From Ahniella affigens (GTDB lineage: Bacteria; Pseudomonadota; Gammaproteobacteria; Xanthomonadales; Ahniellaceae): DNA of 64,000 nt. The notes beneath the pieces are model-generated. The model searched no databases, had not been told where the DNA came from, and was given only the letters and a program-made list of their open reading frames with translations. The position numbers and the translations under genes are program-made. The stretch covers positions 1 to 64,000 of the forward strand of contig NZ_CP027860.1 in NCBI RefSeq assembly GCF_003015185.1, in the 5' to 3' direction. Below, one piece after another: positions 1-64,000 of this stretch. Within the stretch, counting starts at the first letter, position 1; each line of letters opens with the position of its first letter.

Positions 1-669
1 ATGGGCGACCGGCCGCAAGCACTAATTAACAAGCAAATCCTGCACGACTGCGACCTGCTGGTCGGCGTGTTCTGGACCCGGATCGGCACCGCAACAGGTG
101 AGTACGCGAGTGGAACAGTCGAAGAGATCGAAGAACACATCAAGGTGGGCAAGCCAGCCATGCTGTACTTCTCAAGCGCACCGGTTCTGCCCGACAGTGT
201 TGATTATGACCAATACCGACGGCTGAAGGAATTTCGACTAAGCTGCCAGTCGCGAGGGCTTTACGAGCCGTACAGCGACATTCAAGACTTCAGGACAAGA
301 CTCTATCGACAGCTCCAGCTGAAGATAAATCGAGACGAGTACTTTCAAGCTAACGGGCTCGCCGAATCCTTGCCAGTCATACGGGATATTCCACCGAGTC
401 CCTCGCTGTCCAAGGAGGCAGCCTTTCTCCTGAAGGAGTGCGTGGCCGACCCGTCAGGCCACGTGCTTCACCTTTCCCATCCCGGCGTGTACGTGTTGCA
501 GGTTAAAGGCAAGAACCTCATCGAGTACGGGAACGAGCGTTCACGAGCAACCTGGACCTCAGCGTTGGAAGAGCTTGAACGCGATGAACTGCTTGCCGCG
601 ACTGGCCCCAAGCGAAACATCTTCAAAGTCACTCGCAAAGGTTACGAAGTCGCCGATCGGCTGCCGTGA
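1..669 (+). CDS. DUF4062-like protein with C-terminal winged helix, 5' truncated by window edge
   Basis: The visible 222 residues begin inside a conserved block (GDRPQALINKQIL, then CDLLVGVFWTRIGT and SGTVEEIEEH) that in DUF4062-type proteins normally follows 60-80 residues of an N-terminal Rossmann-like segment. The ATG at base 1 is therefore probably internal and the gene starts outside the window. Residues about 1-115 are the DUF4062-like part. Residues about 150-222 look like a winged helix (TWTSALEELERDELLAA then a KVTRKGYEVADRL wing). DUF4062 proteins are often found in nucleotide-signal or NTPase defence contexts, but the biochemical role is unknown. The stop codon sits 1-2 bases before an attC site, as expected for an integron cassette. 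Confidence 0.6.
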   Translation: MGDRPQALINKQILHDCDLLVGVFWTRIGTATGEYASGTVEEIEEHIKVGKPAMLYFSSAPVLPDSVDYDQYRRLKEFRLSCQSRGLYEPYSDIQDFRTRLYRQLQLKINRDEYFQANGLAESLPVIRDIPPSPSLSKEAAFLLKECVADPSGHVLHLSHPGVYVLQVKGKNLIEYGNERSRATWTSALEELERDELLAATGPKRNIFKVTRKGYEVADRLP

Positions 670-670
670 G

Positions 671-731
671 GCGGAACTATTCAGTCAAGCGGGCGTGCCT
701 ACGGCACGCCGCTTACCTCAATTGTTGAGAC
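671..731 (+). other. attC recombination site
   Basis: Left box GCGGAAC and right box GTTGAGAC flank an imperfect palindrome with stem GCGGGCGTGCC / GGCACGCCGC and a TAC loop. It lies directly after the stop of the preceding gene. The boxes are degenerate but keep the AAC/GTT core. Confidence 0.65.
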
Positions 732-914
732 TGTAGGAACACGCCATTTTTCAATCGGCTAACGTTCGCATGGCCGCTGTTTACCGCCGCCGCGACGCTG
801 GGCGCCGCATGGACTGCTGATCGACGGGATATTCGTCACTGAGCCAGTTCGATCCTACGCGCTCTGGCGGCAGTTGCAAAGCTTGTAGTCGACCTCACCC
901 ACGTCGCCCTTCCG
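732..914. other. Gene-free stretch with an orphan attC left half
   Basis: A left box CGGCTAAC at 756-763 is followed by a short GC-rich arm. The matching right box GTTAGGG is only found at 1599-1605, after the transposase remnant. I read this as an attC split by insertion. No credible gene is seen. Confidence 0.4.
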
Positions 915-1598
915 GGATCGAGTGGACACGCACCAATTCCCTGCGCAGGGTGAACAACTGGGCACACGCCAATTTTCGGAACTGCCGGGGCCATGGCGCA
1001 GAGGCTGTAGTTTGCTGGCAGGCAAGAGCTCGACGTCTCATCTCAATCGCGGGGAAGACCCAGCCGCTCGGCTGCAAAGTGATACTTCGATGCGTTTGCG
1101 GGCAACTTCACGCCATCGATGGCGAACATCTCGCGGTCGATCAATCCTTCTTTGCCGAGAATCGCCAGAACCTGCGCAAACACCGATGAGATCGCATCAC
1201 GCGAGCGACTGACGAAGTCGGCAATCGTTGTGAAGTGCGGCTTGGCGTCGCCAGTGATCGCGATGAACAGGACGTTGTCGCGGCACGCCCGTCCAATGGC
1301 GCGTGAGCTCACGATTCCCTGCGTGTAAGCCAGCAGCACTGCCTTCAATAACTTCGACGGCGCATGCGCGGTCGCCTCGATGAGGTCGTTCCGATAATGC
1401 GAGTCGAATCCAAACAAGGCCAGTGCATCCACCAGATGATGCGTCGCATGGGCAAACGAACCGGGCGCCAGCTGATCCTCCAGCACCACCGGCAAGAACA
1501 GCGGGCACATGTCGACATACTTGTAACGTGCCACCGCGAACTCCCTTGCGCTCAATCACCGAAAGAAGCAAGATCGATGCCACTTTTTCTACAGCTTC
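915..1598 (-). mobile_element. IS1182-like remnant, copy A
   Basis: About 680 bp that recurs at 18000-18674. On the minus strand it runs from a terminal CTGTAGAAAAAGTGG end next to the attC right box, through the N-terminal part of a transposase, to a GGACACGCAC-type end at about 922. The plus-strand end TTTTTCTACAGCTTC directly precedes the attC right box GTTAGGG. Confidence 0.6.
1043..1555 (-). pseudogene. Truncated IS1182-family transposase
   Basis: 170 residues resembling the N-terminal region of IS1182-family transposases (FLPVVLEDQLAPGSFAHATH, HYRNDLIEATAHAPSKLLKAV, AIDGVKLPANASK). Family members are usually 450-500 residues, and the DDE catalytic region is missing, so the product should be inactive. 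A nearly identical truncation exists at 18119-18658. The shared end point suggests one truncated ancestor that spread, rather than independent decay. Confidence 0.6.
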
Positions 1599-1605
1599 GT
1601 TAGGG
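1599..1605 (+). other. attC right box joined to IS1182-like end
   Basis: GTTAGGG follows CTACAGCTTC. It marks the upstream boundary of the DUF4238 cassette and pairs with the left half at 756-763. Confidence 0.45.
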
Positions 1606-1621
1606 CGGATAGGAAACGCAC

Positions 1622-2713
1622 GTGGTCACCAAGAAGCAACACTACGTCCCGCAGTTGTTGCTCCGTCGGTTCGCAACACCGCACGGGAGTGAGTCGCGTA
1701 TCAACGTTTACGACTTTGAAAGACAACAATATCGCAAGAATCAGAACATACGTGATGTTTGCTCAAGCAACTACACGTATGACACTAACAACTCGTTCGA
1801 ACGCTTCCTGAGCGAGCACGTCGAATCGCCTGCGGGAAGCGCTTTAGAAATACTTGCGCAGACGCAAGATCGAACTGATCCAAGGCCCAGTGCAGCATTA
1901 CTTCGCTTTCTACTCGTACAACTGGCGCGGACCCGTCAGATGTATGAAAGTAGCCTAAATTTCACGAATGCCTGGATGCAAACCATCTTTGCGGAGGTCG
2001 CGCGGCTAAACGGCCTTGACGAGGCTACGGCACGGGAACTGCACATTCAACCATCTGAGCCGAGGGAGGTACTCGCATATCTTGCAGCCTACGCGGCTAC
2101 CCAATACCGACTAATTTCGGATCTGAATCTCGCTCTGGTACTCAACCAAACCAGAGTGGAGTTTATTCTCTCAGACCACCCGGTGTTCCAACACAATTGG
2201 TATCTTCGCGAGTCCGCACATCCCATGGCGGGATCGATCACTGTTCGAGGTGTCCAGTTCTTTCTTCCGCTGTCGCCGTCAGTCACATGTTGCCTCTATG
2301 ATCCGTCTGTCTACCTGTATGGCCAAGCGACTGAGGGGGCTGTTATCAACGCAACCGAAGGCGATGTCGGTCTACTGAACTCATTCCAAGCCATAAACGC
2401 TGGCTCACTCTTGCTCGCCCGGTCAGCTACAATGGAGGCCGTACTCAGCTCTCTGGGATCAAGGTACGCTGATTCAACATCCTTCTTCGAATCAGCCACA
2501 TACGTCCCCGCAAGCGTTCGGGAAGACGGAACCCTTCGCAGCACGCACCTCACGCAGCGGAAGCAGACTCGGCTTCCAGCAATGCCAGCATTTGTAAAGA
2601 TCAAGAACAAGGTCAGGAGCCAGACGATCGAGTGTGTTCACCGCTGTCCAGAGAACGTTGCCGCGCACAAAATGTTCGACGAGAGTCTTCGGCGTCAACG
2701 CAATGCGCCCTAA
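1622..2713 (+). CDS. DUF4238 domain protein (integron cassette)
   Basis: 363 residues. The GTG at 1622 gives the typical DUF4238 start VTKKQHYVPQLLLRRFA, followed by the usual NIRDVCSSNYTYD block, a central helical region, and a QTRVEFILSDHPVF segment near residue 180. DUF4238 proteins are single-domain and lack a settled function; they are common in mobile and defence neighbourhoods. The gene begins 16 bases after an attC right box, and its TAA stop is inside the next attC left box GCCCTAAC, which is standard cassette packing. No signal peptide or membrane segment is seen. Function not assigned. Confidence 0.75.
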   Translation: MVTKKQHYVPQLLLRRFATPHGSESRINVYDFERQQYRKNQNIRDVCSSNYTYDTNNSFERFLSEHVESPAGSALEILAQTQDRTDPRPSAALLRFLLVQLARTRQMYESSLNFTNAWMQTIFAEVARLNGLDEATARELHIQPSEPREVLAYLAAYAATQYRLISDLNLALVLNQTRVEFILSDHPVFQHNWYLRESAHPMAGSITVRGVQFFLPLSPSVTCCLYDPSVYLYGQATEGAVINATEGDVGLLNSFQAINAGSLLLARSATMEAVLSSLGSRYADSTSFFESATYVPASVREDGTLRSTHLTQRKQTRLPAMPAFVKIKNKVRSQTIECVHRCPENVAAHKMFDESLRRQRNAP

Positions 2714-3120
2714 CCCTCGTTCGAGGCGAGGCCCAACGGCAAACTACCAAGCCCGGCTCCAGGTGTCGGATCGACTGGACACGCACTACTTCCTAAACTG
2801 CCGTGCTGAGTTGGTGCGTGTCTGCAATCGCTCCCTGCGAGCAAGCCAGCAGCACTGCCTTCAACAGCATCGACGGCGCAAGTGCAGTCGCACCGGTCGG
2901 GTCGTTCCGATAGTGCGAGTCGCATCCAGACAAGTCCAATGCATCCACCAGATGGTACGTCGCATGGGCAAGCGAACCCGGCCCCAGCTGATCCTCCAGA
3001 ACCAGCGGCAAGAACCGGGGCTCGTGTCGACACACGTGTAACGTGCCACCGCCGACTCCCTTGCGCTTGATCACCGAAAGAAGCAAGATCGAGGCCACTT
3101 TTCCTACAGCTTCGTTAGGT
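2707..3120 (+). other. attC split by an IS1182-like remnant (copy B)
   Basis: Left box GCCCTAAC at 2707-2714 and right box GTTAGGT at 3114-3120 are 400 bp apart. Between them lie a GGACACGCAC/GTGCGTGTC palindrome (about 2777-2822) and a shorter copy of the IS1182-like remnant on the minus strand (2793-3098, transposase N-terminal fragment only). The remnant again ends CCTACAGCTTC immediately before the right box. Confidence 0.5.
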
Positions 3121-3186
3121 CCACGATAGAAAGTTCATCGCAAGTCTTCTTGGTCTCATCCGGTCCGCGGCCATCGTTCGCGGCTC

Positions 3187-3420
3187 GTGGCCGATTCTTT
3201 GTGGCCTGGTCGCGAAGTGGACACCGACAGCAACAGCGAAATGCCAACATCTTCATCTTGGACGGAGCTCACCATTGCCCTTCGGCCTGACTGCATAGAG
3301 CGCATCGAAGTAGATCCAGTGTCGTCGTCTCCCCTCGTGCTTCGCGTCTCTGCCACCACTGGCGAGCCCGCGTCTCGCGCGGCAGTCTTCTTCAGGAGCA
3401 TAGCGGCGGTACGCTCGTAG
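3187..3420 (+). CDS. Hypothetical small protein, weak
   Basis: A 77-residue frame with a GTG start lies between an attC right box (3114) and the next left box (3428). Its stop is 8 bases before that box, as in real cassettes. The part IERIEVDPVSSSPLVLRVSA has plausible composition, but an overlapping frame of similar size exists on the other strand and no family is recognised. It may be a non-coding cassette. Confidence 0.25.
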   Translation: MADSLWPGREVDTDSNSEMPTSSSWTELTIALRPDCIERIEVDPVSSSPLVLRVSATTGEPASRAAVFFRSIAAVRS

Positions 3421-3427
3421 CTTCATG

Positions 3428-3516
3428 GCCCTAACTAGGTGTTCAAGCCGACCGCCGAGGAAGTTGCGCGTATCATCCACACCGTCGCGCGGCGGCGGCT
3501 TAACACGACGATAGGC
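3428..3516 (+). other. attC recombination site
   Basis: Left box GCCCTAAC followed by TGTTCAAGCCGACCGCC; complementary arm GGCGGCGGCTTAACACGAC and right box GATAGGC, which is degenerate (GAT for GTT). Confidence 0.6.
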
Positions 3517-3559
3517 ATTGAATTGCCGCCACGTTCGAATCGTCCGGTGGATCTGGTCG

Positions 3560-3817
3560 GTGCACATTTACGGCGGTCATGCGTTACAGGTCCAGAGTCG
3601 CATTCCTCGCGCATTCCGCCCACGAGCCGGATTGTGGCTGCAAGCGCTCAGGGGTTGAGCTGTTTGCTAAGGCGAGGCGCTGTTGTGGCCTTGCCGTCGG
3701 TCCGAGGGCAATTCGCGCGGATTTCCAGCCTAACTGTACATTCGAGCGGACAGCCGGGGGTATACTAGGCGCATCCAACCATTCGCGGCCGGCTGCTGCT
3801 TGATTCAGACGTTAGGC
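3560..3817 (+). repeat. ORF-less repeat before cassette gene, copy 1 (diverged)
   Basis: A diverged relative of the about 300 bp segment found at 5107-5415 and 7039-7345. It shares the TTTCCAGCC run into the attC and the extended attC core GCGGACAGCCGGGGGTATAC. It holds no convincing gene. Confidence 0.5.
3727..3817 (+). other. attC recombination site
   Basis: Perfectly complementary boxes GCCTAAC and GTTAGGC. Arms CATTCGAGCGGACAGCCGG and CCGGCTGCTGCTTGATTCAG enclose a large asymmetric loop containing GGTATACTAGG. Confidence 0.8.
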
Positions 3818-3848
3818 ATCAACCGCCACTATCAATGAACCGTTCCAG

Positions 3849-4226
3849 ATGAATACAGATTTGTACGTTCTTGGCGATGCAGACCAGATTCGGGATGGAA
3901 TTGACAAGAGATTGCTTCAAGGCAAGCTCGAAGAACTGACTGCGTTCTCATCCGCACTGACCAAAGCGATTGCTTCCCTCCTCCAATCTTTTGAAGAAGA
4001 AATGGGAGCGACAGTAATCATGGCAGGAGGAGACGACGTACTCCTGCGAGTAAGTTATGAACGTTACTCTTTAGATACAAACCTATCTCTTGCCGAGGAG
4101 TTCCACCGAAGCACGGGTTGCACTATCTCGTTTGGTGTCGCCGAGAAGCTCAGCGATGCATACATTAATCTCAGGAAGGCCAAGGCGGAGAAGTCGTGCG
4201 TTTGCTTTGGTGGCGTTCACATATGA
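3849..4226 (+). CDS. optS: Minimal CRISPR polymerase (mCpol) nucleotide cyclase, OptS-like
   Basis: 125 residues, the size of a bare Cas10-type palm domain. Metal-binding motifs are visible: LGDADQI near the N-terminus (Asp10 and Asp12), AGGDDVL with GGDD at residues 60-63, and SFGVAEKLSDAYINLRKAKA as the closing palm helix. In the characterised Panoptes system the mCpol protein constitutively makes a cyclic dinucleotide (2',3'-c-di-AMP reported), and sequestration of that signal by phage sponges releases the partner effector. The product here is not proven. The next gene overlaps by 4 bases (ATGA), so the two are translationally coupled. The pair sits between two attC sites and is one cassette. 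Confidence 0.85.
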   Translation: MNTDLYVLGDADQIRDGIDKRLLQGKLEELTAFSSALTKAIASLLQSFEEEMGATVIMAGGDDVLLRVSYERYSLDTNLSLAEEFHRSTGCTISFGVAEKLSDAYINLRKAKAEKSCVCFGGVHI

Positions 4227-5047
4227 AGTCACTGCACATCTTCGTTGACTCCGAGCGCCCTGACCAATACCTAAACACGATTGTTCATTGCGTGTTAGAG
4301 AGAGACGTTCGGGCGATTGAATTTCTTCATATAAGGACACTGACGAGCGTCGATACAAAGAACCGAAGCAACGGGTTGTCCTCACGTGTAATGGCGGCTG
4401 TTCAGTCTCAACTAAAGAGTTTGGCGGAACGTCAAGAGTACACAAGTCAGTCCACCGACAGATCTCACCATCGAGTTGAGTTGGCCAGTATCTACGGTCA
4501 TGAAAAGGCGGCGGAAGTTGCGGCGTACTACGAACGAGTTCGTGAAATTTCGCTCTCATACTCTAACCGTGAAGTCGAGTACGAAGAGTTACGCTCTGTA
4601 ATGCAGAAGCTTGCAGAGAAAGGAAATGACGCCTTCTTGGATGTCACCGCAGTCAAGAAACGCTACTTAGGTGACATTCTTGCTGCCGGCTTAGTGGAAG
4701 GTATTCGTGGGCTCTGGACATTTGACCTGCTCACACGATCGGTAAACTTTGACAAACCTTGGTCAATGCTCATACACGAGCTTCGCGCATCTGGGACTGT
4801 GATGTATCGATACACAAATATCCTCGATACTCAGACCTATACGGCATGTGTTCGCTTGGTGTTCATTCGTGCTCCGCGATACAAACGTATGGCGATTGGA
4901 ACAGTGACACTGATTTTCGTTGGTGCGCTTGGTTACTTTGTTCTCGGTGAAGAGAGCCAGGCCGTCAAGGTTGTTCTCGCAATGTCAGGAATCGCTAGTA
5001 TTGCATCACTCGCGCTTGTGTTTTATCCCCCAAGAACAGAGGCCTAA
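4223..5047 (+). CDS. optE: CARF-like / two-transmembrane effector, OptE-like
   Basis: 274 residues from the ATG that overlaps the mCpol stop; an in-frame ATG at 4196 is less likely. Residues about 1-150 look like a Rossmann/CARF-type sensor (KSLHIFVDSERPDQYLNTIV, EFLHIRTL, then FLDVTAVKKRYLGDILAAGL). The C-terminus has two hydrophobic helices (MAIGTVTLIFVGALGYFVLG and VVLAMSGIASIASLALVFY) with only a short polar linker. By analogy with Panoptes, ligand bound at the sensor would hold the protein off, and loss of ligand would permit membrane damage. The published OptE has a different soluble domain (2TM-beta), so this may be another subtype. The gene ends in the attC left box (CCTAAC contains the TAA stop). 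Confidence 0.75.
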   Translation: MKSLHIFVDSERPDQYLNTIVHCVLERDVRAIEFLHIRTLTSVDTKNRSNGLSSRVMAAVQSQLKSLAERQEYTSQSTDRSHHRVELASIYGHEKAAEVAAYYERVREISLSYSNREVEYEELRSVMQKLAEKGNDAFLDVTAVKKRYLGDILAAGLVEGIRGLWTFDLLTRSVNFDKPWSMLIHELRASGTVMYRYTNILDTQTYTACVRLVFIRAPRYKRMAIGTVTLIFVGALGYFVLGEESQAVKVVLAMSGIASIASLALVFYPPRTEA

Positions 5048-5113
5048 CGTCGCGCTCGACACGGACGATCAAAATGCTGCGCATTGCGCCCGCCGGTTAG
5101 CTCTACGTTAGGC
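5041..5113 (+). other. attC recombination site
   Basis: Boxes GGCCTAAC and GTTAGGC; arms CGTCGCGCTCGACACGGAC and GCCGGTTAGCTCTAC around a short ATGCTGCGCAT palindrome. Confidence 0.75.
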
Positions 5114-5415
5114 TTTGCCTGCCGGGCTATGTAGTTCACGTTGTGGTGCGAAGTTACGCACGTTCCCGGCATTCCTGCGATGTGGCTTCGGGATTTCTGT
5201 CCTCTGGTTCTCGCCCAAAAACGCCGAGCGGCGTCTGACAGGAGTCTGGCTTGGGGCAAGGCGCCTAGGCGCCGCATGTACCCCATCCTTGCCGGCATTG
5301 CAACGGCAATGCGTGTGTATTTCCAGCCCAACTATGCATTCAAGCGGACAGCCGGGGGTATACTCGGCGCATCCAACCATTCGCGGCCGGCTGCCGCTTA
5401 ATTCAGACGTTATGC
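5107..5415 (+). repeat. ORF-less about 300 bp repeat, copy 2, ending in attC
   Basis: Begins at GTTAGGCTTTGCC, contains GAAGTTACGCACGTTCCCGG and CTCGCCCAAAA, and ends in an attC (GCCCAAC at 5326, GTTATGC at 5409). It is closely similar to 7039-7345. No gene is seen. It lies directly upstream of the TIR gene. Confidence 0.7.
5326..5415 (+). other. attC recombination site
   Basis: GCCCAAC left box, GTTATGC right box, arms GCATTCAAGCGGACAGCCGG and CCGGCTGCCGCTTAATTCAG, and an internal GGGGGTATACTCGGCGC loop. Confidence 0.75.
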
Positions 5416-5430
5416 GTCACAAAAACCGCC

Positions 5431-6432
5431 ATGACACGCGAAGTGCAGTTTGAAGTTGCTCTCTCCTTCGCTGGAGAGGATCGACCGTATGTCGATCAGG
5501 TTGCAAATCTCCTTCGAAGCTCTGGCGTCAAGGTCTTCTATGACCTCTTCGAAGAATCGAGCCTCTGGGGCAAGAACCTCTACGACTACCTCTCGGACGT
5601 GTACCAGAACAAGGCCTTGTACACGATCATGTTCATTTCAAAGCACTACGCCGGGAAGCTCTGGCCATCTCATGAACGTCAAGCCATGCAGGCTCGTGCG
5701 TTCCAAGAACATCAGGAGTACGTGCTCCCAGCCCGTTTCGACAGTACCGAGATTCCAGGCGTGCTGCCGACGGTAGCCTATGTCTCCCTTGTTGACAAAC
5801 CGCCGCAGGAGTTCGTCAAGCTTGTCCACAAGAAGCTCGTTTACGCCGGGCGTAGCATCCCCTCGGAGCAACTACGGAACGCAGTCTTCGCGGTAGAATC
5901 ACCGCCGCGCGTCGACCCAACTGAGGCTGTGGTCCACGTAATCGATGAGGATGGAAATCCGCTGGAAGGTGCGATTGTCACGGCGCTGGCAGACAACAGC
6001 ACCTTCAAGGACTCAGTCAGTTCCGGACTCGGAGTTGCCAAGTTCACATTCCAGACTCGACGGAAACTGCGGGTTCTCATCGCTCATCCCAATCGTCCTG
6101 GTGCCATTTTTCCTGAATGGGATCCCGCGGATGACTTGCGCGCAGCGCTTCCCGCGAGCGGGAACACAGGTTCGATCATCTGCCACAGCACAGGCTACAT
6201 CCCAGGCTTGAAAGGCCGACTGAACCCCATTCTGGATACGAGAAACCGCATGTACCTTTATGCGGACAACATTGCCATCCGCGGCGGGGAACGGCAGCCA
6301 GCTCAGTTCTTGGTAGGGGTGCCGTTCATGCTGGAGGACTCAAACGGTACGGTCATGCAGGTGACTGTCCTGCACATCCAAGGTCGAACAGCCTTACTTC
6401 AGTACGTTCACGCTCGCACCAGTGACGCATAA
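5431..6432 (+). CDS. TIR-domain protein with Ig-like middle and unknown C-terminal domain
   Basis: 333 residues. Residues 5-140 are a TIR domain: FEVALSFAGEDRPYVDQVAN opening, FYDLFEESSLWGKNL, and WPSHERQAMQARA with Glu82 in the place of the NAD-cleaving glutamate. Residues about 170-235 (VHVIDEDGNPLEGAIVTAL) resemble a carboxypeptidase-regulatory or Ig-like beta-sandwich. The last 100 residues are unrecognised. TIR domains of this type hydrolyse or cyclise NAD in anti-phage and cell-death pathways; depletion of NAD on infection is the inferred role. It is a single-gene cassette, 15 bases after an attC right box, with its stop inside the next attC. Confidence 0.75.
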   Translation: MTREVQFEVALSFAGEDRPYVDQVANLLRSSGVKVFYDLFEESSLWGKNLYDYLSDVYQNKALYTIMFISKHYAGKLWPSHERQAMQARAFQEHQEYVLPARFDSTEIPGVLPTVAYVSLVDKPPQEFVKLVHKKLVYAGRSIPSEQLRNAVFAVESPPRVDPTEAVVHVIDEDGNPLEGAIVTALADNSTFKDSVSSGLGVAKFTFQTRRKLRVLIAHPNRPGAIFPEWDPADDLRAALPASGNTGSIICHSTGYIPGLKGRLNPILDTRNRMYLYADNIAIRGGERQPAQFLVGVPFMLEDSNGTVMQVTVLHIQGRTALLQYVHARTSDA

Positions 6433-6555
6433 CCCCTCGCTCGAGCCGACGCGCTGCGGCAGCCAAGGCTTGGTCGCTTCAGGTCATAGTGGTCATTGTC
6501 TTTCCGCGGCGAAGGCTAGTCTGCCTCCACGCGCGGCTCAGCTCGAACGTTAGGT
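6427..6555 (+). other. attC recombination site, long form
   Basis: Left box GCATAAC plus CCTCGCTCGAGCCGACGCG; right arm CGCGCGGCTCAGCTCGAAC plus box GTTAGGT. The central 60 bp have little symmetry. Confidence 0.65.
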
Positions 6556-6793
6556 TCCATATGACGCAGCAATTCCGCGCTACGGCACGATTGGGTAACT
6601 CGATCGATAGGCGGATCGAGTGGACACACACCAAGTCTAGCCACTGTCCGAGTCATGGCCGCAAGCGCTGCCTCTGCCGGAAGGCGGACACGCACTAGAG
6701 CCGCGACGCCATGCGCTTTGCTGCGTGTCCGCCATTCGCCTACAGTTGGCTAGGCATTCCAGCTAGAGCGCAAGCACGGCTCGCCGCCTATGC
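6556..6793. other. Gene-free cassette remnant
   Basis: No convincing coding frame. It contains a GGACACACACC half-repeat and one full copy of the 50 bp palindrome (6684-6732). Confidence 0.5.
6684..6732. repeat. 50 bp palindromic repeat, copy P1
   Basis: Arms GCGGACACGCACTAG and GCTGCGTGTCCGC with core AGCCGCGACGCCATGCG. Other clear copies: 11771-11824, 14704-14750, 17689-17741, 22921-22973, 28042-28095, 28597-28648, 28804-28855. Confidence 0.7.
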
Positions 6794-6885
6794 CCTCTAA
6801 CTATACGTTCGAGCCGACCGCCTGGGAAGTTTGTCGTTTAAGCCAACTGCTGCGGGTCGGCGGCGGCTTAATGTGGCGTTGAGGC
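6794..6885 (+). other. attC recombination site
   Basis: Left box CCTCTAAC, arm GTTCGAGCCGACCGCC, arm GGCGGCGGCTTAATG, right box GTTGAGGC. Confidence 0.6.
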
Positions 6886-7038
6886 TGTAGAAAAAGTCGT
6901 TCAATGCCGAATTTCATGGGAAGTGCTGAAAAGTGACCGCACCAGAAGGGCTACATTCAACGATCGGAACATCGGTAGGGGTAAACGCACCCCAAAAAAC
7001 TGTTGCCCGGCCAGTATTTCGACTTTTTGTACAACCTC
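6884..7038. mobile_element. MITE-like element with IS1182-type ends, copy 1
   Basis: About 155 bp with terminal inverted repeats GCTGTAGAAAAAGTCG and CGACTTTTTGTACAAC. It is highly similar to 19746-19901. The outer end abuts the attC right box GTTAGGC at 7039, as the IS1182-like remnants do. Confidence 0.6.
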
Positions 7039-7345
7039 GTTAGGCTTTGCTTGCCGGGCGATGTAACTCACCTTGTGGTGCGATGTTACGCACGTTCCCG
7101 GCATTCCGGCATTGTTGCATCGGGACTTCTGTCATCTGGCGCTCGCCCAAAAGCCGAACTGCGGTTGCCAGCGGTCAGGATTGGGGCAGGGAGCCTCCGG
7201 CTAGCATTAACTCCAGCCTTGCCAGACTTCCAACGGTTATGCGCGTGGATTCCCAGCCCAACTATGCATTCAAGCGGACAGCCGGGGGTATACTCGGCTC
7301 ATCCAACCGTTCGCGGCCGGCTGCCGCTTAATTCAGCCGTTTGGC
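7039..7345 (+). repeat. ORF-less about 300 bp repeat, copy 3, ending in attC
   Basis: Closely similar to 5107-5415 throughout (GTTAGGCTTTGCTTGCCGGG, GTTACGCACGTTCCCGGCAT, CTCGCCCAAAAGCCG). It ends in the attC at 7256-7345, 50 bases upstream of the TIR/caspase operon. Confidence 0.7.
7256..7345 (+). other. attC recombination site
   Basis: GCCCAAC and GTTTGGC boxes; same extended arms and GGGGGTATACTCGG loop as at 5326-5415. Confidence 0.7.
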
Positions 7346-7394
7346 GTCTTAATTACAGCACTTCCGCTCTTGCCAATTTATCAGGGAGAAAACT

Positions 7395-7787
7395 ATGGCC
7401 ACAAAGAAACGAGTCTTTATCAGCTTTGACTACGATAACGACGAAGGAGCAAAGACAATGCTCGCGGGGCAAGCGAAGCTGCCAGACAGTCCCTTTGATT
7501 TTAAGGATGCCTCGATCAAAGAGCATCTCACTGGCGACTGGAAGGAAAAGGTGAAACGCCGCATGGATAACATAGATGTGGTGGTTGTCCTCTGCGGAGA
7601 AAAGACCCATACAGCAGCCGGTGTATCCGCTGAGCTGGATATTGCGAAGGAGAAAAATAAGGATTATTTCCTTCTAGCCGCATACTCCGACAAGACCTGT
7701 ACAAAGCCCAAGAGCGCTTTGTCCACCGACAAGGTGTACAAATGGACTTGGGATAACCTCAAGGCGTTAATTGGTGGTGGGCGCTAG
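7395..7787 (+). CDS. thsB: ThsB-like TIR protein (Thoeris sensor/cyclase)
   Basis: 130 residues, a bare TIR of the ThsB/MTH538 type. The protein opens KKRVFISFDYDNDEGAKTML, has the SPFDFKDASIKEHL segment and a NIDVVVVLCGEKTHTAAGVS strand-loop, and ends SAELDIAKEKNKDYFLLAAY with a candidate catalytic Glu in SAELD. ThsB TIRs sense phage and make ADP-ribose-type signals (in type IV Thoeris an N7-linked cADPR derivative has been reported). The AGGGAG ribosome site is close to the ATG. The caspase-like gene starts 9 bases after the stop, and both lie within one cassette bounded by attC sites. Confidence 0.8.
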   Translation: MATKKRVFISFDYDNDEGAKTMLAGQAKLPDSPFDFKDASIKEHLTGDWKEKVKRRMDNIDVVVVLCGEKTHTAAGVSAELDIAKEKNKDYFLLAAYSDKTCTKPKSALSTDKVYKWTWDNLKALIGGGR

Positions 7788-7796
7788 GAGAGGATC

Positions 7797-8771
7797 ATGC
7801 GCAAAGCGCTTGTTGTTGGAATTAACCATTACCAACGAGTGGGATGTCTTTATGGCTGCGTTGACGATGCCCACTCAGTAAAAGCCGTACTGGACCGCAA
7901 CAGCGATGGAACCGTCAATTTCGGTACGAAGCTATTAACAGGGACCGGCCCAACCGATATGGTTAATCGCGCAACTCTGCGCGAGAGCATCAAAGAGTTG
8001 TTCGCTGGTGAGTGCGAAACGGCTCTTTTCTATTTCGCTGGTCATGGGTATGTTGAAAGCACTGGCGGCTATTTAATTGCAAGCGATACAGCATCTGGAG
8101 ACGAAGGTCTACCGTTGAGCGAGGTTTTGATTTTCGCCAATCAATCTAGAGCCAGAAATAGAATCATCGTACTTGATAGCTGTCACTCAGGCATAGCAGC
8201 CACTTCAGTTACTGCGAGCGGATTCGCCGAGATCAAAGAAGGGACCACGATTCTTACCGCTTCTACGGCAGAACAATACGCTACCGAAGAAAATGGCGCG
8301 GGGGTTTTTACCACGCTATTTGTTGATGCGCTGGGTGGTGCCGCAGGTAATCTAGTGGGCGAAGTAACTCCTGGCAGCATTTACGCTCACATAGATCAGT
8401 CTCTCGGTCCTTGGGATCAACGCCCTGTATTCAAGACCAACGTCAAAAGCTTCGTCTCTCTCAGGCGCGTTCAACCGCCGATAGCGTTGAACGAACTCCA
8501 ACGAATTACCGAGTTTTTCCCCGGCCCCGGTCATCAATTCGCGTTAGATCCGTCATTCGAACCTGAACGGCAAGGAAATGATTCAACGATTCCAGCACCT
8601 GATCCGCTAAACACGGCCAAGTTTGCAGTGCTTCAGAAATACAACCGAGTTGGCTTAGTTGTTCCTGTGGATGCTCCTCATATGTGGCATGCGGCAATGG
8701 GGAGCAAGTCATGCCGCCTTACCGTGCTTGGGGAGCATTACCGCAGGCTAGTTGAGCGGGGTCGCATCTAA
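7797..8771 (+). CDS. Caspase-like protease effector of a type IV Thoeris-like system
   Basis: 324 residues. The N-terminal 220 are a caspase/metacaspase fold: start [20 protein letters not shown], then [12 protein letters not shown] with catalytic His83, and [11 protein letters not shown] with catalytic Cys129. The remaining 100 residues (from about [17 protein letters not shown]) are probably the signal-binding or substrate domain and match nothing I recognise. Known type IV Thoeris couples a TIR-made signal to a caspase-like protease that degrades host proteins. Its immediate position behind a ThsB-like gene supports this. The AGGAGAGG ribosome site precedes the ATG. Confidence 0.8.
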
Positions 8772-8782
8772 GGCATGAGTAC

Positions 8783-8863
8783 GCCCAACAACTCGCTCAA
8801 CACGGACGTGCAAAAGCGGCGCTTCGCACCGCTTTTGCACGCCGGTTAGCTCCAACGTTAGGC
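8783..8863 (+). other. attC recombination site
   Basis: GCCCAAC and GTTAGGC boxes around a long perfect stem (CGTGCAAAAGCGG / CCGCTTTTGCACG) with a CGCTTCGCA loop. One of the clearest sites in the array. Confidence 0.85.
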
Positions 8864-8880
8864 CTAAAACGGAGATTCCT

Positions 8881-9117
8881 ATGCCTTACAAAACCTTCAA
8901 GGTCCAGCACGAAGTTGAAGCTGTAGATATTCAAACAATGGCCGGCATGTCTATTTCTGATTACAAAGAATACCTAAGCGGCGGTCTGATCTTTGTCGAT
9001 CATCACGATGTTCTGAGATCACAACCCGCCGGCTATCCACTTGCCGTCACGAAAGCTCAATTCAAGGCTCTTATTAGCTATCTGAAAGGACTTGAGTCGC
9101 GCGTAGGCTCTGAGTAG
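8881..9117 (+). CDS. Small protein of unknown function (integron cassette)
   Basis: 78 residues, MPYKTFKVQHEVEAVDIQTM at the start, ending LISYLKGLESRVGSE. A strong GGAG ribosome site 5 bases before the ATG and exact placement between two attC boxes (18 bases after one, with TAG touching the next GCCTAAC) make it a genuine cassette gene. No transmembrane segment or known motif. Function unknown. Confidence 0.7.
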   Translation: MPYKTFKVQHEVEAVDIQTMAGMSISDYKEYLSGGLIFVDHHDVLRSQPAGYPLAVTKAQFKALISYLKGLESRVGSE

Positions 9118-9429
9118 GCCTAACAATTCGTTCAAGCCGACCCCGTGTAGACAGAACTGGACACACACCAGTTCCTGGCACCGCCGGCGGGAATAGCGGA
9201 CCCCCATCTGTTGAGCTCCAGGGGACTTGAGCGCCACGGACATCAGGAATGACCAGGATTGCTGGGTGTCCGGTATCGGCGGACAGCCGTTTCCCGCATT
9301 TCCGTCGATCACGCGGTCACAAGGGCGGGAATAGCGGACACCCGTCTGTTGAGCTCCAGGGAACGTGAGCGCCACGGACATCAGGAATGACCAGGATTGC
9401 TGGGTGTCCGGTATCGGCGCCACGCGTTT
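9118..9429. repeat. attC left half followed by two copies of a GGACACCC mini-element
   Basis: Left box GCCTAAC at 9118-9124 with AATTCGTTCAAGCCGACC is not followed by its right half. Instead there are two tandem copies (about 9190-9322 and 9325-9420) of an element with inverted ends CGGACACCC and GGGTGTCCG. Longer relatives occur at 10618-10813 and 14826-15024, and a fragment at 14541-14610. No gene. Confidence 0.55.
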
Positions 9430-9676
9430 CAGGCAGTCATGCGTTGTTGCTTGGGTATTGCTGCCCTAAAACGCGCGCCGAAAAGCCGGACCTCGTTTCC
9501 GGCGGTCAGAATTGGAGCAAGGTGCGTGGGCAAACCATGTGACTTAGCTGTGCGGCCATTCCAGGTGCAATCCGCGCAGATCTGCAGGCCAATTGTGTGC
9601 TCAGGCGTGCAGCTGTGGGTAAACTCGGCTCATCCAACCGTTCGCGGCCGGCTGCAGCCAAATTCAAACGTTAGGC
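9430..9676 (+). repeat. ORF-less repeat, copy 4 (diverged), ending in attC
   Basis: Shares GCGTTGTTGC, GGCGGTCAGAATTGG-type and TCATCCAACCGTTCGCGGCC blocks with the copy at 7039-7345. The terminal attC is 9588-9676 (GGCCAAT ... GTTAGGC). Confidence 0.5.
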
Positions 9677-9843
9677 TCCCTTGATGCTGATTCGCACTGC
9701 ACGCCACTGGCTTTGTTGCGCAGCCTTCAACACTGACGAAGGTCTCGCAGAACATCCAGGCGCGATGTGCTCGCGTCACGTTTGCGGCGAGGCCCATATG
9801 CGAGTTTGGCCCTTACGACGATGTCTTCGTCGAATCCTCGAAA

Positions 9844-10074
9844 GTGGATCAGCTACTAGAGCTAGCTGGCGAAGATGTGCTGGAAAAGCTGGAGGCCAAT
9901 GCGAGCGCCATATCAAGATGGATCGGCGCTCTCGTCAGTGGCGTGGAAGTCATAGTTCGCACGAGCCAGAACAGGTACTCAGAGGCGGTCAGTCCCGAAC
10001 TGCTCGGGCGTTTGGCCAAGTTCAAGCTAGAGGTCAGCTTCACGTATGAACACATCTCCAGCGAAAGCGGCTAA
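9844..10074 (+). CDS. Small cassette protein, weakly DUF4279-like, possibly 5' damaged
   Basis: 76 residues from a GTG. The pattern VDQLLELAGEDVLEKLEANA then SPELLGRLAKFKLEVSFTYE resembles the C-terminal half of DUF4279 proteins, but the match is weak. The same frame stays open upstream to about 9692 and reads plausible protein (ICEFGPYDDVFVESSK) without an ATG, while the only good ATG (9684, just after the attC) is in another frame. A one-base frameshift between 9684 and about 9790 would explain both. The TAA stop lies in the next attC left box. Confidence 0.5.
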   Translation: MDQLLELAGEDVLEKLEANASAISRWIGALVSGVEVIVRTSQNRYSEAVSPELLGRLAKFKLEVSFTYEHISSESG

Positions 10075-10140
10075 CCCTTCCATCGAGAGGACGCTTTCCG
10101 GCCTAAGGTCTCCGAGCGGCTCTCATGTCAAACGTTTGGC
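10069..10140 (+). other. attC recombination site
   Basis: GGCTAAC and GTTTGGC boxes; arms CCTTCCATCGAGAGGACGC and GAGCGGCTCTCATGTCAAAC. The same subtype as 20347-20418. Confidence 0.7.
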
Positions 10141-10147
10141 CTCATCC

Positions 10148-10537
10148 ATGCATTCTCGAAACATCGCAACATTGCTAAGTACATTCCTGGTCGCTTCTTG
10201 TGTGTCGGTTTCACGGCCGCCTGAGGCGGGGCCCGTGTCGCCTCCCGTGACGCCCGCTTCATGCGAGCCGGTTCCTGCGGGATTAAAGCTTTACGGTGGC
10301 CTTCCCGTCTCGGAGGTCGAGCGCCTAGGCAGATTTCCTATGCAGCATCCGGAGCGCCGCTACCTGGAAACAAGCAATCAGCTATGGCTCAGGTTCCGAG
10401 ACGGGCTTAAGCCGACAGATATTGTCTTTGAGTACGTCCACGATGAGAGCTGGGAAGGGGTCGCTTTTCACCACGGCGGTGTTTCGGCGTTCCGTGGTGG
10501 TTGCAGCGTCAAGATTGAACAGGTCTGGACCACATGA
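10148..10537 (+). CDS. Predicted outer-membrane lipoprotein of unknown function (cassette)
   Basis: 129 residues from the ATG at 10148; longer frames run back into the attC and are not credible. The N-terminus is a type II signal (MHSRNIATLLSTFLVASC) with lipobox LVASC, followed by a Pro-rich linker. The mature part (GLKLYGGLPVSEVERLGRF, PTDIVFEYVHDESWEGVAF) is unrecognised. It starts 8 bases after an attC right box, and a degenerate left box GCCTGAC follows its stop. Confidence 0.6.
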   Translation: MHSRNIATLLSTFLVASCVSVSRPPEAGPVSPPVTPASCEPVPAGLKLYGGLPVSEVERLGRFPMQHPERRYLETSNQLWLRFRDGLKPTDIVFEYVHDESWEGVAFHHGGVSAFRGGCSVKIEQVWTT

Positions 10538-10956
10538 GGCCTGACAATTCGTTAAAGTTGGCGGGATCGAGTGGACACGCATTAGATTGAGCCGCGATGC
10601 CAAGTGGGGAATAGCTGGGGAATATCGGACACCCATCTGTTGAGCTCCAGGGGACGTGAGCGCCACGGACATCAGGAATGACCAGGATTGCTGGGGGTCC
10701 CGTATCGGCGGACAGCCGTTTCCCGCATTTCCGTCGATCACGCGGTCACAACGATGTAGGCTCATCCCTTCCCGATGCAGTTGCCAGCGCCCGCCATGAC
10801 TGAAGCAGTCCGATCGACTTACTGGACACGCAACAGTTTTAAGCGACGCCAAGTCAGCTGGCAGCGCGCCGAAATTGCACACGCACCAGGCCAATTCAAC
10901 TAGCGACTCCAATTCAACTAGCGACTCCAATTCAACTAGCGACTCCCGGTGGGGCA
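10538..10956. repeat. Gene-free block: copy of the rluF upstream region plus a 19 bp triplet repeat
   Basis: 10618-10813 repeats 14826-15024, including the first seven codons of the pseudouridine synthase gene (ATGACTGAAGCAGTCCGAT) before the match stops. At 10890-10947 the 19-mer CCAATTCAACTAGCGACTC occurs three times in tandem. No functional gene seen. Confidence 0.6.
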
Positions 10957-11002
10957 ATGCGTGTCCGCGACTGGCTTCCGCGATTGGCTCCGCTCCGCTA
11001 CA

Positions 11003-11016
11003 ACTTCATTAGGATT
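11003..11016 (+). other. Degenerate attC right box
   Basis: CAACTTCATTAGGATTC resembles an attC right end and would be the partner of the degenerate left box GCCTGAC at about 10540. It is the upstream edge of the HigBA-like cassette. Confidence 0.35.
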
Positions 11017-11078
11017 CAAGGGTCTGTTGCTGCCTCCCGCAGCTTGCGCAGGAATAACATATTTGTTACTGTGTGCGC

Positions 11079-11412
11079 GTGGACTACACGATCACCTACT
11101 ACAGCGATAGCCGTCCAAGACGAGATCCTGGCGCTGCCTGACACGTTGGCGGCACGCTATGTCGTGCTGACCAGGCGGATGGTGGTTCTCGGGCCAGACC
11201 TCGGACAGCCGCACACCAAGGCGTTCGGCCGCGGCTTGTTCGAGCTTCGCCTCAAGAGTGCTGACGGCATCGCTAGAGTCTGTTACTGCACGCTGGTCGG
11301 TCGTCGCATCGTGATGCTTCATAGCTTCATCAAGAAAACTAACAAGACACCCATTCGAGAGCTGGAAACCGCGCAGTCAAGGCTTAAGGAGATCAAACAT
11401 GAAAAGTCATGA
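11079..11412 (+). pseudogene. higB: HigB/Gp49-like toxin with a one-base frameshift near the start
   Basis: RelE-fold toxin of the phage-derived Gp49/HigB family. Reading from the GTG at 11079 gives VDYTITYYSDS, the usual start. After one surplus base at about 11109-11112 the frame continues VQDEILALPDTLAARYVVL and on to GIARVCYCTLVGRRIVMLHS, FIKKTNKTPIRELETA. Family proteins join these parts directly (YYSxxVQxEILALP). The gene is therefore either broken, translated from another start, or carries a sequence error. The antitoxin start overlaps its last codons. Active toxins of this family cleave mRNA on ribosomes. Confidence 0.7.
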
Positions 11413-11686
11413 CCAAGTCGTCAAAAAGCTTCTTGCGCGTCCAGGCGTCAAGGCGGAGGTTGAACGCATCGAGCGAGAGGAAAGTGCATTGCTCGATGCG
11501 TTGCTGAAAGCAAGGCAGGAGGCCGGCCTGACCCAGGCGCAAGTTGCAGAGCGCATGGGTACTCAGGCCCCTGCTGTTGCAAGGCTTGAGCGCGCCCTGG
11601 CCACTGGCAAGCACTCTCCTTCCGTTGCCACCCTGCGCCGCTATGTCAAAGCATGTGGGAAGCGACTGGTGCTGCACGTCGCTTGA
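11399..11686 (+). CDS. higA: HigA-like XRE-family antitoxin
   Basis: 95 residues. Helix-turn-helix of the XRE type at about residues 40-65 (AGLTQAQVAERMGTQAPAVA). It would bind the toxin and repress its own promoter. The ATG overlaps the toxin stop by 14 bases, the toxin-first order of HigBA pairs. As the toxin frame looks broken, the antitoxin may be the only working part. Confidence 0.8.
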   Translation: MKSHDQVVKKLLARPGVKAEVERIEREESALLDALLKARQEAGLTQAQVAERMGTQAPAVARLERALATGKHSPSVATLRRYVKACGKRLVLHVA

Positions 11687-12000
11687 AACCTTTCCCTTGA
11701 TCGACGGGATGTCTTGCAGCAAGTCGTAAGCAGCGCGTGGTATCTGCGGGATATCGATGGACGGCTGAAAGCGGAAATGCACGAGATCAATCCGCGGCGC
11801 AAAGTGCTTTGGCGCACGTCCGCCATACACACCCAACCAGCCGCATGGCGCTCGTGATCAGTTTGAAGCGCGGCGAGGGGAATCGACTGGACACACACCA
11901 ATCCCTTCAAGTGCCAAAACGAGACGCTCCTCAATTCGACTAGCGACTCCAGGTAGGTCGGTGCGCGTCCGCGACTCGCTCAACGAGTGGCGTGCCGACG
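11687..12000. other. Gene-free stretch with a palindromic repeat
   Basis: Contains a copy of the 50 bp palindrome (11771-11824) and a second GGACACACAC / GCGCGTCC pair at about 11889-11973. No credible gene; the HigBA attC is not clearly preserved. Confidence 0.45.
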
Positions 12001-12093
12001 TTCCAACGGATTCGCATTCAAGCGGACAGCCGGGTTAAAGTTTAGTCACCACCACGATCCGCGGCCGGTTGTCGCTAAATCCAGACGTTATCC
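12001..12093 (+). other. attC recombination site
   Basis: TTCCAAC and GTTATCC boxes, arms GCATTCAAGCGGACAGCCGG and CCGGTTGTCGCTAAATCCAG. The stop codon of the opposite-strand ParE-like gene (12088-12090) lies inside the right box. Confidence 0.65.
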
Positions 12094-12390
12094 GCCAATC
12101 AGCAACGGCTCTACGTCCATGCTCTTGTGCAGGATGCGGACGATCTCAATGACGCTGGCAATGCCGTTCTTGTAGAAGACCAAGTGGCTTCCCTGAGGGA
12201 ACTTGCGGTAGCCTGGCATGATGTCGTTGCAGGCCTTCCCGAGCCCAGGCGTGGCCGCGAGCAGGTGGAAGGTGTCATCAAACTGCCTGATGTACAGGTT
12301 TCTCTGCTCAACTCCCCATTGCTCTTCGGTGTAGACGGCTATGGCTCGCAGATCTGCTTTTGCGAGCCGGGTGAGGGTAAAGGGCCTCAT
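12088..12390 (-). CDS. parE: ParE-like toxin
   Basis: 100 residues of the RelE/ParE superfamily: start MRPFTLTRLAKADLRAIAVY, central EQWGVEQRNLYIRQFDDTF, and C-terminal YRKFPQGSHLVFYKNGIASV then IEIVRILHKSMD. ParE toxins inhibit DNA gyrase. It overlaps the antitoxin gene by 4 bases. It is encoded against the array direction, as many self-promoted toxin-antitoxin cassettes are; these may stabilise the array against deletion. Confidence 0.8.
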   Translation of the reverse strand: MRPFTLTRLAKADLRAIAVYTEEQWGVEQRNLYIRQFDDTFHLLAATPGLGKACNDIMPGYRKFPQGSHLVFYKNGIASVIEIVRILHKSMDVEPLLIGG

Positions 12391-12626
12391 TTCTTGCGGG
12401 TATCTAGCTCGGCCATGAACTCGTTGTAGTTGTAGTTGGCGATACCGCTTTGCTCGCCTTCGGCCAGCATGCGGCGCAGGGCTCCTAGCTTGTTTTCGGC
12501 GTCCTCAAGCAGGCGCAGACCGGCCCGTACTACCTCGCTGGCAGAGCCGTAGCGGCCGTTTTCGATCTGTTGAGCAATGAAGCCCTCGAAGTGCTCGCCC
12601 AGGCTGACGCTGGTGTTCTTCGCCAT
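12387..12626 (-). CDS. parD: ParD-like antitoxin
   Basis: 79 residues from the ATG at 12626 (MAKNTSVSLGEHFEGFIAQQ); the longer frame adds an unlikely leader. Ribbon-helix-helix N-terminus, then SGRYGSASEVVRAGLRLLE-type helix (here NGRYGSASEVVRAGLRLLE) and an acidic C-terminal tail that wraps the toxin. The ACCAATTAATACCGAATATTGGTA inverted-repeat region just upstream (about 12640-12663) is a likely operator. It precedes and overlaps the toxin gene. Confidence 0.8.
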   Translation of the reverse strand: MAKNTSVSLGEHFEGFIAQQIENGRYGSASEVVRAGLRLLEDAENKLGALRRMLAEGEQSGIANYNYNEFMAELDTRKK

Positions 12627-12640
12627 TTTGCGCCTCAGGT

Positions 12641-12663
12641 TACCAATTAATACCGAATATTGG
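12641..12663 (-). promoter_or_regulatory. Probable ParD operator
   Basis: An AT-rich imperfect palindrome (TACCAAT ... ATTGGTA) lies about 15-37 bases upstream of the antitoxin start. ParD proteins autoregulate through such sites. Inferred from position and symmetry only. Confidence 0.4.
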
Positions 12664-12708
12664 TACATAGCTGGTTCGGGCGTCAACCGCTGGCGCTGAC
12701 ACGTACGC

Positions 12709-13146
12709 CTATTCCTTGGCCGGTATGAACATTTCGCCTACTTTTTCCTTCTTGCCCCGGAACCTATTGAAGACTGTGACGTTGATTCCTCCGTCCGGTA
12801 AACGGCCACCCCATTGACAGGTGATGGTCTGAACCCAAGGCAGTTTAGTCACGGTCATTGGTTCAAAGTTGCAACGGTCGATTGGTTGACCTGAAGCATC
12901 TGCAAATTCGATGGACGCCTGATGTTCTCCCAAATGGCGAAATGCGACGTATGCGAGAACAACCGCTTCCGAAGAAGGGTCGTTGACTCTGTATAACGTC
13001 AAGATGCTTCTCGGGTTCGTGAAGTTGTTCACGTCGACGGTTCCAGAGGTGTTCATGATTCCAACGAGACCCGCCGACTCCGCGCACCAGGACGCTTGCG
13101 CCCAAAGCGTGGCAGCTGCAAATAGGGCAATGTACTTGATCCTCAT
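12709..13146 (-). CDS. Secreted protein of unknown function
   Basis: 145 residues from the ATG at 13146 with an AGGAAGAACC ribosome region. The N-terminus MRIKYIALFAAATLWAQASW with cleavage near WCAES is a Sec signal. The mature part (VGIMNTSGTVDVNNFTNP, QTITCQWGGRLPDGGINVTV) is beta-rich and unrecognised. It lies on the same strand as ParDE, 82 bases upstream of ParD, so an inverted array segment is possible. Confidence 0.6.
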   Translation of the reverse strand: MRIKYIALFAAATLWAQASWCAESAGLVGIMNTSGTVDVNNFTNPRSILTLYRVNDPSSEAVVLAYVAFRHLGEHQASIEFADASGQPIDRCNFEPMTVTKLPWVQTITCQWGGRLPDGGINVTVFNRFRGKKEKVGEMFIPAKE

Positions 13147-13212
13147 AGGTTCTTCCTGTTGATAGTGATGAATGAGGGCTAGCTGCTGAATTGAGCGCCA
13201 GCCGGTCGCTAA

Positions 13213-14435
13213 GGAGGGTCTGAACAAGTCGGTTTTTGGCGATGGATTCCGTCCTCCGGATTCTCAGGCGGGTTTCGGTCGGTGATCCGTTAAGTATCCT
13301 TCCTAATCGGTATCGTTCTTCACTTGGGAAAGCGGTTCTGGCGCTACTTTGCCCCTCTTTCGTGATCAGCTCGCGAACTTCGGGCGCAACTCCCCTGCAG
13401 TTTCAAGTAGCACTTTTCTGACACGATGCAAATTGGCCAGCGCGAACAGGGTGACGATGTGACTGGTGTTCTTGGCCAATCCCTTGAAGCGCGCCTTGTT
13501 GTACCCAAAGAAGCACTTCACCTTCTGAAACGCATGCTCGACTCGCGCGCGAACCTGCGCCTTCCTACGCTCGATCTTCACGATATTGCTCTTTGCCCGA
13601 CCTTCTTCCATCGCCTTGATCGCGCTTCGGCGCATCGCAATCCTCCACTCAGGGAAGCGCTGCTTGCGCGGATGGTTCTCGCGCATGTTTTTGTCGGCGC
13701 CCTGGTAGCCCGCATCTGCCCATACTGTCTCTTCCTTGCCGTGCAGCAGGCTTTCAACGTGATCAACATCGGCATCATTGGCTGCCGACGTCACCACTGT
13801 GTGGACCAGACCACTGTCAGCATCCACGCCAATATGCGCCTTCATGCCGAAGTACCACTGGTTGCCCTTCTTCGTCTGGTGCATCTCAGGATCCCGCTCA
13901 CCGTCTGAGTTCTTCGTCGAACTCGGTGCCGCGATGATCGTCGCATCGACGATCGTGCCACGCTTCAGCAGCAAGCCCTTGCGCGACAAATGACCGTTGA
14001 TCCGCTCCAGTATCGACGAAGCCAAATCATTCGTCTCAATCAGACGCCGAAAGTTCAGGATCGTCGTCTCGTCTGGAATGCTGCCGCTCAGCGTCAGACC
14101 GGCAAAGTTCCGAATCGACACGATCTCATACAGCGCTTCTTCCATCGCCGGATCGCTCAACCCAAACCAGTTCTGCATCAGGTGAACCCGGAGCATCACT
14201 TCAACGGGGTACGGGCGACGGCCGCGACCGGCGACCGGATAAACCGACTCAATGTCCTTCAGCAATGCTGCCCACGGCACGACTTGCTCCATCTCGGCTA
14301 GGAATACCTCCCGACGCGTCTGCTTCTTCTTAGCCGCATATTCCGCGTCACCGAAACTCATCTGGTCCATGCTGAAATAACCTCGCCGCAACACCTGTAT
14401 CTAACCAGAAATTGCGGGACTTGTTCAGACCCTCC
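13213..14435 (-). mobile_element. IS5-group insertion sequence, intact copy
   Basis: 1223 bp with inverted ends GGAGGGTCTGAACAAGTC and GACTTGTTCAGACCCTCC, flanked by the 4 bp target duplication CTAA (13209-13212 and 14436-14439). One open transposase frame. The insertion seems to split an attC-like sequence lying in minus orientation (about 13170 and 14450). Confidence 0.85.
13366..14370 (-). CDS. IS5-family DDE transposase
   Basis: 334 residues from the ATG at 14370 (MDQMSFGDAEYAAKKKQTRR); an in-frame ATG 24 bases upstream is also possible. DDE parts are visible: GTIVDATIIAAPSSTKN, then VVTSAANDADVDHVESLLHG, VWADAGYQGADKN, and the RARVEHAFQKVKCFFGYNKARFKG block with the last catalytic Glu. 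Length and motifs match full IS5-group enzymes, so this copy should be active and able to move the MITEs with similar ends. Confidence 0.9.
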   Translation of the reverse strand: MDQMSFGDAEYAAKKKQTRREVFLAEMEQVVPWAALLKDIESVYPVAGRGRRPYPVEVMLRVHLMQNWFGLSDPAMEEALYEIVSIRNFAGLTLSGSIPDETTILNFRRLIETNDLASSILERINGHLSRKGLLLKRGTIVDATIIAAPSSTKNSDGERDPEMHQTKKGNQWYFGMKAHIGVDADSGLVHTVVTSAANDADVDHVESLLHGKEETVWADAGYQGADKNMRENHPRKQRFPEWRIAMRRSAIKAMEEGRAKSNIVKIERRKAQVRARVEHAFQKVKCFFGYNKARFKGLAKNTSHIVTLFALANLHRVRKVLLETAGELRPKFAS

Positions 14436-14439
14436 CTAA

Positions 14440-15003
14440 CGGTTAGACGATTCAAGTGTACGCAAGGCCTTCTGCTCGAATGAATAGGTGAGCTGCAGAT
14501 CCGCGCACAACTCTCGCCCAGCGAATAGCGCGCAGCGAATAGCGGAGACAGCGAATAGCGGACACCCATCTGTTGATCTCCAGCGGAAGTCAGCGCCACG
14601 GACGGGGCGCATGCCGCGCCGATGGTGACGACCGCGCGCACAACTCATGCGAAGCGCCGAATACGTGCGCAGATGAAGAAACTAGCGATTCCCTAGGCGC
14701 AAAGCGCACACATGCACTAGATCAAGTCGCGACGCCAAGTGCGTGTCCGCGATTGACTGCTACGCGCTCTAGTGGCAGTTGCTAAGGCTGCAATCGACTT
14801 CATGCCGCCCTTCTGAGCTTAGAGCGGGAACGGCGGACACCCATCTGTTGAGCTCCAGGGGACGTGAGCGCCACGGACATCAGGAATGACCAGGATTGCT
14901 GGGTGTCCTGTATCGGCGGACAGCCGTTTCCCGCATTTCCGTCGATCAAGCCGTCACAACGGTGTAGGCTCATCCCTTCCCGATGCAGTTGCCAGCGCCC
15001 GCC
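14440..15003. repeat. Gene-free block of repeats upstream of rluF-like gene
   Basis: Contains a GGACACCC mini-element fragment (14541-14610), a 50 bp palindrome (14704-14750) and the full mini-element plus leader (from 14826) shared with 10618-10813. The last part is the upstream region of the pseudouridine synthase gene. Confidence 0.5.
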
Positions 15004-15726
15004 ATGACTGAAGCAGTCCGATTGTCCAAACGCCTTGCCGAAATCGTGGGCTGCTCGCGTGCGGATGCCGAGCGCTACATCGAGGATGGTTGGGTTCGCG
15101 TCGATGATGAAATCGTTGACATGCCGCAGTTGTTGGTGACGACGGAGCGGGTGTCGCTGGATCCTGATGCGGTGCTTGAAGCGCCGGAACCGGCGACGAT
15201 CCTGCTGCACAAGCCGGCCGGCTTTCATACGATCGACGGTGACAAACCAGCTTCGTCCCTGGTCACACCCGCCTACCGCTGGCAGGATGATCCGACCGGC
15301 ATCCGCCTGCTGCGCCGACACTTTAACCGTCTCACCCCACTCGTGCCGATGGAAACGAATGCCACTGGTTTGATGGTGCTGACGCAGGACGGCCGGGTCT
15401 GGAAGCGGCTGACCGAAGATGCGGATCTGATCGAACACGAGTACGTGGTTGAAGTCGCCGGCGAAATCGTGGCCTACGGCCTCGCCAAACTAAACCACGG
15501 ACTGAGCTTCCGAGGGCGCCCATTGCCGCCATGCAAAGTCAGCTGGCAAAACGAGTTCCGGCTGCGCTTCGCGATCAAGGCGGTGCAACCGGGGCAGATC
15601 GAGAACATGTGTTCGCAGGTCGGCCTTCAGGTCACTGCGATTCGTCGGCTCAGAATCGGCAAGGTGCCATTGGGAAAGATGCCGGTTGGTGCCTGGCGCT
15701 ATCTGCCTGTAGGCGAGCGGTTTTGA
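15004..15726 (+). CDS. rluF: RluF/RsuA-type pseudouridine synthase
   Basis: 240 residues. N-terminal S4 RNA-binding domain (RLSKRLAEIVGCSRADAERY, residues about 5-55), then the synthase domain starting ATILLHKPAGFHTIDGDKPA. The usual GRLDxxTxGL catalytic motif reads VPMETNATGLMVLTQDG, so the catalytic Asp appears replaced by Glu and the Arg by Pro. The C-terminal LRIGKVPLGKMPVGAWRYL matches the family. Related enzymes isomerise uridines in 23S rRNA or tRNA; whether this one is active is uncertain. It is an unusual housekeeping-type gene to find among integron cassettes. The start at MTEAVRLSK is chosen over an upstream in-frame ATG because the S4 domain begins there. Confidence 0.75.
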   Translation: MTEAVRLSKRLAEIVGCSRADAERYIEDGWVRVDDEIVDMPQLLVTTERVSLDPDAVLEAPEPATILLHKPAGFHTIDGDKPASSLVTPAYRWQDDPTGIRLLRRHFNRLTPLVPMETNATGLMVLTQDGRVWKRLTEDADLIEHEYVVEVAGEIVAYGLAKLNHGLSFRGRPLPPCKVSWQNEFRLRFAIKAVQPGQIENMCSQVGLQVTAIRRLRIGKVPLGKMPVGAWRYLPVGERF

Positions 15727-16031
15727 GGGGACCGGTTGCCCGCCAATGTGGGATTTAAACGTTCAATTGAGGGGAGCCAAATTGGCCACACACTAATCCA
15801 ATTTGCGACTCCAGGTGAGTAGCTGCGTGTCCGGGAAGGTGCATCGGTTCGGTATCCATGCTGACGGTATCTGGTCCGGCAGCTGGCGCCTCGACTGCGA
15901 ATTCCGATGCCCTGAGTGCGTGAATGTGGGGCCATCAAGCGGCGGCGGAGCTGTTACATTTACACTGTCGCGACGATATGGGCAGATTGAGTGGAAGGCT
16001 AGGGCGCGGAACAACTGGATACACAACAATT
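15727..16031. other. Gene-free stretch
   Basis: About 300 bp with a CCACACACTAATCC / GCTGCGTGTCCGG palindrome variant (15784-15836). No gene or complete attC recognised. Confidence 0.4.
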
Positions 16032-16124
16032 CCCCAACGGATTGGCATACATGCTGACAGCCAGGTGTAAGCTCGGCCGATACCAGAGTTTGCGGGCCGC
16101 TGCCGCTCAATTTAGACATTAGGA
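16032..16124 (+). other. attC recombination site
   Basis: CCCCAAC left box and ATTAGGA right box; right arm GGGCCGCTGCCGCTCAATTTAG. Degenerate boxes but the same extended architecture as 12001-12093. Confidence 0.55.
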
Positions 16125-16139
16125 ACCGGCGGTGTAGGC

Positions 16140-16553
16140 ATGAAGCGCTTACTAATCGAAGGCTACACGGCGGACGAGATACTCGCACTCTCCAATGAAG
16201 ACCTACACGCTATAGTGCTTCGTAACGAGGCCATAGTGTTCCAGGTCGGAAGCGCCAGTTTGCTCGGACAGTTTTCCGTGGCGGACGACGCGCTCATCAT
16301 CGAACTCGGTCACATTGATGGCGGTGGTGAGGGCGCGCTGCCGAGCCTGGCCTCTCTGGCTGTCCGCTATGCTAAGCGAGAGCGGCTTGCTTACATCGAA
16401 TGGAGAGTCCATGCGGTAAATTGTGCCAAGCCCAATCTCAAGCTCCGCCGGGTCCTCGTTCGTCGCGGCTTCGTTGTGCGCAACCTTCCGGGCGTCGGTG
16501 AGTGCTACTGGGCACGCGTCCCTGCGGTTTCAGCTTCCAGCATGGGCGCGTAA
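16140..16553 (+). CDS. Cassette-borne protein of unknown function
   Basis: 137 residues, starting MKRLLIEGYTADEILALSNE and containing GSASLLGQFSVADDALIIEL, HIDGGGEGALPSLASLAVRY and HAVNCAKPNLKLRRVLVRRG. The last parts read like an acyltransferase-type (GNAT-like) strand-helix pattern, but I cannot assign a fold with confidence. The start is 15 bases after an attC right box, and the TAA stop is within the next left box GCGTAAC. Confidence 0.6.
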   Translation: MKRLLIEGYTADEILALSNEDLHAIVLRNEAIVFQVGSASLLGQFSVADDALIIELGHIDGGGEGALPSLASLAVRYAKRERLAYIEWRVHAVNCAKPNLKLRRVLVRRGFVVRNLPGVGECYWARVPAVSASSMGA

Positions 16554-16745
16554 CGATGCGCTCAAGCCGACTGCCGGGGTGTGGCCTCATTCAATCTCAG
16601 AAGCGACTGGACACGCGCGCATTAGTCAATCGCCAAGCTGAGTTGGTGCGTGTCTGAAATCGCTTCCTGCTCCACCCATCAAACATCCATTGGCCAGGTT
16701 TCACCTCGTAAAGCAAATGCCTTGGAGGAAAGTTTGGTAGCCAGT
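16548..16745. other. Orphan attC left half and short gene-free stretch
   Basis: Left box GCGTAAC at 16548-16554 with GATGCGCTCAAGCCGACTGCC; no right half before the next site. A GGACACGCGC / GTGCGTGTC palindrome variant is at 16608-16655. Confidence 0.45.
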
Positions 16746-16835
16746 GGATAAGAATTCATTCAAGCGGACCGGCGGGGGTATACTCGGCTCAGGCAACCAT
16801 TCGCAGCTGGCTGCCGCTTAACTCAGGCGTTAGAC
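16746..16835 (+). other. attC recombination site, decayed left box
   Basis: ATTCATTCAAGCGGACCGGC and GCTGGCTGCCGCTTAACTCAG arms with GTTAGAC right box. The left box is GGATAAGA, far from consensus. Confidence 0.55.
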
Positions 16836-16836
16836 G

Positions 16837-17514
16837 TTGGAGCTGGATGTGCGCAGTTTGCAGGCACCTAATGGGTGGGTAGAGAGAGACTTGAGGCCAC
16901 GGTTCCCGGACTTGGCTGAGCGGGCTCTTGAGGCTTATGAGATTGGAACCCGGTGCGAAGACACCGGCAGTATTTCAGTTGAGGAACTGGCCCGGCTTGA
17001 AGGCTTTTGTGCAGATCGGAGTTCGATGCTGCGAGACTGGGCTACTCAAGTTGTCGGAGCATTGGGGCGTATCATCCCGGCTGCCGCAGAGTTGCTCCAG
17101 AAATTAGCAGGTCATGGCCGGGCTGAGGTTGGGATTTCTGCTGTTGGCGCCTTGCATTTCTCCGACAATTTGGAGCTGTTTGCGTCAGTCGTGAGCAGTG
17201 GACTCCGCCATAAGTCCCATAAGGTGCGCATATTGGCAGCCTGTAAGATCCAGACGTTCGGAATGCGGAATCTGGTTGGCCAGCTTCAAGACGCAATAGG
17301 GCGGGAAACAAATGCCGAAGCTCGAGGTAGCCTAGAGTCCAGTCTGCGTTTGCTGCTGGATGGCTACTTGGTTAAGCAATTGGAAAATGGGGAAGTCTAC
17401 GTGACGGTTTCTGTTGGCAAGGCTTTTCGTAGCCAGCTATTCAGTCCAGAGGAATTTCGCCAATTGGGAATTGAGGCAATTCAAGAATCGCTCAGATTGG
17501 GGGCCAACGTCTAA
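16837..17514 (+). CDS. Predicted helical-repeat (HEAT-like) protein, function unknown
   Basis: 225 residues if the TTG at 16837 is used. Mostly helical: LRDWATQVVGALGRIIPAAA, AEVGISAVGALHFSDNLELF and HKVRILAACKIQTFGMRNLV look like successive helical hairpins. No signal peptide or catalytic motif. It starts almost on the attC right box, and its TAA stop forms part of the following left box GTCTAAC. Confidence 0.6.
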   Translation: MELDVRSLQAPNGWVERDLRPRFPDLAERALEAYEIGTRCEDTGSISVEELARLEGFCADRSSMLRDWATQVVGALGRIIPAAAELLQKLAGHGRAEVGISAVGALHFSDNLELFASVVSSGLRHKSHKVRILAACKIQTFGMRNLVGQLQDAIGRETNAEARGSLESSLRLLLDGYLVKQLENGEVYVTVSVGKAFRSQLFSPEEFRQLGIEAIQESLRLGANV

Positions 17515-18681
17515 CGATGCAATCAAGCCGACGCAGCAACAGGCTATTCGCGCAAATCAGACAATACCGCCGACGCGCCATATTGCGGCTTTTGGCCATA
17601 TGAACGCACTCCCAGACGAGCTCGTGAAGAAGCAACTAGAAGCAACTGGGAAGCAACTGGACACGCACCAATTCCCGGCGCAATCAAAGCGGACACGCAC
17701 CAGATCAAGCCCCGACGCCAAGTGAGTTAATGTGTGTCCGCGATTCACGCACACGGATCTTCTACGCTAGTTCTCGGCACCACAGTAGTCAGGCCGCAAA
17801 CACTGTGATTTGCCGCCAGCCAAGAGCTCGAAGTCTCATCTCAATCGCGAAGGAAGGCCCAGCCGTTCGGCCCCAAGCGGGGTGACGTGGTGGAGAACAA
17901 CTGGACGCACACAGGGCCGAAGAACTGAGAACAGCTGTGAGAACAGAACAACTGGACACAGACCAACTTTAGGCACCGCCGGGATCAGGGCGCAAACGCT
18001 GTGGATCGAGTGGGCACGCACCAATTCCCTGCACGGGGTGAACAACTGGGCACAAGCCTGACGGGGTCATGGCGCAGAGGATGTAGTTTGCTGGCAGCCA
18101 AGAGCTCAAAGGCTAATCTCAATCGCGGGGAAGACCCAGCCGCTCGGCTGCAAAGCGATACTTCGATGCGTTGCCGGGCAGCTTCACGCCATCGATGGCG
18201 AACATCTCTCGGCCGATCAATCCCTCTTTGTCGAGGATCGCCAGCACCTGAGCAAACACCGATGCTATCCCATCACGCGAGCGACTGACGAAGTCGGCAA
18301 TCGTCGTGAAGTGCGGTTTGGCGTCGCCGTTGATCGCGATGAACAGGGCGTTGTCACGGCACGTCCGTTCAATGGCGCGTGAGCTAACGATTCCCCGTGA
18401 GTAAGCCAGGAGCACTGCCTTCAACAGCATCGACGGCGCATGTGCAGTCGCACCGGTCAGGTCGTTCTGATAGTGCGAGGCGAATCCAAACAAGTCCAAT
18501 GCATCCACCAGATGGTACGCCGCATGGACAAGCGAACCCGGCAGCAGCTGACCCTCCAGAACCAGCGGCAAGAACCGGGGCTCGTGTCGACACGCTTGTA
18601 ACTTGCCACCGCCGACTCCCTTGCGCTTGATCACCGAAAGAAGCAAGATCGAGACCACCTTTTTCTACAGCTTCGTTAGAC
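17509..18681 (+). other. attC split by 1.1 kb of repeats and IS1182-like remnant (copy D)
   Basis: Left box GTCTAAC (17509-17515) and right box GTTAGAC (18675-18681) are perfectly complementary, so they were probably one site. Between them are the P2 palindrome (17689-17741), a GCCAGCCAAGAGCTCGAAG repeat block, and the IS1182-like remnant ending CTACAGCTTC before the right box. No cassette gene lies between. Confidence 0.55.
18119..18658 (-). pseudogene. Truncated IS1182-family transposase
   Basis: 179-residue N-terminal fragment, nearly identical to that at 1043-1555 (FLPLVLEGQLLPGSLVHAAY, HYQNDLTGATAHAPSMLLKA, AIDGVKLPGNASK) and ending at the same residue (GLPRD then stop). The catalytic region is absent. 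Confidence 0.6.
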
Positions 18682-18685
18682 GGCA

Positions 18686-19177
18686 ATGCATCGCGCCACT
18701 CTCAAATACGACGAGCAGCTTGTGAACCGGGCCGTGCGGTCCTATTGGCGTCGCTCCCTTGGCATTGGCGTTTTGGTCGGTGTCCCATTGCTCTGCGTCT
18801 TTCTGGTCTTGCGCATCGCTGATGGAGACCGTTCCTGGTATGTAGGATTGCTTGCTGGCGCAGTTCTACTCGGCATCGGAATGCCAATCTTGGCGTACTG
18901 GGTGCACCACCGAAACTCCATTACAAAGTTTCGCGAAATGAAGGAACCAATCGCTACCTTCATTGCCGAGCAGGACTCATTCACCCTCGCGTCAGATCAT
19001 GGTAGCTCAACACTAAAGTGGGAAGCGATTAAGGAGATCTGGGGCTTCGAACGCTTCTGGCTGTTTCTCTTCTCAAAGACGCAATTTGCAATCATTCCGC
19101 TAGATGGGCTATCTGCCGAGATGCAAGCCTATGTCCTTGAAAAAGTAAAGCGGAGCGGCGGCAGTGTTGCCGTCTAA
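18686..19177 (+). CDS. YcxB-like membrane protein
   Basis: 163 residues. Two adjacent membrane helices near the N-terminus (LGIGVLVGVPLLCVFLVL and WYVGLLAGAVLLGIGMPILA) and a C-terminal cytoplasmic domain with STLKWEAIKEIWGFERFWLF and AIIPLDGLSAEMQAYV, the layout of YcxB-like proteins. Function unknown; such proteins are frequent in integron arrays. The ATG is 4 bases after the attC right box and the TAA is in the next left box. Confidence 0.7.
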   Translation: MHRATLKYDEQLVNRAVRSYWRRSLGIGVLVGVPLLCVFLVLRIADGDRSWYVGLLAGAVLLGIGMPILAYWVHHRNSITKFREMKEPIATFIAEQDSFTLASDHGSSTLKWEAIKEIWGFERFWLFLFSKTQFAIIPLDGLSAEMQAYVLEKVKRSGGSVAV

Positions 19178-19259
19178 CACATCGTTCGAGCGGACACGTG
19201 AGGGATAAAGTGCAAAGCTCATACTTCGGCGCGCGCGCCGCTCAACTCAATCGTTAGAT
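19172..19259 (+). other. attC recombination site
   Basis: GTCTAAC and GTTAGAT boxes; arms ATCGTTCGAGCGGACACG and CGCGCGCCGCTCAACTCAATC. Confidence 0.75.
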
Positions 19260-19264
19260 CGCGC

Positions 19265-19663
19265 ATGAAGGCATCGCTGAACATCGAACAACTGGATGGC
19301 CTGCTCGCTGAAGCCTGCAGCAAAATCAATTGCGCCGCGGGAGACGCCGCCGGCGTCGGCGCCGAGAACGACGCAAGGTTCAAGCGCATTCTCGCCGATG
19401 CGCTGGTCCGAGTTTGGAACGCTCGTGCCATCATTCACGGGCTTCGTCCCGATCTGAAACCACAGTTCGCCTTGGAGGCAGAGACTGACCCGGCTTCACA
19501 TGAGGCATACATGCACGCTTGCATCCTTGCACATCAATTGGCTACCGATGGGAATTCCGTCAACGCTGCTGAGGCCCTCATCGGGTTCGCCAACTCAACA
19601 ACGTCGTCTTATTTCGCAGCTGCTGCACGAGAGAAGGCGGCGAGTTACAGCGGCGAGGTTTAA
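19265..19663 (+). CDS. Cassette protein of unknown function
   Basis: 132 residues, predominantly helical and soluble (MKASLNIEQLDGLLAEACSK, RFKRILADALVRVWNARAII, HACILAHQLATDGNSVNAAE). No known motif. It lies exactly between two attC sites, 5 bases after the right box, and its TAA is part of the next left box. Confidence 0.6.
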   Translation: MKASLNIEQLDGLLAEACSKINCAAGDAAGVGAENDARFKRILADALVRVWNARAIIHGLRPDLKPQFALEAETDPASHEAYMHACILAHQLATDGNSVNAAEALIGFANSTTSSYFAAAAREKAASYSGEV

Positions 19664-19748
19664 CTATGTGTTCGAGCCGACCGCAGAGGACGTTGTTCGT
19701 ATCATCTACACACCGTCGCGCGGCGGCAGCTAAACATGGCATTGAGGC
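19658..19748 (+). other. attC recombination site
   Basis: GTTTAAC left box, arms TGTTCGAGCCGACCGC and GCGGCGGCAGCTAAAC, right box ATTGAGGC. Confidence 0.6.
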
Positions 19749-19901
19749 TGTAGAAACAGTCATTCAATGCTGAATTTCATGGGGAGTGCTGAAAAGTGAC
19801 CGCACCAGAAGGGCCACATTCAACGATCGGGACATCGGTAGGGCTAAAGGCGCACCCGAAAGTGCCCGCCCGACCAATATCTCGATTTTTTCTCCAACGT
19901 C
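19746..19901. mobile_element. MITE-like element with IS1182-type ends, copy 2
   Basis: Ends GGCTGTAGAAACAGTC and CGATTTTTTCTCCAAC; interior nearly identical to 6884-7038 (TGAATTTCATGGGGAGTGCT, AAAAGTGACCGCACCAGAAG). It directly precedes the attC right box GTTAGGC at 19902-19908. Confidence 0.6.
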
Positions 19902-19926
19902 GTTAGGCATCACGGGAGAAGGCCTT

Positions 19927-20352
19927 GTGGCTTCATATCAGCTTGAACTCCAGTCTCCACCAAGCGATGAAAGGTCGTTCGAGCTTTGGCTCCAGCACGC
20001 CGCCGGCCGCATCATCTTTGAAGATGTTCGAGATTACGCGAAGGGAAAAATGGATCCGAATCTCTCGTCTGAAGCCAAGGCAGCGGCCGAAAAGGCGATC
20101 AACGATGCCGTATATGGACTGATGATGGTCATTGATGGAGTGGCCGGAAGCCTGCGAAACGGCCAACAAGCCGTTGAAATCTCTGCAGTGGTCAGCCTAC
20201 TGAATCGAAGTTCAGGAGAAGTGGCCGCTCAGCTCGATCTGAGGGAAGGCGATGGCATGTGCATGGGCTATCACGGCTGGATCGAAGGCGACTTTGGCGA
20301 AGATCCCATCGTAGTTGACGACCGCAATGCGGGTTCAGCGTGTGATGCCTAA
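19927..20352 (+). CDS. Cassette protein of unknown function
   Basis: 141 residues from the GTG at 19927, which has a GGGAGAAGG ribosome site; longer frames would start inside the MITE. Contains SFELWLQHAAGRIIFEDVRD, AAEKAINDAVYGLMMVIDGV and MCMGYHGWIEGDFGEDPIVV. Soluble, no family recognised. Placed 19 bases after an attC right box, with its stop in the next left box. Confidence 0.6.
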   Translation: MASYQLELQSPPSDERSFELWLQHAAGRIIFEDVRDYAKGKMDPNLSSEAKAAAEKAINDAVYGLMMVIDGVAGSLRNGQQAVEISAVVSLLNRSSGEVAAQLDLREGDGMCMGYHGWIEGDFGEDPIVVDDRNAGSACDA

Positions 20353-20418
20353 TCCTTCCATCGAGCAGATGTCTTGCCGGCTGCGCCGTCAAGCCACCGC
20401 TCATGTCAAACGTTAGGC
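20347..20418 (+). other. attC recombination site
   Basis: GCCTAAT and GTTAGGC boxes; arms CCTTCCATCGAGCAGATG and CACCGCTCATGTCAAAC. Same subtype as 10069-10140. Confidence 0.7.
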
Positions 20419-20425
20419 GGCAGAG

Positions 20426-20548
20426 ATGGTTTCGAATCCGCATTACCAAGCAATTCAAGTCTTCTACGGTGACCGGCGTGCACAGCGGTCTCAGGTGCCG
20501 CTTATTGCGCAGATCGATGAGGGGTTGGCTCTACTAGACGCCCTTTGA
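20426..20548 (+). pseudogene. Truncated HD-phosphohydrolase-like gene
   Basis: 40 codons starting MVSNPHYQAIQVFYGDRRAQ and RSQVPLIAQIDEGLALLDAL, matching the opening of HD-domain phosphohydrolase proteins in which the block RSGVPLxxHIDEGL is typical. The motif His appears as Gln, and the rest of the protein is missing. The frame stops 27 bases before the IS5 element at 20576. It begins 8 bases after an attC, so it is a decayed cassette. Confidence 0.45.
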
Positions 20549-20575
20549 GTGGAACAATCAGCCAAGAATGCCTAG

Positions 20576-21788
20576 GGAGGGTCTGAACAAGTCCGCAATT
20601 TCTGGTTAGATACAGGTGTTGCGGCGAGGTTATTTCAGCATGGACCAGATGAGTTTCGGTGACGCGGAATATGCGGCTAAGAAGAAGCAGACGCGTCGGG
20701 AGGTATCCTAGCCGAGATGGAGCAAGTCGTGCCGTGGGCAGCATTGCTGAAGGACATTGAGTCGGTTTATCCGGTCGCCGGTCGCGGCCGTCGCCCGTAC
20801 CCGTTGAAGTGATGCTCCGGGTTCACCTGATGCAGAACTGGTTTGGGTTGAGCGATCCGGCGATGGAAGAAGCGCTGTATGAGATCGTGTCGATTCGGAA
20901 CTTTGCGGTCTGACGCTGAGCGGCAGCATTCCAGACGAGACGACGATCCTGAACTTTCGGCGTCTGATTGAGACGAATGATTTGGCTTCGTCGATACTGG
21001 AGCGGATCAACGGTCATTTGTCGCGCAAGGGCTTGCTGCTGAAGCGTGGCACGATCGTCGATGCGACGATCATCGCGGCACCGAGTTCGACGAAGAACTC
21101 AGACGGTGAGCGGGATCCTGAGATGCACCAGACGAAGAAGGGCAACCAGTGGTACTTCGGCATGAAGGCGCATATTGGCGTGGATGCTGACAGTGGTCTG
21201 GTCCACACAGTGGTGACGTCGGCAGCCAATGATGCCGATGTTGATCACGTTGAAAGCCTGCTGCACGGCAAGGAAGAGACAGTATGGGCAGATGCGGGCT
21301 ACCAGGGCGCCGACAAAAACATGCGCGAGAACCATCCGCGCAAGCAGCGCTTCCCTGAGTGGAGGATTGCGATGCGCCGAAGCGCGATCAAGGCGATGGA
21401 AGAAGGTCGGGCAAAGAGCAATATCGTGAAGATCGAGCGTAGGAAGGCGCAGGTTCGCGCGCGAGTCGAGCATGCGTTTCAGAAGGTGAAGTGCTTCTTT
21501 GGGTACAACAAGGCGCGCTTCAAGGATTGGCCAAGAACACCAGTCACATCGTCACCCTGTTCGCGCTGGCCAATTTGCATCGTGTCAGAAAAGTGCTACT
21601 TGAAACTGCAGGGAGTTGCGCCGAAGTTCGCGAGCTGATCACGAAAGAGGGCAAAGTAGCGCCAGAACCGCTTTCCCAAGTGAAGAACGATACCGATTAG
21701 GAAGGATACTTAACGGATCACGACCGAAACCCGCCTGAGAATCCGGAGACGGAATCCATCGCCAAAAACCGACTTGTTCAGACCCTCC
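20576..21788 (+). mobile_element. IS5-group insertion sequence, copy with ten 1-base deletions
   Basis: 1213 bp with the same inverted ends as 13213-14435 and a CTAG target duplication (20572-20575, 21789-21792). It is exactly 10 bases shorter than the first copy. Every difference I found is a one-base loss in a homopolymer run (for example CCC to CC, GGGG to GGG, TT to T); I saw no substitutions. The losses fall in the outer thirds and break the transposase frame repeatedly. Confidence 0.85.
20640..21638 (+). pseudogene. Frameshifted IS5 transposase
   Basis: Same protein as 13366-14370, but the N-terminal part is broken near 20706, 20802 and 20908 and the C-terminal part near 21527. The longest open piece, 20982-21638, covers the DDE core only. 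Either a recent pseudogene or uncorrected sequencing error. Confidence 0.8.
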
Positions 21789-21792
21789 CTAG

Positions 21793-22132
21793 TGCCCACA
21801 CCCACTGGTCCAAGATAACGAAACGCTGGTTCAATCGCTGGAGCCCGGTTCGCACCTCCTGGCGGTTCCCGTCGAGCCAAGGTCAACCAGACACGCACCG
21901 ATTCTCTGAGCGAGGTACTGGAAAGGCGCCAATCCCGACTTCTGAAAATGGCCTCAGAGATGTCGGTTTGTGTCCACAATCGCTTTGCCGCACCATCGTC
22001 TGCTGAGCGGGTGTGTGTCGATTATCGGCGGTTTCCGGTATTGCCCTACGTGCCACCGCCGAATCGCTTGCGCTCAGTCACCGGAAGAAGCAAGATCGAG
22101 GTCACTTCCTCTAAAGCTGCGTTAGGCGTCAG
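21793..22132. other. Gene-free stretch ending in IS1182-like end plus attC right box
   Basis: About 22049-22120 matches only the outer end of the IS1182-like remnants (GAAGAAGCAAGATCGAGGTC, then CTCTAAAGCTGC). The attC right box GTTAGGC is at 22121-22127. No gene. Confidence 0.5.
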
Positions 22133-22669
22133 ATGAGACTCCCAGGGATATTGTCGCTGATTGCACTGGCTTCGTTGGATGCGACTGCGTGCTCCTATCC
22201 TGAGCCGCCGCCGTTCTCAGAAGCGCTCTCCGGCGCAACGTCGGTGTTCGTTTTCCGTGTCGAAGGAACTCAACTCAAGCGAAAGGATCTCCCAGGAGAA
22301 GCCTACTCGGAGTGGGTTGAAGCAAGCATCCGTGTCGTGGAAACATTGAAGGGCACACCGAGCGTTGCGCGCGTGGTCTCGTTCTCCACGGGGCGGTGCG
22401 GCGGTCTCCGCCTAGACTCTGGCCACTACTTCCTTGCCGCGGTTGCTATCAACGCCTCGCGAATTGCTTTGATGCCGGCCGACCAGTCTGTAGTCGATAT
22501 CACCGACGAATATGCGGAGGGCGATCCTGAGGCAACCGACAATGCGGGCTTCATTCCCGTCGTTCGGCACGCCATCGCAGGCGCTCCGCTACCGCCTGGC
22601 TTTCCGTCGCCGTCACTCGTGCATCGCTCGCTGCAGGTCGGTGCACCACCCACCCCATGCGATCGGTAG
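22133..22669 (+). CDS. Secreted protein of unknown function (cassette)
   Basis: 178 residues. N-terminal signal peptide MRLPGILSLIALASLDATA with predicted cleavage before CSYPE; the Cys right after could be a lipid or disulfide site. The part ALSGATSVFVFRVEGTQL and WVEASIRVVETLKGTPS resembles exported proteins of the TIMP/NTR-like kind (Cys-x near the N-terminus, then aDAVFxGxV), but only weakly. The truncated gene at 35647-36027 has a similar pattern. It starts 5 bases after an attC right box. Confidence 0.6.
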   Translation: MRLPGILSLIALASLDATACSYPEPPPFSEALSGATSVFVFRVEGTQLKRKDLPGEAYSEWVEASIRVVETLKGTPSVARVVSFSTGRCGGLRLDSGHYFLAAVAINASRIALMPADQSVVDITDEYAEGDPEATDNAGFIPVVRHAIAGAPLPPGFPSPSLVHRSLQVGAPPTPCDR

Positions 22670-23151
22670 CAGTCTGCGCTGCGGTTCAACTGTTTACTCG
22701 ACTGGACCTGCGTGGGGAAACGCTTCGTTGAAACTGACCACGAGTCAGACAGGACGCCGAGTCAAACAGGACACGCGCGAACCAAACTAGCGACTGCGTA
22801 TGAGTCGGTGCGTGTCAGCATCAGCCCTCCCGGGTGATTTGGTGCGTGTCCGCAACCAGCTGTGGACATGTTGCCGTCTAACCACTCGCTCGAGCGTACG
22901 CGTGAGTGAGAGGGCAGAAAGCGGACACGCACTAGTAAAATCCGCGACACAAAGTGCTTTGGCGCGTGTCCGCAATTTGATGACAACTCCTTGGGCGTCA
23001 TCTCGTCGACCAGACGGCGCCCCGCGGTGAGGAAAGATCGCCCATGAACGACCTTGCGCACCGTGTGTGCAGACATCTAGAATTATTCGAACCTGCTTGA
23101 AGCATGCGGCAGCTGGCGGGCTAGGACCGAAGGCTTGAGGGTGCCACCGCC
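22670..23151. other. End of main array: orphan attC left half and palindromes
   Basis: A GGACACGCGC / GTGCGTGTC pair is at 22761-22811. The left box GTCTAAC at 22876-22882 with CACTCGCTCGAGCG has no right half. The palindrome P3 is at 22921-22973. No gene seen; the following NLR-like gene is not preceded by a complete attC. Confidence 0.5.
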
Positions 23152-26100
23152 ATGACGATTCCACCGGCTCGCTGCGATCTCCCGAGAAGGGAGCGCATAG
23201 ATGTACTGCTGCTGACTGCGGTGAAGGACGAGCGCGACGTACTGTTGCGCGTTGAATCGGACTGGGAAGAGAGCGCTGATTCAAGCGGTTTTACCGTCCA
23301 TTTCCGTCGCGATCACGGCGGACTCCATTGGGCGCTCGCGCGTGCAGTGGACATGGGCCCGGAATTTGCCTCGAACGTATGTACAAGGCTAGTAACGGAA
23401 CTGCGACCGCGCTGCGTTGCGATGGCGGGAGTTTGCGCAGGGTGGCGCAAGGAGCTAAAGCTCGGCGATGTTGTCGTGGCTGAGCGCTTGTTTCGGTATG
23501 ACGCCGGTAAGTTGCACGCGTTTCAAGAAGGCGGTGCGCGCAAGGAGGAAGTGTTTCAGGATATACGTACCTACAACATTGACGCACGTTGGCGGCAGAA
23601 GGCCGAGGATTTCCCGAACGCTAAGTGGGCGGGAACGATCCGGTCGGCTCGACCCCAGGACTATGATGCGCAGGAATCCTGGCTCCTATTGGCACTGGAT
23701 GCCCATGCTCGTCAACTTCGTGCGCACCCTCGGGATCTTGCGGATCGTAAAGAGCGGTGTCCAGACTGGACCAAAGTTGTCGAACGCCTTGAAAAGCGCA
23801 AGCTCGTTACATTGGACGTAGCGCTTCGCCTCACTGAAGCAGGCAGGGCTCGCGTTCAGGCAGATCGAGACCGATTTCCTGACGGGCCCCCTGCAGCGCG
23901 TGCGGAGCCTGTCTCACGTGTTGCGCCAATGGCGACCGGCAGCCGCGTCGTAGAAGACGCCGAGCTATTCCCGACTTTACACCGTTTCGTGCGAAAGACG
24001 CTCGGGGTGGACATGGAAGGATCCGCGGTTGCAGCTGTGGCCGAAATCGAATCAGTAGAGCACTGCCTTGTAGTGAAGGGCGTGCAAGATCACGCTGACT
24101 CTGACAAAGACGACCGATTTCGTGAGTACGCCATTGAGGCATCTTACCGATTCCTGGTTGCCTTTCTGAGGTACAGCCTCGAGCCCGCGCGGGTTGCCTC
24201 GCCCTTCGTCGTACCGCAGTTGGGCCAGGTGAGCTTTACGGGTAGACAAGAAGAGCTTCGGGCTCTCGAGCAGACGCTTCTCGGCAACGCCACCGGGAAG
24301 ATCTGCACTATCGCGGGCTTGAGCGGATCCGGAGGTATCGGCAAGAGCGCGCTCGCTGTTCGCTTTGCGGACGTCCATCGTGCCCGCTTTCCGGACGGCG
24401 TCGTCGGTCTACGCGTGGACGGCAAGCATGTGGATGCCGTCGCACGAGAGTTCGCGCGCACCGTCGGGGAGCAGATTGACCGGGAGGATGATCGCGACGC
24501 TGCGGCGATCATGCAATCGATCTTCGCTGACCGGGCAATGCTTCTCATCTTCGACAACGCCGAGGATGCCGCTGTGCGACGGCTCGTCCCCGGAGGACGC
24601 TGCGCTGTCATCGTCACAACGCGTGATCGTGGCTTGCCGGTGGCGCTCGACGTTCCGGTGGAAGCCCGCATCGATGTGCCGCCTCTACCGGTCGACGAGG
24701 CCGTTGCATTGTTGCGTCGTTTGGTGGGTCCACGCGTTGACGCTGAGTCCAGTGCAGCGCTCCGCCTCGTAGGTGTTGTCGGGGCCATGCCGCTCGCGCT
24801 CCAGATTGTGTGCGCGACGCTGCAGATCGAGCCCTGGCGCACGCTCGAGAGCCTCGCCGAAATGCTGGAGGTCGAACGGGAGCGGTTGTCGAATCTGAAA
24901 ATTCGCGGCGACCAACACCTCGACGTCCGCGTGTCGTTCACCGCAAGCTTGCGGCTGCTACGCACCGAGGAGATCGATTTCTTTGCCTGCCTGGGTTCTT
25001 GCGCTGCGGACGGTTTCTCGCCGACCACCGCCGGCGCCGTTGCCGGGGGAAACGCGTCACGAGTCTCCGAGCGGTTGGGCTACTTGCATCGGCTATCCCT
25101 TCTCAATCGTCCTCAGAGCACGTCCGAAAGGTTCGTCCTTCATCCTTTGTTACGCGACTTCGCCCGTGAACTGGCAGTAGAGCGTGGGTTGCATGATGAC
25201 GCCGTGGAGCGCCATGCCTGCCACTTTGCCGAGTTGATTGAGGCGCTCGATCCCTGGGACTGGTTGGCCGTTTCGCGTTTTCCTGAGGAAGATATGGACG
25301 ATGCGCTCCTGGCAGCGCAATGGATTGTCAAGCGCAAGGGAGCAAGCCAACGGTTCCTGATTCGGTTGCAGCCGCTCTTGGTGCGCGGCGGCTACTGGCT
25401 CGAGGCCGTACAACTAATCACGGACGCGCTTGAGATCACCCAAGCCAGTGAAAGCAGTGATTCGGTCATCCAACTGCGGATCCAGCAGGCAAAGTTCCTT
25501 CAATTGAGAGGTGACTTCCACGGTGCCGAGGCAGCCCTTAGGCCAGTCATGGACGAGGTCGTGGCGCAGTCGCTCGCCCCGCGCCTCGAAGCGATGGCGC
25601 TTAACAGTTTGGCTGGAGTGTTGCAGCGACAGGGCAAGTTCGACGACGCGGCCGATGCGTTCAGGAGGAGCCACGAGCTACTGAAGGCGCAGGGCGACGA
25701 ACGCGGTCAGGCCATGGTCCTCAACAGTCTGGGCGGGGTGTTGCAGCGGCAGGGCAAGTTCGACGAGGCGGCCGACGCGCTGAAGCAGAGCGCCGAACTG
25801 GAGGATCGGATCGGCAATGAGCGAGGGCGTGGAATGGTCCTCAATAGCCTGGGCGGGGTGTTGCAGCGGCAGGGCAAGTTCGACGAGGCGGCCGACGCGC
25901 TGAAGCAGAGCGCCGAACTGGAGGATCGGATCGGCAATGAGCGAGGGCGTGGAATGGTCCTCAATAGCCTGGGCGGGGTGTTGCAGCGGCAGGGCAAGTT
26001 CGACGACGCGGCCGATGCGTTCCGCCGCAGCATGACCATCTCGGAGCAGCTGAAGGACGAGCGAGGCCTCGCGATGGTCCTCAACAGCCTGGGCGGGGTG

Positions 26101-27897
26101 TTGCAGCGGCAGGGCAAGTTCGACGACGCGGCCGATGCGTTCCGCCGCAGCATGACCATCTCGGAGCAACTGAAGGACGAGCGAGGCCTCGCGATGGTCC
26201 TCAACAGCCTGGGCGGGGCGTTGCAGCGTCAGGGCAAGTTCGACGACGCGGCCGATGCGTTCCGCCGCAGCATGACCATCTCGGAGCAACTGAAGGACGA
26301 GCGAGGCCTCGCGATGGTCCTCAACAGCCTGGGCGGGGTGTTGCAGCGTCAGGGCAAGTTCGACGACGCGGCCGATGCGTTCCGCCGCAGCATGACCATC
26401 TCGGAGCAACTGAAGGACGAGCGAAGCCTCGCGATGGCCCTTAACAGCCTGGGCGGGGTATTGCAGCGTCAGGGCAAGTTCGACGACGCGGCCGATGCGT
26501 TCCGCCGCAGTGTGGCCATTGGTGAGCACCTCGACGACCGGCGTCACTTAGCTATGGTCCTCAACAGCCTGGGCGGGGTATTGCAGCGTCAGGGCAAGTT
26601 CGACGACGCGGCCGATGCGTTCCGCCGGAGCATGACCATCTCGGAGCAACTGAAGGACGAGCGAGGCCTCGTGATGGTCCTCAACAGCCTGGGCGGGGTT
26701 TTGCAGCGGCAGGGCAAGTTCGACGACGCGGCCGATGCGTTCCGCCGCAGCATGACCATCTCGGAGCAACTGAAGGACGAGCTAAGCCTCGCGATGGTCC
26801 TCAACAGCCTGGGCGGGGTATTGCAGCGTCAGGGCAAGTTCGACGACGCGGCCGATGCGTTCCGCCGCAGCATGACCATCTCGGAGCAACTGAAGGACGA
26901 GCGAGGCCTCGCGATGGTCCTCAACAGCCTGGGCGGGGTGTTGCAGCGTCAGGGCAAGTTCGACGACGCGGCCGATGCGTTCCGCCGCAGCATGACCATC
27001 TCGGAGCTACTGAAGGACGAGCGAAGCCTCGCGATGGCCCTTAACAGCCTGGGCGGGGTATTGCAGCGTCAGGGCAAGTTCGGCGACGCGGCCGATGCGT
27101 TTCGCCGCAGTGTGGCCATTGGTGAGCACCTCGACGACCGGCGTCACTTAGCGATGGCCCTTAACAGCCTGGGCGGGGTATTGCAGCGTCAGGGCAAGTT
27201 TCACGAGGCGGCCGATGCGCTCAGGAGGAGCCACGAACTACTGACGACGCAGCGCGACGAGCGCGGTCAGGCGATGGTCCTCAATAGCCTAGGCGGAGTG
27301 TTGCAGAGACTGGGATCGATCGCGGAATCGGACGCCGCCTTCCGCCAGAGCATCGAAATCGGCGAGCGGCTTCGAGATAGCCGACATCTGGCAAAGGCGA
27401 GGACTGCATTCGGCAAAGCACTAGTGACGCGCGGCGTATTGAGTGCCGCAATAGAGCAACTTAAACTTGGCCTCGAGTTAGATCTTGCCGCAAGCAGCGC
27501 ACAGGGCCTCGCCATCGTCGCCCCAATCCTTGTTGACACCTTACGCAGAACCGGGGCTGTAGCCGAGGCAGCGGAGGTCATCCGACGCGCCCTGGCGGTG
27601 GCTCCGGGGCATCCAGCACTGCAGAAGCTCAGCGAGCCCGCAAGCGACAGCGGCTTGGCCCTGCAAAGCAGCGCAGCGGAGTTGACTGGTCGCATCAAGA
27701 GGTTGCTCAGCCCGCTAGGTCGTCCCCGATTCGGATTCATCACCATTGATGGCGGCACCGAGGACATCTACTTTCGCGAGCCCCCAATTCCGCCGGATAT
27801 CTATGCTCAACTCTCGCACGGTACACGCGTCGCAGCAACGGTTACCAACACCTCTCGGGGCAAGCAGGCTATCAGCCTACGGATTCTGCCCGATTGA
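23152..27897 (+). CDS. NLR-like STAND protein: phosphorylase-like, NB-ARC, TPR array, cold-shock-like end
   Basis: 1581 residues. Residues about 10-345 are a purine/uridine phosphorylase-superfamily domain (RIDVLLLTAVKDERDVLL, VAMAGVCAGWRKELKLGDVV, VDMEGSAVAAVAE, KGVQDHAD), with an inserted helical segment at about 170-265. Residues about 365-650 are NB-ARC: FTGRQEELRAL, Walker A GSGGIGKS at 392-399, Walker B MLLIFDNAED, TTRDRGLPVAL sensor. Residues about 820-1420 hold fifteen 40-residue TPR-like repeats. The last 70 (GFITIDGGTEDIYFREPP) resemble a cold-shock/OB domain. Such proteins are bacterial relatives of NLR immune receptors. The inferred model: the TPRs sense a phage product, NB-ARC oligomerises, and the phosphorylase-like domain attacks a nucleoside-type substrate. 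It is probably an autonomous defence gene beside the array. Confidence 0.85.
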   Translation: MTIPPARCDLPRRERIDVLLLTAVKDERDVLLRVESDWEESADSSGFTVHFRRDHGGLHWALARAVDMGPEFASNVCTRLVTELRPRCVAMAGVCAGWRKELKLGDVVVAERLFRYDAGKLHAFQEGGARKEEVFQDIRTYNIDARWRQKAEDFPNAKWAGTIRSARPQDYDAQESWLLLALDAHARQLRAHPRDLADRKERCPDWTKVVERLEKRKLVTLDVALRLTEAGRARVQADRDRFPDGPPAARAEPVSRVAPMATGSRVVEDAELFPTLHRFVRKTLGVDMEGSAVAAVAEIESVEHCLVVKGVQDHADSDKDDRFREYAIEASYRFLVAFLRYSLEPARVASPFVVPQLGQVSFTGRQEELRALEQTLLGNATGKICTIAGLSGSGGIGKSALAVRFADVHRARFPDGVVGLRVDGKHVDAVAREFARTVGEQIDREDDRDAAAIMQSIFADRAMLLIFDNAEDAAVRRLVPGGRCAVIVTTRDRGLPVALDVPVEARIDVPPLPVDEAVALLRRLVGPRVDAESSAALRLVGVVGAMPLALQIVCATLQIEPWRTLESLAEMLEVERERLSNLKIRGDQHLDVRVSFTASLRLLRTEEIDFFACLGSCAADGFSPTTAGAVAGGNASRVSERLGYLHRLSLLNRPQSTSERFVLHPLLRDFARELAVERGLHDDAVERHACHFAELIEALDPWDWLAVSRFPEEDMDDALLAAQWIVKRKGASQRFLIRLQPLLVRGGYWLEAVQLITDALEITQASESSDSVIQLRIQQAKFLQLRGDFHGAEAALRPVMDEVVAQSLAPRLEAMALNSLAGVLQRQGKFDDAADAFRRSHELLKAQGDERGQAMVLNSLGGVLQRQGKFDEAADALKQSAELEDRIGNERGRGMVLNSLGGVLQRQGKFDEAADALKQSAELEDRIGNERGRGMVLNSLGGVLQRQGKFDDAADAFRRSMTISEQLKDERGLAMVLNSLGGVLQRQGKFDDAADAFRRSMTISEQLKDERGLAMVLNSLGGALQRQGKFDDAADAFRRSMTISEQLKDERGLAMVLNSLGGVLQRQGKFDDAADAFRRSMTISEQLKDERSLAMALNSLGGVLQRQGKFDDAADAFRRSVAIGEHLDDRRHLAMVLNSLGGVLQRQGKFDDAADAFRRSMTISEQLKDERGLVMVLNSLGGVLQRQGKFDDAADAFRRSMTISEQLKDELSLAMVLNSLGGVLQRQGKFDDAADAFRRSMTISEQLKDERGLAMVLNSLGGVLQRQGKFDDAADAFRRSMTISELLKDERSLAMALNSLGGVLQRQGKFGDAADAFRRSVAIGEHLDDRRHLAMALNSLGGVLQRQGKFHEAADALRRSHELLTTQRDERGQAMVLNSLGGVLQRLGSIAESDAAFRQSIEIGERLRDSRHLAKARTAFGKALVTRGVLSAAIEQLKLGLELDLAASSAQGLAIVAPILVDTLRRTGAVAEAAEVIRRALAVAPGHPALQKLSEPASDSGLALQSSAAELTGRIKRLLSPLGRPRFGFITIDGGTEDIYFREPPIPPDIYAQLSHGTRVAATVTNTSRGKQAISLRILPD
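25609..27408 (+). repeat. Fifteen tandem 120 bp repeats inside the NLR-like gene
   Basis: Each unit encodes LGGVLQRQGKFDDAADAFRR plus a variable 20-residue half. Units 2 and 3 are identical over the whole 120 bp, and most of units 4-12 differ by only a few bases. Two variants of the second half alternate (SMTISEQLKDERGLAMVLNS and SVAIGEHLDDRRHLAMVLNS). Near-identity at DNA level points to recent expansion and exchange; copy number is also at risk of assembly collapse. Confidence 0.9.
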
Positions 27898-29092
27898 CTC
27901 CATCTCTCGGCAATGTTTGGTCGGACCGCCTAATACGAACTCACTGTTGTGCGAAAGCATCCCGTGTCTCGCCGTTGACATTCCTGAGTCGGCTGCGATG
28001 CATGGATCGAATGGACACACATCAATTTCCGGCCACGAAAAGCGGACACGTACTAGATCAAACTGCGAATCCCAGTGCATTGGTGCGAGTTCGCCATTAG
28101 TCTAGCTTGGCGTCGTCGGTGATCGCGAAGAACAGAGCGTTGTCGCGGCACGCCGGTTCAATAGCGAACGAGCTCACGAGTCCCTGGGAGTAAACTAGCA
28201 GCACTGCCTTGAACAGCATCGACGGCGAATGCGCGGTCGTTCCGGTCAGGTCGTTCCGATCGTGCAAGTCGAATCCTCGCAAATCCTGTGCATCAACCAG
28301 ATGGTGCATCGTATGGGAAAACGAACTAGGGAGGGTCTGAACAAGTCCATCCTGGACTTTCAGACCCACACCGAGTCCGGCACATGTCCGGACTCGGTGC
28401 TCCAGAATCAAGCACTTGCGCGCTTGATTCTGGGCAGGCCATCCATGGCCTGCGTCGCCTCTGAACTTGTTCAGAGGCTCCCTAGGTGCCAGCTGATCCT
28501 CCAGCATCACCGGCAACAGCTTAGGGTTCATATCGACATACTAGTAGCTCGCCACCGCCGACTCCTTTGCGCTTGAGCACCGAAGGAAAGCAAAATGCGG
28601 ACACGCACTTGAACAAGCTGCGAAGCCAAGGTCGTTGTTGCGTGTCCGTGGTTTGTCTCGGTGCCGCCCGAGCAATGGGCGCAATCCTTGTAGTTTGTCG
28701 CCAGCAAAGCGTTCGCAGACTCAACTCAATTGCAAAGAATGACTCAGCTGCTCGCCGCTCGCCACTCGGCTGCGTTTCGTTGCCAGAGATAAGATCAAGA
28801 AACGGGACACGCACTAGATCAAGCCATGACGCCCAGTGCGTTGGCGCGTGTCCGCCTTTGCGCCTCTGGTCGGTGTGTGTCCGCGATGGCCTTCTGGTCG
28901 GCGTATGTCCGCGATGGCCCCGTGACGAGGTTCAGCCTCGGATACCGCGCGATTTGATGATTCCCGCCAGAGCCCGCCGCGCTTGCTCAGACTTCGATGC
29001 AAAGGACTGTGTCAGCGTTGGTCCAGGCGAAAGCGGCCGGTGCCGACGGATTGCGCCGCGCGGCAGGTCGGCCCTGTTGCCGACCCGCCCAA
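27898..29092. repeat. 1.2 kb gene-free repeat field
   Basis: Contains palindromes P6 (28042-28095), P4 (28597-28648) and P5 (28804-28855); a decayed IS1182-like remnant (28097-28560, minus) interrupted by a MITE; a GTGCCGCCCGAGCAATGGGC block also found at 36060; and two copies of CTGGTCGGYGTRTGTCCGCG at 28866-28918. No intact gene is visible. Confidence 0.55.
28329..28481. mobile_element. IS5-type MITE, complete single copy
   Basis: 153 bp. Ends GGAGGGTCTGAACAAGTCC and ACTTGTTCAGAGGCTCC match the IS5 ends; target duplication CTAG on both sides (28325-28328, 28482-28485). The interior is a chain of hairpins (GAGTCCGGCACATGTCCGGACTC, AATCAAGCAC/GCGCTTGATT, GGCCATCCATGGCC). It interrupts an IS1182-like remnant, so it arrived later. 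No coding capacity; presumably moved by the IS5 transposase. Confidence 0.8.
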
Positions 29093-32000
29093 TCAATGCA
29101 CCAGACCCCACTCGCTATACGTCAGCTTGCAGCCTTTTTCAAAGTCGATGCCCGCGTGCATCAGGTCTTTGGTGTCGGCTGTTGTATCCGGAAGGTCTGC
29201 GAGTAAGTGACCCAGTTCGTGAGCGGTGATGAGGTTGACGTTGGATTCCTTGTCGTCTCCGATCCAGGCTTCCTTGCGCTCGAACTTTGTCAGTGCCACT
29301 GGGCGCCCGTATTTCATGATGTAGTAGATGTTGTAGTCGGCGCTTGCATCGTAAGCGGACGCCCGCAGTGCATCAACTTCGGCGAAACTGTTGCCGGGGG
29401 TCGGAGGGTCATCCAGAGCGCCGTCACGATCCAGATCGAAGTTCACGGTTCTACTATTCATGCTCAGGGTGAAATGCACATTCGCCTGCTTTCCCCAGAT
29501 GTCGGAATTCAAGTACTGCTGCAGCGAACTTTGGTTGGGGGCATCGGTGGGCACAAGGTTGATGTTGTTCGCGACGGTTTGGCACACGCCATTCGGGCCA
29601 GAGTCGATTGCCGTTGCACCGGCAACATCATCACCGGCCGCATTCGCCGTGTCACGGAATCCATTCGGACCTGCACCCACGCAGGCGCTGTGAGGCAAAC
29701 CCTGATGTTGTGGGATCACCGGGTCGTCGTCGCCAATTCGCGGCGTATCGCAGATGCCGTCGCCGCCGCTGTACACCGTCTCAGGAATGGCAGGCGGACC
29801 GTCCGAGCCCGGGAACAACACATCAGTGTTTGGGACTTGAGCGTCGATACGCCTATTGTTGCCACCGCGCAGGCAAAGTTGGTTGGGTACCCCGCGATTG
29901 ACGGGAATGGGCTGGGTGTCGTCGTTCTCTTCGGTGATCACATGGAGACTGACGTGCTTGTCGATTCTGTCCTTCACCATCACTTTGAAGCTTCCGAAGT
30001 TGCCGCTCAGCCCCTTCATGGATTCGATCTCGGTGTCGCCCACCGCAACGCCAGTGACGGTGAGCTCCTGTGGCGATGCTGCTGCAGTGTCAGGACTGAC
30101 CGTGGCGAAGCCGGTATTGGCGCTTCTGAACTCGACATCGGTGGCGACTTCCGTCGGGTCAATCGCCGCATCGGTCTTGTTCGTACTGCCGAGCGGAACG
30201 AACAGCCAAGGCGGCTTCGGCACATCATCGAAGCCTTCGCACGGACGTTGTTGCGAGTACTTCACTTCGACCAGCGCCACCTCGATCGTGTCCGAGGCGC
30301 CAGCACAACAGGAGCCGCAGGTGAGCGTGGCCCTCACAGTGTAGGATTGCGGACCGGTATAGGACTCGTTCGCCACTGGGCCTTCTGCTGTCTTGCCAGT
30401 TCCCAACGTCCAGGTGGTCATGGGGGTCGGACAGTTGCCGCTGGCCGTGCTCGAGAAGGCCACTGGTATCGCGCCGCCTGCTTCGGGTTGGGGCAGGAAG
30501 AGATCTGCGGTTTCGCCATTGGCGCGAATCTCGATCGCCGCTGGTTCCGTCCCCTCTCCGAATCCGGAAGGACAGCGCACCGGGCATTGGTTGTCACCAT
30601 CATTCGGTAGCGGCGGCGGCGGACCACCGCCACCCCAGCCGGCTTTCGAGATTCCTGAACCTGGGTCGCTGATGATCTGCGTCGCATCTTCGCTCACCGT
30701 GCCATGGCCCATGGGCACAAACGTGGCCAGATCGTGATCCCACTGGAAAATCGGCAGCGTTCGGCCTGGCGCCAGCCCTTCGGTATTCGGGATATGAACC
30801 TCGATCGGCGGATCGAAGCGGGTATTGGTCGGCTGGATGGTCCAGCCGATGCCGGCGAACTGGCCGGCAGTGCCCAAGGGCACCATGGGCAGACGGTCGG
30901 CATGGACGGCATTTACGACCAGCGGGCCCTCGCGGCTACCATCCGGAAAGGTCACGCTGTTGGCGCGCACGCGCATCGAGAAGCCTTCGAATCCTGGCAT
31001 GGTCAGCACGACGTCCTGGTTGCCGCCGACCGTTACCGCACGGCCGATCGACACCGGCGGCAGATAGATCGGATGCGGCAACTGATTCTGCTGGCCTTGC
31101 ACGATCGGCATCTCGAAATGCAGCGCCGGATACTCGTGCGCGACACCGCCGCGGCTGAACTGGACCAGACGGCCATCGACGAACAGATCGATCTTGCCCG
31201 GCGGCACCTGATCGGCGAACCGGAAGCTGCCATCGGCGGCACTCAATACGCTCAACGGTGTTCGGTCGATCGACAGGCGAACGCCAGCAATCGGAGTGCC
31301 ATCGTGGTCCATGACTGTGCCGCCGAGGCCGGTAGGTCCATTCGACCGCTGTAATGACATGAGCTGGAACGTGCTTGTTGCAATGTCCGTGTCGGGCACG
31401 CTTGCCCGAATCTGGATCAAGCCTGGACTCGCGCCCGTTTGCGGTCGAACCGTTGCCACGCCATGGCGATCGGTCTGCACGGCAATTGCTCGACCCTGCT
31501 CGCTGATGCTTCCCGACGTTGCCGAGCGTGCATCGAAACGGGCATCGCCATCGGTCACCTGGAAAGTGACCGTCGTGTCGGCAATCGGATTGCCGTGAGC
31601 ATCCAGTGCCTGCGCCATCAAGGCTTCGACGGGGCGACTGTCGGTGCCGACGAATTGCATGCCGGCGGTTCCATACAAGCCGAGACGCGTTGGTGCTCCG
31701 GCTTCTGCACTAGCCACAAACACCACGTCTTCGGCCATACCGTCACCACGCACGCGCAGTACATCGCTGCCGGGGCGAGCATCCTCGCCCAACGTCCACC
31801 AGACCCGCGCCAGGCCCTCAGCATCCGTCAGCAAGCTGAGATTGCGTGCCGGGTTCAAGCCATCGGGACGATTCGGCTGCGGACCCGCGCGCAGCGAACC
31901 GCTGCCGCGCAGCAGATCGATCTGCAGCGGGTGGTCGGGCAAGGGCTCGCCTTCGGCATTGAGCGCTTGAATCTCCAAAGCGCGCGGCAATTCGGTGCCG

Positions 32001-33937
32001 GCTGGTGCACTTTGACGATCTCCGGAAACCGCAACGATCCGACGCGCTCCTACGGCGGTGCGTACCACCACGAGTTCCTGCTCACGCAGATTGCCGAGCG
32101 CGTCGCGAGCACTCGCCTTCAAGAGATTGCGACCCACAACCAGAGGTACCTCTGCGGCCAGGAAGCCTTGGTTGGCGACGCTTGCCTCAACACCGGAAGC
32201 CAGACTCAGATTGTCGACCCGCACGCTCATCTGAGCGGCGCCGGCGCGTCCTTCGACCGCGTCGTTGACGATGCCGCGCACATCGATTCGCTGCAGCGAT
32301 GTGATTGCAGACGGTGCTGGCGATTCGACTGTCAGCACCGGTGCCGTCTGATCGACATAAACCGTGATCTGGGTGCCACTGGCCCGACCGTGGGCATCCA
32401 TGGCTTGCGCATTCAGCAGATTGGTGCCTTCATGCAGGAAGAAGTTCGGAAACGTGAAGCTGCGCCCATCGGGCGACAGCTGTGCGGCCTGCTGATTGAT
32501 CTGCACCGAGCTCACCGCGGACGACGTGCGACCGCTCACGATTACCGGTCGGGCCACCTGCCCGGTCAGATCGAGCGCACCGCCGGCTACGGGCGTATTC
32601 GGGCTCGAGGCCGGCCCAAGGATCGACCAGTCCAGAGGCGTGTCGATCACCACTTCGGCAACCGGCTGGTAAGTCACCGGAATTTCCAGCGTGCGCGACT
32701 CGCCGCTCGCGAACTGCGCCTCAGCCGTGATCGTGTTTGGGCCAGGTACTAAGGCGAACGACCGACCGTAAATGCGCAGGCCCTGCTCTTCACGCACTGA
32801 TATTGGCGGCAACCCGTTCAAGCGAACCTTTAGCGGATGTCCGGGGCTGGGCGTCGACGCAACCAGAACCTCGACCAAGGCCAGCGGTTCGATCTGCACG
32901 GCGCCCGCAGCCGGGCTGACACGCTCGAGTCGATACAAGCGCTCCTGGTCAATCGTGAAACCGGTCAAGGCCAGCTCGCGGACGCCGTTGCCCGAGCGCG
33001 CGTAAGCTCGCAGTTGGTAAAAGCCCTGCGCAGGTGCTTCGGCAAAGGTATAGCGCAGCAGCACATCGCCGGGGCCGGCTTGCTCAACGGTGAACCGCGC
33101 AGTGATGTCTTCAGATTCCAAGAAGACCTGGATGTCCTGCGCTGCCAATGATCCACGGCTAACCGATGCCCGCAGCACGATCTCCGGGCGACTGCCGAAG
33201 GGCAACACGGTCGCAGCGGGCGACTCGAACACGAGTTGCGGTCGTGGCCCAATCAGAAATGCCCACCCGGCGCGCGTGACATTGCCAGCCAGATCGTAGA
33301 CTTCCAATGTTGCCTCGCGCTGCCCGTCAGGCAATATCGCCGGCGGCTGCAAGGTGAATGAGAAGGCGGTGAGCTGCGCTTGCGCGGTGACATCGACGCC
33401 ATCGAGCAGCAGGCGAGTTCGACTTGGATCGACACCGGCACCAAGGTCACTGAAACGGCCGCTCAGCGTCGGTGCGCTCGGCCCGTCGGGCACATCTCCC
33501 TGCGGCTGCAGGTCAACGACTTGCGGCGGGCTGCGCAGCGTGAACGACCAAGTCAAAGTATTGCTGCCATGACGGACCTCAGCCTGGTGGGTCGCTTCGC
33601 TGAGCACCGTTGGTGGCGACCAGACAATGCCACTGGCGCTCACCGTCGATTCCTCCGTACGTTCGATGCCGTCGACAAACAGGCGCCAACCGGAAGCCGG
33701 CAAAGACCCGCTACTGAGTTGCGCCCCGATCGGTGGCCGCGCGTCTGCCGGCAGCAATGCATCCCGTTCCGGCGACGGCACCGCCAGAAACAGAGCGTCC
33801 AGCGGTTCGAAACTGGAACTGAAAATCAGATCTGCAAAGACAAGCCCGGGCAGCAGGAAGCCAAACAGTACGCAGAACACCCTGCCAAGGCGGAGCATCC
33901 GTGTCGAGTTTCTGTTTCGAACGGTGTTTTGATCCAT
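29093..33937 (-). CDS. Giant exported protein with Ig-like repeats, adhesin-type module and C-terminal zincin motif, paralogue 1
   Basis: 1614 residues from the ATG at 33937, which gives a Sec signal (FCVLFGFLLPGLVFADLIFS) followed by the FSSSFEPLD motif. Residues about 60-900 are repeated beta-sandwich domains (GSGSLRAGPQPNRPDGLNPA marks a bacterial Ig-like unit). At about 960-1030 is a carboxypeptidase-regulatory domain (GLGGTVMDHDGTPIAGVRLS). A conserved block ending DPGSGISKAGWGGGG precedes Cys-rich PKD-like domains. The C-terminus carries LITAHELGHLLADLPDTTAD, an HExxH zinc-protease signature. Probably a cell-surface or secreted metalloprotease/adhesin. It is closely related to 36880-41775. 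Confidence 0.75.
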   Translation of the reverse strand: MDQNTVRNRNSTRMLRLGRVFCVLFGFLLPGLVFADLIFSSSFEPLDALFLAVPSPERDALLPADARPPIGAQLSSGSLPASGWRLFVDGIERTEESTVSASGIVWSPPTVLSEATHQAEVRHGSNTLTWSFTLRSPPQVVDLQPQGDVPDGPSAPTLSGRFSDLGAGVDPSRTRLLLDGVDVTAQAQLTAFSFTLQPPAILPDGQREATLEVYDLAGNVTRAGWAFLIGPRPQLVFESPAATVLPFGSRPEIVLRASVSRGSLAAQDIQVFLESEDITARFTVEQAGPGDVLLRYTFAEAPAQGFYQLRAYARSGNGVRELALTGFTIDQERLYRLERVSPAAGAVQIEPLALVEVLVASTPSPGHPLKVRLNGLPPISVREEQGLRIYGRSFALVPGPNTITAEAQFASGESRTLEIPVTYQPVAEVVIDTPLDWSILGPASSPNTPVAGGALDLTGQVARPVIVSGRTSSAVSSVQINQQAAQLSPDGRSFTFPNFFLHEGTNLLNAQAMDAHGRASGTQITVYVDQTAPVLTVESPAPSAITSLQRIDVRGIVNDAVEGRAGAAQMSVRVDNLSLASGVEASVANQGFLAAEVPLVVGRNLLKASARDALGNLREQELVVVRTAVGARRIVAVSGDRQSAPAGTELPRALEIQALNAEGEPLPDHPLQIDLLRGSGSLRAGPQPNRPDGLNPARNLSLLTDAEGLARVWWTLGEDARPGSDVLRVRGDGMAEDVVFVASAEAGAPTRLGLYGTAGMQFVGTDSRPVEALMAQALDAHGNPIADTTVTFQVTDGDARFDARSATSGSISEQGRAIAVQTDRHGVATVRPQTGASPGLIQIRASVPDTDIATSTFQLMSLQRSNGPTGLGGTVMDHDGTPIAGVRLSIDRTPLSVLSAADGSFRFADQVPPGKIDLFVDGRLVQFSRGGVAHEYPALHFEMPIVQGQQNQLPHPIYLPPVSIGRAVTVGGNQDVVLTMPGFEGFSMRVRANSVTFPDGSREGPLVVNAVHADRLPMVPLGTAGQFAGIGWTIQPTNTRFDPPIEVHIPNTEGLAPGRTLPIFQWDHDLATFVPMGHGTVSEDATQIISDPGSGISKAGWGGGGPPPPLPNDGDNQCPVRCPSGFGEGTEPAAIEIRANGETADLFLPQPEAGGAIPVAFSSTASGNCPTPMTTWTLGTGKTAEGPVANESYTGPQSYTVRATLTCGSCCAGASDTIEVALVEVKYSQQRPCEGFDDVPKPPWLFVPLGSTNKTDAAIDPTEVATDVEFRSANTGFATVSPDTAAASPQELTVTGVAVGDTEIESMKGLSGNFGSFKVMVKDRIDKHVSLHVITEENDDTQPIPVNRGVPNQLCLRGGNNRRIDAQVPNTDVLFPGSDGPPAIPETVYSGGDGICDTPRIGDDDPVIPQHQGLPHSACVGAGPNGFRDTANAAGDDVAGATAIDSGPNGVCQTVANNINLVPTDAPNQSSLQQYLNSDIWGKQANVHFTLSMNSRTVNFDLDRDGALDDPPTPGNSFAEVDALRASAYDASADYNIYYIMKYGRPVALTKFERKEAWIGDDKESNVNLITAHELGHLLADLPDTTADTKDLMHAGIDFEKGCKLTYSEWGLVH

Positions 33938-34425
33938 GAGTGCGACCGCCTGTCTGCGTGGATGCTTCGAACTTGGCCGGCGGCGAATCAAAAATCTCGA
34001 GCCAGCTCGACATCTCACGCGGAATTCGAACAGGCAAAATGCGCAGAAAGGCTCCGTAGGATGGAAGATATTACCTTTTGTCACATGCGGCGAAAGCCAG
34101 CAAATCAGGACAGCCAGCAAAACAGGACATGCACCAAGTCTAGGCACCGTTCGATCAGTCGGCTGGGTTGTGGCGGCCAACCTACGAAAGAACCGGACAC
34201 GGCAAGAACCGGACACGCACAAATTCTCAGGACCGCCAAATCAGTCCGGCGGGTTCTGTCGGGCAACTAGATGCGCACCTGCGCTCCAACGGATAGGCAT
34301 CCAGCGGACAGCCGTGTGCTAGCTTGGCCGACACAACCGTTCGCGGAACGCTGCAGCGTAGTCCAGGCGCTTGCGCCGTTGGACGAAGGATTGCAGCGCC
34401 TGCAGTGACACTTTAGTCTCACTAC
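33938..34425. other. Gene-free stretch with decayed attC
   Basis: Upstream region of the giant gene, a GGACAC repeat at about 34195-34217, and an attC-like sequence at about 34289-34383 (CTCCAACGGATAGGCATCCAG, GCGGACAGCCGTGTGCTAGC) with a badly decayed right end. No gene. Confidence 0.45.
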
Positions 34426-34683
34426 ATGCGTACTGAACTCGTTACGACCCTCAAGCGCCAAGCCACCGAGCACCTGTCCGATCTGGAGCGGGATAAGGAG
34501 CCGATTTTGATTACCCAGCATGGCGTGCCCAGCGCGTATCTCGTTGATGTTGAGAGCTTTGCGCGTCTGCAGCAGCGTACGATCGTCCTTGAAGGTATCG
34601 CCAGGGGTGAAATGGCCATTGCCGAGGGCAGGGTGGTGACCCATGAACGGGCCAAGGCTCGAATGGCACGATGGCTCAAGTAG
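34426..34683 (+). CDS. Phd/YefM-type antitoxin
   Basis: 85 residues. MRTELVTTLKRQATEHLSDL, then PILITQHGVPSAYLVDVESF, the classical Phd/YefM fold that binds DNA through its N-terminus and the toxin through its C-terminal helices. It overlaps the toxin start by 13 bases. Confidence 0.85.
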   Translation: MRTELVTTLKRQATEHLSDLERDKEPILITQHGVPSAYLVDVESFARLQQRTIVLEGIARGEMAIAEGRVVTHERAKARMARWLK

Positions 34684-34975
34684 TCTGGAACGAGCCAGCG
34701 CTCCACGACCTGGACGCCATTGCCGACTACATCGGCATCGAGAACCCGATGGCCGCTGCCGAGTTGGTGAAACGGGTGTTCGCGGATGTTGAGCAACTCA
34801 GGGCTCACCCAGAGAGCGACAGTCGGCCTCAAGAGATAAAGCGCTCCCGCGACCGCCAGATCATTGCGCCTCCTGCAGGGTCTTCTATCGCTATGACGGT
34901 AAGAAGGTCTTTGTGCTGTTTGTCATGCGTTCAGAGCGATTGCTTCGGAAGCGCGTGCTTCAATCACGAGAGTGA
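34671..34975 (+). pseudogene. RelE/ParE-type toxin with one-base deletion
   Basis: Reads MAQVVWNEPALHDLDAIADY, AAELVKRVFADVEQLRAHPE, SRDRQIIAPP and then leaves the family frame. Adding one C in CCTCCTGCAGG at about 34872-34878 restores CRVFYRYDGKKVFVLFVMRS and ERLLRKRVLQSRE, ending at the TGA of 34973-34975, the normal C-terminus. The defect is a homopolymer shortening like those in the second IS5 copy, so it may be an error rather than a true mutation. With intact frame this would be a functional toxin of the pair. Confidence 0.75.
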
Positions 34976-34983
34976 GCAGAAAC

Positions 34984-35046
34984 AGCCAACCATTCGCTGC
35001 AAGTGCGACAGCCCTGACGGACCGTGGTCTGAGGTCAACATTAGGC
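34984..35046 (+). other. attC recombination site
   Basis: AGCCAAC left box, CATTCGCTGCAAGTGCGACAG and GTCTGAGGTCAAC arms, ATTAGGC right box. It follows the toxin stop by 8 bases and precedes the Imm50-like gene by 10. Confidence 0.65.
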
Positions 35047-35056
35047 GGCTAAACCC

Positions 35057-35461
35057 GTGAACGTTCCCACGCAGATTCAAAATTATGAGGCGGTCGTCGA
35101 CTTCTTCGGGTCTTGGCCATCATTCCACGACGCGAATGTTGTCGCGTACGACGCGGATGTGGATTCGATCAAGTTGACGCTACACACATGGCGGATCACA
35201 AACCAAGTCGATGCAAACGGCTACTTGGTATTGCGGCATCACGCTCTGGTGTCCTTTCGATTCAGCGGACTTCATGATGTCCAGATGGACGCGTTTAATT
35301 CGCGAAACATCCTGTCCAGTTTGGAGATCTCGCCTTGCTCCGACAGAGGCTCGTGCCGCGTCGAGCTTGATTCCGTCATGGACCTGTCAGGGTCGTTCTC
35401 AGCCAAATCAGGTGAGATTGTTTCCGTGATCCCGTGTGATTCCGACGGCGTGGTTGCCTGA
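35057..35461 (+). CDS. Imm50-like immunity protein (cassette)
   Basis: 134 residues. The block FFGSWPSFHDANVVAYDADV is the hallmark of Imm50/YxiG-like proteins, followed by GYLVLRHHALVSFRFSGLHD and FNSRNILSSLEI. Members of this family neutralise polymorphic toxins, but many occur alone in integron cassettes. No cognate toxin is evident nearby, except possibly the giant proteins on either side. Confidence 0.7.
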   Translation: MNVPTQIQNYEAVVDFFGSWPSFHDANVVAYDADVDSIKLTLHTWRITNQVDANGYLVLRHHALVSFRFSGLHDVQMDAFNSRNILSSLEISPCSDRGSCRVELDSVMDLSGSFSAKSGEIVSVIPCDSDGVVA

Positions 35462-35505
35462 CAGATCGTTGGATCGGTCCTGTGAAGGATGGACTTCCAA
35501 GCTAA

Positions 35506-35622
35506 GGAGCCTTTGAACAAGTTCAGAGGCGACGCGGGCCATGGATGGCCCGCCCAGAATCAAGCACGCAAGTGCTTGATTCTGGGCCCTGAGTCCGGAC
35601 ATGTGCCGGACTCAGGGCGGCC
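35506..35622. mobile_element. IS5-type MITE, right end missing
   Basis: Starts GGAGCCTTTGAACAAGTTCAG after a CTAA, contains GGGCCATGGATGGCCC, AATCAAGCACGCAAGTGCTTGATT and GAGTCCGGACATGTGCCGGACTC hairpins, and stops before the usual right terminal repeat. Confidence 0.65.
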
Positions 35623-35646
35623 TGTGCCTCGACAGCCAATCGAAGC

Positions 35647-36027
35647 GTGCCAAGTTCAGAAACCTATGTGGCACCGTCCGGCGCTATAGTTCTGCGTGTC
35701 CGAACAACGAAGGTCGAGGCTACCGACTACTTCCCGGGTGTATGTGCACCCGACGAGCTTTGCATTCCACAACGCTTTTGGTATCGATACCGAGCTGATG
35801 TCGTTGAAGTTCTCCGTGGAACGTGGGAACAGGGCAATGTCCAATTCGCAAACGTGCAGCACGCATACTTCGTCGACGCTGTCGTTCGCGATTGCTACGT
35901 GGTCCTGGTTCCCGCATCTGATGACGTTCGCGATAAGGTGGGAGTAGCGTTTGTCGTTGACAGGTTATTCTCGCGACGGTTCGAACGCGACAAGCGCATC
36001 ATTCGCGCTCTTCGCGCTGGTGGCTAA
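35647..36027 (+). pseudogene. 5'-truncated exported-protein cassette gene
   Basis: 126 codons from a weak GTG. PSGAIVLRVRTTKVEATDYF, RFWYRYRADVVEVLRGTWEQ and VVRDCYVVLVPASDDVRDKV resemble the mature part of the secreted protein at 22133-22669. The signal peptide is missing and a truncated MITE lies just upstream, so the 5' end was probably lost. The TAA stop is in an attC left box GGCTAAC (36023-36029). Confidence 0.5.
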
Positions 36028-36224
36028 CAATGCAATCGCAAATCGATTGGACACACACCAATTCTTGGTGCCGCCCGAGTAATGGGCGCAATCCTCGTAG
36101 TTTGTCGCCAGTCCAGCGTTCGCAGGCTCATCTCAATTGCAAAGGAAGACCTAGTTGCTCGCCGCTCGCCACTCGGCTGCGTGTCGTCGCCAGAGTAGAA
36201 TTGCTGGCCAGTGATGGCAGCTGG
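36023..36224. repeat. attC left half and IS1182-associated repeat block
   Basis: GGCTAAC with AATGCAATCGCAAATCG lacks a right half. 36050-36200 repeats the block at about 28655-28790 (GTGCCGCCCGAGTAATGGGC, GTAGTTTGTCGCCAG, TCGCCGCTCGCCACTCGGCT). This is the last trace of the array. Confidence 0.5.
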
Positions 36225-36869
36225 TCAGCGATAAGCCGCGCCATGCTCGGCCCACCAGGCCTTCCAGCGTTCGACGTGCGCCTCGTCGTATGTGATCCAC
36301 TGCATGTCCAAACGAGGTGCCGTCGGATCGGTCACCAGACGCGACAGAAGAATGACGGCAAGGAATCTCGGCGCGGCGATGGCAACATCGGAATCCATGC
36401 GGCCATCGGCCCCAATCGGCCGGCCGCCGGGCATCGGATTGTCGAGCTGCTCGATCGCAGCCCGGATCATGTCGTTGCCGCCGATCTCGGCAGCGTCCTC
36501 AAATGCGTTGAGCGATTTGTATCGGTTTGATCCCGCGAAGTCATTGATGATGGCGGATCGGCTTTGCGCGTCGCCGAGTGCGGCGAGGGACTTCTGGAGA
36601 TATCGATGCCGCGACGGGTCGTAGGTGTCGCCGAGCGCTTCGGGCAGTTGTCGGCGCAGGGATTCGATCAGCGTCTGCTCGATGCCCCGCGACGAAGTGC
36701 GCAGGGCCACCAGATCGCCGCGTCTTGCGTCCGCTTCGGCCGCCTCCAGTGCTGCGTTTGCTGGCGGTGCCGCGGCAAAAGCAGCAGAACTCGATGCCAT
36801 GGCAATGGCAACACCGACACCGAGCAGAATGTCGAGACACCGGAATCCAGTTTGATTCGATCGTGGCAT
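36225..36869 (-). CDS. Exported protein of unknown function, downstream of giant paralogue 2
   Basis: 214 residues from the ATG at 36869, with an AGGAG ribosome site. Signal segment ILLGVGVAIAMASSSAAFAA. The mature part is helical (LEAAEADARRGDLVALRTSS, HRYLQKSLAALGDAQSRSAI, YKSLNAFEDAAEIGGNDMIR), like HEAT-type repeats. It starts 10 bases downstream of the giant gene's stop on the same strand, so the two form an operon; it may be a chaperone or partner of that protein. Confidence 0.65.
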   Translation of the reverse strand: MPRSNQTGFRCLDILLGVGVAIAMASSSAAFAAAPPANAALEAAEADARRGDLVALRTSSRGIEQTLIESLRRQLPEALGDTYDPSRHRYLQKSLAALGDAQSRSAIINDFAGSNRYKSLNAFEDAAEIGGNDMIRAAIEQLDNPMPGGRPIGADGRMDSDVAIAAPRFLAVILLSRLVTDPTAPRLDMQWITYDEAHVERWKAWWAEHGAAYR

Positions 36870-36879
36870 GTTCGGTCTC

Positions 36880-39800
36880 CTAGGGATTGGCTTGGTTCCA
36901 TTCCGTCTGCGGAATACGGCACCCGGACAGTCCATCGATCCACTTGTTCATGAGGTCGCGGTTGTCGGTGAGTGTATCGGGCAGATTGCCGAGAAGGTGG
37001 CCCAACTCGTGGGACGTGATGACATAGACGGATGCGGTCTTGCTGTCGCCGATCCACGATTCTCCGCGAGGCCGTTCGGCAAGTGCTACCGGATATTCGT
37101 AGTTCCTCACGAAGTAGACGTTGTAATCGGCGCTTGTATCCTGCGCCGCCGCCCTCAGCGCATCCACTTCCACCCAGGTTGCGGAGACCAGGTAGGGATC
37201 GGCCAGTTTGCCATTTCGGTCCAGATCGAAGTTCACGTTCTGGCTACGCGCCGACACGGTGAAGTGGACATTGGTCTGTTTGCCCCAATAGTCGTTGTTC
37301 AGGTGATTCTGCAGGGTCGCTGCATTCGGAACCTGTGTCGGCACCAGATTCGTCGTGTTAGCGGCCGTCTCGCATTTGCCGTTCGGCCCTGAATCGACAC
37401 CGGTGGACGAACCGCTCGCGACATCGTCACCCAGCAACGCAAGCACCACGGTATCGCGAAAGCCGTTTGCTCCGACGCCGACGCAGCTACCGCTCGGTTG
37501 ACCATTGCCAACCGGCAGCACCTGGACGTCATCGCCACTGCCCGTCGAGTTGCAGATTCCATCCGGTCCCGTGTGCACGGTCGCTGCGGTCGGGGGTGGC
37601 CCGGGAACACCCGGGACCAGAACATCGTCGCCGGTGACCGTGCCGTCCACGGTCAGGTTCGTCCCGCCGCGCAGACACAACTGGTTCGGGATTCCCCTGC
37701 CAACGGGAATGGTTTGTACGTCATCGTTCTCTTCGGTGATGGCATGGATGGTCACGCGCTTCGTAATGCGGTCCTTGACCGCCACCTTGAAGGAGCCGAA
37801 CGTGCTGCTCGTGCCATTCTTCGACTCGATTTCAGTATCGCCCTTGGCAACACCCGTGACCGTAACAACCTGCGGCGACGCGCTGGCCGTCGCCGGGGAC
37901 ACGGTCGCAAAGCCAGTGTTGAGGCTCTTGAAGTCGACGTCTGTGGCCGCAGTCGATGGGTCAATCGTGGCATCCGCCGTGTTCGTGCGGCCAGTTGCTA
38001 CCAGCAGCCAGGGGGGCGAAGGCTTACCGTCGAAGCCGTCACACGCGGTCGATCGAGCGTACTTCACCTCGATGACCGCGACCCGGATCGTGTCGGATGC
38101 GCCGGCGCAACACGCGCCGCAAGTCAGCGTAGCGTTCACGTTGAAGTCGCCGGGTCCGGAGTAGTTGTGCGTGACCGAAGCGCCGGTGAGCGTCGTGCCA
38201 TCGCCCATCGTCCAGGTGATGGTTTGCGTCGGGCAGGTGCCCGTTACCGACGACGTGAATGCGACGCTCGTGGTGCCGCCCGCCGCCGGTTGTGGCAGGA
38301 ACTGGTCGGTCGTATTGCCATTCGCGCTGATCGTGATGGCCGCCGCCGTGGCCCGTCCATCGATGCCGCTCGGGCACCGCACCGGACATTGGTTGTCACC
38401 GTCGTTCGGCGGCGGTGGTGGCGGACCACCACCGCCCCAGCCCGCTTTCGAAATACCCGATCCCGGGTCACTCACGATCTGCGTGCCGTCCTCGTTAACG
38501 GTGCCATGGCCCATCGGCACGAACACGGCCAGGTCATGGTCCCACTGGAAGATCGGGAGCGTGCGACCCGGCGCCAAGCCTTCGGTGTTCGGAATGCGCA
38601 CCTCGATCGGCGGATCGAAGCGCGTATTCGTGGGTTGAATTGTCCAGCCGATTCCGGCGAATTGCCCGGCCGTGCCGAGCGGCACCATCGGCAGACGATC
38701 GGCGTTCACTGCGTTGACGACGATGGGCCCCTGTCGCGTGCCATCCGGGAACGTCACACTGTTGGCGCGCACACGCATCGAGAATCCTTCGAATCCCGGC
38801 ATGGTCACGTCGACATCCTGATTCCCGCCGACCACGGTGGCGCGACCGATCGACACGGCCGGCAGATAGATCGGATGCGGCAACTGATTCTGCTGGCCCT
38901 GCACAATCGGCATCTCGAAATGCAGCGCCGGATACTCATGGGCGATGCCATCGCGCAGGAACTGCACGAGTCGACCGTCCACGAACAGATCGATCTTGCC
39001 GGGAGGTACCTGCTCCGGAAACTGGAATGTGCCGTCTGCCCCGGTCAACAGGCTCAGCGGTGTGCGATCAATCGACAGCCGCACGCCGGCAATGGGCGTG
39101 CCGTCATGATCCATGACAACGCCGCCGAGGGACGTCGGTCCACTCTTGCGCGCCAGGGACGCCAGTTGGAATGTCGCGCTGGCCGTTGGCAGGTCCGCTA
39201 GCGTCGCGTCGATCCGGATGGCACCCGCGGTCATGCCGGTCGACGGGCGAACCGTAGCCACGCCCAGGCGATCGGTGCGGATGTCGATGGCTTGGCCATT
39301 GTCGCGAAGGATCCCCTGAGGTGCCGAACGTGCGTCGAACTTGGCATCGCCTTGGCCAACTCGAAATGTCACGAGGGCCTCGCTGACTGGGTTGCCGTGC
39401 GCGTCGATCGCCTGGGCCATCAGTGCCTCGACCGGCGTGCTGTTGGTTGCCACGAATTGCGTGCCGGCGGTTCCGTACAGGCCGAGCGAGACCGCTGGGC
39501 CCGTCAACGCCGTGGCCGTGAAGACCACATCCTCGGCCATGGCGTCACCCCTGAAACGAACAGCATCGCTTGCGGGACGCGTGTCATGACCCAGCGTCAA
39601 CCAGACGCGCGCCAGGCCGTCTTCGTTCGTGACCAGCGTCAGGTTGCGGGCCGGCGTGACGCCGTCCGGTCGATCCGCTTGTGCGCTGCTGCGGATTGCG
39701 CCGCTGCCGCGAAGGACATCAACTTGAATCGGGTGGCCGGCAATCGGCGCGCCTTCGGCATCGAGTGCCTGCACGTCGAACGATCGCGGAAGTTCGCTTC

Positions 39801-41775
39801 GCGCCGCGCCCGATTGCCCATCGCCTGAGACAGCAACGATCCGGTTTGCACCGACAGCAGTCCGGATCACGTCGATCGATTGTTCGCGAACGTTGCCGAC
39901 GGCATCCTGAGCGCGCACCCTCACTACGTTGCGGCCAATGGCAAGTGGTACGTTCGTCCCGAGGAATCCGAGGTTCGATACGGTGGCGTCAACCCCCGCG
40001 CCGAGCGTCATGTTGTCGATGCGGACTGTCGGTTGGGGTGCGCCGGCGCGACCTTCGACTGCATCGTTCACGATGCCGCGAACATCAATGTCCTGTCCCG
40101 AAGTGATCGCTTCTGGTACCGGTGTTTCGACCGTGATCAATGGTGCGGTCTGGTCGACATAGACCGTGATCTGCGCTGTGCTCGTGCGATCGAAGGCATC
40201 GGTCGCGACTGCGCTCAGCAGGTTCGTGCCTTCATGCAGAAAAAAATTCGGAAACGTGTAGCCAAGACCATCCGGGTCCAACTGTGCAGCTTGCTGATTG
40301 ACCAGGACCGACACGACCGGTGATGTGGCGCGCCCCGAAACGACCACGGCACGGGCAACGTGACCAGTCAGGTCAAGAGCACCACCAGCCGCCGGCGCGC
40401 CGACACTTTGTGCGGGCCCGAGAATCGACCAGTCGGCAGGCGCGTCGATCGTCAATGAAGCTGCGGGTCCGAAAACGATCGGAATGTCGAGTGTCCGCGT
40501 CACGCTGTCAGGGAACGTGGCCATGGCCGCGATCGTGTTCGTTCCGGCGACCAGCGGAACTTCCCGCCCGTAAATGCGAACGTCATGTTCCGTTCGTACC
40601 GACGTGGGCGGCAGGCCAGCAATCCGGACTTCGGTGGGATGCCCCTCGGTCGAACCCGCAAGAACTTCGACAAACGCACGTGGTTCAATGATCGACGCAC
40701 TTGGGTTTGGCGACACGCGCTCGAGACGGTACTCGCGAACCCTGTCGATCGTGAATCCGTGGACGGCTGTCATGCGGATTCCGTTCGCGGTCTCAAGCGT
40801 CGCATGGAGACGATAGTGACCGGGCGCCGGTGCCGATGCAAACACATGACGCACCAGCAACGCGCTCGGCCCATCAGGCTCGATCGACGAGGAACCGGTG
40901 ATATCGACGGCGTCCAGGTACAGTCGGATGGCCTCTGGCGCAATGGCGCCGCGTGAAATCGACGCGCGCAGACGAATCTCCGGCACGCTGTCTGGAGCAA
41001 GGATCAAAGACGCAGGCGACTCAAAGACAAAAATCGGTCTGGGTCCGAACAGGAACGCCCAGCCCTCTCGATGTTCGTTGCCGGCGAGATCGTAGACTTC
41101 CAGGGTTACCTGATGTTGGCCATCCGAAGGCGCTGATGCAGGTTGGTAGGTGAATGCACTGGGAGTTACCTCGGCCAGCGAGGTCACATCGGCGCCATCG
41201 AGCAGGATGCGTGTCCGTGCGACGTCGATGCCGGAACCGATGTCGCCGAACGCCCCACGGATGACCGGAGGTGTCGTGCCATCCTGGACATCACCCTGAG
41301 GGTGCAGGTCGGCGACGTGCGGTGGGGTTCGCAAAACGAACGACCAAGCCAACATTTCGGAGCCATATCGGACTTCTGCGGTATGTGCGGCCTCCGTGAG
41401 TGCCGATGCAGGCGTCCACTCGATCCCGGTCTCGCTGGCGGTTGCAGCGCTGGTTCGGTCGACGCCATCGACGATCAGTCGCCACCCGGCGGCGGGTAGT
41501 GTGCCCTCACTCAAGCGTGCGCCGACGGTCGGCTGTGACAAGGCGGGCAGCACGGTATCGCGTGCGGGCATCGGATCGGCAAAGTGGAGCGTGCCCAAGG
41601 GCTCGAACCCCGACTTGAAAATCAATTCCGCGGAGACACCGAGTGAGGTGAGCGCCAGGATCAGCAACGCACCCAATCTTGTCCCGAACCGGGCAAGGGA
41701 CTGTCCCAAGGCTCGTGTGGCGGAAGCTGCGTCTTTGAGTGGACGAATTCCAGATGCTCGGTTCGTTGTTTTCAT
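36880..41775 (-). CDS. Giant exported protein with Ig-like repeats and C-terminal zincin motif, paralogue 2
   Basis: 1631 residues. Signal (LGALLILALTSLGVSA) then ELIFKSGFEPLG, the same exported-protein motif as paralogue 1. The order of beta-sandwich domains, the carboxypeptidase-regulatory unit (SLGGVVMDHDGTPIAGVRLS), the DPGSGISKAGWGGGG block and Cys-rich PKD-like part (TCGACCAGASDTIRVAV) are conserved along the full length. The C-terminus has VITSHELGHLLGNLPDTLTD, an HExxH motif, and a terminal CRIPQTEWNQ. The block DPGSGxxxAGW is also seen at the start of some RHS/polymorphic-toxin proteins, so a toxin-delivery origin is possible. Confidence 0.75.
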   Translation of the reverse strand: MKTTNRASGIRPLKDAASATRALGQSLARFGTRLGALLILALTSLGVSAELIFKSGFEPLGTLHFADPMPARDTVLPALSQPTVGARLSEGTLPAAGWRLIVDGVDRTSAATASETGIEWTPASALTEAAHTAEVRYGSEMLAWSFVLRTPPHVADLHPQGDVQDGTTPPVIRGAFGDIGSGIDVARTRILLDGADVTSLAEVTPSAFTYQPASAPSDGQHQVTLEVYDLAGNEHREGWAFLFGPRPIFVFESPASLILAPDSVPEIRLRASISRGAIAPEAIRLYLDAVDITGSSSIEPDGPSALLVRHVFASAPAPGHYRLHATLETANGIRMTAVHGFTIDRVREYRLERVSPNPSASIIEPRAFVEVLAGSTEGHPTEVRIAGLPPTSVRTEHDVRIYGREVPLVAGTNTIAAMATFPDSVTRTLDIPIVFGPAASLTIDAPADWSILGPAQSVGAPAAGGALDLTGHVARAVVVSGRATSPVVSVLVNQQAAQLDPDGLGYTFPNFFLHEGTNLLSAVATDAFDRTSTAQITVYVDQTAPLITVETPVPEAITSGQDIDVRGIVNDAVEGRAGAPQPTVRIDNMTLGAGVDATVSNLGFLGTNVPLAIGRNVVRVRAQDAVGNVREQSIDVIRTAVGANRIVAVSGDGQSGAARSELPRSFDVQALDAEGAPIAGHPIQVDVLRGSGAIRSSAQADRPDGVTPARNLTLVTNEDGLARVWLTLGHDTRPASDAVRFRGDAMAEDVVFTATALTGPAVSLGLYGTAGTQFVATNSTPVEALMAQAIDAHGNPVSEALVTFRVGQGDAKFDARSAPQGILRDNGQAIDIRTDRLGVATVRPSTGMTAGAIRIDATLADLPTASATFQLASLARKSGPTSLGGVVMDHDGTPIAGVRLSIDRTPLSLLTGADGTFQFPEQVPPGKIDLFVDGRLVQFLRDGIAHEYPALHFEMPIVQGQQNQLPHPIYLPAVSIGRATVVGGNQDVDVTMPGFEGFSMRVRANSVTFPDGTRQGPIVVNAVNADRLPMVPLGTAGQFAGIGWTIQPTNTRFDPPIEVRIPNTEGLAPGRTLPIFQWDHDLAVFVPMGHGTVNEDGTQIVSDPGSGISKAGWGGGGPPPPPPNDGDNQCPVRCPSGIDGRATAAAITISANGNTTDQFLPQPAAGGTTSVAFTSSVTGTCPTQTITWTMGDGTTLTGASVTHNYSGPGDFNVNATLTCGACCAGASDTIRVAVIEVKYARSTACDGFDGKPSPPWLLVATGRTNTADATIDPSTAATDVDFKSLNTGFATVSPATASASPQVVTVTGVAKGDTEIESKNGTSSTFGSFKVAVKDRITKRVTIHAITEENDDVQTIPVGRGIPNQLCLRGGTNLTVDGTVTGDDVLVPGVPGPPPTAATVHTGPDGICNSTGSGDDVQVLPVGNGQPSGSCVGVGANGFRDTVVLALLGDDVASGSSTGVDSGPNGKCETAANTTNLVPTQVPNAATLQNHLNNDYWGKQTNVHFTVSARSQNVNFDLDRNGKLADPYLVSATWVEVDALRAAAQDTSADYNVYFVRNYEYPVALAERPRGESWIGDSKTASVYVITSHELGHLLGNLPDTLTDNRDLMNKWIDGLSGCRIPQTEWNQANP

Positions 41776-42192
41776 GCGGCGAGTGAGCCCAAGTTTGAGA
41801 ATGTTCGTTCAGGCGAATGCGCCGGACTCAACGTCGAGCCGCGTCGCCCGAAGAATATATGAGTGTACCCCTCGTAACTCGAGATTTCGTGCTCTGAACG
41901 ATCAGTCGTAGACGAGAATTCGAACCGAGTTCCGGCTTGGACCCGCATCGAGAGCGGTGACGCAGAATTGCGCAGAACTGGATGCAGGGGTGGCGACGAA
42001 CGCTTCCGGCATTCATGTGTTGCGGCCCCAGGGGGGCCTCTGACGAGCCGTCGAAGAGCCGGGCATAAGCTTTGCCGGCACGACTGTCCGCGGGAGGCCG
42101 TCACTAGAGTCACGCGATTCAAACGCCGCCTGGGGAAGTTCGCAGCGATCCAAGGCATACTACCGGTCTTCTCCTGGTGTGCTGGTGTGGCT
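41776..42192. other. Intergenic region between giant gene and tryptophan dioxygenase
   Basis: About 415 bp between divergently read genes, with an AT-richer patch at 41850-41890 that could hold promoters. No gene or repeat recognised. Confidence 0.4.
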
Positions 42193-43038
42193 ATGGCTGA
42201 CCCAAACAAACGCGATCTTGAAGCTGGTATCGAAACCGAACTTCAAGATCGAACGACCTATGATGGCTATTTGGCGCTGGATCAGTTGCTGTCCGCGCAG
42301 GCACCTCTGTCGAGTCCGCCGCATCATGACGAAATGCTGTTCATTGTTCAGCATCAGGTTTCTGAGCTCTGGATGAAGTTGATCATTCACGAGATGAAGG
42401 CTGCGCTCAGCAATCTGCGTGAGGATCGGGTTGATGTCACGCTGAAAGTGCTGGCGCGCGTCAAGCACGTGCAGAAGCAATTGCTCGAACAATGGTCGGT
42501 GCTCGAAACGTTGACGCCGAGTGAGTACCTGCAGTTCCGTCATGTACTCGGGCCGGCATCCGGCTTTCAGTCGCTGCAGTACCGCATGATCGAATTCATG
42601 CTGGGTAACAAAAACGCCGACATGCTGCGCGTATTTGGCTATAAGCCGGGTGCGCAGGCGGAGCTGCGCGATGTGTTAGAAGCGCGAAGTCTCTACGATG
42701 AGTTTCTGCATTACCTGGCGCGACGGGGCCATGCGGTGCCGGCCGAGATTCTAAACCGCGATGTGTCGCAGCCGTATCAAAGGCATGATGGGTTGTTGCC
42801 AGTGTTCGTCAACATTTACCGGGACACCGAGGCGCACTGGGAGGAATACCATCTGTGCGAGCAACTGGTTGATGTCGAAGTGACGTTCCAGCAATGGCGA
42901 TTCCGGCACATGAAGACCGTGGAACGAATCATCGGCTATCGGCGTGGCACCGGCGGTTCATCGGGCGTGGCGTTTCTCCGAAAGGCATTGGAGCTCACAT
43001 TCTTCCCGGAGTTGTTTGAGGTCCGCACGGTTCTTTGA
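42193..43038 (+). CDS. kynA: Tryptophan 2,3-dioxygenase
   Basis: 281 residues, normal for the bacterial enzyme. Start chosen at [20 protein letters not shown]; the upstream extension is not family-like. Conserved [32 protein letters not shown] (distal-pocket His in HHDE), [20 protein letters not shown], and proximal haem His in [20 protein letters not shown]. The haem enzyme oxidises L-tryptophan to N-formylkynurenine in the cytoplasm, the first step of the kynurenine pathway. No other kyn gene is adjacent. Confidence 0.95.
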
Positions 43039-43093
43039 GTTGCAAATGGACCGAGATGGCACGTGGTAGCGTCGAATCGTTTCGGCGCGACGC

Positions 43094-43735
43094 GGCCGTT
43101 TGTAGGAGGGGCCTTCAGGCCCGAACAATATTGCCGCGAGATTGGTTCGCGGCTGAAGCCGCTCCTACAAAAACCTCGTTCCATACCCTACTTGCGGTTG
43201 GGTCCGTCGCTTTTTGTAGGAGGGCCTTCAGGCCCGAACAATCTCGCTGCGAGATCCATTCGCGGCTGAATCCGCTCCCACAAAAACCTCGTTCTATACC
43301 TTACTTGCGTTGGGGTCCGTCGTTTTTTGTAGGAGGGCCTTCAGGCCCGAACAACATTGCCGCGAGATTGGTTCGCGGCTGAAGCCGCTCCCACAAAAAC
43401 CTCGTTCCATACCTTACTTGCGGTTGGGTCCATCGCTTTTTGTAGGAGGGCCTTCGGGCCCGAACAATCTTGCCGCGAGATCCATTCGCGGCTGAAGCCG
43501 CTCCCACAAAAACCTCGTTCCATACCTTACTTGCGGTTGGGTCCGTCGCTTTTTGTATGAGGGCCTTCAGGCCCGAAGCAAGCTTGCCGCGAGATTGGTT
43601 CGCGGCTGAAGCCGCTCCTACAAAAACCTCGTTCCATACCTTACTTGCGGTTGGGTCGGTCGCTTTTTGTAGGAGGGCCTTCAGGCCCGAACAATCTTGC
43701 CGCGAGATCCATTCGCGGCTGAAGGCGCTCCCACA
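43094..43735. repeat. REP-like tandem array, six units of about 113 bp
   Basis: Units begin at about 43101, 43215, 43328, 43441, 43554 and 43669. Each holds two hairpins, GTAGGAGGGCCTTCAGGCCC and TTCGCGGCTGAAGCCGCTCC, then a spacer CTCGTTCCATACCTTACTTG. Non-coding; typical of BIME/REP arrays in Pseudomonas and Lysobacterales. Confidence 0.85.
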
Positions 43736-43785
43736 AGAGCGGCGCTCCCACAACTGCCGCTCTCACCAGAGCGGCGCTCGCGCCA

Positions 43786-44448
43786 TCAGCCGCGCAGGAA
43801 TCGCTCGCCGAGCATCAGGCCAATACCGACAGCCACCAAGGCTGCCCCGAACATTGGCAGTAGCATCAGGAACGGAATGCCGAGCACCAACGCGCCAACG
43901 CCCCAGGCATAGCCGTCATTGATGGGCTGCGGATAGTCGGCGGTCTTGAAGAACTTGCTGAGTAGGTGATCGACGCTCAACTTGCCTGGGCCGTTGAAAA
44001 TCAACGGTAGCAGCATCACGATAAACAACAGCGGCAACTTGAAATTGCCGTGACCGTTATCGCTGATCGAATAGCCCTTCAACAGATCGCCCCACATGGA
44101 CCACATGTCAGGCCAGTGCACGGCCGCGGTGGCGACAAAGGTCAGGAACAGGAGTTGAAACGCAAAGAAGCGGGTGAACAAGCCGAACCACAAACAAAAC
44201 GCGCCGATCAACTCGAACCAAGTCGCAATTTCCCAACTGATATCGGCTGGAATCCGACTGAACGGAAACGGAAACTGATCCTGGATGGCGCCGAACCAGT
44301 TCTCGCCGTAGAGCTTTTCGCGACCGGCTTCGAAGAACTCCCAGCCCATGACAATGCGCATGATCAGCCGGGGCAGAACTTCGCCCACGGCACGCAGCCT
44401 TGCGATCAAGGCATCCCAAAGATTGGTCAATCGATACAGTGACAGCAT
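43786..44448 (-). CDS. DoxX-family membrane protein
   Basis: 220 residues, four to five membrane helices (RLIMRIVMGWEFFEAGREKL, WFELIGAFCLWFGLFTRFFA, LPLLFIVMLLPLIFNGPGKL, GIPFLMLLPMFGAALVAVGI). DoxX proteins are small quinone-linked or redox membrane proteins frequently found beside bufferin/DUF692 operons. Located 326 bases downstream of bufC on the same strand. Confidence 0.8.
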   Translation of the reverse strand: MLSLYRLTNLWDALIARLRAVGEVLPRLIMRIVMGWEFFEAGREKLYGENWFGAIQDQFPFPFSRIPADISWEIATWFELIGAFCLWFGLFTRFFAFQLLFLTFVATAAVHWPDMWSMWGDLLKGYSISDNGHGNFKLPLLFIVMLLPLIFNGPGKLSVDHLLSKFFKTADYPQPINDGYAWGVGALVLGIPFLMLLPMFGAALVAVGIGLMLGERFLRG

Positions 44449-44774
44449 GTTGGTCTCCCGAAGTTGGCAACGGGTGCGTGCTGAATGCGATCAGCCAGCC
44501 CAGCCTGCGCTCAGTCGCCGGCCACGCACCCGTCAATCTTAAATCAATGAAGCTGCATCGGGCCGTCAGCTGCCTGCCGCCCCTGAATTCTGGCTGGGTG
44601 AGGGGTTCAACCAACCGGCTTTCCGAATGTCTTGTCAATCTTGGGCGCTGCGCCCCAACCGCGGCGTTCGCTGCGGCCGGCTGCACGGCGGACCGATTGT
44701 GGGTCCGAACATCCACGAATGGACTGGTTCACGCCCTTGGTAGCCGAATCAACCACGTCGGACGCGACGCGTGC
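44449..44774. other. Intergenic between bufC and doxX
   Basis: No gene recognised. GCATTGCCGGCCGGAC-like GC-rich stretches may hold a terminator for the buf operon, but I cannot point to a clear one. Confidence 0.3.
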
Positions 44775-45539
44775 TCAGTCCTCGTCGCGCATGGTTCCGA
44801 GCAGGATCTCTTTGCTTCGGAACTTGCGCAACATGTCCTGCGCGGATTGCAGCAGCTCAGCGTTGCCATCCAGCCCGAGGGCTTCCAGCAACGCTTGGAT
44901 CAGCTCAAGACCGGGCACACCTGGATTGTCTTTCACCAATTCGAGCAACTTGAACGACAGCGCATTCAGTTCGGTGAACTGAACCTGCCCACCGCGGGTA
45001 CGGGAGACGCACAGGAATGTTGGTTGCTCGGGCGCTTCAGTCGGCAAGAAATCCTCGCGAATCGCCTGAACCGGAAACCGATAGTTCAGCAGCCAGGCCA
45101 CGGGCGAAAACACTGGTGCCGACAAAACCACATCGCCGTCCTGATCGGCGACGATGGTGTCGAGATCCGTTTCGTCGATCATCACCGCGAGCTCGACCCA
45201 TTCGTAATGCGCGAGCTCAATCAGGAATGGCCAGTCGGACTCGCCCCGATCATGGCGGTCTTCCAGATATCGAATGAATTCGCGGGCAATCTCCGGGAAC
45301 AACGGCGTGTGCGAACAATGCTCTGCATAGAAGCGTCGGACCAGCGGTTTCCAGGCGTCGCCTTTCAGGCGCTTGATGACCGGAAACTGCGACCCGAGCA
45401 AGCCCTCGATGCTGTTGAAGAACAGATCACGGTAAATCTGCAGGCGCCGATCTTCGATGCCAGCCGGAGCCGGGTTAGCTTCGGGATCGCGCAGATGCTG
45501 GGCAAACTGTACCTGCAATGCCTGAAATGCTTCAGTCAT
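44775..45539 (-). CDS. bufC: BufC: DUF2063 partner of the metallophore-modifying enzyme
   Basis: 254 residues. N-terminal DUF2063 domain (AFQALQVQFAQHLRDPEANP, RLQIYRDLFFNSIEGLLGSQ, FPVIKRLKGDAWKPLVRRFY, HYEWVELAV) that binds the precursor peptide, and a C-terminal PqqD/RRE-like region (ELNALSFKLLELVKDNPGV). It works with the DUF692 enzyme BufB to modify cysteines of BufA. It lies 7 bases after bufB. Confidence 0.85.
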   Translation of the reverse strand: MTEAFQALQVQFAQHLRDPEANPAPAGIEDRRLQIYRDLFFNSIEGLLGSQFPVIKRLKGDAWKPLVRRFYAEHCSHTPLFPEIAREFIRYLEDRHDRGESDWPFLIELAHYEWVELAVMIDETDLDTIVADQDGDVVLSAPVFSPVAWLLNYRFPVQAIREDFLPTEAPEQPTFLCVSRTRGGQVQFTELNALSFKLLELVKDNPGVPGLELIQALLEALGLDGNAELLQSAQDMLRKFRSKEILLGTMRDED

Positions 45540-45546
45540 TGTGCGC

Positions 45547-46407
45547 TCAGCTCGCCTGGCGGATCGCGCGATCCGCGATGACGGGGTGCCGCGCCTGGGC
45601 CGCGCGGATCTGGTTCAGTTCGGCTGCCAACTCCGCTATTGGCGGGATGTTGAAGTCGCGTTCCAGCAGCGTCGGCGCTGGCCCGAACACCGCGTATGCC
45701 TCATCCAGCAAAGCCCAGACCGGGTCGACGACCGGCGAACCATGCGTATCAACGATCAAGTCCGGTGCCTCGTTGTAGTGGCCGGCGACATGGAAGTAAG
45801 CGACACGCGAAGCGGGCAGCGCGCGAAGAAACGCGGACGCGTCATAGCGATGATTGACGCTATTGACGTAGATGTTGTTGACGTCGAGCAGCAGATCGCA
45901 ATCGGCGCGCGTCAGCACAGCCGTTATGAAATCGAGCTCGGACATCTCGGCGCCAAGCGGCGCGTAGTAGGAAATGTTCTCCATCGCGATGCGTCGACCA
46001 AGCAGGTCCTGCACACGTTGGATTCGGTCGGATACATAACGCACGGCTGCTTCGGTAAACGGAATCGGCATCAGGTCATACAGATGCCCGTCGTCACCGC
46101 AGTAGCTCAAGTGTTCGGAATAGAGCACCACTTGATGCTGCTCAAAAAAGCGCTTCAGGCGGGCAATGAATGTTTCGTCGAGTGGGCTCGGAGCCCCGAT
46201 CGACAACGAGAGCCCATGACAGACCAGCGGCGCGCGTTCAGTCACTGCGCGAAAGCGCTTGCCAAGCGATCCGCCGACGCCGATCCAGTTTTCGGGCGCG
46301 ACCTCGAAGAAGTCGGCTACATCTGGCGCGGCGTCCTGCAACGGGCTCAAAAGAGCCCGTCGCAGGCCAAGTCCTGCACCACGAAGTTTGTTCAGGACAA
46401 GACTCAT
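45547..46407 (-). CDS. bufB: BufB: DUF692 multinuclear iron oxidative enzyme
   Basis: 286 residues of the MNIO (DUF692) family, a TIM barrel with metal ligands visible in [53 protein letters not shown] and [20 protein letters not shown]. MNIOs use two or three iron ions and oxygen to convert cysteines of a peptide to thiol-containing heterocycles, giving copper-binding bufferins. Located between bufA1 and bufC, in the canonical order. Confidence 0.9.
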
Positions 46408-46426
46408 GGTTCAGTACGCGTCCGGC

Positions 46427-46855
46427 TTACTTCTTCTCTTCGCCGCAAGCGCCTTCTTTGGTCTTGCCTTCACCGCACTTGCCTTCGCCACACTTACCTT
46501 CGGCAGCGGCCTTGCCTTCGCCGCACTTGCCTTCACCGCACTTGCCTTCGGCAGCGGCCTTGCCTTCGCCGCACTTGCCTTCACCGCACTTGCCTTCAGT
46601 GGCAGCCTTGCCTTCGCCGCACTTGCCTTCACCACACTTGCCTTCGGCGCCGGCCTTGGCAGCTTCACCGCAAGCGCCTTCTTTGGTCTTGCCTTCGCCG
46701 CACTTGCCTTCACCGCACTTGCCTTCGCCCACGATCATGTAACCCTGGCCCAGATCATTCATCTGGAATGCGTTGGCAGCATTGGCCACGGCAACAGAGC
46801 TGAGCAGCGCGGCGCCAACGGCGATCGAGAGAGAATTGATGACCTTCTTCGACAT
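46427..46855 (-). CDS. bufA1: BufA1-type bufferin precursor with GEGKCGEGKCGE repeats
   Basis: 142 residues from the ATG at 46855 with a GGAG ribosome site. Signal peptide INSLSIAVGAALLSSVAVANA, short linker FQMNDLGQGYMIV, then repeated EGKCGEGKCGEGK modules containing 12 cysteines: five paired KCGEGKC units plus two KTKEGACGE. The protein is exported after modification and binds copper or related metals in the periplasm. The Cys spacing (C-x4-C) is that of published bufferins. The stop is 19 bases before the bufB start. Confidence 0.9.
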   Translation of the reverse strand: MSKKVINSLSIAVGAALLSSVAVANAANAFQMNDLGQGYMIVGEGKCGEGKCGEGKTKEGACGEAAKAGAEGKCGEGKCGEGKAATEGKCGEGKCGEGKAAAEGKCGEGKCGEGKAAAEGKCGEGKCGEGKTKEGACGEEKK

Positions 46856-47151
46856 GAGAATCTCCAGTATCCATTTCAGACAGCGGGAAACGCCCGCCAA
46901 CGCTGCCGTGTCTACGGCCCTCGGCCCAACCGGCGCGACCAGGAGGATTCCCGCAACGCCGATCCAAGACTCGAAATTAGAATAAGCATATGCCGCTGGC
47001 AAGAAGTGCCGGCAGCAGTTTGCTTACGAGCCATAAGACCGTACTGCCAGAAATTTCTTACAAACAAGTGGTCATATTGCGCTGCGACAACAAATCGTGT
47101 GCCGATTGCCGCCAGTTCCAGCATTTCGACCAGCCGATGTTCGCGAGAGCT
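46856..47151. promoter_or_regulatory. Upstream region of the buf operon
   Basis: About 300 bp between bufA1 and nth, both on the minus strand. It must hold the buf promoter, since bufA1 is the first gene. An AT-rich TTAGAATAAGCATATG at 46977-46992 is a plausible -10 neighbourhood, but the exact site and any regulator motif are not clear. Confidence 0.35.
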
Positions 47152-47820
47152 TCACTTTTTCTTGATTCTCGCGGGCTTGTCGGCGGCCGCGACGGTCTTC
47201 GGCTTGTACGCACACAGATCGCGCACCGGGCACTCCGGGCAATTCGGTTTTTGCGCTTTGCAGGTGTAGCGACCGTGCAGAATCAACCAATGATGGGCGT
47301 CCTGCAGATACGCGTTCGGAATGGCTTTCAGCAGTCCGAGTTCGACCGCCAGCGGCGTTTTGCCCTTGGCCAACCCCAGTCGGTTCGCTACCCGGAAAAT
47401 GTGCGTGTCGACCGCCATCGTGGGCTGCCCGAATGCCGTGTTCAGCACCACGTTCGCCGTTTTCCGGCCAACACCTGGGAGCGCTTCGAGTGCCTCGCGC
47501 GCTGCCGGCACGGTGCCACCATGTTGTTCCAGCAGAATCCGGCAGGTCGCGATCACATTTTTCGCTTTTGCGTTGAACAACCCGATTGTGCTGATCAATT
47601 CGCGAACGCGGTCCTCGCCCAATGCCAACAGCGCGGCCGGGGTGTTGGCAAGCGGGAACAATCGACGCGTGACTTTGTTTACCGATACGTCCGTGGCCTG
47701 CGCGGACAGCATGACGGCGATCAGAAGTTCAAACGGGGAGTCGTACAACAACTCGGTGGTTGGATGCGGATTCAGCGCTTTGAAGCGCGCAAACAATTCC
47801 TGGCGGGCAGCTGGTTTCAT
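47152..47820 (-). CDS. nth: Endonuclease III
   Basis: 222 residues from the ATG at 47820. Helix-hairpin-helix LEALPGVGRKTANVVLNTAF with catalytic Lys, catalytic Asp in VDTHIFRVANRLGL, and a 4Fe-4S cluster motif CKAQKPNCPECPVRDLC (C-x6-C-x2-C-x5-C). Bifunctional DNA glycosylase/AP lyase for oxidised pyrimidines. The C-terminal Lys-rich tail KPARIKKK is slightly longer than in Escherichia coli. Confidence 0.95.
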   Translation of the reverse strand: MKPAARQELFARFKALNPHPTTELLYDSPFELLIAVMLSAQATDVSVNKVTRRLFPLANTPAALLALGEDRVRELISTIGLFNAKAKNVIATCRILLEQHGGTVPAAREALEALPGVGRKTANVVLNTAFGQPTMAVDTHIFRVANRLGLAKGKTPLAVELGLLKAIPNAYLQDAHHWLILHGRYTCKAQKPNCPECPVRDLCAYKPKTVAAADKPARIKKK

Positions 47821-47951
47821 GCCCCGATTGTCGCAAGTTGCCGGTGGCCGTGACCAGTCGGATGCCGGATCGGTCCCAGGACCTTGCACGCAGCAGTTGA
47901 GTGGCCGACCCAGACCGGCGAGGATTGGAGGCTGACTGACTGCCCGACTTC

Positions 47952-49001
47952 ATGCTGCCCGACTGGTTACCGCTGACCGCGACCCTTGCTGCCGCCCTGC
48001 TCACCGCAGGGTTTCGTCGGCATCGGCTGTTTCAGTGCTCCGTGCTCATGGTCCTGATGGCGCTCGCCCTGACGAAGGCCGATCCCGTGCGCGGGACGAC
48101 CTCGGCGCTCGCATTCCTGCCATGGTTGTTTGCCTACGCGGCAATCATGCCGGAAGCCCGCTGGCGGGCCCGCCGGAGTGCCTTCTGGCTGGGGGCCTTG
48201 GCGCTACTGCTCGTATTGAGCCAGTACGCGCCCGCGCACGTGCTGCGTGCGCTGCTGAACATTGGTCTGGCAATCAACCCGAGTGCGCACCCAGGCCTTG
48301 GTGCGGCGGGCTTGCACGCGCTGGCGGCCAGCGTGCTGTTAGTGCGCTGGATTCTTCGAGGCGCGTTTTTTGATGCGGCGGGCGCCGTGCTGATGCTGGC
48401 GATTGCCGCGGTCTGGACGCAGGTCGGCAGCCCCGCAGCGTTTGCGATTTGGCTGGTGCTCGCAGCGGCGCTGACCATGCTGTTGGTGCTCGTCGGTTCG
48501 TATCGCATGGCATTCGTCGACGGCCTGACCGGGTTACCCAATCGCCGCGCGTTGGATGAGACGCTGGATCGACTGTCTGGGACCTTTGCGATTGCGATGG
48601 TGGACGTCGATCACTTCAAGCAGTTCAACGATACCCACGGGCATGCGGCCGGCGACGTGGTATTGCGCGAAGTCGCCGCCCTGCTGCACAAACAGTCCCG
48701 AGGCAAGGCGTTTCGCTACGGTGGCGAGGAGTTCTGTCTGCTCTATGTCGACGGCCAGGTCGATCACGCGATGGACGGCTGCGAGTCGGCCCGGACGGCC
48801 CTGGAGTCCAAGCCGATCCGGGTTCGGAGCCCGAACGCGCAGGGCAAACCGGGCAAGCCGAAGGACGTCAAAGTAACGGCCAGTCTTGGGCTCGCTCAGC
48901 GCACGGAAAAGCGCAAACAGCCGCGCGAGGTGCTGCAGGCAGCCGACAAGGCGCTGTACAAGGCCAAGGGGCAGGGGCGAAACCGGGTGGTGCAGGCTTG
49001 A
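47952..49001 (+). CDS. Membrane-bound diguanylate cyclase
   Basis: 349 residues. Six or so membrane helices in residues 1-175 (WLPLTATLAAALLTAGF, SAFWLGALALLLVLSQYA, AAFAIWLVLAAALTMLLVLV), then a GGDEF domain from about 180: FVDGLTGLPNRRALDETLDR, MVDVDHFKQFNDTHGHAAGD, RYGGEEFCLLY (active GGEEF variant). No RxxD inhibitory site before the motif is evident. Makes cyclic di-GMP at the membrane. The sensor part is of an unnamed type. Confidence 0.9.
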   Translation: MLPDWLPLTATLAAALLTAGFRRHRLFQCSVLMVLMALALTKADPVRGTTSALAFLPWLFAYAAIMPEARWRARRSAFWLGALALLLVLSQYAPAHVLRALLNIGLAINPSAHPGLGAAGLHALAASVLLVRWILRGAFFDAAGAVLMLAIAAVWTQVGSPAAFAIWLVLAAALTMLLVLVGSYRMAFVDGLTGLPNRRALDETLDRLSGTFAIAMVDVDHFKQFNDTHGHAAGDVVLREVAALLHKQSRGKAFRYGGEEFCLLYVDGQVDHAMDGCESARTALESKPIRVRSPNAQGKPGKPKDVKVTASLGLAQRTEKRKQPREVLQAADKALYKAKGQGRNRVVQA

Positions 49002-49130
49002 GCCAGCGCGTCTGATGTCTCCCTATTGGCGTAACCTATTGAAGTATAAGAACTTGGTGTCAATACCCAGACGCAACGTGAATCTCGGGCGCGGGCCGAC
49101 CTATCCAAGCTCCGAGCGCTCAGGCAAGCT

Positions 49131-51308
49131 ATGCGGATGAAAATGCGCCTCCTTGCTCTAGCTTGCCTGTTGCCCACCCCGGCCCTGGCCGCCGACACTT
49201 GTTTCGGTGCCCTGTGTCAGTCGTGTGTGGCGCCGCTGTTCACGCCCAATCAAACGCTGATCAACGAAGGCCGCGACACGGCCGACACCCATATCGAAGC
49301 GGATCGCTACCAACTCGGTAAGGACGGTCAATACAGCGCGAATGGCAACGTCGTCATGCAGCGCGCCGACCAGGAAGTGAAGAGCGAATCAGCGACCTAT
49401 CAAACCGAACCACCCAAGGCGGCATTCCCGGCCCCGCTCAGCTATCAGGATCAGCGCATGCTGGCCACGGCGCAGTCCGGAACCTGGAGCGCTGACGACG
49501 GCACCCTGCTGAATCAAGTGTTGTTCCAAATGCGAGATGGCCGCGGCAATGGTCGCGCCGAAACGGCCAGTCTGGCTGGGCCGAAGAGTGCGCTGACGCG
49601 CGCGACGTTCACCAGTTGTGATCCGGCGCATCCGGCGTGGTCGCTCGCTGCCCAGAAAATCGAGATTGACTCGGACAAACAGGTGGGCCGCGCCGAGAAC
49701 GTGCGCCTGCAACTGGGCAAGGTGCCGATCTTTTACTGGCCGCGAATGAGTTTTCCGACCGACGCGCAGCGCAAGACCGGTTTCTTGTATCCGCAGCTTG
49801 GCAGCGCGAACGATTCGGGCTTCGACCTGATCGTACCGTACTACTTGAACCTGGCACCCAACTACGACGCCACGTTGAAACCGCGCTACATCCAAGAGCG
49901 CGGCCTGATGCTCGCTGCCGAAACGCGGTACTTGGGCGAAGCGTCGCTGACGGAGTTCGAGTTCAGTTGGTTGGATCACGATCGCAAGGCTGATGATCGC
50001 CGTACCTCGTTTGATTTCCGGCACCAGCAGCGATTTGGCGCGAACTGGTTCTTGAACGCCGACATTCGCGATGTCTCCGATGATCGGTATTTCGAGGACT
50101 TCGGTGATTCACTGAGCTCGGTCGCCACCAGCTTGCTGCCGTCCTCAGCCTACTTGACCGGTCGGGCCCCGTCGTGGACGTTCTCGGTCGGCGGCGATCG
50201 CCAGGAAGTGACCGACCCGCGTCTGCCGCTGAATGTCGAGCCGTATCGCCGTTTGCCGCGCGCGACCTTTGACTATTTGACCCCGAATCTGAGTGGGCCG
50301 CAGTTTCAGTTGGAATCCGAACTCGTCCGCTTCAGCAAGGATGGCGTCGACGGTGGCAATCGTCTGGATTTGACCCCCGCCGTGATCTGGCCGTTGGAGC
50401 GAAGCTACGGGTTTTTGCGCCCGAAGCTCGGTTACCGTTACACCGCGTATGAGCTGGATCGGGATATCGACTCCAGTCCGACGCGCGGGATGCCGATTGC
50501 GAGCCTGGATTCCGGCTTGATTTTTGAGCGCGAGGCAAACTGGTTTGGTGCCGATGGCACGCAAACACTTGAGCCGCGGGTCTACGCGCTCTATGTGCCG
50601 TACGAGAATCAGGACAACTTGCCGCTGTTCGACACGCAAGCCTTCACTTTCGGCTGGGGCTCGCTGTTCCGTGACAACGCGTTTACCGGTGCCGATCGCC
50701 AGATCGACGCCAAGCAAGTCACGGCCGCGCTGACCACGCGTTATCTGGACGATGCGGGACTGGAGCGGTTCCGGTTTTCGCTCGGTCAGATCCGCTATCT
50801 GGATCCGCCGCGCATCGCATTGCCCGGCACGCCGCTCCGGGATGAGCCCGGCTCGGCCTATGTGGCCGACCTGGAGCTGAACTGGACCAAGGACTGGACC
50901 CTGGCCGCCACCCATCAGTACGACCCGGCGGTGAGCGCCACCGAGTTGTCCAGCGTCTACGTGCAGCGGCACTTTTGGGATCGCGGCGTGGTCAATGTCG
51001 GCTATCGCTACCGGCGCGATCTGTTCGAGCAGGTCGATGTGTCCACGGCGATTCCGATCAAGGACAACTGGCTCTTGATCGCGCGCGTGAACCAAAGCCT
51101 CCGGGACGATGAATTGCTCGAGGGTTTAGCGGGATTTGAATACTCGACGTGCTGTATTGCCGTCCGGATTCTCGGTCGGCGCTATGTCCGCAACATCGAA
51201 GGTGACCTGAACAATGGCATTTACGTGGAACTCGAGTTCAAGGGATTGGGCTCGCTCGGCCGTCGGGCTGAGGACTTCCTGCGCCGTGCTATTCTCGGCT
51301 ATCGCTGA
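49131..51308 (+). CDS. lptD: LPS-assembly protein LptD
   Basis: 725 residues. Signal peptide (LLALACLLPTPALA), N-terminal OstA-like beta-jellyroll (residues about 45-180, ADRYQLGKDGQYSANGNVVM), then the large outer-membrane barrel. Cysteines at the N-terminus (DTCFGALCQSC) and the CC pair near the C-terminus (YSTCCIAVRILGRRYV) match the disulfides needed for function. Inserts lipopolysaccharide into the outer leaflet with LptE. First of four genes in the conserved lptD-surA-pdxA-rsmA order. Confidence 0.95.
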   Translation: MRMKMRLLALACLLPTPALAADTCFGALCQSCVAPLFTPNQTLINEGRDTADTHIEADRYQLGKDGQYSANGNVVMQRADQEVKSESATYQTEPPKAAFPAPLSYQDQRMLATAQSGTWSADDGTLLNQVLFQMRDGRGNGRAETASLAGPKSALTRATFTSCDPAHPAWSLAAQKIEIDSDKQVGRAENVRLQLGKVPIFYWPRMSFPTDAQRKTGFLYPQLGSANDSGFDLIVPYYLNLAPNYDATLKPRYIQERGLMLAAETRYLGEASLTEFEFSWLDHDRKADDRRTSFDFRHQQRFGANWFLNADIRDVSDDRYFEDFGDSLSSVATSLLPSSAYLTGRAPSWTFSVGGDRQEVTDPRLPLNVEPYRRLPRATFDYLTPNLSGPQFQLESELVRFSKDGVDGGNRLDLTPAVIWPLERSYGFLRPKLGYRYTAYELDRDIDSSPTRGMPIASLDSGLIFEREANWFGADGTQTLEPRVYALYVPYENQDNLPLFDTQAFTFGWGSLFRDNAFTGADRQIDAKQVTAALTTRYLDDAGLERFRFSLGQIRYLDPPRIALPGTPLRDEPGSAYVADLELNWTKDWTLAATHQYDPAVSATELSSVYVQRHFWDRGVVNVGYRYRRDLFEQVDVSTAIPIKDNWLLIARVNQSLRDDELLEGLAGFEYSTCCIAVRILGRRYVRNIEGDLNNGIYVELEFKGLGSLGRRAEDFLRRAILGYR

Positions 51309-51420
51309 GCCAGTGCCTGATCAATCCGGCCACCACCCCTTTTTTCGCGGGGTCCGCGCCACGGGTCAATTTTCGACCCGTCTCGCGCTGCCGCCGCGTT
51401 CTCCAGCAACACAGTACGGA

Positions 51421-52731
51421 ATGTCCATGATGAAGCGAATTCTTCCAGCCCTTGTCTTGACCCTGGCTTCGGCTCTGCCGATTTCGGCGCTGGCGCAAGG
51501 GGTCACGGTGCAGGACATCGACAAGATCATCGCGGTGGTCGACGAGGATGTGATCCTGAATAGCGAGCTCGATCGAGCCGTTACCAGCGTGCTCGCGCAA
51601 TTTGAATCCCGCGGGCAATCGGCGGCGCTGCCGCCGCGCGATGTGATCGAACGCCAAGTGCTTGAGCGGCTGATTCTGCAACGGGTCCAGGTTGCGCGCG
51701 CCGAGGGTACGGGTATTCGTGTATCCGACATTGAAGTCGACGACGCGCTGAACCGACTCGCCGCGCAAAACAACGCCTCGATTCCGCAACTGCGTTCAGC
51801 GATCGAGCGCGATGGCGCGAGCTTCGAGGAGTTCCGCAACGGTCTAAGAGACGAGCTCTCCGTACAGCGCCTGCGGCAGCGCTTTGTGCAGTCGCGCGTT
51901 CAGGTCAGCGATACAGAAGTGGACATTCTGCTCGCCAGCAATCAACTCCGGACCGGCGAAATCCGTGTCTCGCACATCCTGATCGGCATCCCAGAAAATG
52001 CCAATGCCAGCGCGGTCCAGGCCTCGGCAGGCAAAGCGGCCAAAGTCATCGAAGAGCTGAACGGCGGTCTCGATTTTGCGTCGGCAGCGATCAAATACTC
52101 GGATGGCCAGCAAGCCCTCGAAGGTGGTGATCTCGGCTGGCGTCGCATGGAGCAGATTCCGTCCGCCTTTGCCGAAATCGTCGGCCGCCTGCGGAAGGGC
52201 GAAGTCTCCGAGCCCGTCCGCGGCCCAAGTGGGTTCCACATCTTGAAGCTTGTCGACGAGCGTGAGGCCGAGAAGACGGTCGTCAAGGAATTTCATACCC
52301 GGCACGTCGTGGTCAAGGTCAGCGAACTCGTGACCGAAGACCAGGCGTTGGATCGCATCCAGAAAATTCGTGATCTGCTGCTCAAGGGCGCCAAATTCGA
52401 AGAAACCGCCCGCAAGTTTTCGGAAGACGACGCAACGTCGAACCTGGGTGGCGACATGGGCTGGTCGCCGGAAGGCGCGTTCGGTCCGCGCGTGACCCAA
52501 GTCATCGACGGCCTGAAGGACGGCGAGTTGTCCGAGCCATTCCGCTCCGATCTCGGGTGGCACGTGCTGCTCCGTGAAGCCAGTCGGGAAGTCGATCGCA
52601 GCGTGGAAGCCCGCCGCGAACAGGCCCGCGAGACGTTGGTCAATCGCAAGGCTGAAGAAGAATACGATGCCTTCCTGCGCCAGCTGAAGGGCGAGGCTTA
52701 CATCGAAAATCGTCTCACCGCGGCTGGCTGA
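51421..52731 (+). CDS. surA: Periplasmic chaperone/prolyl isomerase SurA
   Basis: 436 residues from the ATG at 51421 (signal LPALVLTLASALPISALA). SurA N-terminal domain with DIDKIIAVVDEDVILNSELD, then two parvulin domains (GEIRVSHILIGIPENANASA, DLGWRRMEQIPSAFAEIV; and TRHVVVKVSELVTEDQALDR, DMGWSPEGAFGPRVTQVIDG) and a C-terminal helix. Escorts outer-membrane proteins, including LptD encoded just upstream. Confidence 0.95.
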   Translation: MSMMKRILPALVLTLASALPISALAQGVTVQDIDKIIAVVDEDVILNSELDRAVTSVLAQFESRGQSAALPPRDVIERQVLERLILQRVQVARAEGTGIRVSDIEVDDALNRLAAQNNASIPQLRSAIERDGASFEEFRNGLRDELSVQRLRQRFVQSRVQVSDTEVDILLASNQLRTGEIRVSHILIGIPENANASAVQASAGKAAKVIEELNGGLDFASAAIKYSDGQQALEGGDLGWRRMEQIPSAFAEIVGRLRKGEVSEPVRGPSGFHILKLVDEREAEKTVVKEFHTRHVVVKVSELVTEDQALDRIQKIRDLLLKGAKFEETARKFSEDDATSNLGGDMGWSPEGAFGPRVTQVIDGLKDGELSEPFRSDLGWHVLLREASREVDRSVEARREQARETLVNRKAEEEYDAFLRQLKGEAYIENRLTAAG

Positions 52732-52734
52732 CCC

Positions 52735-53709
52735 ATGCTGCGCCTGGCGCTGACCGCCGGCGAACCTGCCGGCATCGGCCCGGAGCTGTTGGTTCGCGTC
52801 GCGCAATTGCCCTGGTCTGCTGAACTGGTGGCGCTGGCTGATCCAGCGCAGCTCGCAGACCTGGCCGCGCGGCTCCACTTGCCGCTGCAACTGCATTCGT
52901 ATGATCCGGCAGAGCCGCGCCGGCACCAGCCCGGTGCGCTCAGTGTGTTGCCCGTTCCGCTGGCCGAGCCGGTACGCCACGGCCAGTTGAATCCGGCCAA
53001 TGCGCCGGCGGTCATGGCGATGCTCACCCGCGCTGCCGAAGGCGCCGAAAGCGGTGAGTTCGCGGCCATCGTGACGGCGCCTGTGCAGAAGTCGGTGCTC
53101 AATCAAGGTGCGGTACGTTTTACCGGGCATACCGAATTTTTCGCCGAACGGGTCAAGCGACCGGTCGTCATGCTGTTGGTTGCCGATCGCCTTCGCGTGG
53201 CATTGCAGACCACCCACTTGCCACTCCGTGCAGTCGCCGATGCCATCAAGCCCGATGAACTCAGCAACACGCTTTGCATTCTGCACCGCGAACTGCGCGA
53301 ACGTTTCAAGATTGATACGCCGCGTATCGCTGTCCTTGGTTTGAACCCACACGCAGGTGAGAGCGGTCATCTGGGTCGGGAGGAAATCGAAATCATCGAG
53401 CCGGTGCTCAATGCGTGGCGGGCAGAAGGCATGCAGTTGATCGGCCCGTTGCCTGCCGATACCGCGATGGTGCCGAGTCGCCTGGCCGCGTTCGACGCCG
53501 TATTGGCGATGTATCACGACCAGGGGTTGCCGGTGCTGAAGTACGCGGGGTTTGGGCACGCGGTCAATATGACCCTCGGGCTGCCTTATATTCGAACCAG
53601 CGTCGATCACGGCACGGCGCTCGATCTGGCTGGGCAAGGCGTGGCCGATCCGGGCAGCCTGATTGCGGCGACGCGCCTGGCCCTCGATCTCATTTCGGAA
53701 CGCCAATGA
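52735..53709 (+). CDS. pdxA: 4-hydroxythreonine-4-phosphate dehydrogenase
   Basis: 324 residues. Starts MLRLALTAGEPAGIGPELLV; conserved KSVLNQGAVRFTGHTEFFAE and metal-binding THLPLRAVADAI, then ALNPHAGESGHLGREE-like (here LGLNPHAGESGHLGREEIEI), and TAMVPSRLAAFDAVLAMYHDQGLP. NAD-dependent step of pyridoxal phosphate synthesis. Three bases after surA; overlaps rsmA by 4 bases (ATGA). Confidence 0.95.
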   Translation: MLRLALTAGEPAGIGPELLVRVAQLPWSAELVALADPAQLADLAARLHLPLQLHSYDPAEPRRHQPGALSVLPVPLAEPVRHGQLNPANAPAVMAMLTRAAEGAESGEFAAIVTAPVQKSVLNQGAVRFTGHTEFFAERVKRPVVMLLVADRLRVALQTTHLPLRAVADAIKPDELSNTLCILHRELRERFKIDTPRIAVLGLNPHAGESGHLGREEIEIIEPVLNAWRAEGMQLIGPLPADTAMVPSRLAAFDAVLAMYHDQGLPVLKYAGFGHAVNMTLGLPYIRTSVDHGTALDLAGQGVADPGSLIAATRLALDLISERQ

Positions 53710-54503
53710 ATCGTGGACCCGATGGCCATCGCGCCAAGAAACAGTTCGGGCAGAACTTTCTGCATGACCGCCAAGTCATCGACAACATTGTGCGGGCCAT
53801 TGATCCGAAGCCGGGTGAGCCCATCGTCGAGATTGGTCCGGGTCGCGGCGCTTTGAGCTTCGCGTTGCTGAAGCGTACCGACGCGCTGACGGCCATCGAG
53901 ATCGATCGCGATCTGATTCCCTGGTTGAAGCAGCAGGATGCACGCATCCAGATCGTCGAGTCGGATGTGCTGAAGGTCGATTTCAGCGCGTTGGCGGAGC
54001 GCCTTGGCGGGCCGATTCGGCTGGTCGGCAATCTGCCCTACAACATCTCTTCGCCGATTCTGTTTCTGGCGCGCGAACACCGCTCCGCGATCCGCGACAT
54101 GCATTTCATGTTGCAAAAAGAAGTGGTCGAGCGCATCGCTGCCGGACCCGACAACAAGGACTACGGCCGCCTGACGGTGATGCTGCAATCCATGTTCGCG
54201 GTGGAACATCTGTTCAACGTACCGCCGTCGGCGTTCACGCCGGCACCCAAAGTGGATTCCGCCATCGTGCGGCTCCAGCCACTGCCGGTCGGCAGTTGGC
54301 CAGAGTTTGACGATGCGCGGCTCGAACTGGTGGTCAAAGCAGCGTTTTCGATGCGCCGCAAGACACTCCGCAATACGCTGAAAGGCGTGGTCGACGAAAC
54401 CGAGTTGCGGGCACACGGGATCGATCCGGGTGCCCGCGCCGAGCAACTTGATGTCGCGCAGTTCATTGGACTGGCACAACCTCAGGCAGCCACTGCGTCA
54501 TAG
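53706..54503 (+). CDS. rsmA: 16S rRNA dimethyladenosine transferase
   Basis: 265 residues from the ATG overlapping the pdxA stop. HRAKKQFGQNFLHDRQVIDN start, SAM-binding VEIGPGRGALSFALLK, catalytic NLPYNISSPILF, and C-terminal PPSAFTPAPKVDSAIVRL. Dimethylates two adenines of 16S rRNA helix 45 (ksgA synonym). The usual next genes apaG-apaH are absent here; the operon ends. Confidence 0.95.
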   Translation: MNRGPDGHRAKKQFGQNFLHDRQVIDNIVRAIDPKPGEPIVEIGPGRGALSFALLKRTDALTAIEIDRDLIPWLKQQDARIQIVESDVLKVDFSALAERLGGPIRLVGNLPYNISSPILFLAREHRSAIRDMHFMLQKEVVERIAAGPDNKDYGRLTVMLQSMFAVEHLFNVPPSAFTPAPKVDSAIVRLQPLPVGSWPEFDDARLELVVKAAFSMRRKTLRNTLKGVVDETELRAHGIDPGARAEQLDVAQFIGLAQPQAATAS

Positions 54504-54536
54504 CGCCTGAGAGACTTACGCCGCGGTCTTGGCAGA

Positions 54537-55325
54537 TCAGCGCGTGAGCTCGAACACCACCGACACGCTGGCACGCACCGGAATCATGCCTGGGGCGATG
54601 GCGCCCTCATTGGGCTCGCCGCTGCTCGGGGCCACGCTCATGACGTTCTGTGCAAAACCACCGCCGCCGTATTGGCCATAGCTCCGGTAATACCCGCAGC
54701 AGCTGTAGCCCCATTGCGACCAAGACCAGAAGCCGGAGCCGAGATCGTTGGATTCGTTGATGCTGGTTGCGGCGCCAATGTCCTGACCGAGTTCGCGCGC
54801 AAGTGCCTGAGCCTTTTCGCGCGCCGCGCGGATCGCCATGGCGCGGGCCTGATCGCGATATTGGCGGAGCGCGCTCGTGTGATACTCCACGTCCATCAGC
54901 ATCACTGTCGGGTCGGTGGACAATTCATTCGCAAGCGTGGCGAGCAGGTTGATTCGCCGCAGCGTGAACGTGGCTTCCGAACGAGCGGTGAAGCCGGTTT
55001 TTTGCTCCGCCTCGGTACAGGTGCCGCACTGCCATCGCGATGGGAATGTCATCGCGGGCGTCGTGGCCAAGTCGTTTTGACTCATGCCAAGCTCTTTTGC
55101 TCGCGCGAGCCAGCGCGCAACGGTTGCTTGGTTCTTTTCCCGCGTCGGAACCAGCGATTCGCCGTAGTTGACGACGGCCAACTTGAACAGCGCGTAATCG
55201 GGCTGCACCTGCACTTCGGCCTGACCCGTTACGGTCACCTGAGCCACGCTGAGCGGGGCAGCCAAGACCAGCAGCACACCACAAACCAAGTACTGAAGCC
55301 GAGCAAGAACGCGTTGAACAGGCAT
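54537..55325 (-). CDS. SIMPL-domain (DUF541) periplasmic protein
   Basis: 262 residues from the ATG at 55325. Signal peptide (LQYLVCGVLLVLAAPLSVAQ), then SIMPL domain: VTVTGQAEVQVQPDYALFKL, AKELGMSQNDLATTPAMTFP, RDQARAMAIRAAREKAQALA, and FELTR end. A Gly/Tyr-rich insertion (YSCCGYYRSYGQYGGGGF) with a CC pair is unusual. SIMPL proteins (BP26/OMP28-like) are periplasmic or outer-membrane associated, with unknown biochemical role. Confidence 0.85.
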   Translation of the reverse strand: MPVQRVLARLQYLVCGVLLVLAAPLSVAQVTVTGQAEVQVQPDYALFKLAVVNYGESLVPTREKNQATVARWLARAKELGMSQNDLATTPAMTFPSRWQCGTCTEAEQKTGFTARSEATFTLRRINLLATLANELSTDPTVMLMDVEYHTSALRQYRDQARAMAIRAAREKAQALARELGQDIGAATSINESNDLGSGFWSWSQWGYSCCGYYRSYGQYGGGGFAQNVMSVAPSSGEPNEGAIAPGMIPVRASVSVVFELTR

Positions 55326-55738
55326 GAGAGGGCTCCAAGAAGACGGAAAGGGCAACGGCGGCGCCAGAGTGATCGAGAACTGCGCGGGCCAGTGCCATAG
55401 TACCGACCGGAAATCGGGCAAAAAGTGCCGGCCGGTCGGTTGGATCCGGGCGTTTTCGGGGGTTTTGCGCGAATCACCCTGCGGCTGCGCCGGCAAACCA
55501 TGCGATCACGTTGTCTCAGGCTTTGAGAAAAAGCTGATATATCAATTGGTTACGGAATGGTGTCGGCCGCGGGCCGAAACCACCCGAACACGCCTTTCGG
55601 ACGTTGCGGGGTCTAACGGATTCCGCTTGAATCCAAAGGCGGGAAGGGGCTTCCTGGCTGGCTGTTTTGAACGGCTTCCCGGCGGGCCTGTTGGGTGCCC
55701 ACAGATTGGCTAGTTGCCCACAGATTGAGGTGTTCGTC
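55326..55738. other. Intergenic region
   Basis: About 410 bp between divergent genes. Contains an AT-rich GAAAAAGCTGATATATCAAT at 55528-55547 and a short direct repeat (GTTGGGTGCCCACAGATTGG, then AGTTGCCCACAGATTGAGG). No gene; probably holds promoters for both flanks. Confidence 0.4.
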
Positions 55739-56506
55739 ATGCAGGCTGAGCAGTTGCTTGAGGTCGAAACCAGCCAAGGTCGGCGCGTTCGCGTACTGGC
55801 CACGGTCAGTGCGCGCGCACGGCGTCTGAATCTGACCGTGGGTGCCGGCGGCGCGCGCGTTTCGATGCCGGAAGGCACGCATCCGGCCACGATTCGCGCG
55901 TTCTTGCGTGAGCACGCCGACTGGCTCGCCAAGAAGCTCCGTCAGCTCGAATTGACTGGTCGCAAACTCAGTGCGCCCGTGCCCGGTCGTGAGGACAGTC
56001 TCACGTTTCGTGGTGTGCAACTCCCGGTGGTGTGGAAGCACGAATCATTTCCAAAGATCCGCATCAGCAACAACGATCTGATCATTGGCTTGCCGATGGA
56101 TCGCGACGATGCGTTGCCGATTGCAACGCGCGGCATCCGCAATTTTCTGATGCGCGAAATGCGCCGCGAATCGACGCGTCTTGCGGCTTACTACGAATTG
56201 CGGCTCGGCAAGTCGGTGTCGGGTTTTCGCTTTCTGCCGATGAAAACACTATGGGGCAGCCTGAGTTCCAGTGGCCACATGACCTTGGATCTGTCGTTGA
56301 TTCTGGCGCCACCGAAGGCGCTGGAATATGTCGTCGTCCATGAAATGTGCCATCTGTGGGTGCGCAATCATTCCAGCAAGTTCTGGGATCGCGTCGCCGA
56401 TGTGTTTCCAGAAGTAGATTCGCAACGCGACTGGCTCAATCAGAGCGGTCATGGGATCAAGACCGAACTGGCCCGCTGGATCGGCAAGATGCCGCAAGCG
56501 ATTTGA
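55739..56506 (+). CDS. YgjP-like M48-type metallopeptidase
   Basis: 255 residues from the ATG at 55739. Belongs to the DUF45/YgjP zincin family: RARRLNLTVGAGGARVSMPE, MKTLWGSLSSSGHMTLDLSL, zinc motif YVVVHEMCHLWVRNHSSKFW (HExxH plus downstream His). Cytoplasmic, substrate unknown. No operon partner. Confidence 0.85.
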   Translation: MQAEQLLEVETSQGRRVRVLATVSARARRLNLTVGAGGARVSMPEGTHPATIRAFLREHADWLAKKLRQLELTGRKLSAPVPGREDSLTFRGVQLPVVWKHESFPKIRISNNDLIIGLPMDRDDALPIATRGIRNFLMREMRRESTRLAAYYELRLGKSVSGFRFLPMKTLWGSLSSSGHMTLDLSLILAPPKALEYVVVHEMCHLWVRNHSSKFWDRVADVFPEVDSQRDWLNQSGHGIKTELARWIGKMPQAI

Positions 56507-56529
56507 CGAGCGTCGGGAGCAGGCGCGAA

Positions 56530-57130
56530 TCAAACTTGCGGCAAGCCCGGTTCGGGCCTGAAGGCCCTCCTACAACAAGGCAACCGACCTCGCCGCAAGC
56601 GCGGGATCGAGCGGCGGTTTTTGTAGGAGCGGCTTCAGCCGCGAATCAATCTTGCTGCAAGCCCGGTTCGGGCCTGAAGGCCCTCCTACAGAAATGCGAC
56701 CGGCCTCGCCGCAACGGCGGGTTCGAGCGATGACTTTTGTAGGAGCGGCTTCAGCCGCGAATCGATCTTGCTGCAAGCCCGGCTCGGGCCTGAAGGCCCT
56801 CCGACAGAAAGGCAACCGGCCTCGCCGCAACGGCGGGTTCGAGCGATGACTTATTTAGGAGCGGCTTCAGCCGCGAATCAATCTTGCGGCAAGCCCGGTT
56901 CGGGCCTGAAGGCCCTCCGACAGAAAGGCAACCGGCCCCGCCGCAAACGCGGGTTCGAGCGGTGGTTCTTGTGGGAGCGGCTTCAGCCGCGAATCAATCT
57001 TGCTGCAAGCCCGGTTCGGGCCTGAAGGCCCTCCTACAAAAAGGCAACCGGCCTCGCCGCAACGGCGGGTTCGAGCGATAATGTTTGTAGGAGCGGCTTC
57101 AGCCGCGAATCAATCTTGCGGCAAGCCCGG
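56530..57130. repeat. REP-like tandem array, about five units of 116 bp
   Basis: Units start at about 56622, 56739, 56854, 56970 and 57085, with GTAGGAGCGGCTTCAGCCGC and CGGGCCTGAAGGCCCTCCTA hairpins and a CGGCCTCGCCGCAACGGCGG spacer. Related in its hairpins to the array at 43094-43735 but with hairpin order inverted and another spacer. Confidence 0.85.
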
Positions 57131-57289
57131 ATGAAATCGCGCCTCCCAACGGGCCAAACCTTTACCCACCGCAAAAAACCACCGTTGTGCGCGAATGACT
57201 GCGCGGCTGAGCGGACAACGGTCGGGACGCCGTGTGGCGCTATGGTAGCTTGTGCTACAACGCCGCTATAACCCGCTTGAGGAACCGCT

Positions 57290-57949
57290 ATGTCCGACCA
57301 GATCATCTTTGAAACCAGCGACTTCGCCGACAACCCTGAGCCCCGCTGTCCGTGCCTGCTGGTCCTCGATCACTCCGGTTCGATGGCTGGTCCGCCTATT
57401 GCCGAACTCAATGCCGGGCTTGCTGTGTTTCGCGATGAGTTGTTGGCCGATGGTTTGGCGATGAAGCGCGTCGAGGTGGGCATCATCGGGTTTGGCCCGG
57501 CGCGGGTGTTGCAAGAGTTCGAGACGGCCGCCACGTTCACACCGCCAACGCTCAAAGCCAATGGCGATACCCCGCTCGGTCAGGCGATCGAGATGGCAGT
57601 CGAAATGGTTCGCCAGCGCAAGCAGGAATACCGTCAGAACGGTATTTCGTACTATCGGCCCTGGATCTTTCTGATCACCGATGGCGCACCGACCGATGCC
57701 TGGGCGCAAGCCGAAACACTGATCAAACAGGGCGAACAAGACAAGTCATTCGCGTTCTTTCCGATCGGCGTGCGTGGCGCGAACATGACGATTCTTAGCC
57801 AGATCAGCACGCGCGCGCCACTGTCTCTCGATGGTTTGAAGTTCCGCGAGCTCTTCAGTTGGTTGTCGAGTTCTTTGCGTTCGGTGTCCAGGTCTACGCC
57901 GGGCACCGAGGTGAAGCTGGAGCCACCATCCGGTTGGGCCTCAGTGTGA
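57290..57949 (+). CDS. TerY-like von Willebrand A protein
   Basis: 219 residues. MIDAS motif [15 protein letters not shown] near residue 25, [17 protein letters not shown] and [15 protein letters not shown]. Cytoplasmic vWA of the TerY type, thought to nucleate complexes and be phosphorylated by partner kinases. The GAGGAA ribosome site precedes the ATG. First gene of the TerY-P operon; its stop overlaps the PP2C start. Confidence 0.85.
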
Positions 57950-58704
57950 GTTGGGCGATCGCTTCGGCCGCTGCGGTCGGCAGCAGTCATCTGCGCGGCA
58001 ACACGCCGTGTCAGGATGCGTACTTGGTCGATACATTGCCGATGATTCTCGGTGAACCCGCCTTGATGGCGTTTGTTGCTGATGGCGCCGGTTCGGCGAG
58101 CATGGCCGAACAAGCAGCCCAGGCGGCGGTAGGCACCGCCGCCGAACACTGTCGCCAGCACGCGAATATGATCGGTGCCAGCTTCGATGCAGCGTTCATC
58201 AGTCAGCTGGTGCGGAGCGGTCGCGCGGCCATGGTGTCGCTCGCCGACAACGCGGGCCTGCCGGTCCGCGAGTTCGCGTGTACGTTGCTAGGGGTGCTCG
58301 CGTTCCGCGATCAGACGCTCGCGTTTCAGATTGGCGACGGCGGCATTGTGCTGGATCACGGTGATGGCTTAGCGCTTGCGATCACGCCAATGTCGGGTGA
58401 ATACGTCAACATGACACACTTTCTGATTGACGACGATGCCGAAACGCGCGTTGCCGTGCAGACGAGTGCGCGTGTTGAGCGGATGGCGCTGTTTTCGGAT
58501 GGGCTGCAGCGGCTCGCGCTGAGTCTGCAAGATCTCACCCCGCACGCGCCATTCTTTGCGCCGTTCTTCCAAACCTTGGGCAAAGTACCAAGCCCAACGC
58601 GCGAGCAACTGGATCAGGCGCTGGAGCAATTTCTCAGTTCAGACAAGGTCAATGCCCGTACCGATGACGACAAGACCTTGATTCTGGCTTGCCGGGTGGC
58701 ATGA
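57946..58704 (+). CDS. PP2C-type protein phosphatase (TerY-P triad)
   Basis: 252 residues from the GTG at 57946, which overlaps the vWA stop. PP2C motifs: [70 protein letters not shown] at the end. Mn/Mg-dependent phosphatase that would reverse the action of the two downstream kinases. Its stop overlaps the next start (ATGA). Confidence 0.85.
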
Positions 58705-60653
58705 ACCGGATCGTCGATGCCGAAGGTCGACCCGTTCCGCTGGGGCGCGAGCTCGGTCGCGGCGGCGAAGGCTCGGTATTCGCGCTCGATGGCAAGCAAG
58801 GCTTGGTCGCCAAGATCTATCACGAGCTGCCCGCTGGCAAGAAACAGGAAAAGCTCCGGCTGATGGCAGCGGGCGTCGACGATCGGCTGCGTCGTTACGC
58901 CGCCTGGCCCGAGGCAACCTTGCACCGCGAATCCGATCGCGCTGTTGTCGGCTTCATCATGCAGCGCATCGAACAGCGCGCACCAATTCATATGCTCTAC
59001 AGCCCCGCGCAGCGTCGGCAGATGTTTCCAAAAGTGCGCTTTGACTTCTTGTTGTTCGTTGCGCGCAACGTGGCGGCGGCATTCGATACCTTGCATGATC
59101 ACGGTCATGTGCTCGGTGATGTCAACCAGGGCAATGTACTCGTTGGTGAAGACAGTCAGGTTGTGTTGATTGACTGTGATTCGTTCCAAGTGCGGTTTGG
59201 TGCCGCGTTGCATCGCTGCGAGGTGGGCGTCGCGCACTTCACCCCGCCGGAACTGCAGCGCGTCAATGCGTTCGAGACCACCACGCGGACATCCAACCAT
59301 GACGGCTTTGGTTTGGCGTTGCTGATCTTTCATCTCCTAATGGGTGGTCGGCATCCGTTCTCTGGCGTGCCGCAAAGCGAACGGGTGGGCAACGCGTTGG
59401 AGGCCGATATCCGCGACTTTCGCTACGCCTATGCGCGTGATGCGATGCGCCGCCTGTTAGTGCCGCCACCACGTGCAATGCCTATCGATGCGATGCCGTT
59501 GGCGATCATTGGCATGTTCGAGGCGGCGTTTACCGAAAGTGGCGTGCAGCGCCGTCCGAGTGCTGCCGACTGGGTATCTGCACTCGATCAGTTTCGCAGC
59601 ACGCTTCGGACCTGTGCGCGGAATCCGGCACACATCGATGGCGGACACCGCCCAACGTGTCTGTGGTGCGAGCTCGAAACCGAACAGGTGTATCTGTTCA
59701 GCGAGCGCCCGGGCAAACCAGTGTGGTCGGCGTCGATGCCGGCTTTGGCTTTCGACCTTCGCGGGATGCGTCGAAAGCTCGAACAGCTCCCCGTGCCCAG
59801 TCTGATTCAAGTACCCGCGCTGCCAACGCTGCCGGCGCCCGTGCGTGCCGATGGCTGGATGCCCTATATCGTGTCAGGACTATTCGTTGGATTGGCATGT
59901 GTGTTCGTGACAATGCTGATACTGCTGAACTGGCAGTCTGTGCTCTTCATGCTGGTGAGCTTGATTGTTGGGCCAACGGCCGTAGTGATTTGGTGGCATC
60001 ACATGGTGCACCTGCGGGATCTGCGCCTGCAACATTTAACGACACGAATCAACGATTGTACGATTCGTCTGCAGCAATTGGTCAACCGATTCAATCAGCA
60101 GCGTGGGGCGGAGCCGTTTCTCGCGCAACGAAAGCAGATCGACGAGCTTCTCGGTCAGTACGAAGCGCATTTGAGGCGCGTGCCGGGTCAGCTGACCCCG
60201 AGTCAGCAAGCCGCTTCTGACCAGGCTTTGGCGAAGTTCCTTGGTCGATTCGCGCTATATGATTGGAAAGATGCTCGCGTCGGTGCGGTGGAACGCGTGC
60301 GTCTGCAACGCGCCGGTGTTTGGACAGCAGCTGACATCACACCGCAATCGTTGGCCGCGGCTGAACTGAAGCGCACGGAGTCCATCTCAGCGTTGCTCGA
60401 CTGGCGTCGGGATTTGGAGCAGAAACATTTGAAGAACGCACCGATCATGAGTGTTGACGGGCAGGCTGACCGGCGTGAGTTACATCGCGTTCAAGTGGCA
60501 CTGGAAGATCGAATCCAGAGCGGCTGGCAAAAGTTGTCGACGATCAAGGTCAACACCAAACCCCTGAGCAAATCGGATGCCGCCCAGCTCCAGGTGCTAG
60601 TCGAACAGCGCGCCGCTGCGTATCAAGACTATTGTCGCGAGGCGTTGTCGTGA
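58701..60653 (+). CDS. Membrane protein kinase of TerY-P type, copy 1
   Basis: 650 residues. N-terminal kinase: GRELGRGGEGSVFALDG (P-loop), VAKIYHE, catalytic HGHVLGDVNQGNVLV (HxD replaced by GD with N), VLIDCDSFQV (metal-binding DCD for DFG), APE-like HFTPPELQ. Cys motif RPTCLWCELE at about 320, two membrane helices at about 385-435 (YIVSGLFVGLACVFVTMLIL and MLVSLIVGPTAVVIWW), then a long coiled coil. Expected to phosphorylate the TerY-like protein. Confidence 0.85.
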   Translation: MNRIVDAEGRPVPLGRELGRGGEGSVFALDGKQGLVAKIYHELPAGKKQEKLRLMAAGVDDRLRRYAAWPEATLHRESDRAVVGFIMQRIEQRAPIHMLYSPAQRRQMFPKVRFDFLLFVARNVAAAFDTLHDHGHVLGDVNQGNVLVGEDSQVVLIDCDSFQVRFGAALHRCEVGVAHFTPPELQRVNAFETTTRTSNHDGFGLALLIFHLLMGGRHPFSGVPQSERVGNALEADIRDFRYAYARDAMRRLLVPPPRAMPIDAMPLAIIGMFEAAFTESGVQRRPSAADWVSALDQFRSTLRTCARNPAHIDGGHRPTCLWCELETEQVYLFSERPGKPVWSASMPALAFDLRGMRRKLEQLPVPSLIQVPALPTLPAPVRADGWMPYIVSGLFVGLACVFVTMLILLNWQSVLFMLVSLIVGPTAVVIWWHHMVHLRDLRLQHLTTRINDCTIRLQQLVNRFNQQRGAEPFLAQRKQIDELLGQYEAHLRRVPGQLTPSQQAASDQALAKFLGRFALYDWKDARVGAVERVRLQRAGVWTAADITPQSLAAAELKRTESISALLDWRRDLEQKHLKNAPIMSVDGQADRRELHRVQVALEDRIQSGWQKLSTIKVNTKPLSKSDAAQLQVLVEQRAAAYQDYCREALS

Positions 60654-60666
60654 GGGGGCTGGCGCG

Positions 60667-62658
60667 ATGAACCAACTTGTCGACAAGATCGGTCGGTCCG
60701 TTCCTCTTGGTCGGGAACTTGGCCGCGGTGGCGAAGGCGCGGTCTATGAAGTGGTTGGCCAGCCCGACTTGGTTGCAAAGTTGTATCACGACGTCCCTGA
60801 TGCAAGGAAACAGGACAAGCTGATCCGCATGGCCGCAGGACTCGATGATCGTCTGCACCAATACGCAGCGTGGCCAGAAGAAACCTTGCATCAGCCGTCC
60901 GATAGCGCCGTCGTTGGCTTCACGATGCAGCGTATCAAGGCGCGCAAGCCAGTGCATATGCTGTATAGCCCTGGGCAGCGCCGTTCGGCATTTCCGAATA
61001 CCGACTTTGGCTTTCTCGTCTACGTGGCGCGCAACATTGCGGCGGCATTTGACACCGTGCACGACCATGGTCACGTGCTCGGCGACGTCAATCAGGGAAA
61101 CGTGTTGGTAGGCGCCGACAGTCAGGTGATTCTGATCGATTGCGATTCATTTCAGGTCCGTTTTGGCGGCATCGTCCATCGATGCGAAGTCGGTGTCGCG
61201 CACTTCACGCCGCCCGAGTTGCAACATAGCGGTGGTTTCGAACAAGTGCTCCGCACGTCGAACCATGATTGCTTTGGTCTCGCGCTTTTGATCTTTCACC
61301 TGTTGATGGGCGGACGCCATCCCTTCTCTGGCGTGCCGCAAAGCGAGCACGTCGGCGAAACACTGGAGTCGAACATCCGGGAGTTCCGGTATGCCTACGC
61401 GCGCGATGCGAATCTTCGCCTGCTGTTGCCGCCGCCGCGCTCGGTGCCGATCAATGTTTTGCCACTTTCGATACAAGATCTATTTGAACAGGCGTTCCTC
61501 GAGCCAAGCGTTACCGCGCGGCCGACTGCTGCAGCGTGGGTCGCGGCACTTGATAGGCTTCGAGCCGGTCTCAAGACCTGTTCCCAACGTGCGCTGCATC
61601 GCTATCCTGGTCAGTTGGAAAGCTGCTGTTGGTGCGCGTTGAATAGTCAGCGCATCGTGTTATTTGGGAATCAAACGATTCCAAAGACCGCGCCGGCGCC
61701 GAGGGTCACGCTATGGAGCGAGCAGCAGATCCGCGCACTGCGGGCGGAAGTGCTAAGAATCCAGTTTCCAGACCCGATATCGGTAGTGCTACCGCGATTG
61801 CCCTGCGTCAGTGAGATAGGGTCGAACCATAGTACGGTGACCGCTGTTTCCGTTTGTGCCGCTTTGGTGCTTGCGGCGCTGCTGATTGTACTGGTTGACT
61901 GGCCTGCCGATCGGGAATCGCGGGAACTGCTGATCTTGATGACTATCGGTGGTTCGACAATCTTGGGTGTGCTGGGGGCGTCTGTCGCCATCATCATCAC
62001 CGAGCGCCGCCGGAAACAAATCGTTCAGGCATTGGAGTTCGACTACTTCGAAGTCGAAGCCAAACTGGAGGTAGCTTTAAAAAGGATGAATCTGGAGCTT
62101 GGCGTACACACGCTCAGAATTCGCACCGATCAACTCATGGCGCTGATTGACGAATACGAGTTACTTCGGCGCGACGGACTAGAAGCATTCAGGAGCGAGG
62201 CGCAGGCAGCAATACATCAGGCCCAATCCCTTTATCTCCAGAAGACTTCGCTGAACCAGTGCCAAGACCCACGTGTCCAAGCCCGACACAAACTTGTCTT
62301 GCGTGAGGCGCAGATCGACAACGCAGACCAATTGTCGCCCGCGCGCTTGCAAAGTCTGGATGAACTTGAAGCCGCAGTCGTCGATGCCTTGCTCGCCTGG
62401 AAAGGGGGCATGATCGTTGCGTTCCATCAGACGATTCCCAATCGCTCCGACCGTGAAACGGCTTTTCGAGCTCGGCACGAGCAAAGCTTATTGCGCTTGC
62501 AGGCACAAATCGAATCGGCGCACGCTGATGTGAACCACTTGCATTCTAACCTTCGGCCGATTTCCAATGCACAACGCCAGCAGCTTGAACTGCTGCTTGC
62601 GAAGGGCGGGGAAATTCATCGTCTCTACAGTTTGCAGGCGAGTTCCGGCCGGCGTTAA
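60667..62658 (+). CDS. Membrane protein kinase of TerY-P type, copy 2
   Basis: 663 residues, paralogous to the preceding kinase along its whole length: GRELGRGGEGAVYEVVG, HGHVLGDVNQGNVLV, ILIDCDSFQVRFG, HFTPPELQHSGG, zinc-like CCWCALN, membrane helices VCAALVLAALLIVLVDW and LLILMTIGGSTILGVLGASV, and a coiled-coil tail. Tandem duplication is the likely origin; the tails have diverged most, which may set different partners. The TAA stop is the target site of the MITE array. Confidence 0.85.
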   Translation: MNQLVDKIGRSVPLGRELGRGGEGAVYEVVGQPDLVAKLYHDVPDARKQDKLIRMAAGLDDRLHQYAAWPEETLHQPSDSAVVGFTMQRIKARKPVHMLYSPGQRRSAFPNTDFGFLVYVARNIAAAFDTVHDHGHVLGDVNQGNVLVGADSQVILIDCDSFQVRFGGIVHRCEVGVAHFTPPELQHSGGFEQVLRTSNHDCFGLALLIFHLLMGGRHPFSGVPQSEHVGETLESNIREFRYAYARDANLRLLLPPPRSVPINVLPLSIQDLFEQAFLEPSVTARPTAAAWVAALDRLRAGLKTCSQRALHRYPGQLESCCWCALNSQRIVLFGNQTIPKTAPAPRVTLWSEQQIRALRAEVLRIQFPDPISVVLPRLPCVSEIGSNHSTVTAVSVCAALVLAALLIVLVDWPADRESRELLILMTIGGSTILGVLGASVAIIITERRRKQIVQALEFDYFEVEAKLEVALKRMNLELGVHTLRIRTDQLMALIDEYELLRRDGLEAFRSEAQAAIHQAQSLYLQKTSLNQCQDPRVQARHKLVLREAQIDNADQLSPARLQSLDELEAAVVDALLAWKGGMIVAFHQTIPNRSDRETAFRARHEQSLLRLQAQIESAHADVNHLHSNLRPISNAQRQQLELLLAKGGEIHRLYSLQASSGRR

Positions 62659-63318
62659 GGAGCCTCTGAACAAGGTCAGAGGCGATGCGGGCCATGGATG
62701 GCCCGCCCAGAATCAAGCACGTCAGTGATTGATTCTGGAGCAGTGAGTCCGGACATGTGCCGGACTCAGTGCGGGCCTGAAAGTCCAGGATGGACTTTTT
62801 CAGACCGGCAAATACTGGCCATGGATGGCCCGCCCAGAATCAAACACGCAAGTGGTTGATTCTGGAGCACTGGGTCCGGACATGTGCCGGACTCAGTGCG
62901 GGCCTGAAAGTCCAGGATGGACTTTTTCAGACCGGCAAATACTGGCCATGGATGGCCCGCCCAGAATCAAGCACGTCAGTGATTGATTCTGGAGCAGTGA
63001 GTCCGGACATGTGCCGGACTCAGTGCGGGCCTGAAAGTCCAGGATGGACTTTTTCAGACCGGCAAATACTGGCCATGGATGGCCCGCCCAGAATCAAGCA
63101 CGTCAGTGATTGATTCTGGAGCAGTGAGTCCGGACATGTGCCGGACTCAGTGCGGGTCTGAAAGTCCAGGATGGACTTTTTCAGACCGGCAAATACTGGC
63201 CATGGATGGCCCGCCCAGAATCAAGCACGCAAGTGGTTGATTCTGGAGCACTAAGTCCGGACATGTGCCGGACTCAGTGCGGGTCTGAAAGTCCAGGATG
63301 GACTTCTTCAGACCCTCC
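62659..63318. mobile_element. IS5-type MITE expanded to five 127 bp tandem units
   Basis: Left end GGAGCCTCTGAACAAGG and right end TTCTTCAGACCCTCC, flanked by TTAA/CTAA. Units start at 62691, 62818, 62945, 63072 and 63199, each exactly 127 bp apart. Each unit has four hairpins: GGCCATGGATGGCC, AATCAAGCACG/CTTGATT type, GAGTCCGGACATGTGCCGGACTC, and AAGTCCAGGATGGACTT. It begins on the base after the kinase stop codon. Confidence 0.85.
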
Positions 63319-63369
63319 CTAATAGTGCAATTCGATTCGAATGCAGCCGTTCAGCCGGATCCGTCCCGA

Positions 63370-63951
63370 TCACCAAACCACCAGACGCCAGCCTGTTCCG
63401 GCAAGCAACCCCACACTCAGGCCGGCGACGACGTCAGACCAGGTATGCCGCTGCAACTGCAATCGGGACCACGTGATCAGCATAATGCTGCCAGCAGCCA
63501 CTGCGACGCTCAGGTAGTCACTTACGAGCACACAAGCCGCCAGAGCCGCAAAGCTCACGTGCAATGACAGTTTCAGCCAGCGTGCAAGGATCAAGGCGCT
63601 CGCAAGAATCACGCTGCTCGCAGCGAGTCCAAGTGCGAGCGCCACTTGTCCCAGCCCGAACCAACACAACGCACTGGCCCCAACCAATACGCAAAGCATG
63701 AACACGTTGAGTTGGGTGCGTTCCTTCGGAACAGAAGCGTCCACGTGTTGCCACTGCCCGCGATGGACCTTCCAGAATGCGAACGCGAGTCCGATCGCCA
63801 CGATCAGCAACGGCACCAGCCAAGTGGCCGCTGATTGGTTGGGACTGGCGTGCCGTACGGGCGCAAAGACCACCGCCAACGACATCAGCATCGCGGGATG
63901 CCCGAGTGTGGAAATCAGGCTGGCAAGCCGAATCACCGCACGTTGCGCCAT
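63370..63951 (-). CDS. PAP2-like membrane phosphatase
   Basis: 193 residues with five or six membrane helices. PAP2 catalytic pieces: LKLSLHVSFAALAA (SxH region) and RLQLQRHTWSDVVAGLSVGL (RxxxxxHxxxD). The first KxxxxxxRP motif is degenerate (VPKERTQLN). Such enzymes dephosphorylate lipid pyrophosphates or phosphatidic acid. It is read towards the MITE array, convergent with the TerY-P operon. Confidence 0.75.
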   Translation of the reverse strand: MAQRAVIRLASLISTLGHPAMLMSLAVVFAPVRHASPNQSAATWLVPLLIVAIGLAFAFWKVHRGQWQHVDASVPKERTQLNVFMLCVLVGASALCWFGLGQVALALGLAASSVILASALILARWLKLSLHVSFAALAACVLVSDYLSVAVAAGSIMLITWSRLQLQRHTWSDVVAGLSVGLLAGTGWRLVVW

Positions 63952-64000
63952 CGGTTGCTTAATCGCGAGCGTTTAGTGTGACGCAAGCACAGCTGCCTAC

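Follow-up and report, generated by a model that had tools for sequence, protein, structure and literature searches.

In the SAMD9 family, which occurs in animals and actinomycetes, a STAND-type NTPase is followed by TPRs and a C-terminal cold-shock-like OB domain (Mekhedov et al. 2017, PMC5445408, in the parts drawn on here). The repeats of fungal NLRs vary on their concave face (Dyrka et al. 2014, PMC4986451, as excerpted). In bacteria, Cap17 effectors of the PNP family are tabulated as (d)ATP-degrading enzymes that are also part of NLR-like systems (PMC10952713, in the excerpt used). The gene described here, from Ahniella affigens, lies in a window of 64,000 nucleotides (the whole stretch of DNA analysed, contig NZ_CP027860.1, to which all coordinates refer). 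Each domain of its product is already known from defence proteins, and the complete combination is an unusual variant of a known receptor type. With modest confidence, we favour reading it as a single-protein STAND/NLR-type abortive-infection receptor, in which engagement of the TPR/cold-shock end would set the head to cleave purine nucleotides.

Overall architecture

The open reading frame starts with ATG and continues as one uninterrupted frame of 1581 codons. The features of the gene are, from the amino- to the carboxy-terminus:

23152..27897, + strand, whole gene, 1581 residues, with PNP head, NB-ARC, TPR array and cold-shock domain (ORF, Pfam)
23200..23610, + strand, N-terminal half of an MTAN-like nucleosidase fold, residues 17-153, Glu27 aligned to MTAN Glu12 (PNP_UDP_1, Foldseek, Mtn alignment)
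23611..23916, + strand, insertion in the PNP fold, residues ~154-255, absent from MTAN, with a CPDW motif (head model, alignment)
23917..24186, + strand, C-terminal half of the nucleosidase fold, residues 256-345, Glu289 and Asp313 aligned to MTAN Glu174 and Asp197 (alignment)
24247..24870, + strand, NB-ARC NTPase domain, residues 366-573 (Pfam, E 8e-10; AfsR in the PDB, E 2e-27; motif positions)
25603..27402, + strand, fifteen 40-residue TPR units, residues 818-1417, in the order H A A M M M M V M M M M V H plus one degenerate unit
25963..27162, + strand, five-unit block M M M M V in two adjacent copies, 583 of 600 bases identical
27403..27651, + strand, two more TPR-like helical hairpins and a linker, residues 1418-1500 (by eye; TPR_14 at 1460-1491)
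27676..27894, + strand, C-terminal cold-shock domain, residues 1509-1581, with RNP1-like RFGFI and RNP2-like DIYFRE (Pfam, PDB search, AlphaFold2)

A crude gene caller, weak in the cassette region, favours a GTG at residue 24 as the start. The ATG at 23152 is likely the true one, because the GTG is preceded by the conserved first strand (residues 17-22). The initial annotation had described a PNP-like head, an NB-ARC domain, near-identical TPRs and a cold-shock-like tail; all four are confirmed by Pfam on protein pieces, repeat analysis, PDB search and AlphaFold2, and Pfam matches likewise support the PNP/NB-ARC/TPR layout that it had recognised. An N-terminal effector and C-terminal superstructure-forming repeats, by which STAND/NLR proteins are told, are both present (Pfam, repeat analysis, Foldseek).

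The nucleosidase head and its relatives

The PNP_UDP_1 family matches the head over residues 18-153 and a second stretch (E 2.5e-16, Pfam, protein pieces). A Foldseek search with the head finds MTAN structures, the best at E 1e-10, and the best 50 rows are MTA/SAH nucleosidases or futalosine hydrolase (E 1e-10 to 1e-8); Glu12Gln and Asp197Asn mutants are named in the titles of matched MTAN structures. In a seven-row alignment of the present protein, five relatives and E. coli K-12 Mtn, Glu27, Glu289 and Asp313 are invariant (7/7 rows), so that active-site residues, whose absence from homologues had been named beforehand as a ground for doubt, are present there. We take the MTAN counterparts Glu12, Glu174 and Asp197 to be the catalytic residues. 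Residues 171-241 of the insertion, which is about 100 residues long, are modelled as helices and a hairpin in a winged-helix-like arrangement, and the insertion is found in all six aligned relatives, in the Photobacterium one (L064) only from residue ~174 onwards. In a seven-row tree of head fragments the branch of the present head is very long (4.03), and no claim is based on this tree.

The PADLOC model of PN-superfamily effectors scores the head at 86.5 bits versus 54.6 for the E. coli Mtn control, and the PDC-M60C model at 110.6 versus 42.5 bits. That E. coli Mtn matches both models at all, at lower score, counts against the receptor reading, as does the low confidence of the head model at residues 114-139 and 253-286. 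By analogy, the head is probably an enzyme that destroys purine nucleotides, and a first guess at its substrate, from related enzymes, would be ATP or dATP. The degradation of (d)ATP by Cap17 is reportedly the work of Rousset and colleagues in 2023.

Including its CPDW insertion of about 100 residues, the head is 36-40% identical to PNP effectors of GAP1-N1/GASH/double-GTPase conflict systems, and at the level of sequence the two are demonstrably of common ancestry. At a Psychrobacter locus (L059, five genes family-scanned) this head, insertion included, serves as PNP effector in a GAP1-N1/GASH/DO-GTPase operon; two further loci (L060 and L061) have a similar ORF order, the family scan covering GASH in L060. 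A plasmid locus of P. sabiae with a relative of the head carries an EAD1/GASH annotation. In the Photobacterium locus the head is fused to an NB-ARC domain, and a TPR ORF overlaps the end of this fusion.

The TPR array and the cold-shock domain

TPR families match the whole protein (TPR_12, E 4e-108, Pfam), and Tandem Repeats Finder reports a period of 120 bp with 13.4 copies and 89% matches. Eight of the fifteen units are 94-99% identical to each other in DNA, in agreement with the near-identical array seen initially. Read from its sequence, the array is a mosaic of a homogenised framework and four block-swapped segments. Repeats of one type differ in the framework mainly by synonymous changes (pS 0.114, pN 0.007). 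The framework is invariant, and variation falls at the end of helix B and in the loop, off the concave face and unlike the fungal NLR repeats, which counts against the receptor reading. In the variable segments pN is below pS (0.51 and 0.65), so positive selection is not indicated, which likewise counts against the receptor reading.

The isolated 84-residue tail matches the CSD family (PF00313) with an E-value of 5e-6 and 26.7 bits, slightly below the curated cut-off of 27; in the genome search the score is 26.4 bits. Among PDB sequences, its best five matches are cold-shock proteins (E 3.6e-5 to 4e-4). AlphaFold2 predicts residues 1503-1581 to be a five-stranded OB barrel with a mean pLDDT of 90.2, from an alignment made up mostly of Csps, viral ones. 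The predicted fold bears out the OB/cold-shock tail first proposed, and the bounds then given, 1510-1581, fit the modelled strands (1509-1578). The agreement of Pfam piece search, PDB sequence search and model rules out a chance match, the three lines being not fully independent, with the same starting tail and a model alignment mostly of Csps. An NYN-type protein with a terminal CSD (L047) was dismissed as a relative on reading by eye.

Six positions of CspA (W11, F18, F20, F31, H33 and F34) are presumed to be ligand contacts. F18 and F20 are kept in the tail, F31 is replaced by Tyr, and W11, H33 and F34 by Arg, Arg and Glu; the RNP1 pair is thus retained, RNP2 partly, and about half of the usual contacts are lost, which counts against the receptor reading. 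So does the codon-position GC of the tail (0.59/0.53/0.64), with less contrast than in the body. It is possible, though we hold it doubtful, that the receptor is the same but its cold-shock domain caps the TPR solenoid structurally or is an OB fold for binding protein, the only cue being a phage protein bound by the TPRs. Such a role would suit the loss of the W11, H33 and F34 equivalents and recalls Avs5, the C-terminal TPR/Sel1 repeats of which have been proposed to sense a phage protein (PMC12931631, as excerpted), but it sits poorly with the kept RNP1 RFGFI, the Tyr at F31 and the fold intact in the model, since a cap would have no need of the RNP1 aromatic pair.

The NB-ARC switch

The Pfam match of the NB-ARC domain exceeds the cut-off. 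The translation contains GSGGIGKS at residue 392, LLIFDN at 464 and MPLALQ at 546, and LHPLLRDF at 663, downstream of the Pfam span. We assign the motif names Walker A (to GSGGIGKS), Walker B-like and MHD-like (to LHPLLRDF) to these positions. As read there, the motifs are intact, and by its matches the domain is of the AfsR type. A PDB sequence search with it finds AfsR only (2/2 matches, 8k60 and 8jke), a transcriptional regulator, and the best NCBIfam match over NB-ARC and TPRs is a RiPP-biosynthesis protein with 328 of 1125 bits, far under the cut-off; both count against the receptor reading. The NCBIfam AfsR model spans the NB-ARC domain and the TPRs. The head of AfsR itself is a SARP DNA-binding domain.

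These matches could point to a cytoplasmic AfsR/MalT-like regulator. Its head would produce or remove a signalling nucleoside, and transcription or mRNA would be the target of the winged-helix-like insertion and the cold-shock domain. No solved NTPase other than AfsR is found. Of the 186 plasmid records that head plus NB-ARC matches, 157 come from Streptomyces, and 17 of the best 30 of these 186 rows, matching over the NB-ARC domain, are annotated as BTAD or AfsR/SARP regulators. Nevertheless, we regard a regulator as unlikely: Pfam finds no BTAD domain on the protein pieces scanned, the head relatives examined belong to conflict-type operons or are joined to NB-ARC, conflict-system heads carry the insertion too, and the gene lies among defence genes in an attC array.

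Genomic setting and distribution

The gene is located within an integron attC array, surrounded by the following sites:

20347..20418, + strand, nearest full attC-like site upstream (covariance model, 33.8 bits, E 2e-7)
22876..22894, + strand, 5' end of an attC-like site directly upstream of the gene, a palindromic repeat replacing the 3' half (not a full site by the covariance model)
34287..34375, + strand, nearest full attC-like site downstream (covariance model, 40.8 bits, E 2e-9)

A strict regular expression finds no attC sites and a looser one two; they were replaced by a covariance model built from ten sites, its matches to these ten being circular and the other seven serving as tests. 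Neighbours in the array include ThsB-TIR with a caspase, mCpol with CARF-TM, a TIR protein and toxin-antitoxin genes. The gene had been placed at the edge of a defence array; this is borne out in part, by the defence neighbours, and the edge is now sharpened to a position inside the attC array, between attC-like sites. The surrounding array also contains remnants of transposases, further dispersed repeats and attC sites that are incomplete.

The same architecture was sought elsewhere, as had been advised at the outset, and no second PNP/NB-ARC/TPR/cold-shock protein was found in the genome, plasmid and phage samples searched. These genome samples overlap and a first-look filter scored part of the candidates, so a homologue may have been missed. 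Head plus NB-ARC matches 6 of 61 relatives at E<=0.001 (present genome included, the others partial) and 7 of 369 genomes of the class at 1e-8 (present genome included), the other six matches falling within query residues 320-696, the NB-ARC side. The present genome itself is the single match of the NB-ARC domain alone among 101 relatives, and of the head profile among 398 genomes of the phylum (at 1e-15). The tail with the last TPR matches 65/369 genomes at 0.01 and the tail alone 228/398 at 0.05, the present one included in both; among the matches listed, the longest other frames are 444 residues, a transposase running on to a Csp, and 347 residues, respectively. In the plasmid collection none of the 186 records matched by head plus NB-ARC covers 80% of the query, and the tail matches 47 records at E up to 1, both of the two read being plain Csps. 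The phage collection has no match to head plus NB-ARC, and 19 pattern matches in viral contigs include no head relative. The passages of open-licence PMC literature searched name no protein with PNP, NB-ARC, TPR and cold-shock domains, and one may still exist.

The complete architecture is therefore a singleton in the samples searched, which counts against the receptor reading. A scrambled integron array could also have given rise to a chimera by chance, or contain a gene in decay, in either case devoid of present function. This would account for the singleton, for the remnants around it and for the weaker codon-position GC contrast of the tail, but is very improbable given an open frame of 1581 codons, intact catalytic and NTPase motifs and framework repeats differing mostly at synonymous sites.

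Proposed mechanism

The receptor reading is based on the MTAN fold with its invariant catalytic positions, the PADLOC scores, the relatives in conflict operons, the Photobacterium fusion, the intact NB-ARC motifs, the cold-shock tail, the defence neighbours in the attC array and the listing of Cap17 as degrading (d)ATP. From these we infer an immune role, oligomerisation and activation. At rest, the AfsR-type NB-ARC domain would keep the protein closed. Once an infection cue reaches the C-terminal sensor, made up of the mosaic TPR solenoid and the cold-shock domain, the NTPase would oligomerise and bring the N-terminal nucleosidase heads together in an active form, in which they would split an adenine nucleotide or nucleoside at its N-glycosidic bond, starving phage and cell. 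Most likely, the cold-shock domain gives the sensor an additional contact with single-stranded RNA or DNA; nucleic acid as the cue, already raised in the initial annotation, is a guess by analogy with related enzymes. STAND proteins assemble through their nucleotide-binding domain, and sensing usually falls to the repeats. Nothing here supports the earlier suggestion that the TPRs set the assembly.

Plant NLRs carry integrated domains. A speculative version of the receptor, to which we give only a slim chance, has the cold-shock domain as an integrated decoy, copying a host protein bound by phage, so that a phage factor, or phage single-stranded RNA, directed at host Csps would spring the nucleosidase trap instead. 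If true, it would be a prokaryotic counterpart of those plant domains.

Comparison with known systems

The PNP effectors of GAP1-N1 systems (Kaur et al. 2020, PMC7159879, as excerpted) share the full-length head, the insertion and the catalytic residues. They have an EAD1-like domain, and their operon also encodes GAP1-N1, GASH and two double-GTPases, as in the Psychrobacter locus, whereas the present head forms one polypeptide with NB-ARC, TPRs and a cold-shock domain. EAD1 has no Pfam match on the head or NB-ARC pieces, and GAP1-N1, GASH and DO-GTPase families are absent among the neighbouring ORFs scanned (10 + 5 ORFs, two scans). One effector module would be common to two different immune chassis, since it serves both a multi-gene system built around GTPases and an NLR consisting of one protein. 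Cap17/Detocs-type PNP ATP nucleosidases have the PNP effector fold in common, the PADLOC PN-superfamily effector model matching, but as listed in the excerpts used (PMC10952713, PMC10197012) carry a TIR/PNP-associating SLOG domain (PF18178), which Pfam does not find on the present head at E up to 1.

AfsR (8k60, 8jke) has the same type of NB-ARC domain (E 2e-27), without a PNP or a cold-shock domain. Fungal PNP_UDP-NACHT-TPR or ANK NLRs, the repeats of which are highly conserved, share the effector-switch-repeat order and concerted repeats; the excerpted text (PMC4986451) places the variable sites on the concave face and does not describe a cold-shock tail. EAD10-type TPR-GreA/B-C-PIN proteins (Kaur et al. 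2021, PMC8195603, as excerpted) also combine swappable N-terminal effectors, including PNPase, with TPRs and a nucleic-acid-related C-terminus, but no NTPase is named in that excerpt and GreA/B-C and PIN take the place of the cold-shock domain.

The likeness to the SAMD9 family is one of domain order, from NTPase through TPR array to cold-shock-like OB. A C-terminal OB/cold-shock domain, called unusual in the initial annotation, is indeed unusual but not without precedent, that order having been published (PMC5445408, in the parts drawn on here). According to the same excerpt, the N-terminus of the family is AlbA_2 plus SIR2-like, or a kinase in many bacterial members, and not a PNP, and some members are devoid of AlbA_2/SIR2-like domains; neither domain has a Pfam match on the present head, where a PNP occupies that place. 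The protein offers a compact bacterial test case of whether nucleic acid is read by a cold-shock OB tail placed after a TPR sensor, an order found also in the antiviral SAMD9 family, and if the tail sets off the switch, the role of OB tails on STAND receptors would be directly testable in E. coli.

Domain layout and TPR array

The open reading frame 23152–27897 (+) encodes 1581 residues free of stop codons, with these matches:

residues 18–153 and a second stretch: PNP_UDP_1 (Pfam, E 2.5e-16)
residues 366–573: NB-ARC (Pfam, E 8e-10)
middle of the protein: TPR families (Pfam)
isolated C-terminal tail (cold-shock domain, residues 1509–1581): PF00313 (E 5e-6, 26.7 bits, slightly under the curated 27)

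The NB-ARC motifs are present on inspection of the sequence, and a PDB sequence search with this domain, up to E 10, returned two AfsR entries only (E 2e-27). When the own genome is searched with the whole protein, it matches itself and eight other places, all in query residues 759–1287 (the TPR part).

The TPR array consists of fifteen 40-residue units. Residues 1–23 of the unit are almost invariant, while for residues 24–37 there are four distinct versions: H, A, M and V. Along the array these run H A A M M M M V M M M M V H, and a degenerate unit closes the series. Between versions, pS and pN are 0.32 and 0.07 in the framework and 0.65 and 0.51 in the variable segment (degenerate unit excluded); from this contrast, the framework looks homogenised, with older, differing segments retained as blocks. 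A five-unit block is duplicated, with 583 of 600 bases identical. In the Pfam TPR register, the variable segment covers the loop together with the last part of helix B before it and the opening turn of the helix A that follows. Passages of PMC4986451 describe the same concerted pattern for fungal NLR repeats, with variation on the concave face; in the present array, the framework does not vary in its helix-A portion. Our guess is that an unvarying face, presented a dozen times over, would fit binding by avidity or a ligand that is itself repetitive.

Structure of the head

The head was modelled with AlphaFold2 on six aligned heads (mean pLDDT 70.2; low-confidence stretches 114–139 and 253–286). 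The best 50 matches listed by Foldseek against the PDB are MTA/SAH nucleosidases or futalosine hydrolase. Glu27, Glu289 and Asp313 align to MTAN Glu12, Glu174 and Asp197, which we take to be the catalytic positions, and are invariant in all seven rows of an alignment of the window head, five relatives and E. coli K-12 Mtn; two of these MTAN residues appear in the titles of PDB entries matched by Foldseek. An insertion of about 100 residues, which MTAN is without, splits the two halves of the head. In the model, its residues 171–240 (block pLDDT 82–93) form helices plus a hairpin, read as winged-helix-like by inspection of the model.

Relatives of the head

Genome contigs were scanned in full once, for the head only, with two queries: the head of the window protein and the homologue from a plasmid. 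Six of its 75 candidate stretches are relatives:

L059 and L063: two Psychrobacter genomes, operons nearly the same
L060: Celerinatantimonas diazotrophica
L061: Photobacterium galatheae
L062: Paraburkholderia polaris
L064: Photobacterium sp. OFAV2-7

All six contain the insertion, as far as each sequence extends. The five family-scanned genes of the L059 operon encode PNP-EAD1, GASH, DO-GTPase2, DO-GTPase1 and GAP1-N1 with a carboxy-terminal EAD1; the EAD1 of the first gene scores 19 bits, below the cut-off of 24.2. GASH was also confirmed by family scan in C. diazotrophica, and EAD1 and GASH are annotated at the P. sabiae plasmid locus of the head homologue. By reading of the open reading frames rather than family scan, those of P. 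galatheae are similarly ordered; the order is less clear in P. polaris. Kaur et al. (2020, PMC7159879) count PNPase as one of the GAP1-N1 system effectors and suggest that it liberates the base of a nucleotide or nucleoside.

The head in L064, which the contig end truncates, is joined in one frame to an NB-ARC domain, and a 428-residue TPR frame overlaps the end of the fused frame in a different frame. Over shared columns, the L064 head is 64% identical to the GAP1-type head of P. galatheae versus 39% to the window head. Because of this and because the two NB-ARC domains are only 23% identical, we infer that the head may have moved onto an NLR chassis twice, separately; the head tree by itself cannot settle the number of moves.

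In favour of an immune over a housekeeping role, PADLOC's two PN-type models give 86.5 and 110.6 bits for the window head, 84–95 and 142–163 bits for GAP1-type heads, and 54.6 and 42.5 bits for Mtn; since Mtn matches as well, the separation of the window head from it is a matter of degree. Passages of PMC10952713 list Cap17 (PNP-family effectors) as (d)ATP-degrading and occurring in NLR-like systems, and part of PMC10197012 describes PNP_UDP as an ATP nucleosidase of immunity that often forms the head of fungal NLRs. Cap17 is listed with a SLOG domain, whereas the window protein is without one in the Pfam scan. We lean slightly towards an immune receptor with a nucleosidase effector as the mechanism class; ATP or dATP is a tentative candidate for the substrate.

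Integron context

Ten attC-like sites of the window served to build a covariance model, which found 17 sites there at E below 0.01 (including those ten), spread over 671–34375 and without exception on the + strand. The genome as a whole has at least 70, scoring having covered 150 of 4525 first-look candidates; of those listed, 53 lie on the + strand at 1.586–1.632 Mb (G000:C1, the A. affigens contig, 1585687–1632230). The integron integrase beside this second array (488.9 bits, one TAG stop codon inside the match) is the only match above the family cut-off in the genome; the genome search found none above cut-off near the window's array. Because one more attC site lies at 5971255–5971365 of 5971549, just before the contig end, the window array probably crosses that end, if the contig is circular. 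Around the NLR gene are found:

20347–20418, +: full attC site, upstream (covariance model)
22876: half attC site, between the upstream full site and the gene
34287–34375, +: full attC site, downstream (covariance model)

A 5.1-kb minus-strand frame separates the gene from the next attC site. Owing to these flanking full sites and the half site, the gene is within the span of the array, without a clean single-gene cassette. Two long minus-strand frames, 29093–34222 (1709 residues, inside the attC span) and 36880–41775 (1631 residues), have similar Ig-like, PKD and glucodextranase-B matches and are surface-type proteins. A 67-nt palindromic repeat (GCGGACACGCAC...GCGTGTCCGC in the best copies) occurs in the array and flanks the NLR gene on either side, at 11760, 17678, 22910, 28031, 28586 and 28792, its copies 63–81% identical to the reference. 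Array genes with matches of defence type are:

3849–5047: mCpol (minimal CRISPR polymerase), PF18182 at 72.7 bits, whose frame overlaps that of a CARF-TM protein (197 bits); attC sites on the two sides at 3728–3817 and 5042–5113
5431–6432: TIR_2 protein, immediately following an attC site
7395–8771: ThsB-like TIR protein, then caspase-family protein, between attC sites 7256–7345 and 8783–8863
within the attC array: Gp49-like and ParE toxins

The mCpol, the only one found in the genome, and its CARF-TM partner resemble an anti-phage pair of the Panoptes type carried as an integron cassette. The TIR–caspase pair in its cassette resembles type IV Thoeris. At the second array, an open frame behind an attC site (L102 7997–8872) is TIR-like by eye.

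The cold-shock tail and comparison with known systems

Searched alone against PDB sequences, the tail has cold-shock proteins as its top five matches (E 3.6e-5 to 4e-4). Its model (residues 1503–1581) has five strands and a pLDDT of 90.2, from an input alignment full of viral Csps, which favours such a fold. Four Foldseek matches have E 0.001 or better; CspE and CspA occupy ranks 1–3 (TM 0.69–0.73, E 4e-4 to 5e-4), with aminoacyl-tRNA synthetase OB folds close behind. Of six CspA ligand contacts, the alignment shows F18 and F20 conserved and F31 replaced by Tyr, with Arg, Arg and Glu in place of W11, H33 and F34. The tail could plausibly bind single strands; that nucleic acid forms part of the cue is possible but less likely than not. 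PF00313 in the own genome marks two ordinary Csps, the NLR tail and one very weak place. Among loci from the tail searches, L046 418–1665 is a 415-residue open frame in which, by eye, an apparent transposase continues into a Csp; the fusion probably arose by chance.

No second PNP/NB-ARC/TPR/cold-shock protein was present among the matches listed in any search (61 to 398 genomes per search), so the architecture is likely rare. A PNP ahead of the NTPase–TPR–OB order was not found. That order itself is already known from the SAMD9 core. According to passages of Mekhedov et al. (2017, PMC5445408), this core is made up of AlbA_2, SIR2-like, STAND-like NTPase, TPRs and a carboxy-terminal OB fold whose closest resemblance is to cold-shock proteins; the family occurs in animals and bacteria, notably actinomycetes. 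Cold-shock domains are also listed among the RNA-binding modules of vWA-MoxR systems (in part of PMC7159879) and stand at the amino-terminus of type I CoCoNuT GTPases (in part of PMC11090510). Every part of the protein has a precedent, and the combination links two immune chassis, making it a direct test of the role of an OB tail on a STAND receptor.
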